32,209 bases of DNA from Bacteroidales bacterium (GTDB lineage Bacteria; Bacteroidota; Bacteroidia; Bacteroidales; UBA932). Below, piece after piece: positions 1 to 32,209 of this stretch. The stretch's first letter is position 1; each line of letters starts with the position of its first letter. The notes beneath the pieces were generated by a model. It was not told where the DNA came from. It made no database searches and saw only the letters and a list, made by a program, of their open reading frames with translations. The stretch covers positions 1-32,209 of the forward strand of contig JAFUWZ010000019.1 of the NCBI GenBank assembly GCA_017471045.1, given 5' to 3'. Both the position numbers and the translations under genes were made by a program.

Positions 1-1
1 C

Positions 2-442
2 CTCCCGAAGAACGACCCCGACGATATGGAATACATCTTCGTCGGCGGCGGCGCCGGCATGGCCCCGCTCCGCAGCCACATCATGCACCTCTTCAAGACG
101 CTGAAGACCAGCCGCAAGGTCCATTTCTTCTATGGCGCCCGCGCCCTGGTGGAAGCCTTCTATCTGGAGGATTTCGCCGAGATCGAGAAGGAGTTCCCGA
201 ACTTCAAGTTCCATCTGGCCCTCGACCGTCCGGATCCGGCGGCCGACGCTGCCGGCGTGCCGTACACGGCGGGCTTCGTCCACAACGTGATGTACGAGAC
301 CTACCTCAAGGACCACGACGCCCCCGAGGACATCAAGTACTTCATGTGCGGACCGCCCATGATGGTCTCCTCCGTCAACAACCTGCTTGACAGCCTCGGA
401 GTCGATCCCGCCAACATCCTCTACGACAACTTCGGTGCTTAA
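2..442 (+). CDS. nqrF: Na+-translocating NADH:quinone reductase subunit F, C-terminal part
   Basis: The frame is open from the window edge, so the start lies upstream; 146 residues are present. NqrF is the NADH-oxidising subunit of the Na+-NQR complex in the inner membrane. It passes electrons through FAD and a 2Fe-2S centre to the rest of the complex, which pumps Na+. The visible part is the NAD-binding half of the ferredoxin-reductase module: a glycine-rich GGGAGMAPLRSH stretch, a FYGAR segment, and the nicotinamide-proximal CGPPMM motif near the end, followed by the family-typical short tail ending NFGA. The ferredoxin domain and membrane anchor are outside the window. It is the last gene of its operon here, since a terminator follows within 30 bases. 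Confidence 0.93.
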   Translation, partial: LPKNDPDDMEYIFVGGGAGMAPLRSHIMHLFKTLKTSRKVHFFYGARALVEAFYLEDFAEIEKEFPNFKFHLALDRPDPAADAAGVPYTAGFVHNVMYETYLKDHDAPEDIKYFMCGPPMMVSSVNNLLDSLGVDPANILYDNFGA

Positions 443-467
443 AAACACCTCCAACGGAAAGCCGCCC

Positions 468-491
468 CGCCCCAAAACGGGGCGTTTTTTT
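468..491 (+). terminator. Rho-independent terminator after nqrF
   Basis: A GC-only 6-bp stem (CGCCCC / GGGGCG) with a 5-base A-rich loop is followed by seven T residues, 26 bases after the nqrF stop codon. This is a textbook intrinsic terminator on the plus strand and separates the nqr operon from the next gene. Confidence 0.85.
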
Positions 492-597
492 GTACCGAAA
501 GAAAAAACGGAAAAATCTGATGCCTGTTTTTTTCAGATCACCGTTTTCCCGAAGGAGAGAGGGTATTTTTGCAGCCGGACTTCAAACCGGACGCACG

Positions 598-1644
598 ATG
601 AACACAAGTCGGATTAATCTACTTCGCAACGGGCTTTCGCCCAGGGCTCTTCTGCCCCTCTCTCTGATTCTTTCTCTTGCTTTCGCATCCGCCTTCTGTT
701 TCAGCGCCTGCGCACCGCAGGAGTCCCCCTCCCCGGAGAAACCGGGTCCCGTCACGCACATCGAGTGGGCCTTCCGGCCGACCGAAAGCCCCGGCGGGGC
801 CCGGACCGGGACCAGGGCGGACGACTGGTACCTGATCCGGCGGATGGACCTGTTCGTCTTCGACGACGACGGGATCCGCGCACTGGATTCCTATACAAGA
901 AGTTTCGCCTACTCTCCCACTTCCGTCGACGTCCGCTCCGCCAGCGGAGCCAAACGGGCCGTGGCCATTGCGAATCTGCCGCTCCCGGATGGGTTCGTCA
1001 CCTCCGTCAGTCACTACGAAGACCTGCACAAGGTCATCGCAGAGCTGACCGAGGATGATCCGGCCTTTCCGGTCATGAGCGGTGAAGCTCGCTTCATGGC
1101 CGGGGAGGACCGCAACTGCGCCATCAGCCTGGAGCCGGTCATGTCCACCGTGGAGATCCACTCCCTGAAATGCCAGTTCCAAGGAAGCTATGCAGGCCAA
1201 TCACTGAAACGTGTAAAAGTCTATTTGACAGGAATTTCCTGCCGATCCGAACTGCTCCGGCAGGAAGGCTTCCTGCCGACGGAAAGCCTCAATGTCGGCG
1301 GCCTGTCGGAGCGCGACCTGGCCCGGCTGCCCTATTCCGGCATGGTGTACCGCTACCTGGGCAACGGGACTCCGGCCGGCGGCGGAAGGGTTTATGGAGG
1401 CACCGCTTTATACTGCTATCCCAATGAGACGGACGAAGAGACGCTGGGATCTCCTTTCACCCGGCTGGTCATCGAAGGCCTGCTGGACGGAAAGACCTGC
1501 TATTATGCGATTCCCGTCAACCGGGGCGACGCGCCGGGAGACGGTCCGCTCGGGATCGGACGCAACCGGCGCTATGTCTTCGACATCACCCTCACGCGTC
1601 CCGGGACGGAAAGTCCCGGCCTTGACGCCGCAATCACGCCATAA
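598..1644 (+). CDS. Fimbrillin/Mfa2-like lipoprotein, standing alone
   Basis: A 348-residue secreted lipoprotein. I chose the ATG at 598 because it directly precedes a long hydrophobic segment (about residues 17-36) ending in a lipobox, FSAC, with the acylated Cys at 38. An in-frame TTG or other start further upstream would add an implausible basic extension. After the Cys come a Pro/Ser-rich linker, a TR step at 72-73, then a strand-like DLFVFDDDG and AVAIANLP; this order is typical of Bacteroidales FimB/Mfa2 and fimbrillin proteins. The C-terminus contains a YVFDITLTRPG strand of the fimbrillin type. It probably is displayed on or anchored in the outer membrane as part of a type V pilus. 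No partner gene is adjacent, and the main pilus operon lies 20 kb away on the other strand. A TATTTTTG box at 564-571 could be its -7 element. Whether it is an anchor or a subunit cannot be decided from sequence alone. Confidence 0.7.
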   Translation: MNTSRINLLRNGLSPRALLPLSLILSLAFASAFCFSACAPQESPSPEKPGPVTHIEWAFRPTESPGGARTGTRADDWYLIRRMDLFVFDDDGIRALDSYTRSFAYSPTSVDVRSASGAKRAVAIANLPLPDGFVTSVSHYEDLHKVIAELTEDDPAFPVMSGEARFMAGEDRNCAISLEPVMSTVEIHSLKCQFQGSYAGQSLKRVKVYLTGISCRSELLRQEGFLPTESLNVGGLSERDLARLPYSGMVYRYLGNGTPAGGGRVYGGTALYCYPNETDEETLGSPFTRLVIEGLLDGKTCYYAIPVNRGDAPGDGPLGIGRNRRYVFDITLTRPGTESPGLDAAITP

Positions 1645-1684
1645 TTGTCAAATTATTCGTATATTCGCATGAATATCGACTATT

Positions 1685-4528
1685 TTGGACAAGACTGGCA
1701 ACATCATCATAAAAGGGGCGAAAGTCAACAACCTCAAAAACATCACGGTGGAAATCCCGCGCGGGAAGTTCGTCGTCATCACGGGCGTATCCGGATCCGG
1801 CAAATCATCCCTGGCGTTCGATACCTTGTTTGCCGAGGGCCAGCGGCGATTCGCCGAGAGTCTCTCTTCCTATGCGCGGCAGTTCCTGGGAAGGATGAGC
1901 AAACCGGACGTGGAAGCCCTGGAGGGCATCCCGCCCGCCATCGCGATCGAGCAGAAGGTCAACACGAAGAATCCCCGCTCGACCGTGGCCACCACTACGG
2001 AAATCTACGACTCGCTGCGGCTGATCTTCGCGCGGATCGGACGCACCTATTCCCCCGTCAGCGGTCGGGAAGTCCGGCGCCACAGCGCCAAGGACGTGAT
2101 GGATTTCATCACGGAGGGCGCGCCAGACACGGTTTACATCCTCGCTGACCTGGGATGGAAGGAGCGTGAAGACAAGGTCGAACTGATGCTTGCGCTCAAG
2201 GAGCAGGGCTACTCGCGTTTCTACAGCGAAGGCGTGATCCGCATCGAGGAGATGATGCAGCACGCGGAGAGCAGCGACTGGCCGGACGAACTGTACCTGC
2301 TCGTGGACCGGCTCCGCCTGGGCGGAGAGGCCCCGGATGCGGATACCCGCACCCGGCTGCTGGCTTCGATCAGCGACGCCTTCGAGACCGGAAAGGGATC
2401 GCTTCTGGTCGTCAAGGACGGTCAGAAGCGCGCTTTCTGCAGCCGCTTCGAACTGGACGGCATCACCTTCCGCGAGCCGGACGAGTATCTCTTCAGTTTC
2501 AACTCGCCGCTGGGCGCCTGCCCCACCTGCGGCGGTCTCGGGAAGATCATCGGCATCAGCGAGGACCTCGTCATCCCGGACAAGACCAAGAGCATCTATG
2601 ACGGTGCGATCGCACCCTGGCGCGGAGAGAAGATGGGCTGGTTCAAGGACCATCTCATCGAGGTCGCCGGCCTGTACGGCATCCCCATCTTCGAGCCCTG
2701 GTGCAAACTCTCCCACGAAGTCAAGGAAAAGATCTGGAAAGGCGTCAAGGCCCCTACCGAGGAGGAGACTCTTTTCGGCATCGACGAATTCTTCAAATGG
2801 GTCGAGGCCAACCGATACAAGATCCAGTACAAATACATGCTCAGCCGTTTCAGCGGACGCACCGTCTGCCACGACTGCGGCGGCAGCCGGCTGCGCAAGG
2901 AAGCGCTTTGGGTCCGCGTGGGCGGCAAGACCATCCACGAGCTGCTGGAAATGAATGTGGATGAGCTGCTCTCGTTCTTCGATACGGTCAAACTGACGCC
3001 GACGGAGCGCGACATCGTCGCCGAACCGGTCAAGGAGATCGTCTTCCGGCTGCGATGCATCCGCGACGTGGGCCTGTCATACCTGACGCTCTCACGGAGC
3101 TGCAACACCCTTTCCGGCGGTGAAAGCCAGCGCATCAACCTCGTAACCGCGCTCGGCAGCTCGCTGGTCGGATCGATGTACATCCTCGATGAGCCGTCCA
3201 TCGGCCTGCATCCGCGCGACACCGACCGCCTGATCGCCGTGCTGCGGCGTCTGCGGGACATCGGCAACACGGTGGTCGTCGTGGAGCACGACGAAGAGAT
3301 CATCCGGGCCGCAGACGTCCTGATCGACATGGGTCCGCTGGCCGGCATCCATGGCGGCGAAATCATCTTCCAGGGCCGTACCGACGACCCCATCCCGGAC
3401 GGGACCTATGAGCGCTCGCTGACCCTGCAGTATATCAGCGGCCGAAAAGCGCGCATGGGCCGGGAGAAACGCAAGTGGCACTACTCCATCACCGTGAAGG
3501 GGGCGATGGAGCACAACCTCAAGGATATCGACGTCCGTTTCCCGCTGGGGGCCCTCACCGTCGTCACGGGTGTCAGCGGCAGCGGCAAGTCCTCCCTCGT
3601 GGGCGACATCCTCTACCCCGCCCTGCGCCGCAAGATCAACGAGTCCGGCGATCTCCCCGGCCTGTTCAAGGGGCTGGAAGGCAACGTCGACCGCATCGAC
3701 CGCATCGAATACGTGGACCAGAATCCCATCGGAAAGAGCACGCGATCCAACGCCGTGACCTACCTTAAGGTGTACGACGACATCCGCAAGCTCCTCGCCG
3801 AACAGCAATTTGCCAAGATCAACGGATTCACGCCCTCCTATTTCTCCTTCAACCAGGACGGCGGACGCTGTCCCGAGTGCCAGGGAGACGGCGTGGTGAA
3901 GATCCCGATGCAATTTATGGCGGATGTGACGATGGTATGCGAAGCCTGCGGCGGCAAGCGCTTCCGCAGCGACATCCTGGAGGTCCGATACAACGGGCTC
4001 AACGTGGACGACATCCTCAACCTCAGCGTCGAGGAGGCGATCACCTTTTTCGCCGCCGGCAAGGAGGACGCCGCCCAGGCCATCGCCCGGAAGTTGCAGC
4101 CCCTCGTGGACGTCGGGCTGGGATATATCAAACTCGGACAGAGCAGCAGCACCTTCAGCGGCGGCGAAAGCCAGCGTATCAAACTCGCCTACTTCCTGTC
4201 GATGAGCGTACAGAGCGGCCGGAGCGCCCATGAGCGCATCCTCTTCCTGTTCGACGAGCCCACGACCGGCTTGCATTTCTACGATGTAGAAAAGCTGCTC
4301 AAGGCCTTCGACGTCCTGCTTGACAAAGGGCACTCCCTGGTGGTCGTCGAGCACAACCTGGATGTGATCCGCGCCGCGGACTGGGTCATCGACCTGGGTC
4401 CCGACGCCGGTGAGAACGGCGGCGAAGTCGTTTTCGCCGGGACGCCGGAGGACCTGGCCGCCCGGGGCGGCACTTTTACAGCACAGTATTTGAAACAAAC
4501 GGAACGAAATGGCATTCCACCTCGATAG
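1685..4528 (+). CDS. uvrA: Excinuclease ABC subunit A (UvrA)
   Basis: UvrA is the damage-recognition ATPase of nucleotide excision repair; it works as a dimer with UvrB in the cytoplasm. At 947 residues it has the usual length. Two ABC modules are complete: Walker A GVSGSGKS at 34-41 and again near 629-636, and signature motifs LSGGESQR at 476-483 and FSGGESQR at 824-831, each followed by a DEP Walker B and a VVEHD/VVEHN switch. Zinc-binding pairs are visible at C279/C282 with C395/C398 and at C729/C732 with C752/C755. The start is TTG at 1685: an in-frame TGA at 1670 closes the frame just upstream, and the conserved N-terminal strand (IIIKGAKVNNLKNI) begins a few codons later. The nearby ATG at 1669 is out of frame. 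The 3' end overlaps legB by 20 bases, so repair and sugar genes are probably read on one transcript. Confidence 0.96.
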   Translation: MDKTGNIIIKGAKVNNLKNITVEIPRGKFVVITGVSGSGKSSLAFDTLFAEGQRRFAESLSSYARQFLGRMSKPDVEALEGIPPAIAIEQKVNTKNPRSTVATTTEIYDSLRLIFARIGRTYSPVSGREVRRHSAKDVMDFITEGAPDTVYILADLGWKEREDKVELMLALKEQGYSRFYSEGVIRIEEMMQHAESSDWPDELYLLVDRLRLGGEAPDADTRTRLLASISDAFETGKGSLLVVKDGQKRAFCSRFELDGITFREPDEYLFSFNSPLGACPTCGGLGKIIGISEDLVIPDKTKSIYDGAIAPWRGEKMGWFKDHLIEVAGLYGIPIFEPWCKLSHEVKEKIWKGVKAPTEEETLFGIDEFFKWVEANRYKIQYKYMLSRFSGRTVCHDCGGSRLRKEALWVRVGGKTIHELLEMNVDELLSFFDTVKLTPTERDIVAEPVKEIVFRLRCIRDVGLSYLTLSRSCNTLSGGESQRINLVTALGSSLVGSMYILDEPSIGLHPRDTDRLIAVLRRLRDIGNTVVVVEHDEEIIRAADVLIDMGPLAGIHGGEIIFQGRTDDPIPDGTYERSLTLQYISGRKARMGREKRKWHYSITVKGAMEHNLKDIDVRFPLGALTVVTGVSGSGKSSLVGDILYPALRRKINESGDLPGLFKGLEGNVDRIDRIEYVDQNPIGKSTRSNAVTYLKVYDDIRKLLAEQQFAKINGFTPSYFSFNQDGGRCPECQGDGVVKIPMQFMADVTMVCEACGGKRFRSDILEVRYNGLNVDDILNLSVEEAITFFAAGKEDAAQAIARKLQPLVDVGLGYIKLGQSSSTFSGGESQRIKLAYFLSMSVQSGRSAHERILFLFDEPTTGLHFYDVEKLLKAFDVLLDKGHSLVVVEHNLDVIRAADWVIDLGPDAGENGGEVVFAGTPEDLAARGGTFTAQYLKQTERNGIPPR

Positions 4529-5720
4529 ATTCATCGCGCAAAACATCACCGGACGGCCGCAGAGCCTTTTCTCCGCGGACTTGGTCCGCCATTCCGACGA
4601 ATTGAAAGCCCTGATCGCCGGCCGGAAAGCCTGCGTGATCGGCGGCGCCGGCTCCATCGGTTCCGCCTTCATCAAGGAACTCCTCCGCTTCCGGCCCGCC
4701 TCCCTGGTAGTCGTGGATCTGAGCGAAAACGGCCTGGCGGAACTGACCCGTGACCTGCACAGCAGCGATGGCGTGACGGTTCCGCCCGACTACCGGACCT
4801 ATGCCCTGGACTTTGCCGATCCGATCTTCGGCGAGATTTTCCGCGAGGAAGGCGGTTTCGACATCGTCGCCAATTTTTCCGCCCACAAGCACGTGCGCAG
4901 CGAGAAGGACCGCCACTCGGTCCGCGCCCTGCTGCAGAACAATGACCTGAAGGCCCGCGGGCTGCTGGACCTGCTGTCCACATGCCCGCCCTCGCACTTT
5001 TTCTGCGTCTCGACCGACAAGGCGGCCGGTCCGGTCAATGTCATGGGCGCCAGCAAGCGCGTGATGGAAGACTTGATCATGGCTTACAAGGATCGTTTCA
5101 AGGTGACGACCGCCCGCTTCGCCAACGTAGCTTTTTCCAACGGTTCCTTGCCGGACAGCTGGATGCAACGCCTGCAGAAGAGACAGCCCCTGGTCGCACC
5201 CGATGATGTACTGCGCTATTTCGTTAGCCCGGAGGAGGCCGGACAGATCTGCCTGTTCGCCTGCATCATGGGCCGCAGCGGCGAGATCTTCTACCCCAAG
5301 CTCCGCCAGGAGCAGATGCGGACTTTCTCCGAGATCTGCGACCGTTTCCTGGAAGCGCAGGGCCTGGAGAAGGTCGCGCTCGGCAGCGAAGAAGAAGCCC
5401 GGCGCTACGCGGCCGCCATGCCGGAAGACAGCCGCCGCTGGCCGGTGTTCTATTCGCCCAGCGACACGACCGGAGAGAAGCCCTATGAGGAATTCCATGT
5501 CGCAGGCGAGCGGGTCGATGAAGGACGCTTCGCCAGCCTGGGCGTCATCGAAGAGAGCCCCCGCCGCTCCCGGGAAGAGGTTTTTGACTTCCTGCGGCGC
5601 CTGGAGACGATTTTTGCGGACCCGGCGTTCACCAAGGCGCAGGTCGTCGCAGCCCTGGAGGGATTCCTGCCCGACTTCCACCACGCGGAGAAGGGGCGCA
5701 ACCTGGACCAGAAAATGTAA
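4509..5720 (+). CDS. legB: GDP/UDP-GlcNAc 4,6-dehydratase of the legionaminic acid pathway (LegB-like)
   Basis: A 403-residue extended SDR of the polysaccharide-biosynthesis dehydratase group. It would remove water from a nucleotide-activated GlcNAc to give the 4-keto-6-deoxy sugar, the first committed step toward legionaminic acid. The NAD-binding GGAGSIG is at 45-51. The segment STDKAAGPVNVMGASKR carries the catalytic STDK and an MxxxK pair (M179, K183) in place of the usual YxxxK, as in PseB/FlaA1/WbpM-type dehydratases. The gene overlaps the end of uvrA and precedes legC by 9 bases. The legC, legG, legI, legF order downstream argues for LegB rather than PseB. The GDP-sugar preference is inferred from the PtmE-like gene at the end of the run, not from the protein itself. 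Confidence 0.88.
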   Translation: MAFHLDRFIAQNITGRPQSLFSADLVRHSDELKALIAGRKACVIGGAGSIGSAFIKELLRFRPASLVVVDLSENGLAELTRDLHSSDGVTVPPDYRTYALDFADPIFGEIFREEGGFDIVANFSAHKHVRSEKDRHSVRALLQNNDLKARGLLDLLSTCPPSHFFCVSTDKAAGPVNVMGASKRVMEDLIMAYKDRFKVTTARFANVAFSNGSLPDSWMQRLQKRQPLVAPDDVLRYFVSPEEAGQICLFACIMGRSGEIFYPKLRQEQMRTFSEICDRFLEAQGLEKVALGSEEEARRYAAAMPEDSRRWPVFYSPSDTTGEKPYEEFHVAGERVDEGRFASLGVIEESPRRSREEVFDFLRRLETIFADPAFTKAQVVAALEGFLPDFHHAEKGRNLDQKM

Positions 5721-5729
5721 CGGAAACAC

Positions 5730-6875
5730 ATGGATTACAAGGATATCACCGACTTCGTCCACCAACTCTACGGAACGGAAGACTTCGTTCCGCTCAGCGT
5801 GCCGCGTTTCGTCGGGAATGAGAAAAAATACCTGGAGGCGTGTATCGATTCGACTTACGTCTCCAGCGTCGGCCCTTTCGTGGACCGTTTTGAAGAAGAG
5901 ATCGCCTGCTACACCGGCGCTGTCCGGGCCGTGGTCTGCGTCAGCGGCACCAATGCCCTGCACATGGCCTTGCTCCTGGCCGGCGTGGAGCGCGGCGACG
6001 AGATCCTTACCCAGTCTCTGACTTTCATCGCGACCTGCAACGCCATCAGTTACATCGGCGCCCACCCCGTCTTCATCGACGTGGACCGGGAGACGCTGGG
6101 GCTCTCCCCCGACGCACTGGACGCCTGGCTGGAGAAATATGCCTTCCTTTCCCAGGGCGTCTGCCGCAACCGCCGCACCGGCCGCCGCATCCGGGCCTGC
6201 GTCCCGATGCACACCTTCGGCCATCCCGCCCGTATCGAAGAGATCGCCGCGGTCTGTGGGAAATGGGGCATCGAACTGGTCGAAGACGCCGCAGAGAGCA
6301 TCGGCAGCCGCTACCACGGCCGCCACACCGGCACTTTCGGCCGCATCGGCGCCCTGAGTTTCAACGGCAACAAGACCCTCACCACCGGCGGCGGCGGGAT
6401 GCTGCTTTTCAACGACCCCGAACTGGGTGCGCGCGCCAAGCACCTCACCACCCAGGCCAAGGTCCCGCACCGCTGGGAATTCCGCCACGACGAGATCGGC
6501 TACAATTACCGTATGCCCAACATCAATGCGGCCCTGGGCTGCGCCCAGTTGGAGAACCTGGACCGCATAATCGCAAGCAAGCGGGAAGTCGCCGCCGAAT
6601 ATAAGCGCTTCTTCGAAGGCCGGGACGGCTTCGCGTTCGTCTCCGAACCGGACGGCAGTTTCTCCAATTACTGGCTCAACGCCATCCTCCTCCCCTCCCG
6701 CGCGGAGCGTGAGGCCTTTCTCGAATACACCAACGACCACGGCGTCATGACCCGGCCCGTATGGGAACTCATGACCGACCTGCCGATGTTTGAAGGCTGT
6801 GAGCGGGACGCCCAGCGCAACACCCGCTTTCTGGCCGACCGCATCGTCAACCTCCCCAGCAGCCCCCGCGTATGA
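5730..6875 (+). CDS. legC: PLP-dependent aminotransferase, LegC family (DegT/DnrJ/EryC1)
   Basis: Expected to aminate the 4-keto sugar made by LegB, using glutamate as donor and PLP as cofactor. The 381 residues cover a complete fold-type I sugar aminotransferase. The PLP-binding lysine is K215 in SFNGNKTLTTGGGG, a form typical of the LegC subgroup. The preceding VEDAAESIGS provides the Asp that pairs with the pyridine nitrogen. The N-terminus has the usual P-x-FVGNE segment and a VSSVGPFVDRFE motif shared by the family. The stop codon overlaps the legG start (ATGA), so the two are translationally coupled. Confidence 0.9.
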   Translation: MDYKDITDFVHQLYGTEDFVPLSVPRFVGNEKKYLEACIDSTYVSSVGPFVDRFEEEIACYTGAVRAVVCVSGTNALHMALLLAGVERGDEILTQSLTFIATCNAISYIGAHPVFIDVDRETLGLSPDALDAWLEKYAFLSQGVCRNRRTGRRIRACVPMHTFGHPARIEEIAAVCGKWGIELVEDAAESIGSRYHGRHTGTFGRIGALSFNGNKTLTTGGGGMLLFNDPELGARAKHLTTQAKVPHRWEFRHDEIGYNYRMPNINAALGCAQLENLDRIIASKREVAAEYKRFFEGRDGFAFVSEPDGSFSNYWLNAILLPSRAEREAFLEYTNDHGVMTRPVWELMTDLPMFEGCERDAQRNTRFLADRIVNLPSSPRV

Positions 6876-7975
6876 AAAAGATTGCCGTCGTTACCTCCAC
6901 CCGGGCCGAATACGGCCTCCTGCGCTGGACCATCGAGGCCCTGCGGGCGGAGCCTTGTTTCGACGTGCAACTCCTTGTCACAGGGACGCACCTCAGTCCC
7001 GCATTCGGATGCACATGGCGCCAGATCGAGGCTGACGGCCTCCGCATCGACCGCAAGGTCGATTATCTCTCCGAGGATCGGAGCGATCTCGGCATCGCCC
7101 GGGAAATGGCCCTCTGCGGGCGGCTTTTCGCCGATGCCTTCGCCGAAATGCGTCCGGATCTCCTGCTGGTCTTGGGGGACCGCTACGAACTGCTCCCCAT
7201 CTGCGGCAGCGCATGGATCCTCGGCATCCCGATCGCCCACATCGCCGGCGGCGAGCACACCGAAGGGGCCTTGGACGAGCAGATCCGCAATGCCGTCACG
7301 ATGATGGCCTGGCTGCACTTCCCCAACAGTCCGGAAGCCGCGCAGGAGATCGCACGCATGCGCGGCAGTGCGGAGCACATCTTCGACGTGGGCGAGCCCT
7401 GCGTGGAGAACAGCCTGCGCCTCCCGCTCCCCTCCCGCGAAGCGCTCGCAGCGACGCTGGGCCTGGATCCCGCGAAACGATGGATCCTCGGCACCCTGCA
7501 TCCCGAGACGCGCCGCAGCCTCGCCTACAACCTGCAGATGGCCCGCAACTTCCTGGAGGCCCTGCTGGAGCGGGAAGGCTGTGAAATCATCCTGTCCGAG
7601 GCCAATGCGGATCCCGGCGGCGCAGAAATGAACGCCGTGTTCCGCGCCTGTTCCGACCCGCACCTGCACCTTTTCGCCTCGCTCGGACAACAGAACTACC
7701 TCGGCTTGATGGGAGAAGCCTGGTGCGTGGCCGGCAACTCATCGAGCGGCGTGATCGAGACCCCCCGCCTCGGCGTCCCGACCCTCAACGTCGGTGACCG
7801 GCAGAAGGGACGCCGGCTCAGCGCCAACATCCTGTCCTGCAGCGCCGATTCTGACAGCATCCGCAGCGCCCTCGACCGTGTGGGTCCGCGGCTCACCCCG
7901 GACCTGAGCTTCGGAGACGGACATACTTCCACCCGTATCGTCCAGCACATCAAAGACTATTTCCATGAATCCTGA
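6872..7975 (+). CDS. legG: Hydrolysing sugar-nucleotide 2-epimerase, LegG/NeuC type
   Basis: A 367-residue GT-B-fold enzyme of the UDP-GlcNAc 2-epimerase family. In the legionaminic route LegG releases GDP and inverts C-2, giving free 2,4-diamino-2,4,6-trideoxymannose in its N-acylated form. Motifs match the hydrolysing NeuC/LegG branch: TSTRAEYGLL at the N-terminus, GDRYELLP, HIAGGE, LGTLHPET and GNSSSGVIETP toward the C-terminus. It overlaps legC by 4 bases and the next gene by 11, consistent with a single coupled message. The substrate is inferred from context, because family members acting on UDP-GlcNAc look similar. Confidence 0.9.
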   Translation: MKKIAVVTSTRAEYGLLRWTIEALRAEPCFDVQLLVTGTHLSPAFGCTWRQIEADGLRIDRKVDYLSEDRSDLGIAREMALCGRLFADAFAEMRPDLLLVLGDRYELLPICGSAWILGIPIAHIAGGEHTEGALDEQIRNAVTMMAWLHFPNSPEAAQEIARMRGSAEHIFDVGEPCVENSLRLPLPSREALAATLGLDPAKRWILGTLHPETRRSLAYNLQMARNFLEALLEREGCEIILSEANADPGGAEMNAVFRACSDPHLHLFASLGQQNYLGLMGEAWCVAGNSSSGVIETPRLGVPTLNVGDRQKGRRLSANILSCSADSDSIRSALDRVGPRLTPDLSFGDGHTSTRIVQHIKDYFHES

Positions 7976-9110
7976 ATCCCTCCGCACACCATGCTTCGTG
8001 CTTGACGCCGATGCGCTCAAAGCCAACTACCAGGGCTTCGCCGAAGCGCTCGGGAAGCGGTTCAGGGCGCTGCGTGTCGCTTACTCGGTCAAGACCAACG
8101 CCCACCCGGCCGTGCTGGCCGTCTTGCGCGAAGCCGGCGCGGCGGCCGAAGTCGTCTCCGACACCGAATACAGGCTGGCCCGGGCCCTGGGCTTCGACGA
8201 CATCATTTTCAACGGCCCCATCAAGGGGGAAGCCTGCTTCCGGGAAGCGCTCCAGGCCGGGAGCGTCGTCAATATCGACAGCAAGCGGGAACTGGACTGG
8301 CTCGCCGGAATGCCGGCCGGGCACAGCGTTGCCGTCGGCCTGCGGGTCAACGTCTCCCTGCCGGAAGACGAGACGTTCAGCCGCTTCGGCTTCGACGGGC
8401 CGGAACTGGCCGCAGCTGTCGCCCGGATCCGAGAGATGCCGCATGTGCGCCTCGCCGGTATTCACCTGCACCGCACGTCCAAGAGCCGCAGCCTTGATGT
8501 CTACCGCACCCTTGCCGCCAAGGCGTCCGAGGTCATCCGGACTTTCGGTCTCAAACCTGCATACATCGACATCGGAGGGGGATTTTTCGGCAGCATGCCC
8601 GGCAAACCGGGCTTCGACGACTATGCCGCCGTCCTGGCGGAAGGACTCGAAGGCTGCCTCGGGGAAGAGACCCGTCTCATCGTCGAGCCGGGCAACGCCC
8701 TGATCGCCTCGCCGCTGACGATGTACGCCTCCGTCCTGGACACCAAAAGGATCGCCGGCGAGCGAGTCGTCGTATGCGATGCCAGCCGCAACGACATCGA
8801 CCCGTTCTTCCGCAAAACCGACTATTTCAAATTTTTCCCCGCCCTGGAGGAAGGCCGTCCCCGGGAAAACAGCCAGACCGTCGTCGGTTGCACCTGCCTG
8901 GAAAACGACCGCCTCTTCCACCTGACGGACGGGCCGCGCCTGGAAACCGGCGACCGGATCGGGTTCCGCTTCACCGGGGCTTATACGATGGCCCTCTCGC
9001 CCCTGTTCATCCGCTATTTTCCCCGGGTCTATGTCCTCGAAGACGGCGCCTGCCGCCTCGCTTTCGAAGAATGGGGCGCCCGACAATACCTGTCTGCTTA
9101 TGGAATATAA
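7965..9110 (+). CDS. LysA-like PLP-dependent decarboxylase/racemase-fold enzyme in the nonulosonic acid cluster
   Basis: A 381-residue fold-type III PLP enzyme (alanine racemase-like barrel plus C-terminal beta domain), related to diaminopimelate and ornithine decarboxylases. The PLP lysine is K43 in YSVKTN. The phosphate-binding glycine loop is DIGGGFFG. The catalytic CxxxD is C311/D315 in CLENDRL, and GAYT follows. Two features differ from canonical LysA: EPGR reads EPGN (E241, N244), and the HxH motif reads IHLHRTSKS. The substrate is therefore probably not diaminopimelate. Such enzymes make amines from basic or acidic amino acids. Its place between legG and the ATP-grasp gene, with 11-base overlaps on both sides, suggests it supplies a small amine or amino acid used to decorate the sugar. 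The reaction itself is not known. Confidence 0.8.
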   Translation: MNPESLRTPCFVLDADALKANYQGFAEALGKRFRALRVAYSVKTNAHPAVLAVLREAGAAAEVVSDTEYRLARALGFDDIIFNGPIKGEACFREALQAGSVVNIDSKRELDWLAGMPAGHSVAVGLRVNVSLPEDETFSRFGFDGPELAAAVARIREMPHVRLAGIHLHRTSKSRSLDVYRTLAAKASEVIRTFGLKPAYIDIGGGFFGSMPGKPGFDDYAAVLAEGLEGCLGEETRLIVEPGNALIASPLTMYASVLDTKRIAGERVVVCDASRNDIDPFFRKTDYFKFFPALEEGRPRENSQTVVGCTCLENDRLFHLTDGPRLETGDRIGFRFTGAYTMALSPLFIRYFPRVYVLEDGACRLAFEEWGARQYLSAYGI

Positions 9111-10098
9111 CCTCCTGTGCTGCAACGTGGGCCGCCGAGGCCGCCTGATGCTGGACTTCCGCAAGAGCCTGGCCGGGAAAGGACGGATCATCGGCACCGA
9201 CAACTGGTCGGTGGCGCCGGCCCTTTTTCTGGCCGACAAGATGTACATGGTCCCCAAAATCCATGACCCGGCCTACATGGAGGCCGTTTTCGACATCTGC
9301 AAGCGCGAGCGGATCAAGGCCGTCAGCTCCTTCATCGATCCCGAGATCGAACTGCTATCCGCGCATCGGGACAATTTCCTCGCCCGCGGCATCCTGCCGC
9401 TCTGCCCCACCGCCCGGACGGCGCACCTGTGCTTCGACAAATACGAAATGTTCCGCCACCTGCACAGCCACGGCGTCCGCACCGTCCTGACCTACCGGAC
9501 GCCCGAAGACTTCAAAGACGGTCTTTCGCGGGGTGAAATTGATTTCCCCGTCTTCATCAAGCCCGTCACCGGCAGCGGGAGCGTCGGGGCCCGGCGGGTG
9601 GATGACATGGAGACCTTGGAGGAACTCTTCAAGGAAGCCCGATTCGACTACATCATCCAGGAACTGATGCGCGAAGGCGACTGTGATGCAGATGTCTACG
9701 TGGACTGCATCTCCCATGAAGTCGTGTCCGTCTTCAGCAAACGCAAGATCGAGACCCGCATCGGAGGCGCCTCCAAGACCGTCAGCTTCAAGGATCCGGC
9801 CCTCTTCGACTTCGTCCGGGAAGTCTGCTCCGTCCTGGAACTCAGCGGGCCCTGCGACATGGACTTCTTCCTCAAGGACGGACAATACTGCCTGTCGGAG
9901 ATCAATCCCCGCTTCGGCGGAGCCTACCTGCATGCATACGGTGCCGGCGTTGACTTCATGCCGCTGATCCTGCGCAACATAGACGGACTGGCCAACGAGC
10001 CCGTCATCGGCCGCTACGACGAAGGTGTGCTAATGCTGATGTACGACGACGTCGTGATCACCCGCGAATCCGAACTGCTCAGAGACTACCATGAATAA
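9100..10098 (+). CDS. ATP-grasp ligase (carbamoyl-phosphate-synthase-like) in the nonulosonic acid cluster
   Basis: A 332-residue ATP-grasp protein. ATP-grasp enzymes activate a carboxylate as an acyl phosphate and join it to an amine or thiol. The ATG at 9100 is chosen because the preceding 23 codons lie inside the upstream gene in another frame and the conserved fold begins at CCNVGRRGR. The N-terminal pre-ATP-grasp domain spans about residues 1-105. The ATP-binding part has DFPVFIKPVTGSGSVG (the P-loop-like Lys and Gly-rich loop), IIQELM, and the metal-binding CDMDFFL with SEINPRFGGAY. Those last acidic and Asn residues are the usual Mg2+ ligands. The relatives are CarB/PylC-like rather than D-Ala ligase. 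Tight overlap with the LysA-like gene and legI makes a sugar-acylating role likely; the substrates are unknown. Confidence 0.82.
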   Translation: MEYNLLCCNVGRRGRLMLDFRKSLAGKGRIIGTDNWSVAPALFLADKMYMVPKIHDPAYMEAVFDICKRERIKAVSSFIDPEIELLSAHRDNFLARGILPLCPTARTAHLCFDKYEMFRHLHSHGVRTVLTYRTPEDFKDGLSRGEIDFPVFIKPVTGSGSVGARRVDDMETLEELFKEARFDYIIQELMREGDCDADVYVDCISHEVVSVFSKRKIETRIGGASKTVSFKDPALFDFVREVCSVLELSGPCDMDFFLKDGQYCLSEINPRFGGAYLHAYGAGVDFMPLILRNIDGLANEPVIGRYDEGVLMLMYDDVVITRESELLRDYHE

Positions 10099-11089
10099 GA
10101 CCTTTATCATCGCCGAGGCCGGCGTCAACCACAACGGGCGTCTCGACCTGGCTTTCCGGCTCTGCGATGCCGCCCGGGCCGCCGGAGCCGATGCCGTCAA
10201 GTTCCAGACCTGGGTCACGGAGAAAATCGTGACCGCGGACACGGCGATGGCCGGCTACCAGCAGCGCAACCTCGATTCTGACCAGAGCCAATACCGGATG
10301 TTGAAGGCCCTGGAGTTGAGTTATGCCCAGTTCGCCAAGATCAAACGCTATTGCGACACCCTGGGCATCACCTTTCTTTCGACCGGCGACAACCCGGAAG
10401 ACATTGATTTCCTGCTGGGACTGGGCATGCCCTGCATCAAGCTCGGATCCGGCGACATCACCAACATTCCCCTGCTGCGACACGTGGGCCGCTGCGCGCG
10501 TCCTGTGCTGCTCTCGACCGGCATGTCCGACCTGGAGCAAGTCCGCAGGGCCTACGGGACCCTGCGTGAAGCCGGCGCAAAGGATATCACCGTCCTTCAC
10601 TGCACGACCAACTATCCCTGTCCGCCCGAAGAAGTCAACCTGCGGGCCATGCAGACGCTCGCCCGCGAACTGGACTGCCCGGTCGGATACTCCGACCATA
10701 CGCTGGGCACGGAAGTGCCCGTCGCCGCGGTGGCGATAGGTGCCTGCGTGATCGAGAAACACCTTACCCTCGACCGGACGATGGAAGGGCCCGACCACCC
10801 GGCTTCGATGGAACCGGACGAATTCCACGAGATGGTACGGCAGATCCGCCACATCGAATCCGCCCTCGGGGACGGGATCAAGCGTCCCAACGACAGCGAA
10901 CGCGCCATCGCCGGATCCGTCCTCAAACGGATCGTGGCCCAGCGCGACATCCGGAAGGGCGAAGTGCTGGACGAGACCGTGCTGGCTGTCAAGCGCTCCC
11001 CCACCGGTCTGGGCGCCGACCGGTGGGATGAGGTATGCCACACCCGGGCCATCCGGGATTTTCACCAAGACGAAGCGATCGAAATATGA
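10091..11089 (+). CDS. legI: Nonulosonic acid synthase, LegI/NeuB family
   Basis: Condenses the 2,4-diamino-6-deoxymannose derivative with phosphoenolpyruvate to form the nine-carbon legionaminic acid. The 332 residues contain the NeuB TIM barrel followed by a C-terminal SAF (antifreeze-like) domain of about 55 residues (RDIRKGEVLDETVLAVKR). Barrel landmarks are EAGVNHNG, DAVKFQTW, KLGSGDITN, LSTGMSDLEQV, HCTTNYP, GYSDHTLG, and EKHLTLDRTMEGPDH, which carries metal- and phosphate-binding residues. It overlaps the ATP-grasp gene by 8 bases and legF by ATGA. LegI rather than NeuB or PseI is preferred because legB, legC and legG are present. Confidence 0.92.
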   Translation: MNKTFIIAEAGVNHNGRLDLAFRLCDAARAAGADAVKFQTWVTEKIVTADTAMAGYQQRNLDSDQSQYRMLKALELSYAQFAKIKRYCDTLGITFLSTGDNPEDIDFLLGLGMPCIKLGSGDITNIPLLRHVGRCARPVLLSTGMSDLEQVRRAYGTLREAGAKDITVLHCTTNYPCPPEEVNLRAMQTLARELDCPVGYSDHTLGTEVPVAAVAIGACVIEKHLTLDRTMEGPDHPASMEPDEFHEMVRQIRHIESALGDGIKRPNDSERAIAGSVLKRIVAQRDIRKGEVLDETVLAVKRSPTGLGADRWDEVCHTRAIRDFHQDEAIEI

Positions 11090-11808
11090 AGACACTCATC
11101 ACGATATGCGCCCGGGGCGGATCGAAAGGCATCCCCGGCAAGAACATCAAGCCCATTGCCGGCAAGCCCCTGATCGCCTACAGCATCGACTGCGCCCGCA
11201 AGGTCGGCGACGCCCTCCCGGGCGGGGCGGATATCCTCCTCTCGACGGACTCGGACGAGATCCGCGCCTGCGCGGCCCGATGGGGCCTGGAGAGCGACTA
11301 CCGGCGGCCGGCGCGCCTGGCGGAAGACCATTGTGCCAAGCTGGACGCCATTGCGGACGCCCTGGAATGGAGTGAAGCCCGCCAGGGCTGCCGTTACGAC
11401 TGTCTGCTGGACCTGGACTGTACTTCACCCCTGCGCACCGTCGATGACGTCCTGGAAGCTTTCCGCATTCTGGAGGGCGATCCGCAGGCCCTGGATATCT
11501 TTTCCGTCAGTCCGGCCTCCCGCAACCCCTATTTCAACATGGTGGAGCAGAATCCGTCCGGATACTACAGCCTGGTCAAGGACGGCAGCCGCTTCACGAC
11601 GCGCCAGAGCGCTCCGGCCGTCTATGATATGAACGCATCGTTCTACATCTACCGGCGCGCTTTCTTCGAGCAGGGCCTGCGCGACCCCAACACCTCCCGT
11701 TCGCTCGTCTATGTGATGCAGCATCGCTGCTTCGACCTCGACGAGCCCGTCGATTTCGAATTCATGCGTTTCCTGCTGGAGCAGCATAAACTGGGATTTG
11801 AGCTATGA
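11086..11808 (+). CDS. legF: CMP-nonulosonic acid (CMP-legionaminate) cytidylyltransferase
   Basis: Activates the free nonulosonic acid with CTP to the CMP-sugar used by glycosyltransferases. It has 240 residues; the ATG at 11086 overlaps the legI stop and begins right at the conserved core. Family motifs are ICARGGSKGIPGKNIKP (CTP-binding N-terminus), the LDLDCTSPLRTVDDV segment, and a C-terminal FDLDEPVDFEF in which Asp residues bind Mg2+. It resembles NeuA, LegF and PtmB; the assignment among these rests on the neighbouring genes. Overlap with the next gene is 4 bases. Confidence 0.9.
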   Translation: MKTLITICARGGSKGIPGKNIKPIAGKPLIAYSIDCARKVGDALPGGADILLSTDSDEIRACAARWGLESDYRRPARLAEDHCAKLDAIADALEWSEARQGCRYDCLLDLDCTSPLRTVDDVLEAFRILEGDPQALDIFSVSPASRNPYFNMVEQNPSGYYSLVKDGSRFTTRQSAPAVYDMNASFYIYRRAFFEQGLRDPNTSRSLVYVMQHRCFDLDEPVDFEFMRFLLEQHKLGFEL

Positions 11809-12713
11809 ACGTCTTGATCGTCGGCCTGGGCTCCATCGCCCGCAGGCACATCGCCGCCCTGCGGCACATCGACCCGGAGGCCGGAATCGTCGCCCTGCGC
11901 CACGACACGGCCGGCATCCCGCTGCCCGGTGTGCGGGATATCTATTCCCTGGACGAGATGGAGAGCCGTCCCGACTTCGCCATCATCTCCAATCCCACCG
12001 CCCTGCACGCGGAGACCATCCGCGCCCTGCTGCCGCTGCGCGTGCCGCTTTTCATCGAGAAACCCTTATTCGCAGGTCTTGGCCATGAGGACCTGCTGGA
12101 AGAGATCCGCCGGCTCGGCATCCTGACCTATGTGGCATGCAACATGCGCTTCCTGGACACCCTGCGCTGGCTGCGCGGGCAAGTCGAGGCGCTCCGGATC
12201 AACGAGGTCAACGTCTATTGCGGCTCGTATCTGCCGGATTGGCGCCCGGGCACGGACTGGCGCCGGTGCTACAGCGCCCGGACCGAACTCGGAGGCGGCG
12301 TCCACATCGACCTGATCCACGAGTTCGACTACATCCATTGGATCTTCGGTGATCCGCAGCAGGTGCGCAAGACGCTCCGGCATCGCTCCAGCCTCGGCAT
12401 CGGAGCCGTGGACTATGCCAATTACTGCCTGGAGTATGAGGATTTCTGCATCTCTGTGGTGCTCAATTACTACCGCCGCGACTACAAGCGCACCGTCGAA
12501 GTCGTCGCCGAAGAAGGTACCTGGACGGCGGACCTGGCCTCGGGACGCGTAACGGACGCGGACGGCCGGACGCTCTTCGAGAGCAGCCAGGACGATGACG
12601 AAGTCTATTGGGCGCAAATGAACTATTTCCTATCTTTGCTCCGGAAGGAGGCGCCCGCCTCTTCCAATGACGTATTTGAAGCCTACGAGGTATTGAAACT
12701 ATGCTTGGGATAA
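11805..12713 (+). CDS. Gfo/Idh/MocA-family oxidoreductase (PtmF-like position)
   Basis: A 302-residue NAD(P)-dependent oxidoreductase. The N-terminal Rossmann motif is VGLGSIARRH (residues 6-15). The EKP motif, FIEKPLFAG, is near 85-93. A GGGVHIDLIHEFDYIHWIFG segment provides the His pair of the Gfo/Idh active site. A similar oxidoreductase together with an SDR (PtmA) is found in the Campylobacter legionaminic locus, where these proteins help form GlcN-6-phosphate for the GDP-GlcNAc branch. That role is a reasonable guess here but is not shown by the sequence. It overlaps legF by 4 bases and the SDR gene by 13 bases. Confidence 0.8.
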   Translation: MNVLIVGLGSIARRHIAALRHIDPEAGIVALRHDTAGIPLPGVRDIYSLDEMESRPDFAIISNPTALHAETIRALLPLRVPLFIEKPLFAGLGHEDLLEEIRRLGILTYVACNMRFLDTLRWLRGQVEALRINEVNVYCGSYLPDWRPGTDWRRCYSARTELGGGVHIDLIHEFDYIHWIFGDPQQVRKTLRHRSSLGIGAVDYANYCLEYEDFCISVVLNYYRRDYKRTVEVVAEEGTWTADLASGRVTDADGRTLFESSQDDDEVYWAQMNYFLSLLRKEAPASSNDVFEAYEVLKLCLG

Positions 12714-13456
12714 AAGACAAAACCATCATCGTGACCGGGGGCTGCGGCCTGATCGGCCGGGAAATCGTGCGGGAACTCCATGAGGCGGGGGCCCGGGTGC
12801 TCAACGCCGACCTCACATTGGAGACCGACCCCGACGCGGGGACCTTCCACCTCGACCTGTCCGACAATGCCTCCATCGACGCCCTGGTCGCCTTTGCGAA
12901 GGAGCGCTTCGACCGGATCGACGCCTTGATCAACAGCGCTTACCCCCACACACGGGACTGGAGCGATTATTTCTTCGAAGACGAACCCTTCGAGCATTTC
13001 AAACGCAACGTCGAGCTCCAGCTCGACAGCGTCTTCTACCTCGACCAGCAGGTCGCGAAAGTGATGATGGAACAAAGAGGCGGCGCCATCGTCAACTTCG
13101 GATCCATCTACGGCATCGTCGGCAACAATTTCACCATTTACGAAGAATACGGCGGCACCTCCACGGGCGCCTATTGTGCCATCAAGGGCGGCATTATCAA
13201 TTTCACGCGCTACCTGGCCTCCTACCTCGGCAAATGGAACATCCGGGTCAACTGCGTCTCCCCCGGCGGCGTCTTCGACCGCAACAGCCCCGAGCAGAAC
13301 GAGATCTTTATCCGGAACTATACCCGCCAGTGCCCGATGAAACGGATGGCGGAGCCCGAAGACATCGCTCCCGTAGCGATCTTCCTGGCCTCCGACATGG
13401 CCCGCTATGTCACCGGGCAGAACGTGGCCGCCGACGGCGGATGGACCTGCATCTGA
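12701..13456 (+). CDS. ptmA: Short-chain dehydrogenase/reductase, PtmA-like
   Basis: A 251-residue classical SDR. NAD(P)-binding TGGCGLIGREI sits at 12-22. The catalytic set is S135 (NFGSIYG), Y158 and K162 (YCAIK), and the C-terminal NVAADGGWTCI is the usual SDR end. PtmA homologues belong to legionaminic acid loci that use GDP-GlcNAc, where they act early, before the nucleotidyltransferase. The adjacent Gfo/Idh gene and the CBS-nucleotidyltransferase fit that set. Gene overlap is 13 bases at the start, and only one base separates its stop from the next ATG. Other SDRs could look the same, so the name depends on context. Confidence 0.78.
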   Translation: MLGIKDKTIIVTGGCGLIGREIVRELHEAGARVLNADLTLETDPDAGTFHLDLSDNASIDALVAFAKERFDRIDALINSAYPHTRDWSDYFFEDEPFEHFKRNVELQLDSVFYLDQQVAKVMMEQRGGAIVNFGSIYGIVGNNFTIYEEYGGTSTGAYCAIKGGIINFTRYLASYLGKWNIRVNCVSPGGVFDRNSPEQNEIFIRNYTRQCPMKRMAEPEDIAPVAIFLASDMARYVTGQNVAADGGWTCI

Positions 13457-13457
13457 C

Positions 13458-14480
13458 ATGAAATACACGATCGATACCACCGCGAGCGTCCAGGACGCGC
13501 TCGCCCTGCTGGAGAGCAACGACATCCAGACCCTCTTCGTCACCGATGCCGAAGGGCACATGAAAGGGACCCTTTCTGACGGGGATGTCCGCCGGGGCAT
13601 GCTTGTCGGCGCCCGGATGGACAGTCCGGTCTCGGACGTGATGCACCGGGATTTCAAGTTCCTGCGCAAGGAAGCTTTCAGCGTCGCGGACATCAAGGCT
13701 TTCCGGGAGAAGCGTATCCTCTTCATCCCCATCCTGGACCGTGAGGACCGGATCGTCGATACCGTCAATCTGGTGCGGTACCGCTCGCGCCTTCCCCTCA
13801 CGGCCGTCCTGATGGCCGGAGGCAAGGGAGAACGGCTGCGTCCGCTGACGGAGCATACGCCCAAGCCTCTGCTTCCGGTCGGAGACAAGGCCATCATCGA
13901 CCACAACGTGGACCGGCTGCTCTCTTTCGGCATCCGAGACATCCATGTGACCGTCAATTACCTGGCCGGACAGATCGAGTCGCATTTTGCCGCGCCGCGC
14001 GACGGCGTCAGTCTGCATTGCCACCGTGAGCCCGCTTTCCTGGGCACGATCGGATCGTTGCGGCTCATCCCGGACCTCGCCGAAGACACGGTCCTGGTGA
14101 TGAACTCCGACCTCTTCACCAACATCGACATCGAGGATTTCTACCTGCATTTCCGGGAGCATGGCGCGGACCTGTCCGTCGCCGCCGTCCCCTACAACGT
14201 ATCCATCCCTTACGGCATCCTGGACCTGGACGGACGGGATGTGAAAGGGATCATCGAAAAACCGGTTTTCAATTACTACGTGGGGGCAGGCATCTATCTG
14301 ATGAAGAAATCCGTGATCAGAGAGATCCCGGAAGGGGAACGCTTCCACGCAACCGACCTGATCAGCCGCCTGATTGCCGGCGGGCGCAAGGTCATCCGCT
14401 ACCCGCTCAACGGGACCTGGATCGACATCGGCACCCTTCGGGAATACCAGAAAGCCAACGATCTGATCCGGCACCTGTAA
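13458..14480 (+). CDS. ptmE: CBS-domain nucleotidyltransferase, PtmE-like (glucosamine-1-phosphate guanylyltransferase)
   Basis: A 340-residue fusion of a tandem CBS domain (about 1-112) with a nucleotidyltransferase (about 115-340). The CBS part has TLFVTDAEGHMKGTLSDGD and FIPILDREDRIV, each a typical CBS strand pair that senses a nucleotide. The transferase signature GGKGERLRP is at 121-129, with TPKPLLPVG after it and a NSDLFTNID metal-binding Asp. PtmE of Campylobacter has this same architecture and makes GDP-GlcN for legionaminic acid. The ATG at 13458 follows the SDR stop by one base; earlier in-frame starts lie inside the SDR gene. It is the last gene of the cluster, followed by 79 bases with no strong terminator. 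Confidence 0.85.
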   Translation: MKYTIDTTASVQDALALLESNDIQTLFVTDAEGHMKGTLSDGDVRRGMLVGARMDSPVSDVMHRDFKFLRKEAFSVADIKAFREKRILFIPILDREDRIVDTVNLVRYRSRLPLTAVLMAGGKGERLRPLTEHTPKPLLPVGDKAIIDHNVDRLLSFGIRDIHVTVNYLAGQIESHFAAPRDGVSLHCHREPAFLGTIGSLRLIPDLAEDTVLVMNSDLFTNIDIEDFYLHFREHGADLSVAAVPYNVSIPYGILDLDGRDVKGIIEKPVFNYYVGAGIYLMKKSVIREIPEGERFHATDLISRLIAGGRKVIRYPLNGTWIDIGTLREYQKANDLIRHL

Positions 14481-14559
14481 AATTTCCGTTAACAAATACG
14501 GAAGATGTGCGTCCTATATCGGGCTCCGGTTCGGAGACCCGATGCAAACAACGTTGATC

Positions 14560-15063
14560 ATGAAAAGATTATTACTGATTGCCAGCCTGCTGCTCCTGAC
14601 ACTGCATCCTCTCGCGGGGGGCGGCATCTCCAAGACCCAGATGACATCCTTCCTGACCGACTGCCAGCGCTACGAAGGGGTGGAAGTCGTTCAACTCGGC
14701 GGTCTGGCAACCTTTGCGCTCCGGAGCGCTGTCAAAATCGCAGCCGCCGATGATCCCGAGACCCGCGAACTGCTGAAACTCATCAGGAGTATCAAACGCA
14801 TCTCCGTCATGGAGTACGAAGACTGCAAGCCTTCCGTCCGCGAGAAGATCACCCGCAAGCTGGACCGCATGCTCAGGGGCGCAGACCTGCTCATGGAGAC
14901 CAAGGACGGGACGGAGCGGATGCAGATCTACGGCGTCGTGGACGAGTCTGCCGGCACGGTCAAGGATTTCGTGCTCCACACGCCCGCCAGCGCTTCGCTG
15001 ATCTGCATTTTCGGATCCATTCCGATCGAGAAACTCACCAAGATCGCCGCCGAGAATGACTGA
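14560..15063 (+). CDS. DUF4252-type secreted protein, first copy
   Basis: A 167-residue protein with an N-terminal signal segment (MKRLLLIASLLLLTL) that has no lipobox Cys, so it is likely periplasmic. It resembles the DUF4252 proteins of Bacteroidetes: a helix with a FLTDCQRYEGVEVVQLGG strand, then LLKLIRSIKRISVMEYEDC, and a C-terminal LICIFGSIPIEKLTKIA. The function of the family is unknown. The ATG at 14560 is preferred over one six codons earlier because it begins the hydrophobic segment directly. It overlaps the sigma factor gene by 8 bases, so it is made together with it. A second, divergent copy closes the module at 15936. Confidence 0.75.
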   Translation: MKRLLLIASLLLLTLHPLAGGGISKTQMTSFLTDCQRYEGVEVVQLGGLATFALRSAVKIAAADDPETRELLKLIRSIKRISVMEYEDCKPSVREKITRKLDRMLRGADLLMETKDGTERMQIYGVVDESAGTVKDFVLHTPASASLICIFGSIPIEKLTKIAAEND

Positions 15064-15535
15064 GGCCCGGTTCCATACGGAGTATCTGTCCCTGTCCGCC
15101 ACGTTGTACCGGATCGCATGCTATATGCTCGAATCCGAGGTCGAGGCAGAAGATGCCGTTCAGGAACTGTATCTGAAACTCTGGGAGAGCCGGGACATGC
15201 TGGACGAGGTCCGCAACCCGAAGGCTTATGCCATCACCCTGCTCAAGAACCTCTGCCTCGACCGGCTGCGCAAAGCGCGCAAGCTCAGTTTCCCGGCACA
15301 GATGCCCGAGCCGGAAAGCCCGCATCGCCAAGACGAGGAGATGGACAGCAAGATGCGCCTCGACAAGGTCCTGGAGGCTGTCAAAGCCCTGCCGGACCGC
15401 CAGCGGGAGATCCTGCTCCTGCGTACCGTCGAAGGCCTCCCGTATGAAGAGATCGCCCGGCGGACCGGGATGAATTACCTGACCCTCCGCGTGTTGCTGT
15501 CCCGCGCACGCTCCACCTTAAAGAACCGGTTATGA
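15056..15535 (+). CDS. ECF-type RNA polymerase sigma factor
   Basis: A 159-residue sigma-70 family protein of extracytoplasmic-function size. Region 2 is visible as YRIACYMLESEVEAEDAVQE followed by LYLKLWE, the DNA-melting and -10 binding helices. Region 4 is LPDRQREILLLRTVEGLPYEEIARRTG with the recognition helix NYLTLRVLLSRARSTLKNRL. It lies between two DUF4252 genes and is overlapped by 4 bases by a small membrane protein, the usual arrangement for a sigma/anti-sigma pair. The signal and target promoters are unknown; autoregulation of this operon would be typical. Confidence 0.92.
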   Translation: MTEARFHTEYLSLSATLYRIACYMLESEVEAEDAVQELYLKLWESRDMLDEVRNPKAYAITLLKNLCLDRLRKARKLSFPAQMPEPESPHRQDEEMDSKMRLDKVLEAVKALPDRQREILLLRTVEGLPYEEIARRTGMNYLTLRVLLSRARSTLKNRL

Positions 15536-15939
15536 AGACGATAGAAGAATGGGAAAAACTCCGTTGGGAAGACCTGGAAGCCGCCGCTTCCGCGGAAAAG
15601 ATCCCCGTACCGAAAGGACTGGATGAGCGGATTGCCCTGACCCTGGCGGCCTTTTCCGCCAGCCGGGAGCACAGCGATGCCCGGCCGGCGCGCCGGCGCG
15701 CCGTGTCCGTTTCGGCCGTTGCCGCCGCTGCAGTCCTTTCCGCCCTGCTGGCCCTCCCCCGACTGTCCGTCCGGGAGCCCAAGGATACCTTCGACGACCC
15801 TTACCTGGCCTATGCCGCGGTGGAAAAAGCTTTCCAAAGCATCTCCCGTAAAATGAGCACCGGCCTCGAACTGGCCAAAGAGGTCCAGCCTACAGCCGAC
15901 AAGCCCCTCCATATCCTCGAAAAAATCAACAGACAATGA
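15532..15939 (+). CDS. Probable membrane anti-sigma factor
   Basis: A 135-residue protein coupled to the sigma gene by an ATGA overlap. Its cytoplasmic N-terminus (1-53) is rich in Glu and Arg. A single hydrophobic segment follows at about 57-74 (VSVSAVAAAAVLSALLAL), then a soluble C-terminal part likely in the periplasm. This N-in, single-span layout next to an ECF sigma gene is the basis for the call. There is no recognisable zinc-binding HxxxCxxC anti-sigma motif. The C-terminal half (AYAAVEKAFQSISRKM) is a helix of unknown role. The next gene, a DUF4252 protein, overlaps by 4 bases. Confidence 0.6.
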   Translation: MKTIEEWEKLRWEDLEAAASAEKIPVPKGLDERIALTLAAFSASREHSDARPARRRAVSVSAVAAAAVLSALLALPRLSVREPKDTFDDPYLAYAAVEKAFQSISRKMSTGLELAKEVQPTADKPLHILEKINRQ

Positions 15940-16424
15940 AACGCATATTGATCCTCGCAGCCGCCGCGCTGCTTTGCGCCTGGAGCGCATCCGCCCAGAG
16001 CGGGAAAAGCATCTACCAGAAGTATTCCGACGCGGAAAATGTCAGCGCCGTGTACATCTCCCCCGCCATGTTCCGTCTCATCGGAAAGATACCGGACCTG
16101 GAAGTCGGGGAGAGCCATGTCAACCTCGCGCCGCTCATCCGCTCCCTGTCCGGCCTCTACATCATCACCAGCGAGAACAGCCGGGTCAATAACAAGATGG
16201 TCTCCGAAGTCAACCATTTCATTTCCAGCGGCCGGTACGAACTGATGATGGAAGCCAAGGACGCCGGCGAAGTCGTACGGATGTATACGGTCGGCACTGA
16301 GAAACTCGTCAACAGCTTCGTCATGCTCTCGGCAGGAGGCTCCGAGACGACCTTCATTTGCCTCGACGGCCAGATGGACCGGCAGGAGCTGGAAGGCATC
16401 CTGGTCGAGACGATGAAAGACTGA
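15936..16424 (+). CDS. DUF4252-type secreted protein, second copy
   Basis: A 162-residue protein with a clear signal peptide (residues 1-21, ASAQ cleavage site). The mature part has DUF4252-like segments: YSDAENVSAVYISPAMFRLIG, LAPLIRSLSGLYIIT and TFICLDGQMDRQELEGIL. It shares layout with the first copy at 14560 but little exact sequence, so the duplication looks old. It is last in the four-gene sigma module and is followed by a strong hairpin. A periplasmic sensing role is possible but not shown. Confidence 0.78.
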   Translation: MKRILILAAAALLCAWSASAQSGKSIYQKYSDAENVSAVYISPAMFRLIGKIPDLEVGESHVNLAPLIRSLSGLYIITSENSRVNNKMVSEVNHFISSGRYELMMEAKDAGEVVRMYTVGTEKLVNSFVMLSAGGSETTFICLDGQMDRQELEGILVETMKD

Positions 16425-16440
16425 CCGGCCCCATTCCATT

Positions 16441-16472
16441 GAAAGGCGGGAATCTCACGACTCCCGCCTTTC
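16441..16472 (+). terminator. Hairpin terminator closing the sigma/DUF4252 module
   Basis: A perfect 11-bp stem (GAAAGGCGGGA / TCCCGCCTTTC) with a 10-base loop starts 16 bases after the stop codon. The following bases are T/A rich but lack a long T run, so termination may be partial. Confidence 0.7.
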
Positions 16473-16569
16473 ATATATTACAATACAAAGTGAACACTGA
16501 TAAGATGCAGGAAAGTGGCGTTTCGTTGTATTCGGATCGCGTTTTTTTTAGTTTTTCCGCTTTTCTGCC

Positions 16570-16577
16570 TATCTTTG
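16570..16577 (+). promoter_or_regulatory. Bacteroidota -7 box for kdtA
   Basis: TATCTTTG is an exact match to the Bacteroidota TAnnTTTG element; T-rich sequence lies around the expected -33 position. Transcription would start near 16584, which favours the ATG at 16599 over the earlier GTG at 16515. Confidence 0.6.
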
Positions 16578-16598
16578 GACATTCATGGGGAAGTGCTG

Positions 16599-17783
16599 AT
16601 GAATACGAGAAAACTCAAGCTGTTTTTTCAAGGCCGCCGAGGCCTTTTGCCCAGGATCGAAGCCACCTGCGGCCATGAGCAAGGCATCATCTGGTTTCAC
16701 GTCGCGTCATTCGGGGAGTTCGAGGAAGCGCGCCCTGTCATCGAAGCGACCCGCACCCGCTTTCCCGGACGAAAGATCCTCCTGACGGTCTTCTCTCCCT
16801 CGGTGTACGAGCCGATGAAAGACTATGACCAGGTGGATTGGGTCTTCTACCTGCCTCTGGATACACCGGGCCACGCGCGCCGCTTCCTGGATGCGGTCCG
16901 GCCCGCCAAGGCCATTTTCAACATCGGGGAGCACTGGCCCTTCCTGCTGGAAGAACTGCGCCGGCGAGGGATCGAGACGTATATCATGTCCGTCCGCATG
17001 GAGCCGGATTCGCCCTACCTCAAATGGTATGGCATCATCCAGCGGCGCATCCTCCAGCGTTGCTACCGCTGCGTGATGGTCCAGAACGAGGAGTCACAAC
17101 GCCTGCTCACGCAAATGGGCGTACCGGAAGTGAAAGCCGTCGGTGACGCACGGATGGACCGGGTTCTCACCGTGTGTAGCCAGCCCTGGTCGGATCCGGT
17201 GGTCGACGTTTGGTGCGACGGGATGAAGGTCTTCGTGGCCGGAAGCACCTATGCCGTGGAGGACAGGATGCTGCTCGATATCGCCAACACACACCCGGAA
17301 TGCAAGATCCTCATCATTCCCCACGAACTGGACCGGGCGGAAGTGGACATGATCGTGTCGGAGGCACAGCACGGCGCCGTCCGTTACACGGACTATGCCG
17401 GCAAGCGGGCAGACGACGCTTTGCTGGGGGCCCAGATCCTGGTCATCGATACCGTAGGGATGCTGTCCCGGTTGTACCGCTACGGCTTTGCCGCCTATGT
17501 GGGCGGCGCCTTTTCCGGCCCCATGCCGCACAGTGTCGTAGAGCCGGCTGCATACGGTATCCCGGTCGCTTTCGGGCCTCGCTATGACCGGGAACTTCAC
17601 TGCAAGGACCTCGTATCGCTGGATGCCGGATTCCCGGTCGCCAATACGCAGGAGCTGGAGTTCTTCTACGAAAAGTCCCTCGGCGACCGGCGTTTCCTGG
17701 AGCGCAGCGGCAAGGCCGCCAGCGAATACTGCCGCCGCTCCGCCGGTGCCACCGAGGCCATCATGCAGGTCATTTTCGGCTAA
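16599..17783 (+). CDS. kdtA: 3-deoxy-D-manno-octulosonic acid (Kdo) transferase
   Basis: Transfers Kdo from CMP-Kdo to lipid A, on the cytoplasmic face of the inner membrane, as the first step of the LPS core. It is 394 residues from the ATG at 16599. The catalytic Glu lies in HVASFGE (E40), as in the WaaA family. Later landmarks are SVRMEPDSPY, a GDARMDRV segment, FVAGSTYAVED, IIPHELDR, and the CMP-binding GGAFSGPMPHSVVEPAAYGIPV. A GTG at 16515 would add 28 residues with a hydrophobic stretch like the membrane anchor of other KdtA proteins, but the best promoter box lies inside that extension. The start is therefore not certain. ogt follows 4 bases later. Confidence 0.9.
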   Translation: MNTRKLKLFFQGRRGLLPRIEATCGHEQGIIWFHVASFGEFEEARPVIEATRTRFPGRKILLTVFSPSVYEPMKDYDQVDWVFYLPLDTPGHARRFLDAVRPAKAIFNIGEHWPFLLEELRRRGIETYIMSVRMEPDSPYLKWYGIIQRRILQRCYRCVMVQNEESQRLLTQMGVPEVKAVGDARMDRVLTVCSQPWSDPVVDVWCDGMKVFVAGSTYAVEDRMLLDIANTHPECKILIIPHELDRAEVDMIVSEAQHGAVRYTDYAGKRADDALLGAQILVIDTVGMLSRLYRYGFAAYVGGAFSGPMPHSVVEPAAYGIPVAFGPRYDRELHCKDLVSLDAGFPVANTQELEFFYEKSLGDRRFLERSGKAASEYCRRSAGATEAIMQVIFG

Positions 17784-17787
17784 TCCC

Positions 17788-18282
17788 ATGGGGTTTGTCT
17801 GGTCATACGACTCACCGCTGGGAGGCATTACGCTGGGCAGTGACGGAGACGCTCTCACCGGATTGTGGTTTGACGGGCAGAAGTTCTGCTGCGAGGGGAT
17901 CGGGCCTGATCCGGTCAAGCGCCGCCTCAGCGTCTTTGAAGAAAGCTGCCGCTGGCTCGATCGCTACTTCGAGGGGAAAGAGCCGGGGTTCACGCCTCCC
18001 ATCGCCCTGCAGGGGACGCCTTTCCGCCTGACCGTCTGGGAGATCCTCCGGTCCATCCCCTATGGTCAGACGATGTCCTACGGCCAGATTGCATCCACCC
18101 TGGCCGCCCATTTAGGGATCCGCTCGATGTCCGCACAAGCCGTGGGCGGCGCCGTGGGGCACAATCCCATTTCGCTCATCATCCCCTGCCACCGCGTCCT
18201 CGGCGCCGACGGTTCCCTGACCGGCTATGCCGGCGGAGTGGAGCGCAAGACTAGTCTGCTACGGCTCGAAAAAATTTTGTAG
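17788..18282 (+). CDS. ogt: Methylated-DNA--protein-cysteine methyltransferase
   Basis: Repairs O6-methylguanine by moving the methyl group to its own cysteine. The 164 residues are the normal length. The acceptor is C134 in IPCHRV, followed by LTGYAGGVERK; GTPFRLTVWEILRSIPYG is the conserved helix before the DNA-binding turn. The ATG at 17788 is the first after the kdtA stop and starts the short N-terminal domain (SPLGGITLGSDGDALTGLWF). It is likely cotranscribed with kdtA, with no functional link. No terminator hairpin was found downstream, only a T-rich stretch. Confidence 0.95.
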   Translation: MGFVWSYDSPLGGITLGSDGDALTGLWFDGQKFCCEGIGPDPVKRRLSVFEESCRWLDRYFEGKEPGFTPPIALQGTPFRLTVWEILRSIPYGQTMSYGQIASTLAAHLGIRSMSAQAVGGAVGHNPISLIIPCHRVLGADGSLTGYAGGVERKTSLLRLEKIL

Positions 18283-18330
18283 TTTTTTTTATAATTTTTC
18301 AAAGCGACAGTTTTTGGCACTTTGGCGCTT

Positions 18331-18338
18331 TATCTTTG
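18331..18338 (+). promoter_or_regulatory. Bacteroidota -7 box before the 33-codon ORF
   Basis: TATCTTTG matches the consensus exactly. The TTTG copies at 18313-18316 and 18321-18324 are closer than the usual 19 bases, so the -33 element is imperfect. Transcription would begin about 15-20 bases before the small ORF at 18361. Confidence 0.55.
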
Positions 18339-18360
18339 CAGCAACAAAAACGATAAAGCC

Positions 18361-18462
18361 ATGCCTAAAGAGTTAAAAAACTGGATGGAGAATAGCTCCG
18401 AAATCGAAGCCCTGATCGCAGACCTGGATCTGGAGTTTACCGGAATGGAGCTTGATTTCTAA
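18361..18462 (+). CDS. Small acidic protein, 33 residues, unknown
   Basis: An ATG-to-TAA frame of 34 codons lies in the gap between ogt and the next gene. The peptide begins MPKELKNWMENSS, continues with a Leu/Ile/Asp/Glu-rich EIEALIADLDLEF, and ends GMELDF. It has nine acidic residues against two lysines, no Cys and no signal peptide; the middle could form one amphipathic helix. A consensus -7 box lies 22 bases before the ATG and a second one follows the stop, so it may have its own short transcript. I do not recognise it. It could be a regulatory leader, a small interacting protein, or a chance frame. Confidence 0.45.
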   Translation: MPKELKNWMENSSEIEALIADLDLEFTGMELDF

Positions 18463-18471
18463 TACTTTTGC

Positions 18472-18479
18472 TATCTTCG
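18472..18479 (+). promoter_or_regulatory. Possible -7 box for the outer-membrane-type protein
   Basis: TATCTTCG, one base from consensus, sits 19 bases before the ATG at 18499. CTTG at 18451-18454 is a weak -33 candidate. Confidence 0.4.
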
Positions 18480-18498
18480 GAGTCTAAACGGATTCCAC

Positions 18499-19074
18499 AT
18501 GAAGAAACTGTACGCCCTACTGCTTTCCCTGCCCGTGGTCTGCTCCGCCTACGGACGCGACTACCATAATGAATGGGGGCTCACCTACTCGCAGTTCACA
18601 GTCCCGCAATTCGCCTATGTTTTCGGCGGTATCCTCGGCGTCGCGTTTTCCCTTGGGAACTTCACCTTCGAGAACATGATCATCCCCGGTGCGATCTCGC
18701 TCGAATATACGCATTATGCCAACAACATCTTCGGATTCGGAGGGACGCTTACCAGTGATTCTATGACGGCGGACAAGTACACCGGCAAGGACGGGGACAA
18801 GACCTATGACGGCAAATTCCAGATGGCCTTCCTCTCGGTGATGCCGCATGTGAAGATCGGCTGGTTCGACAACCCGCATTTCGGCATGTACTCAAAAGTC
18901 GCCGCAGGAGGCGCCTTCCAGCTCGGAGGCGGTGCTGACGCCGGAGGCATCACCTTTGCCGCCCAACTGTCTCCGGTCTGCATGGACTTCGGCGGAGACT
19001 CGCTCCGAGGCTATCTGGAACTGGGCCTCGGCATGCAGGGAATCGTAAGCCTGGGTATCAAGAAACGGTTTTAA
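18499..19074 (+). CDS. Secreted protein, probably a small outer-membrane beta-barrel
   Basis: A 191-residue protein with a signal peptide (MKKLYALLLSLPVVCSAYG). The mature part alternates polar and hydrophobic residues with many Gly and aromatic residues: FGGILGVAFSLGNFTF, GFGGTLTSD, FGMYSKVAAGGAFQLGGG, GYLELGLGMQGIVSLGIKKRF. It ends in a charged strand with a terminal Phe, which is common in barrels recognised by the BAM complex. Eight strands would fit the size. No specific family is recognised. It stands alone between the small ORF and the tRNA gene. Confidence 0.6.
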   Translation: MKKLYALLLSLPVVCSAYGRDYHNEWGLTYSQFTVPQFAYVFGGILGVAFSLGNFTFENMIIPGAISLEYTHYANNIFGFGGTLTSDSMTADKYTGKDGDKTYDGKFQMAFLSVMPHVKIGWFDNPHFGMYSKVAAGGAFQLGGGADAGGITFAAQLSPVCMDFGGDSLRGYLELGLGMQGIVSLGIKKRF

Positions 19075-19093
19075 TGTTTTTTTGCAAAAAAAA

Positions 19094-19124
19094 TTTGCAG
19101 ATTATCGAAATATACCTATCTTTG
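19094..19124 (+). promoter_or_regulatory. Consensus Bacteroidota promoter of the tRNA-Asp gene
   Basis: TTTG at 19094-19097 and TATCTTTG at 19117-19124 are exact copies of the -33 and -7 elements, separated by 19 bases. Transcription should start near 19131, about 30 bases before the tRNA. Confidence 0.85.
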
Positions 19125-19162
19125 CAATCGCTTTCTGCGGAGAGCACATTTGAAATAATTCT

Positions 19163-19237
19163 GGTGCGGTAGTTCAGCTTGGTTAGAATGCCGGCCTGTC
19201 ACGCCGGAGGTCGCGAGTTCGATCCTCGTCCGCACCG
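19163..19237 (+). tRNA. tRNA-Asp (anticodon GUC)
   Basis: The acceptor arms GGTGCGG (19163-19169) and CCGCACC (19230-19236) pair fully, with discriminator G at 19237. The anticodon stem CCGGC/GCCGG encloses the loop CTGTCAC, giving anticodon GUC at 19198-19200. The T-arm carries GTTCGATC. The 3' CCA is not encoded (CTA follows) and must be added by the tRNA nucleotidyltransferase. Confidence 0.97.
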
Positions 19238-19239
19238 CT

Positions 19240-19279
19240 AAAGATGCCCCACAATCACTTGTAGGGCATCTTTTTGTTT
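19240..19279 (+). terminator. Terminator after tRNA-Asp, possibly bidirectional
   Basis: A 10-bp stem, AAAGATGCCC / GGGCATCTTT, with a 14-base loop is followed by TTGTTT. The opposite strand also ends in an AT-rich run, so it may serve the converging hydrolase gene whose stop is at 19303. Confidence 0.8.
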
Positions 19280-19302
19280 AGTATATTTCGTCTGTACTGA
19301 AA

Positions 19303-19974
19303 TTATTTTACAACCTTCAGCAAGGCTTCTTCCATGATTTTATACCCCGCAAGGACCGGGTGGACCGAATCGCTGGACACGCCCGGAAGCATGACGCCCT
19401 GTTCATCGGAAAGAACCTTCGCATAATCTACCAGTTTGTAATGCTTGGCCTTGGCGTAGGCGCGGATCATCCCGTTGAGCGCGGCGACCTGATCGGAGAC
19501 GTCTCCCAGCGCCGGACGCCAGCGGATCTGGTCCGAAGGCACGAGCGTACAAAGCACAGGCTTGATCTTGTTGGCTTTGGCAATCTCACACATGGAAACG
19601 ATGTTACCGAAAGTATTCTCCAGAGAAATATAACCGTTGTTCCGTGCGATATCGTTGATCCCGGCCAGAATAACGGCATATTTGGGATGCAGGTCCACAA
19701 CGTCGCGGCGGAAACGGACCAGCATGTGGGAAGTCACCTCCCCGCTGATCCCCCGCCCGGCAAAATCATGGTCGGTAAAGAATGCCTCATCCATCCTGTA
19801 CCAGGCATCCGTGATGGAATCTCCCATGAGCACGGCTTTGGGCGCGTGCGTCAGGGAAGCATTGGTCTTGGCATAGCGCCCGAAATGGGCCCAATCATGA
19901 TCGGGAAGGTCCTGCGCAATGACGGGAGTAAGCACGAAAACGGCGAAAAGGGCCGCGAGAAAGGGTTTCTTCAT
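19303..19974 (-). CDS. Secreted SGNH/GDSL-type hydrolase
   Basis: A 223-residue esterase/lipase-fold protein, exported by a signal peptide (about 1-21, VIAQ cleavage site). The SGNH blocks are complete: block I GDSITD with the nucleophile S53, a GRGISG glycine loop (73-78), block III GIND (105-108), and block V D202-x-x-H205 in SDSVHP. Relatives of this type act on acetylated sugars or platelet-activating-factor-like esters; the substrate here is unknown. The start at 19974 is chosen because it begins the signal peptide, and the in-frame extension upstream crosses the promoter. It is divergent from the M13 peptidase gene. Confidence 0.88.
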   Translation of the reverse strand: MKKPFLAALFAVFVLTPVIAQDLPDHDWAHFGRYAKTNASLTHAPKAVLMGDSITDAWYRMDEAFFTDHDFAGRGISGEVTSHMLVRFRRDVVDLHPKYAVILAGINDIARNNGYISLENTFGNIVSMCEIAKANKIKPVLCTLVPSDQIRWRPALGDVSDQVAALNGMIRAYAKAKHYKLVDYAKVLSDEQGVMLPGVSSDSVHPVLAGYKIMEEALLKVVK

Positions 19975-19997
19975 AGCATTAACATAATTTGTTCCTT

Positions 19998-20031
19998 TAA
20001 ATGTAAGCATTTTTTTCGGTCCGGAAGCAAA
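19998..20031 (-). promoter_or_regulatory. Possible promoter of the SGNH hydrolase gene
   Basis: Reading the minus strand, TTTG (20028-20031) and TACATTTA (19998-20005) are spaced by 22 bases and lie 24 bases before the ATG. The -7 box differs from consensus in its last base. Confidence 0.5.
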
Positions 20032-20045
20032 CTCTGGCACAGAGT

Positions 20046-20076
20046 TTTTTCAATTCCGGACAAATCGCTATCTTTG
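20046..20076 (+). promoter_or_regulatory. Promoter of the M13 peptidase gene
   Basis: TTTT at 20046-20049 and an exact TATCTTTG at 20069-20076 are 19 bases apart. Transcription should begin near 20083. Confidence 0.7.
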
Positions 20077-20116
20077 TGTCGCAAATCAAGTTATGACAAT
20101 GATTTACAATCAAGAT

Positions 20117-22141
20117 ATGAACAAATTCTTTTGCAAGGGTTTAAGTCTTACCCTTCTCGCAGCCGCACTCTGCGCGTGCGGACAAAAGACTGCCAAGGTC
20201 CCGGCCATCGACCTGACCAATCTCGACACCTCCGTCGCGCCCGGCGAGGATTTCTACGCCTATGCTACCAGAGGCTGGCAGCAGAAGAACCCCCTCAAGC
20301 CCGAATACTCCCGGTATGGAGCGTTCGACGTTCTCGCGGAGAACAACCAGATCCGTCTCAATGAGCTGTTCCAAGGCCTGACAAAACTCAAGACGCACCC
20401 CGGCACCGAAGAGCAGAAGATCGCCGATCTTTACACGATGGGGCTGGACTCTCTGCGGCTCAACCGGGAAGGTGCGGAGCCGGTCAAACCTTTCCTTGCC
20501 GAGTTGGAAAGCGTCACGGATGCAGTTTCTTTCGCCAAGGCCTCCGGCCGTATCTCCCTGGACGGCGTCGGAAGTCTCTGGGGAGCCTACGCCGAAGCGG
20601 ACATGATGGACAGCAACAACAACATCCTCTATCTGGGCCCCAGCGGTCTTGCGATGGGCAACCGCGACTATTACCTCCTGCCTGAGCACGCCGCGCTGCG
20701 CGACGGATATAAAGCCTTCATCGAGAAGGTATTCACCCTGGCCGGGCGGGAAGATGCCGCCGAAGCGGCCGCCGACGCCTTCGAGGTGGAAATGACGATT
20801 GCCGTCCCTTACTGGTCCATGGTCGAGCAACGCGATATCGAAGCCATGTACAACCCGATGAGCAGCGCCCAGATTTTCGCCGCTTATCCTAACCTGCACC
20901 TGGACACTTATTTCGCCGAGATGGGCATACCGGATCAGGAGAAGGTTATCGTGGAGCGTCCGTCTTATTTCGCCGCCCTCGACAAGATCGTCAAGGACAT
21001 GGATCCTGCCAAATTGCGCCATTACCTCCAGTCCAACCTGCTCCGCGATGCGTGCGGTGCCGTCAGCGACGACTTTTACCAGGCCTCCTTCGACTTCTTC
21101 TCCAAGCAGATGGCCGGGACGCAAGAGCCCAAACCGCGTTGGAAGCGCGCCATGGGCGTTCCGAACGCCGTGCTCGGTGAAGCCGTCGGCAAGATGTATG
21201 TCGCCAAGTATTTTCCGGAGGAGAACAAGGCGTGGATGATCGGCATGGTCAAGAACATCCAGAAATCCCTGTCCGACCACATCGCCCAGCTCGACTGGAT
21301 GAGCGACGAGACCAAGGCCCGCGCCCAGGAGAAACTCTCCGCCTTCACGGTCAAGATCGGCTATCCCGACCAATGGAAAGATTATTCCAAGCTGGAGATC
21401 GATCCGGCCGTCAGCTATTATGAGAACGCCCGTCGCGCTTCCCGCTGGTATATGGAGGACAATCTGTCCAAACTCGGCAAGCCCGTGGACAAGACCGAAT
21501 GGGGCATGACGCCGCAGACGGTCAATGCCTATTACAATCCCACCACCAACGAGATCTGTTTCCCTGCCGGAATCCTGCAGCCGCCTTTCTACAATCCCGA
21601 TGCGGACGATGCCGTCAATTACGGAGCCATCGGCGTCGTGATCAGCCATGAGATGACCCACGGCTTCGACGACCAGGGCCGCCTCTTCGACAAGGATGGC
21701 AACATGAACAACTGGTGGACAGAAGCGGATGCCGAGGCCTTCAAGGCCAAAGCAGCCACGCTCGTCAAGCAATTCGATGAGGTTGAAGTCCTGCCCGGCG
21801 TCCACGCCAACGGCGCTGCCACTCTCGGCGAAAACATCGCGGACCACGGCGGCCTCCGGATTGCCTATTCCGCCATGGAGGACTCCTTTGGCGACCAACA
21901 CCCCGCTCCTATCGACGGTTTCACCGCCGAGCAGCGCTTCTACCTGAGTTACGCAACCGTCTGGGCCCAGAACATCACGCCCGAGGAGATCCAGCGTCTC
22001 ACCTTGATCGATGTCCACTCCATCGGAGAGAACCGCGTCAATGTCAGCCTCCGCAACATGGACACCTTCTTCCAGGCCTTCGACATCAAGGAGGGAGACA
22101 AGATGTGGCGTCCCGAATCCGAGCGCGTCATCATCTGGTAA
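20117..22141 (+). CDS. pepO: M13 family zinc metallopeptidase, lipoprotein (PepO/neprilysin-like)
   Basis: A 674-residue secreted endopeptidase that cleaves small peptides. The zinc site is HEMTH at 511-515, in VISHEMTHGFDDQGR, and the third ligand is E572 in ENIADHGG. The NAYYNPTTNEICFPAGILQPPF segment is the substrate-binding region of the family. The chain ends in a Trp after ERVII, near the position of the CxxW of M13 enzymes but without the Cys. The N-terminus has a signal peptide with lipobox LCAC (C21), so it is anchored in the outer or inner membrane. I prefer the ATG at 20117; another at 20093 is only about 10 bases from the predicted transcription start. The gene ends 14 bases from the converging fimbrial operon. 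Confidence 0.93.
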   Translation: MNKFFCKGLSLTLLAAALCACGQKTAKVPAIDLTNLDTSVAPGEDFYAYATRGWQQKNPLKPEYSRYGAFDVLAENNQIRLNELFQGLTKLKTHPGTEEQKIADLYTMGLDSLRLNREGAEPVKPFLAELESVTDAVSFAKASGRISLDGVGSLWGAYAEADMMDSNNNILYLGPSGLAMGNRDYYLLPEHAALRDGYKAFIEKVFTLAGREDAAEAAADAFEVEMTIAVPYWSMVEQRDIEAMYNPMSSAQIFAAYPNLHLDTYFAEMGIPDQEKVIVERPSYFAALDKIVKDMDPAKLRHYLQSNLLRDACGAVSDDFYQASFDFFSKQMAGTQEPKPRWKRAMGVPNAVLGEAVGKMYVAKYFPEENKAWMIGMVKNIQKSLSDHIAQLDWMSDETKARAQEKLSAFTVKIGYPDQWKDYSKLEIDPAVSYYENARRASRWYMEDNLSKLGKPVDKTEWGMTPQTVNAYYNPTTNEICFPAGILQPPFYNPDADDAVNYGAIGVVISHEMTHGFDDQGRLFDKDGNMNNWWTEADAEAFKAKAATLVKQFDEVEVLPGVHANGAATLGENIADHGGLRIAYSAMEDSFGDQHPAPIDGFTAEQRFYLSYATVWAQNITPEEIQRLTLIDVHSIGENRVNVSLRNMDTFFQAFDIKEGDKMWRPESERVIIW

Positions 22142-22155
22142 AGCCTGCGCAGAGA

Positions 22156-24552
22156 TTATCTGTAAATATCTGTCAGATCGCCCGAGATAGCGTCCAGTTC
22201 GTCTTCTGTCCAGTCATATACCCGCAGATAATAACTCCAAGACACCCCTGATCCACTGCCCAGGCTGATCACATCTACATCCTGATAGAAATGATCATCC
22301 TGGGCAGTTCCGCTGGAACCTGTATAGGAGCAGGCCAGGGAGGGGCCGCTCCAATAGATGCTCCACATGCCCTTGTAGGGGAAAATATCCTCCGGATATT
22401 CATTGTCTCCGTCATACCAGGCGCTCTCCGGCGACCAGTCATCGATGTCGCTCGCATACCAGTCCGTTTCCAGCAAGTCGGGATCCATCATTTCATAAAC
22501 ATAGACCGACATGCTGGTCCCTCTTTTATATCCGTCATTCACCGCCGGGACATGCAGCCCGACAGCGGAGGAAGTCCCTCTCTCATTGATGGTATAGTAT
22601 ATTCCGGACTGATGGATCGTATTGGGATCCATATTGACACGGAATGGGAGGAAGAACCGGCCGCTGTCGTCCGGATCCTCATCCGCATAATCCACGAATG
22701 AGAAATGACCTGCCGCCGTCTCCGGGCAATACACGCCCGGGCAGAGGAAGCACAATGGCACGGAATAGGGCGGGAAACTGCGTGATGAGACGTTGCTTGT
22801 CTTGGAGAAGCCGCCGGATCCCACAAGAAAGGAGCACAATGCAATGTCCAGGTGGACCATCGCCTCACCCAGCGTGAAATAAACAGACTCGTCCTGCGCA
22901 TTACGGGCGCGGGCCAGGATCCGTCCTTGGCCCCTGAGATCATATTCCAGCCCCTCCTCCAGTGCTGAATAGGGAATAGAAACTTTCAGATAGTATAAGC
23001 CTTGACCGGACTGGCAAGGAACGAACGTAAGGGAGCCTTCGTATTGCCGCAGGCCAGCCTGAGGGTCATAATGGCTCCCCCATTTGGAAAAGGTGAGACT
23101 GATGTCCGAGAAATCCTCCGGTTTCAGCGGATAGGCAGAGGAACTGATCAGAGCCAGCTCGCCCTCCGGATCATAATCTGGCATATACACCCTGTTTTCG
23201 CCCTCGAAGGCGATACTCCCCGGGAGAATGACAGCATTCCGGCTGTCCGTTGCCCGCAGATCCGTATTGCCGATCTTCAAGATGAAAGCACTCCCCATCG
23301 GCGCATCGTTTGTGGTGAAGCGAAGCGTTCCGCTCCTGGCATAAGTCACGCCGTCTATCGTTATCGGATCATCGGAAAGAGTCTTTGCGACCAGTGAAAC
23401 ACCCGTGGGCTTTCCCGTCGAATAATCCAACACTTCGTCCGCAGAGGAGAATCCATTCGTCCCATAGCGGATCGCCAGCTCACCCGTTGTTGGTAGATAG
23501 ACGGCACTGCCGGCATCCAAGGCAATAGAAACCGGGGCCTGGGCCGTCGCGAGTCGCAGACCGACCGTCTGTTTCCGGTTTCGGACGACATCGAAATTCG
23601 ACTGCGACGGACCAATATCCGTTCCCAAATAGAGCCGGTAAGACCGGGTGGACGCCTGCTGCTGGTTTTCCTTCATCTCCACATCAAAATCGACATAGGT
23701 GCAGAGAGCGAGTTCATCTGAACCGGAGGCACCTGACAAACTCCATTCGTTCCAGGATCTCGCCGGAGACAGGTTCCCTTGACAGTTCTCCGGAAGATAT
23801 AACGTTACGGTATTGGTTGCCCCGCCGGCTGATGCGCGGAAACAGTCTGCCGGTGTCGCGGAATCCAGTGCAACGAGCCGGGACAGGTCAGTCTGACGGA
23901 AGCCTTCCTGAAAGAAAGGGACTTCCGTATTGGACCGGACGGCCCGGATTTCCGCGCAAGTGAACTGGCTTCCATCCGGAAGCCCCGTCAGGTCAAAGAA
24001 GAAATCGTAGCGCGCAAACAGTTTCTTCACCTTGATCGTCACGGGATCCGAACTGGAGAAAAGGGTGATTCCATCCAAGATGCCCGCCATCGGGAGACCA
24101 TAGCCGCTGTCATCAAGCTCCAGAAAAGACGAAGGGGTGCAACGAAACACAAGCGCTTCGGCAAGTGCCGGACGGGTAAGTCCCGCATCACGGATGTATC
24201 GGTCCAAATCCATATTGCCATAGTTCACCAATGTCAGGATATCCAGAGGCGTGTTCAACGGCAACATCCAGGAAAAATCAGTAGACTCGATATACTTGAC
24301 GCACGGGATGCCATCCTCCAGAAGAATCTTGCCGGAATCGTGGTCGAATGCAAATAACATCGCCCTGCAGAAACGTTCGGCCCCGGTTACGGACAACTGG
24401 GACCTCGTGCCGGCATCATCCTCCTCGCTTCCGAGGGTCATGTGGATCTCGGCGAATACTTTTTCGGCAGTGGGGATTTCCCCGCCCGGCTCATGGATGC
24501 AGCCCGCCATCAACAGGACTGCGACAGAAAGGAAACACAGATTCTTTTTCAT
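22156..24552 (-). CDS. Large fimbrial-type lipoprotein, DUF4906-like (last gene of pilus operon)
   Basis: A 798-residue lipoprotein, the largest of the operon. The signal peptide ends in the lipobox MAGC (C18). A TR-S step at 49-51 precedes the first strand AMLFAFDHD (64-72). The next 300 residues have fimbrillin-like segments (DILTLVNYG, PMAGIL, KVKKLFARYDFFFDLT, VTLYLPENCQG, YRLYLG), which match Bacteroidales DUF4906-type proteins. The remainder (about 340-798) is a long, Ser/Tyr/Trp-rich region without a known fold, probably several beta domains. By size and position it may be a tip adhesin. The start at 24552 follows the upstream stop by 33 bases. Assignment to DUF4906 is from memory of its layout. 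Confidence 0.6.
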   Translation of the reverse strand: MKKNLCFLSVAVLLMAGCIHEPGGEIPTAEKVFAEIHMTLGSEEDDAGTRSQLSVTGAERFCRAMLFAFDHDSGKILLEDGIPCVKYIESTDFSWMLPLNTPLDILTLVNYGNMDLDRYIRDAGLTRPALAEALVFRCTPSSFLELDDSGYGLPMAGILDGITLFSSSDPVTIKVKKLFARYDFFFDLTGLPDGSQFTCAEIRAVRSNTEVPFFQEGFRQTDLSRLVALDSATPADCFRASAGGATNTVTLYLPENCQGNLSPARSWNEWSLSGASGSDELALCTYVDFDVEMKENQQQASTRSYRLYLGTDIGPSQSNFDVVRNRKQTVGLRLATAQAPVSIALDAGSAVYLPTTGELAIRYGTNGFSSADEVLDYSTGKPTGVSLVAKTLSDDPITIDGVTYARSGTLRFTTNDAPMGSAFILKIGNTDLRATDSRNAVILPGSIAFEGENRVYMPDYDPEGELALISSSAYPLKPEDFSDISLTFSKWGSHYDPQAGLRQYEGSLTFVPCQSGQGLYYLKVSIPYSALEEGLEYDLRGQGRILARARNAQDESVYFTLGEAMVHLDIALCSFLVGSGGFSKTSNVSSRSFPPYSVPLCFLCPGVYCPETAAGHFSFVDYADEDPDDSGRFFLPFRVNMDPNTIHQSGIYYTINERGTSSAVGLHVPAVNDGYKRGTSMSVYVYEMMDPDLLETDWYASDIDDWSPESAWYDGDNEYPEDIFPYKGMWSIYWSGPSLACSYTGSSGTAQDDHFYQDVDVISLGSGSGVSWSYYLRVYDWTEDELDAISGDLTDIYR

Positions 24553-24585
24553 TTTAAATGGATTAAAAACAAACTGAGAGTCACG

Positions 24586-25917
24586 CTACAAGACAACCTG
24601 TCCGGCATCGTCCCAATCATCATCCCAGCCGGGCGTAGAAGGAGCGAGAAATGTGATCCGAGGGCTGTCTGCGACAGCGACGCAACCGGATACTGTATAG
24701 GAAGCCTGGAATACCGCATAACCGGCGGCTGTAGCGCTCACCCACCCTTCCGAATCGATGGAAAGAGCGGCAGATCCTCCACTCTGTTTTTCCCAGAAAG
24801 CCGAAGTGCTTACATCCGTTTCGGCTCCTCCGGTCGGGACGAGCGTAGCCGTAAGCCGGACCTTCTCCCCGACATAGGCCGTTGTCCGATCCGCATTCAC
24901 CCGCAGATGGAACATAGTTCCCTCCCGCTTCCAATCCGAATCCTGCGTCCGGTCTGCGTGATAAAACAGCGACCACACATAACGATACCCCCGTTCGAGG
25001 TTGAAATCAGATGTCGAATTTGCACCCAGATAGCTCCGGTACGTGATATCCCCGGCCCGTTCGCCGCGGCCGGTATGCACGGAGACTTCAACATAGGTAA
25101 GTTTCGCCGCCGCAGCGGCTACCTCATGATTCCGGTCCGGGCTCTTGTCACGGGAATCCGTAATGCCTTCGACCGTCCCTTGCCGGTTCTCCGGTACATA
25201 GAATGTCGCACGCAGGGTTGACTCCGAACCGGATGTCGCAACATGTATCTCCTGAAAGGGGAGGATGTCTGAAGCACTCCGTACGGCCGAGACTCCGAAT
25301 GGAACGAGCGTAGCATTCATGTTCCAAACTTTAGCGGAGTGGATGACGGCGCCCGGCCAATCACATTGGAAAGATGTCTCCACCTTGGCAAGGAGACGTT
25401 GAACAGGTACGATTTGTACTCCGGCCGAACCGGTCCCCACTGTCAGCACTTCAAGTTTCCCCGCCATGGGTATGCCGCGATGGTCCACCGACTCGTCTGT
25501 CCCGGAATAAGCCGGGATCCGATAAGTGAGCGTATCCAAGGCGTCCTCCGACGAGGGAAGGCGGGAACGTTGGTCACCCATATTCACGAGCGCGTATATA
25601 TTGTATCGATACCCTTTTTCAAGGGAAAGCGGCATCGATGAAAAGCCGGAAGAATAGTATTGCGAAGCATATAGACGTCCCTCCAGATAGGCGGCCAGCG
25701 TGACGCTGGTTTTCTTTGTTTCGATCTCCGGATCGGTCAGCACCGATCGTGTCAGCGGCCTGTCTGTTTGAGGGACGGCAAGAGAAAAGGAGAGGGGGGG
25801 ATCTTTTTCCGACCGGGCACAAACCGGGGTTCGTTCCTCCTGACAGCCCGGGGAGAAAAAGAACAGCAAAAGCAGAAGAAATGCGTTTCGAAAGAAAAGA
25901 TAATAAGATTTCCTCAT
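24586..25917 (-). CDS. Fimbrial-type lipoprotein with C-terminal Ig-like (Big-type) domain
   Basis: A 443-residue lipoprotein with a very hydrophobic signal segment (10-21) and a Cys at 25 (SPGC, an imperfect lipobox). A TR-S step at 56-58 precedes the strand VTLAAYLEG. The middle shows the same blocks as the neighbouring 798-residue protein: YNIYALVNMGD, PMAGKL, VQRLLAKVETSF, ATFYVPENRQG, YRSYLG, FNLERGYRYVWSL. The last 100 residues (FHLRVNADRTTAYVGEKVRLTA... then a WVSATAAGYAVFQASYT strand) look like a bacterial Ig-like Big2 domain. Proteins with this plan are subunits or tip components of type V pili. It lies fifth from the last fimbrillin in the run with gaps of about 35 bases on each side. 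Confidence 0.62.
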   Translation of the reverse strand: MRKSYYLFFRNAFLLLLLFFFSPGCQEERTPVCARSEKDPPLSFSLAVPQTDRPLTRSVLTDPEIETKKTSVTLAAYLEGRLYASQYYSSGFSSMPLSLEKGYRYNIYALVNMGDQRSRLPSSEDALDTLTYRIPAYSGTDESVDHRGIPMAGKLEVLTVGTGSAGVQIVPVQRLLAKVETSFQCDWPGAVIHSAKVWNMNATLVPFGVSAVRSASDILPFQEIHVATSGSESTLRATFYVPENRQGTVEGITDSRDKSPDRNHEVAAAAAKLTYVEVSVHTGRGERAGDITYRSYLGANSTSDFNLERGYRYVWSLFYHADRTQDSDWKREGTMFHLRVNADRTTAYVGEKVRLTATLVPTGGAETDVSTSAFWEKQSGGSAALSIDSEGWVSATAAGYAVFQASYTVSGCVAVADSPRITFLAPSTPGWDDDWDDAGQVVL

Positions 25918-25952
25918 TTTCTATTTCCTGATGAGAGTTGATATCCCAATTG

Positions 25953-27029
25953 TCATGAAGCTTCAGACACAATCCAGGGGCCTTCCCAATCCGGATCGGA
26001 CGAAGAAAAGGACAAGGTCAGGGAGCCGGAGACTTCCTGCTCAGGATCTTCCGACCCCGGCTGGGTGATGATGGCTTCTTCTATCGTATAAGAATGATTG
26101 CGTTGCAGGCCAGGCAGGCTGATGACATAGTAACAAGACTTTGCACCGATGGACGCCAGGATGACCAGTCTAGTACAACGCTTTGACCAGACGCCGCTCC
26201 GATTGTCCATGACGGCAGGGATGACATTCGGCGTAACGTAGAAGCAGTGAGCGACGGCATGCGAAGCGCCTTGCGGGACGATGATATCGATCCCCCGCTC
26301 CCCCAACAATTCATCCGGGCAAGCTGGTGACTGGCAGGATCCAGCCGCATGCCAATCCATCGCATTGTACCACTGGAAACACTTGTCGGATAATTGTGAG
26401 GCCCCATAATCAAAACCAAAAGCCGTGCGTGCGTACACGTTGTCCATCCAAATTCCCCTCAGAGTGAAGGTCTGGGCTGCGAGTGCCGGATTCGTCAGGC
26501 CGACCGTGATCTTTTTGAGGCTGACTTTGGCAACAAGCCGCTCCACGGGAATGGTTTCCGTCTCCGCACCCGCCCGCAGCGTAATATCAGCTGCCCCGAA
26601 CATTTCCAAAGACGCCGGTGAATTGTCGGCGAGTTGAGCCACCGTTCCCTTCAAGTCATCTTCTGTCAAGATGGTATCCGGGTTGACGGCATCCGATCCC
26701 GACAATGGATAATTTACAAGGGCGTAGGCCCTGTAATCCGATGTTGGCAATGTCTTTCGGATCGGCGCCGGAGACGCAGCGGCTCCCGAAGCGACAAGCG
26801 CCCCGTCCCTCGTCTCAAAAACGAAAAGAGCCCAATGATTCACTTTGGCTTCGTCCGATGCCGAAATGCCCGTCACACGGGTTCCCTCGCCATAGATCCG
26901 GAACTCGGCTTCGCAATACCCCTCCTGCTGAGGGAGATCGCCGCCAAGCTGCCCGTTGGCGCAGGAGGCAGCAAGAAAAACGGCCGCAAGGCACATTATG
27001 GCCCATTCAGGAAAGAATCGTTCCATCAT
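25953..27029 (-). CDS. Fimbrillin-like lipoprotein, second subunit
   Basis: A 358-residue FimA/Mfa1-like protein. The signal peptide ends in AASC (C23). TR at 50-51 is followed by a Ser/Lys linker and the strand NHWALFVFE (64-72). The fimbrillin blocks are visible: YRAYALVNYP, LEMFGAADITL, IPVERLVAKVSLKKI, FYVTPN, TRLVILASIG, YYVISLPGLQRNHSYTI. It is rich in Cys (about eight in the mature chain), which is unusual for pilins. Type V pilins are exported as lipoproteins, then cut at Arg so that a donor strand is freed for polymerisation. Two adjacent ATG codons (27029 and 27026) could each be the start. Confidence 0.78.
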   Translation of the reverse strand: MMERFFPEWAIMCLAAVFLAASCANGQLGGDLPQQEGYCEAEFRIYGEGTRVTGISASDEAKVNHWALFVFETRDGALVASGAAASPAPIRKTLPTSDYRAYALVNYPLSGSDAVNPDTILTEDDLKGTVAQLADNSPASLEMFGAADITLRAGAETETIPVERLVAKVSLKKITVGLTNPALAAQTFTLRGIWMDNVYARTAFGFDYGASQLSDKCFQWYNAMDWHAAGSCQSPACPDELLGERGIDIIVPQGASHAVAHCFYVTPNVIPAVMDNRSGVWSKRCTRLVILASIGAKSCYYVISLPGLQRNHSYTIEEAIITQPGSEDPEQEVSGSLTLSFSSSDPDWEGPWIVSEAS

Positions 27030-27044
27030 ATCAGAATCTGTATA

Positions 27045-27845
27045 TTACAAGACATAAGAAAAATCGATCTGCTGTGTCCAATCCCCGACCATGATTTGCA
27101 GGGATGCCGTAACGAAATCGATCCGGATGCTCACATCGGCAAGAGAACGGGCCGACCAGTCGTAACCGACTTCAGTCAGGTATTTTCCCAAAGGGATGGC
27201 ATTGTCCAACTGTCCCTCGTCGTTAAAGAAAAGAATCATCACGTCATCCGTTCCCTGCCGGGGCAGACGGAAACGGCACAGGCCATCTTCCCCGCATGAG
27301 ATAGGGACACGGAAGCGTCCCTCCAACGGCAGACAGGTGAGGATGTCCAGGCCAGAGTAACCGGCAGTGACTTCCATGTGGTAATCAAACGACTCGAGGC
27401 CGGCGATCTCCACATGGGTGAACTGCTTGTTCATTTCCAGCCCGGTTCTGGCTGTTTCGCCGTAGCACGCGACCGTCTTGGCCGAAACAAACAACTTGTC
27501 TGACTCCACGCCCTCCGGGAAACGGATCTCGTGACGGGACAGGATGCCCTTCGACAAGCCCAATACCCCGGATACACCGATCTCCCCCTTCGGGACCAAG
27601 AAATCATATTCCGGAAGGGCTTCTTCATAACGGCATCGCATGCTGCCGAATTCACGGTCTCCAGTGAAAATCATCAAGGTAAGACCGCAGTCCCACCAGG
27701 ATGGAGGTGTGATCCCGGCATCCAGAACCTCTGACAGATCTACCGTCAACTGGCACGGACAGCTGCTCCTGTCCTCCTTGATCGAACAGGAGGACAAGAT
27801 AAGCAGCGCCGACAGCAGAAAGAAACGGATCCGGATAGTTGACAT
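27045..27845 (-). CDS. FimB/Mfa2-type pilus anchor lipoprotein
   Basis: A 266-residue lipoprotein. The ATG at 27845 starts the signal peptide, which ends in the lipobox LSSC (C20); the in-frame extension upstream overlaps the previous gene and is basic. The Cys-rich start of the mature chain (SIKEDRSSCPCQLTVDL) is the typical Mfa2/FimB entry. It lacks the TR cleavage step of the subunits, as expected for an anchor that keeps its lipid. Later blocks are FLVPKGEIGVSGVLG, LFVSAKTVACYGE and VHIEIAG-like strands. It would fix the pilus in the outer membrane and limit its length. It sits 4 bases after the fimbrillin stop. Confidence 0.8.
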   Translation of the reverse strand: MSTIRIRFFLLSALLILSSCSIKEDRSSCPCQLTVDLSEVLDAGITPPSWWDCGLTLMIFTGDREFGSMRCRYEEALPEYDFLVPKGEIGVSGVLGLSKGILSRHEIRFPEGVESDKLFVSAKTVACYGETARTGLEMNKQFTHVEIAGLESFDYHMEVTAGYSGLDILTCLPLEGRFRVPISCGEDGLCRFRLPRQGTDDVMILFFNDEGQLDNAIPLGKYLTEVGYDWSARSLADVSIRIDFVTASLQIMVGDWTQQIDFSYVL

Positions 27846-27849
27846 GGCA

Positions 27850-28878
27850 TCAATACGTGACCGTTTTGGTAAAACCGCTGGTCCAGTCCTTGACCGTGAC
27901 CGTGAAAGAAACCGTCCCATTGTCCAACAAATCATCGGGATGATCGACTCCGGGGCCCGTGATTGTCAGTTTCGTCACGGTATACGAAGTGTTCAGATCC
28001 AAGACATTTCCTGTCCCGACAATATCGATGGGATAGTAATAAACCCGTTCTCCCAGTTTCGTTTCCACGACCAGACGCGTGCGTCTTGGAGACCAATTGC
28101 CCCGGTGCGCATCCGCCGTCGTCGGATTGGCGTAGCAATAGAAGTAATGCTTTTTCGTATAAGGCGTAACCCGGCCTCCGGCTGTCTGGATGGTAACCGG
28201 ACTCGAAAACTTGTCAGCGATCAAGCTGTTGCACTCCCCGGAAACATACTCCATCTGGTTATACCAGGTACCGGACGCCGCAATCTGGGAATAGGGACAA
28301 CTGCCGTTGACATTGATCAGATAGATACCGGTCACATCAAACTTCTGATTTTTATAAGCCGCTGCCTTGAAATCCGTTACGATCTCGTCAATTTCCACCT
28401 TGGAGGCGAAACGACGGACCTCCACCGTCACGGTTGACCCACTGGTAAAGGTTTGGTCACTCAAGGACCCGATCATCTGCAGCCCGGCTGCCGAGTTATC
28501 CTTGAGGTACGACATCTTGGACGTCAGGATCGAAGGAGTGCTGCACGAAGAAAGATCTTCGGTGACATTGGTGACGGCAAACACCTTATGCCCACCGATA
28601 CCAAGGGGGACCGTGGCAGACAGGGTGCCGGAATTGGCCTCCCCATAAGACACCAGATTATCGGCAGAATTAAAGACAAGGATCTGCAGATGATTCACGG
28701 CTGATTCTTCGGCCGGAGAAGTCGACCGGGTAACAGGTCCGGATCCGGCAAGGGAAAAGGAGATTTCTCCCCATTGAAGGGTCGGATGGGCGCCGGTGCC
28801 AAGATTCTTGAATTCAACCAAATCGCATGATGCGAAGAACAGGCTCATGAGAAGAGCCGGAAACAGAAGTTTTTTCAT
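27850..28878 (-). CDS. Fimbrillin-like lipoprotein, first (probably major) subunit
   Basis: A 342-residue FimA/Mfa1-like pilin precursor. The signal peptide ends in the lipobox FASC (C18), followed by a 30-residue spacer and the TR-S step (T50-R51-S52). Strand NHLQILVFN at 63-71 and HKVFAVTNV are the hallmark of the family. Later blocks are LQMIGSLSDQTFT, VEVRRFASKVEIDEI, GIYLINVNGSCPYSQIA, YFYCYANPTT, TRLVVETKLGERVYYYPIDI and NTSYTVTKLTITGPG. It is the first subunit gene of the run and is followed at once by the anchor gene, matching mfa1-mfa2 or fimA-fimB order. Expression is likely from a promoter upstream of ssb. Confidence 0.82.
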   Translation of the reverse strand: MKKLLFPALLMSLFFASCDLVEFKNLGTGAHPTLQWGEISFSLAGSGPVTRSTSPAEESAVNHLQILVFNSADNLVSYGEANSGTLSATVPLGIGGHKVFAVTNVTEDLSSCSTPSILTSKMSYLKDNSAAGLQMIGSLSDQTFTSGSTVTVEVRRFASKVEIDEIVTDFKAAAYKNQKFDVTGIYLINVNGSCPYSQIAASGTWYNQMEYVSGECNSLIADKFSSPVTIQTAGGRVTPYTKKHYFYCYANPTTADAHRGNWSPRRTRLVVETKLGERVYYYPIDIVGTGNVLDLNTSYTVTKLTITGPGVDHPDDLLDNGTVSFTVTVKDWTSGFTKTVTY

Positions 28879-28890
28879 TGTTTTTTGTTT

Positions 28891-30840
28891 TTATTGAATG
28901 GATTGTAAGGAATAGGCTTGAACCAAGGCGGATATCTCGGGATCCAGATTGCCGCGATGGACGAAGGAAGGATCTGCCTCGCAAGAGCGCTGATAAAAGT
29001 CGAAGGCTTCCCGGCCATGTCCCATCCGCGAATGAATGACAGCCAGCAGATAGTTGACCTGCGGAGTGGCATCCAGCCCCTGCAAGATTTCCAATGCACT
29101 CGCATTATAATCCAGGGAGCAATACGCAACTGCCGTATTGTAATCATGGTATGGGCGCAAGATGGAGACGGCGGTTTTGTAATCCCGGTCATGGATAGCT
29201 TGGAGGCCTCGCATATAGACCGTATCCAATGCCGTCGTATGCACGGTGTCCTTCTCCATGCCCCGCCGATGCAAGTAAAAATCAAATTTCACGGTACGCA
29301 AACGAGGATAGAGCGTCTGGCGGATATAGAGATACGAGGGATGGGACAGCATCCGGTGTTCCCGCAAGTCCGGATCCGGAATGGAAGATAATTCAAAGTA
29401 CTGACGCTTGTCTGACTCTGACAACTGATCATCATTTTTTACCAAGGCATCCAGCATCTGCCAATTTTCGGGATTATTCCTGGAGATGAACTGGATCTCG
29501 GGCGCCGTCGGAGCCAGGACAGGATTGTCTCCTCCGTCAGCGCCCAGCAGATAGTGTCGCACCGGATACAAGGTGTCGTAAACGGAACGCAGATAAGTCC
29601 GGAAGAAAGACGCGACAGAGGCAGAACGTCGGGACGTTAACTGAGCGTTGGAGGCATAACTGCCTTCCGGAGAGGCCGATGCAGTAACCACGATGGAATC
29701 AAGGTCGAAATCCTTATTCCGGGCCAGGGAAGCCAGGTTCTCTTCAATCCGTCCAATCTCCTCAGCATTGTCACCCAACGACCTGTCCACAACCGAATGT
29801 CCGACAGCGAATGCGATATAGCACGCAGTATTGGCTTCGATACTGCGTTCGATGATGTTGGTGACATAATGGTCTGAAGCATCAGCCAAGGTTGAAAGAG
29901 AGGAAATATAATAGGTCAGCGGCGGGACCGGCGGAACCTGATAGATCAGGCGGTCTTGCTCGAAGATCGTTCCGGACAAGGCAATTTCCGCTTTTCTCAA
30001 AGTGGGCTGGACAGACAGGGTCTGTACGTAGTCATATATAAAGTCCCCGCTGGACGATCGCATGACCGTATCGAGCCTTAATCCGTCCCGGACAATGGGC
30101 ACCTTGATGTATTTCTGGTATTTCTTGCCTAACATCGACTTTTTCCGGTCATTACGCCAGAGCCGGAAACGATCCGTATAATGATCCAATGCATCCAGCT
30201 CCGTCACACCGAAGTGCGAGTAGAACTGCTCGTCACTGACAAAAGTGGAATCGGTCTTGAAGGCGTAAACCTGAGGCAAGTTCCGTTTGAGGAAGATTTC
30301 CAGCTGTCCGATACGGATCAGCAAGGAATCATTGGTTATGATGGAATTGAGGAATTTCTCATATTGCTGATAGCCGCGAAGTTGCGCACGACGGTAATCC
30401 ACACCAGTAATGATGACCGGGTCCAATGCGAGCGTATCTCCCAGCACATACAGATCAGGAAAGAATCTCAATTGCCACTTGGTGTCGCGCATCTCGGCCG
30501 GAACGGTAATCCGAAAACGGAGATCAACCTTTCCATGACGCTCGGCAACATTTCTGAATCTCGCCGTAACCATAGCCGCGCTGATGACATCTGTCGCAAC
30601 CATCTCACCATCCTCTTCCTTAACGGCTTTCATGATGATGACTTCATCATTCGGCAAATCCTCCGCCACAATCGTATCACTGACCGAAGGAGCCATCGGT
30701 TTGAAAGCCGGACGATCATCATATGGCAGGCCCAGCGTAACCCCGGGACTATTCCGTCTAATCGACTCCAGTTTCCCAGATACGCTGCATCCAGCCAAAA
30801 CGCAGGCTATGGCGAGCGAGATCATCTTGGCAGGTTTCAT
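28891..30840 (-). CDS. Lipoprotein with OmpA-like and TPR-like regions, pilus operon
   Basis: A 649-residue protein with a lipobox LAGC (C18). The N-terminal 180 residues contain a beta-rich part (VDLRFRITVPAEMRDTKWQL, FFPDLYVLGDTLALDPVIITG). Near 380-415 an OmpA-like stretch reads IVVTASASPEGSYASN then LTSRRSASVASFF, matching the peptidoglycan-binding helix and the N..L..RA signature only partly. From about 545 the sequence is helical with TPR-like pairs (GLQAIHDRDYKTAVSILRP, VNYLLAVIHSRMGHGREAFDFY). Similar mixed proteins (DUF3868/OmpA-like) occur in Bacteroidales pilus loci. Its role may be pilus assembly at the cell wall; this is inference. The start codon overlaps the ssb stop by ATGA. 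Confidence 0.6.
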   Translation of the reverse strand: MKPAKMISLAIACVLAGCSVSGKLESIRRNSPGVTLGLPYDDRPAFKPMAPSVSDTIVAEDLPNDEVIIMKAVKEEDGEMVATDVISAAMVTARFRNVAERHGKVDLRFRITVPAEMRDTKWQLRFFPDLYVLGDTLALDPVIITGVDYRRAQLRGYQQYEKFLNSIITNDSLLIRIGQLEIFLKRNLPQVYAFKTDSTFVSDEQFYSHFGVTELDALDHYTDRFRLWRNDRKKSMLGKKYQKYIKVPIVRDGLRLDTVMRSSSGDFIYDYVQTLSVQPTLRKAEIALSGTIFEQDRLIYQVPPVPPLTYYISSLSTLADASDHYVTNIIERSIEANTACYIAFAVGHSVVDRSLGDNAEEIGRIEENLASLARNKDFDLDSIVVTASASPEGSYASNAQLTSRRSASVASFFRTYLRSVYDTLYPVRHYLLGADGGDNPVLAPTAPEIQFISRNNPENWQMLDALVKNDDQLSESDKRQYFELSSIPDPDLREHRMLSHPSYLYIRQTLYPRLRTVKFDFYLHRRGMEKDTVHTTALDTVYMRGLQAIHDRDYKTAVSILRPYHDYNTAVAYCSLDYNASALEILQGLDATPQVNYLLAVIHSRMGHGREAFDFYQRSCEADPSFVHRGNLDPEISALVQAYSLQSIQ

Positions 30841-31190
30841 CCTACAAATTCATATTGGAAAGGGGTTGGATCTTCAATCAAGTTCAGCTGATAAGCCAGA
30901 ATGTCATACGAATATCGGTCAATCCCTTCGGCATCCGTATAACGCTGACCCCGAAGACGCCCGAACACGTAGACTTTACAACCCTTTTCTATCTTGACAA
31001 GGTCCGGACAACCTTTCCCCTCCCATCCTGTCACATTGTGCCAGGTCGTTTCAATGACCGGCTCTCCGTTCCGGTCTTTATACACATAATTGGTAGCGAC
31101 GCTCAGATGCGCCACCATCTTCCCGTTGACGGTCTGCTGCCGGACAAATCCGACAGTGCCGCGCAGTTCGATGCGATTCAGTTGTTCCAT
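30837..31190 (-). CDS. ssb: Single-stranded DNA-binding protein, short form, at the head of the pilus operon
   Basis: A 117-residue OB-fold SSB. The family blocks are in order: NRIELRGTVGFVRQQ, HLSVATNYVYKDRNGE, TTWHNVTGW, KIEKGCKVYVFGRLRGQRYTDAEGIDRYS, and a final strand YQLNLIED. Trp, Tyr and Phe residues at the usual DNA-stacking positions remain. After the fold only about 12 residues follow (PTPFQYEFVG), so the long flexible tail with the acidic DDxPF tip that recruits partner proteins is absent. The stop overlaps the start of the 649-residue lipoprotein gene by ATGA, so the two are coupled. It looks like an accessory, not the main replicative SSB. An ancestral link to mobile elements is possible. 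Confidence 0.88.
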   Translation of the reverse strand: MEQLNRIELRGTVGFVRQQTVNGKMVAHLSVATNYVYKDRNGEPVIETTWHNVTGWEGKGCPDLVKIEKGCKVYVFGRLRGQRYTDAEGIDRYSYDILAYQLNLIEDPTPFQYEFVG

Positions 31191-31530
31191 AATCTACATT
31201 TCAGGTTTTGTTAAACATAGACGGACCCGCGTCCGTCACCGGGAGCAAAGGAAAGGAGGATTGCGGAGAAAAAAGGAAATGCAAAAAAAGAAATGCAAGA
31301 TTTGTAAGAATCTTTGCACGAAGAAAAGAAAAAGCGCCCGGAAGTCTCGCAACGATGCCTATTCTTTTCAAAAGAATACCGGTTTATAATCCAGGAAAAA
31401 CCAACAGAAGCAGATGAAACAAGTATTTAATTATAAGAAACTTATATTTCTTCATCCGATTCTTTTCGAATCCTTGGGAGAACCCGGAAAAAAATCGATC
31501 TTTACCTTGAAACCAGTATGGAGAAAGTAT
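31191..31530. other. Intergenic region between ssb and the zinc-ribbon gene
   Basis: About 340 bases, divergent between a minus-strand and a plus-strand gene, so it should hold promoters for both. On the minus strand TATGTTTA (31212-31219) may be a -7 box; TTTG at 31246-31249 lies 26 bases away, beyond normal spacing. On the plus strand TATATTTC at 31443-31450 lies in an AT-rich stretch. A 6-bp inverted repeat lies at 31221-31236. The bases 31250-31350 are A- and G-rich with short frames that I do not accept as genes. Confidence 0.5.
31221..31236. repeat. Inverted repeat upstream of the ssb/pilus operon
   Basis: ACGGAC, 4 bases, GTCCGT: a perfect 6-bp dyad located next to the possible -7 box of the minus-strand operon. 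It could be an operator for a dimeric regulator; no regulator gene is adjacent. Confidence 0.4.
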
Positions 31531-31920
31531 ATGGAATATACATTGAAGTCCAAGAAAAGTGGCTGTTGTCTGGAGTGTGGACATTCGATCCAGTACGGAA
31601 GATCAGACAAGAAATTTTGCAGCGACTCGTGCAAGAACAGCTGGCACAACCGCCAAAGAAAAGAGTTCCTGAAAGTGCATTCCAAGGTTTTGCACGTCCT
31701 GGACAAGAACTATAGTATTTTGGAACATTGTCTCCTGAAAGGGAAGACCAGTTTAGATCTGGGCGACGCTGTCCAATGGGGATTCAATCCCGAGTACATC
31801 ACCGGACTGCGGCGCTACCGGATGAGAATGGAATGCCGCTGCTTCGACATCAAGTACCTCCGGTCGGACAACAAGATCTACCATATTGAGAAAGTTCCCT
31901 TCATCAGCGACAGCGAATAG
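31531..31920 (+). CDS. Small zinc-ribbon protein, conserved hypothetical
   Basis: A 129-residue cytoplasmic protein. The ATG at 31531 is chosen because the recognisable part, SKKSGCCLECGHSIQYGRS then DKKFCSDSCKNSWHNRQR, begins within ten residues. An in-frame ATG at 31414 would add 39 residues of AT-rich, unconserved sequence. The CxxC...CxxxC set with a following His (C12/C13, C16, C29/C33 region) is a short zinc ribbon resembling those of TRASH or DksA-like small proteins. The remainder is helical and ends in FDIKYLRSDNKIYHIEKVPF. Proteins of this appearance are common in Bacteroidales, with unknown function. It sits beside the rRNA operon terminator, transcribed toward it. Confidence 0.68.
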   Translation: MEYTLKSKKSGCCLECGHSIQYGRSDKKFCSDSCKNSWHNRQRKEFLKVHSKVLHVLDKNYSILEHCLLKGKTSLDLGDAVQWGFNPEYITGLRRYRMRMECRCFDIKYLRSDNKIYHIEKVPFISDSE

Positions 31921-31924
31921 GAAC

Positions 31925-31999
31925 GGCAGTTGCCGTTCTTCGAAAAAAAGGCCCTGGCGTCCAATCGGACGTCAGGGCCTTCGAAGAACGGCAGCTGCC
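31925..31999 (-). terminator. Long hairpin terminating the rRNA operon
   Basis: Read on the minus strand, a 15-bp stem (31948-31962 with 31967-31981, one G-U pair, 4-base loop) is followed by seven T residues, a strong terminator for the 5S transcript. Outer arms 31925-31944 and 31980-31999 also pair, with one mismatch in 20, and include the 3' end of the 5S gene. The plus strand shows a second small palindrome (31921-31938) that may stop the zinc-ribbon gene. Confidence 0.8.
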
Positions 32000-32098
32000 T
32001 ACTCTCCCACCTGGTCGGGCAGTACCATCGGCGATGGCGGGCTTAACTTCTCTGTTCGGAATGGGTAGAGGTGGTACCCCGCCGCTATAGCCACCGCA
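31990..32098 (-). rRNA. rrf: 5S ribosomal RNA
   Basis: On the minus strand the sequence contains the 5S core CCCATTCCGAACAGAGAAG followed by TTAAGCCCGCCATCGCCGATGG and GGTGGGAGAGTAGG near the 3' end. Helix I pairs GCGGTGGC at the 5' end with bases near 31991-31998. The boundaries are set by this helix and may be off by a few bases. Confidence 0.93.
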
Positions 32099-32143
32099 AT
32101 ATATGTCTTGAGAAAGATAACACCGGCAAATCAAACACGGCCG

Positions 32144-32209
32144 GAAAGATCTCGGGCTATTAGTACAGGTCGACTGAACACATTGCTGTGCGTACATCTC
32201 CTGCCTATC
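32144..32209 (-). rRNA. rrl: 23S ribosomal RNA, 3' end
   Basis: The minus strand carries the conserved 23S end, GTCGACCTGTACTAATAGCC followed by CGAGATC. Only the last 66 bases or so are in the window. The 3' boundary is approximate. About 45 bases separate it from the 5S gene. Confidence 0.9.

Follow-up and report, generated by a model that had tools for sequence, protein, structure and literature searches.

A legionaminic-type nonulosonic acid (NulO) cluster in a gut Bacteroidales bacterium carries, in the slot most often filled by an acetyltransferase in comparable clusters, the genes for a LysA-fold PLP enzyme and an ATP-grasp ligase, and an amino-acid-derived group may therefore replace acetate on a surface sugar. 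The cluster lies in a 32,209-nucleotide stretch of contig JAFUWZ010000019.1, here called the window. We put at about even odds (roughly 50%) the reading of the pair as a swapped N-acylation module, in which the ligase would aminoacylate the 4-amino sugar, the PLP enzyme would decarboxylate the amino acid while it is on the sugar, and the resulting arm would end up at N-7. In the pathway that we infer, LegC would make an NDP-4-amino-4,6-dideoxy sugar, and the ligase, with ATP, would join a carboxylic acid to the 4-amino group instead of the acetyl group added by LegH; the acid would most likely be a dicarboxylic amino acid, for example glutamate or aspartate. The LysA-fold enzyme would then strip the free alpha-carboxylate from the sugar-bound amino acid, leaving an omega-amino acyl arm resembling GABA or beta-alanyl, and LegG, LegI and LegF would yield a CMP-nonulosonic acid bearing that arm at N-7.

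The run comprises ten genes, all on the forward strand. A 4,6-dehydratase of the PF02719 type (4509..5720; 6.5e-34) stands in the LegB position and is followed by the 4-aminotransferase LegC (5730..6875; TIGR04181, 544 bits, cut-off 420), the hydrolysing 2-epimerase LegG/NeuC (6872..7975; TIGR03568, 357 bits, cut-off 235.9), the PLP enzyme (7965..9110; PF02784), a putative decarboxylase of an aminoacyl sugar or an amino acid, and the ATP-grasp ligase (9100..10098; PRK12767.1-5), the putative amide former with the 4-amino sugar, whose start Met at 9100 was set by alignment with relatives within an open frame that itself starts at 9031. The NulO synthase LegI/NeuB (10091..11089; TIGR03569, 436 bits, over cut-off) and a LegF-like CMP transferase (11086..11808; PF02348, 2e-12; 100 bits on the PseF model, below the cut-off of 205.7) come next. 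A Gfo/Idh/MocA oxidoreductase (11805..12713; PF01408, PF22725), which we take to be PtmF-like and which was not seen in loci L045, L049, L051 and L052, a PtmA-like SDR oxidoreductase (12701..13456; NF050062, 155 bits, below the cut-off of 350) and a CBS-plus-nucleotidyltransferase protein (13458..14480; PF00571, PF00483), presumably PtmE-like, complete the run. The initial annotation, made from the sequence without database searches, had named LegB, LegC, LegG and LegI here; the last three hold, and the name LegB does not, TIGR04180, the NCBI LegB model, being absent from the match list of the dehydratase. Its overlaps of 8 to 11 bases proved exact (11 between LegG and the PLP enzyme, 11 between the PLP enzyme and the ligase, 8 between the ligase and LegI), and a Pfam/NCBIfam profile search agreed with it in finding no acetyltransferase among the ten proteins. 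The same annotation had left room for a LegH gene elsewhere in the genome; in the whole-assembly profile search no TIGR03570 gene, the NeuD/PglD type, exceeded the cut-off of 160.8, the best score being 50.5 bits.

The arrangement LegC-LegG-pair-LegI is kept in nine loci besides the window, one of them in Phocaeicola vulgatus ATCC 8482, and given these further loci it is more than a chance association; the order within the pair is inverted in one, L051. For comparison, 34 of 60 LegC loci were used, the other 26 lacking a LegI gene in the interval that runs from 3 kb upstream to 8 kb downstream of LegC. A TIGR03570 acetyltransferase gene lies between LegC and LegI in 23 of these 34 same-order loci without the pair (all 23 match at E <= 1e-30) and in 0 of the 10 loci with it, so that an absence of LegH of this family, which had been proposed for counting beside legI, legG and the pair, extends to every pair locus (Fisher p 1.4e-4, uncorrected for kinship of the loci). 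The remaining 11 comparison slots hold another ATP-grasp gene (6), a formyltransferase (2), a FemAB-like gene (2) or none (1), and because loci carry such genes there the slot looks like the site at which the N-acyl group is chosen. Nine of the ten pair-NulO genomes have no TIGR03570 gene over the cut-off. The exception is the L051 genome, where such a gene was not located within the L051 NulO locus and a hexapeptide acetyltransferase-like gene, closest to WbbJ, stands directly 3' of the cluster; these acetyltransferase genes count against a swapped module.

Gene trees were compared over the 34 loci having all five genes, from the 44 in the LegI tree (L118, L156 and L157, with mixed or empty slots, and seven loci missing a gene were left out). 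The LegI tree tracks slot type best, with 5 label changes against a minimum of 4; LegC and LegG require 8 each, the NTP-transferase 10 and LegF 13. We favor the swapped-module reading because of the slot contrast together with this behavior of LegI. Against it stand the kinship of the pair loci, whose label changes number 2 on the LegI tree and 3 on the LegC tree, and the fact that LegG, although it would handle the acylated sugar, tracks the slot no better than LegC does.

The PLP enzyme matches Orn_Arg_deC_N at 1.3e-27 and scores 133 bits on the LysA model TIGR01048, below its cut-off of 297.9. That score, and the family name of the ligase, "carbamoyl phosphate synthase-like" (NF009406), are what would speak for ordinary metabolism, that is, for a lysine-pathway LysA and a carbamoyl-phosphate-type gene caught in the cluster by chance. 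The cell has a LysA of its own on contig C73 (381 bits, over cut-off), the pair-type PLP enzymes form one group (100/98) on a tree with LysA-like proteins, and the cluster context is kept in the nine other loci; we therefore rejected the housekeeping explanation, to which we give almost no credence, and on these profile and tree data the PLP enzyme is distinct from the LysA of the cell.

Residues K43, G204-206, E241, C311 and D315 are invariant in all 21 aligned PLP enzymes, and the features of AR-fold PLP decarboxylases (PLP Lys, GGG loop, Glu to the pyridine N, catalytic Cys) are present. In the CLEND motif (8895..8909, forward strand), which holds catalytic Cys311, Leu312 and Asp315, the residue beside the cysteine is Leu in 20 of 21 pair-type enzymes and Met in the other, never acidic, whereas LysA-like proteins from the same genomes read CES[ST]D, with Glu beside the Cys, in 5 of 5 cases (among these five, TIGR01048 scoring covered the window genome's own protein only). 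EPGN in place of EPGR was correctly read by the initial annotation (residues 241 to 244, 8685..8696, forward strand; the last residue is N in 20 of the 21 aligned enzymes and S in the remaining one), and its use there as a sign of a non-standard substrate carries little weight: the position is not constant in LysA-like proteins from other genomes (L177 has EPGQ), and the residue at that position in FigC, R290, contacts the PLP phosphate, according to passages of the FigC study (PMC7857480). The substrate-side change, as judged from the alignment, is the Leu/Met beside the catalytic cysteine and not EPGN.

The shared fold group, an Ala_racemase_N match (3.3e-8) and weak matches of the ligase to D-Ala ligases are compatible with an amino acid racemase or epimerase supplying a D-amino acid to the ligase, a proposal that we find very improbable given that all 21 enzymes keep the decarboxylase cysteine and that the closest folds among the matches listed are decarboxylases. 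A decarboxylase could also act earlier, on a free amino acid, with the ligase attaching its product (beta-alanine, GABA or similar) to the 4-amino sugar. The overlap of the two genes within one run suits this order of events, as does the presence in the fold group of ODC and DAPDC, which act on free amino acids; we nevertheless think it unlikely, since both the nearest relative and the Leu/Met next to Cys311 point to FigC, whose substrate is a conjugate, and since the ligase is also found without the PLP enzyme. The earlier suggestion that the pair makes an amine fits poorly, because a ligase acting on the amine of the sugar would need a carboxylate donor. The separate LysA, the invariant Cys311 and the best PDB match by both profile and fold, the N-citrylornithine decarboxylase 7kh2, speak for the swapped acylation module.

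The ligase scores 455 bits on NF009406 (cut-off 271), has the Pfam domains PylC-like_N and ATP-grasp_3, and folds like 2pn1 and, more distantly, like L-amino-acid ligases and PylC. This fold, with the occurrence of the ligase alone in four loci, also argues for the swapped module; that 2pn1, its tightest structural relative, is itself uncharacterised argues against. The ligase was found in 1 of 393 genomes of the order at 1e-90 and in 2 of 395 of the class at 1e-40, the window genome itself among the two, a rarity that rules out an unbiased co-occurrence count.

Of the 27 loci collected, L067 to L069 were dropped (31%, fragment and 28%, respectively). The pair occurs in 11 other sugar clusters with no LegI in the examined DNA (L050, L054-L062 and L065), which is the situation that the initial annotation had named as refuting its idea, and the module is therefore not NulO specific; the initial reading of a pair standing in for LegH thus keeps the slot and the fitting kinds of enzyme, an amide ligase and a decarboxylase, and loses its restriction to NulO. 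Four further loci have the ligase without the PLP enzyme, and a search of their genomes yielded no PLP enzyme of the pair type, so the ligase can in some clusters do without the product of that enzyme. NeuD adjoins the ligase in 2 of these 15 non-NulO loci: in L061 it lies between ligase and aminotransferase, and in L066 the order is initiating transferase, NeuD, aminotransferase and then the ligase. In L054, NeuD is 6 to 9 kb away. These three loci count against a swapped module, and because of L061 and L066 we claim replacement of NeuD for NulO clusters only. The 15 loci and the two adjoining NeuD genes would suit a pair that decorates another amine or a carboxylate of the sugar, for example as a C-1 amide, with the acetylation of N-4 left to an enzyme of a different family encoded elsewhere; we hold this to be distinctly unlikely, as 9 of 10 pair-NulO genomes are without TIGR03570 over the cut-off and an acetyl- or formyltransferase fills the slot in 25 of the 34 comparison loci. 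A bacillosamine-type pathway with the pair in place of PglD was also considered for the non-NulO loci. An initiating transferase stands directly 5' of the aminotransferase in several of 12 sampled loci, and in L166 a distant ATP-grasp gene (27%) lies between the two; the contexts of the aminotransferase across the sample were varied, and this variation, with NeuD in L061 and L066, weakened the idea.

The data suggest a variant of the known legionaminic pathway with a swapped acyl step. Chemically, bacterial sialic-acid-like sugars are already documented as diverse in their N-acyl groups; enzymes modifying such sugars are scarcely known, as is said for Tannerella forsythia in PMC6388019, and a slot whose acyl cassettes can be exchanged, with one such cassette in the complete P. 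vulgatus genome, supplies named genes. It is possible, and we offer this tentatively, that some gut Bacteroidales, including P. vulgatus ATCC 8482, make a zwitterionic nonulosonic acid with an N-7 omega-aminoacyl arm trimmed on the sugar, the slot being an exchangeable cassette that sets the charge of the surface sugar. If the arm is amino terminated, the negative charge of the sialic mimic encountered by the host would be offset, which would bear on how commensals present themselves. The cassette types of such a system would be acetyl, formyl, aminoacyl and decarboxylated aminoacyl. In passages of a P. vulgatus paper (PMC13114119), the terms legionaminic, neuB and nonulosonic do not appear, and sialic appears in connection with utilisation.

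The CMP-legionaminic pathway (legBCHGIF) of Campylobacter jejuni and T. forsythia UB4 shares LegC, LegG, LegI and the CTP transferase with the window, as well as PtmA-, PtmF- and PtmE-like genes in one run, but has LegH where the window has the ligase and the putative decarboxylase, and a TIGR04180 LegB in contrast to the PF02719 dehydratase. NeuD, PglD and LegH, the type that fills this slot in 23 of the 34 comparison clusters, are hexapeptide acetyltransferases, a family different from that of the ATP-grasp ligase. The type B flagellin glycan genes of Clostridioides difficile include a FemAB-like gene (CDR20291_0244) and an ATP-grasp gene (CDR20291_0245) in a sugar cluster; mutants of the latter lack the peptidylamido cap, from which the authors predict a role for the ATP-grasp protein in making it, and this precedent also favors the swapped-module reading. 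The cap there consists of taurine, alanine and glycine on Fuc3N, an ornithine cyclodeaminase homologue is present, and the word decarboxylase is absent from both papers on the type B glycan. BtrJ and BtrK of butirosin biosynthesis belong to the set by which an amino group of an aminoglycoside receives its aminobutyryl substituent, as described in passages of PMC11405602. BtrJ is presumably an ATP-grasp ligase. Butirosin assembly relies on the acyl carrier protein BtrI and presumably on a separate acyltransferase, neither of which was seen in the window run. FigC/FslC N-citrylornithine decarboxylase, SbnH, AcsE, MccE and BtrK are, like the PLP enzyme, AR-fold PLP decarboxylases with a catalytic cysteine. 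The PLP enzyme differs from FigC in its low identity (25 to 26%), its EPGN motif and its sugar-cluster context; the residue beside the cysteine, compared with FigC only, is hydrophobic in both, Met355 there replacing Asp/Glu as Leu/Met does here. FigC decarboxylates a conjugated amino acid, and just as a partner enzyme builds the conjugate in the FigC/FslC group, the PLP enzyme of the window is paired with a ligase.

Comparative sequence evidence indicates that the LysA-fold PLP enzyme (7965-9110) and the ATP-grasp ligase (9100-10098; PRK12767.1-5) encoded between LegG and LegI are a real, conserved, and exchangeable cassette of the nonulosonic acid (NulO) pathway, with a probable role in acylation; the acyl group itself we infer. 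The window is an entire contig (C1), one of the 73 in a 2.6-Mb assembly that is 96% complete, and its FimA, DUF4906, and DUF4252 proteins are, we assume, of Bacteroidales type. The sugar genes form a head-to-tail run of 10 (4509-14480), in the order dehydratase, LegC, LegG, PLP enzyme, ATP-grasp ligase, LegI, LegF-like protein, MocA, SDR, and CBS-nucleotidyltransferase. With the ligase start set at 9100 by alignment to relatives, the overlaps of 8 to 11 bases noted in the initial annotation were confirmed: 11 bases for LegG and the PLP enzyme, 11 for the PLP enzyme and the ligase, and 8 for the ligase and LegI. The proposed enzyme set was recovered in part, as LegC, LegG, LegI, and a LegF-like protein are present, but the putative LegB is a PF02719 dehydratase whose match list lacks TIGR04180, the NCBI LegB model. 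Directly downstream of the run, a sigma-70 (ECF-like) gene is flanked by two DUF4252 genes (14542-16424); on the reverse strand, 24586-28878 is likely a fimbria operon, made up of fimbrial genes of the FimA type, DUF4906 genes, and large neighbors lacking a Pfam match.

The place between LegC and LegI was surveyed at all 60 LegC loci above the model cutoff, the window's own excluded, in a 393-genome sample of the order; LegI was within reach in 34, and slot families were assigned by scanning one representative each. A protein of ~212 residues separates LegC from LegI in 23 of the 34 loci, and all 23 match TIGR03570 (NeuD/PglD) at an E value of ≤1e-30; locus L118 adds a FemAB-like gene, and L157 adds a formyltransferase-like gene. 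Another PRK12767-type ATP-grasp protein with a small HAD-like protein fills six slots (L106, L110, L115, L121, L124, and L131), and no PLP-enzyme match was found within these six clusters; formyltransferases fill two slots, FemAB-like proteins fill two (with one further protein in L127), and one locus has no slot gene. These alternative ATP-grasp proteins are 26 to 28% identical, that of L106 being closest to PRK12767.1-4, below the cutoff, and their HAD-like partners have ~105 residues. The FemAB-like proteins of L109, L118 (which also has NeuD), and L127 lie between LegC and LegI with a DegT-like neighbor, those of L109 between LegG and LegI, the exact position of the pair, hinting at aminoacyl-tRNA-dependent acylation. 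That LegH is missing beside the pair, as first proposed, held in all 10 NulO loci with the pair, none of which has a NeuD match (23/34 versus 0/10; Fisher P = 1.4e-4, with kinship ignored and the two sets drawn from different searches), and a genome-wide search found no TIGR03570 match above the cutoff in 9 of the 10 genomes. The tenth, that of L051, has one such gene over the cutoff, which was not found within the NulO locus, and immediately after the L051 cluster comes a hexapeptide gene resembling WbbJ.

The PLP enzyme scored 133 bits on the LysA model, against a cutoff of 298, and the true LysA of the same genome (contig C73) scored 381. A tree built from the 21 pair enzymes together with 5 LysA-like proteins (that of the window genome, which exceeds the cutoff, and 4 second matches in other genomes, labeled LysA without scoring) and 20 wider-phylum relatives placed the pair enzymes on one side of a branch with support of 100/98. 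K43, GGG, E241, C311, and D315 are invariant in all 21; the residue beside the Cys is Leu in 20 and Met in 1, compared with Glu (CES[ST]D) in 5/5 LysA-like proteins and Met in 20/20 phylum relatives. The latter (loci among L003 to L022, L034, and L035) carry CMNID or CMQID, at least 12 of the 20 have a distant ATP-grasp match beside them, and in L034 and L035, the two annotated, urea-transporter-like and M23 peptidase domains come after. FigC (PDB 7kh2) was the top match by profile (195 bits) and by Foldseek (rank 1; predicted fold pLDDT, 88.5), with BtrK lower in both lists. The available portions of the FigC report (PMC7857480) give N-citrylornithine as its substrate, group it with SbnH, AcsE, MccE, and BtrK, and describe Met355, at the equivalent position, as replacing the Asp that holds the side-chain amine; the Leu or Met beside the Cys of the pair enzymes may be likened to this residue. 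EPGN, previously read as the mark of a nonstandard substrate, is indeed conserved in 20 of the 21 pair enzymes, but the equivalent position in FigC touches the PLP phosphate, as described in the same portions (PMC7857480), which weakens that reading.

A pattern scan for the ligase across 84,980 species genomes yielded 27 loci, of which 24 were kept and 3 weak ones left out; at an E value of ≤1e-90, the ligase occurs in only 1 of the 393 sampled genomes of the order. Records for 23 of the 24 name Bacteroidales or families or genera within it. The exception, L065, is a "Clostridiales" MAG whose sugar cluster includes a diverged version of the pair (39% and 56%), through either horizontal transfer or a binning error. 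A NulO cluster with the pair is present in nine loci (L043 to L049, L051, with the order within the pair reversed, and L052, Phocaeicola vulgatus ATCC 8482). LegI is absent from the examined DNA of the other 15, all of which contain an initiating sugar transferase (one being the source of the query); the PLP enzyme is present in 11 of these 15, and 10 have a gene matching the L059 aminotransferase. Specificity of the pair for NulO synthesis fits the 10 NulO loci, including the window, but not the 11 sugar clusters with both genes and no LegI in the examined DNA, and the pair is thus a module of more than one sugar pathway.

A gene-tree test, devised after the first trees had been seen, covered the 34 of 44 loci in which the set of five genes was complete and only one slot type occurred. 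Slot type was tracked best by LegI (5 label changes; minimum possible, 4), followed by LegC and LegG (8 each), NTP-transferase (10), and LegF (13), and LegI would have to bind the acylated sugar. LegC acts before acylation and adjoins the slot in most comparison loci, yet it tracks slot type less well than LegI; LegG, for which the acylated sugar should also be the substrate, is no closer to slot type than LegC, and this argues against a simple co-inheritance reading.

A decarboxylase is useful beside an amide ligase only where one carboxylate is left for the amide, which would imply a dicarboxylic amino acid that is decarboxylated after or before its ligation to the 4-amino sugar. In four loci, the ligase is not accompanied by the PLP enzyme: no pair-type enzyme was found in the genomes of L053 and L063 at an E value of ≤1e-20 (completeness not given), and those of L064 and L066 (completeness likewise not given) each have one protein, with a LysA-type motif, and no pair-type enzyme. 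The ligase can presumably use a carboxylate available without the PLP enzyme, and this favors ligation first and trimming second.

The cassette would be a variant of a known pathway, with an acyl group that is directly testable. Variable N-acyl groups have precedents in the Pse5Am7Gra of Tannerella forsythia (PMC6388019) and the N-formyl-Leg of Halorubrum (PMC6137143), as far as the accessible parts of these reports describe them. The portions of the openly licensed literature available to us contained no description of a PLP enzyme and ATP-grasp pair in NulO synthesis; in the same partial record, the Shewanella sfm operon, a flagellin-modification cluster, contains an ATP-grasp_4 gene suggested to encode a carboxylate-amine ligase. 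The type B flagellin genes of Clostridioides difficile, as described in the parts seen of two reports (PMC5207246 and PMC5207245), provide a precedent for an ATP-grasp gene within a sugar cluster where the amino sugar bears an amino-acid cap.
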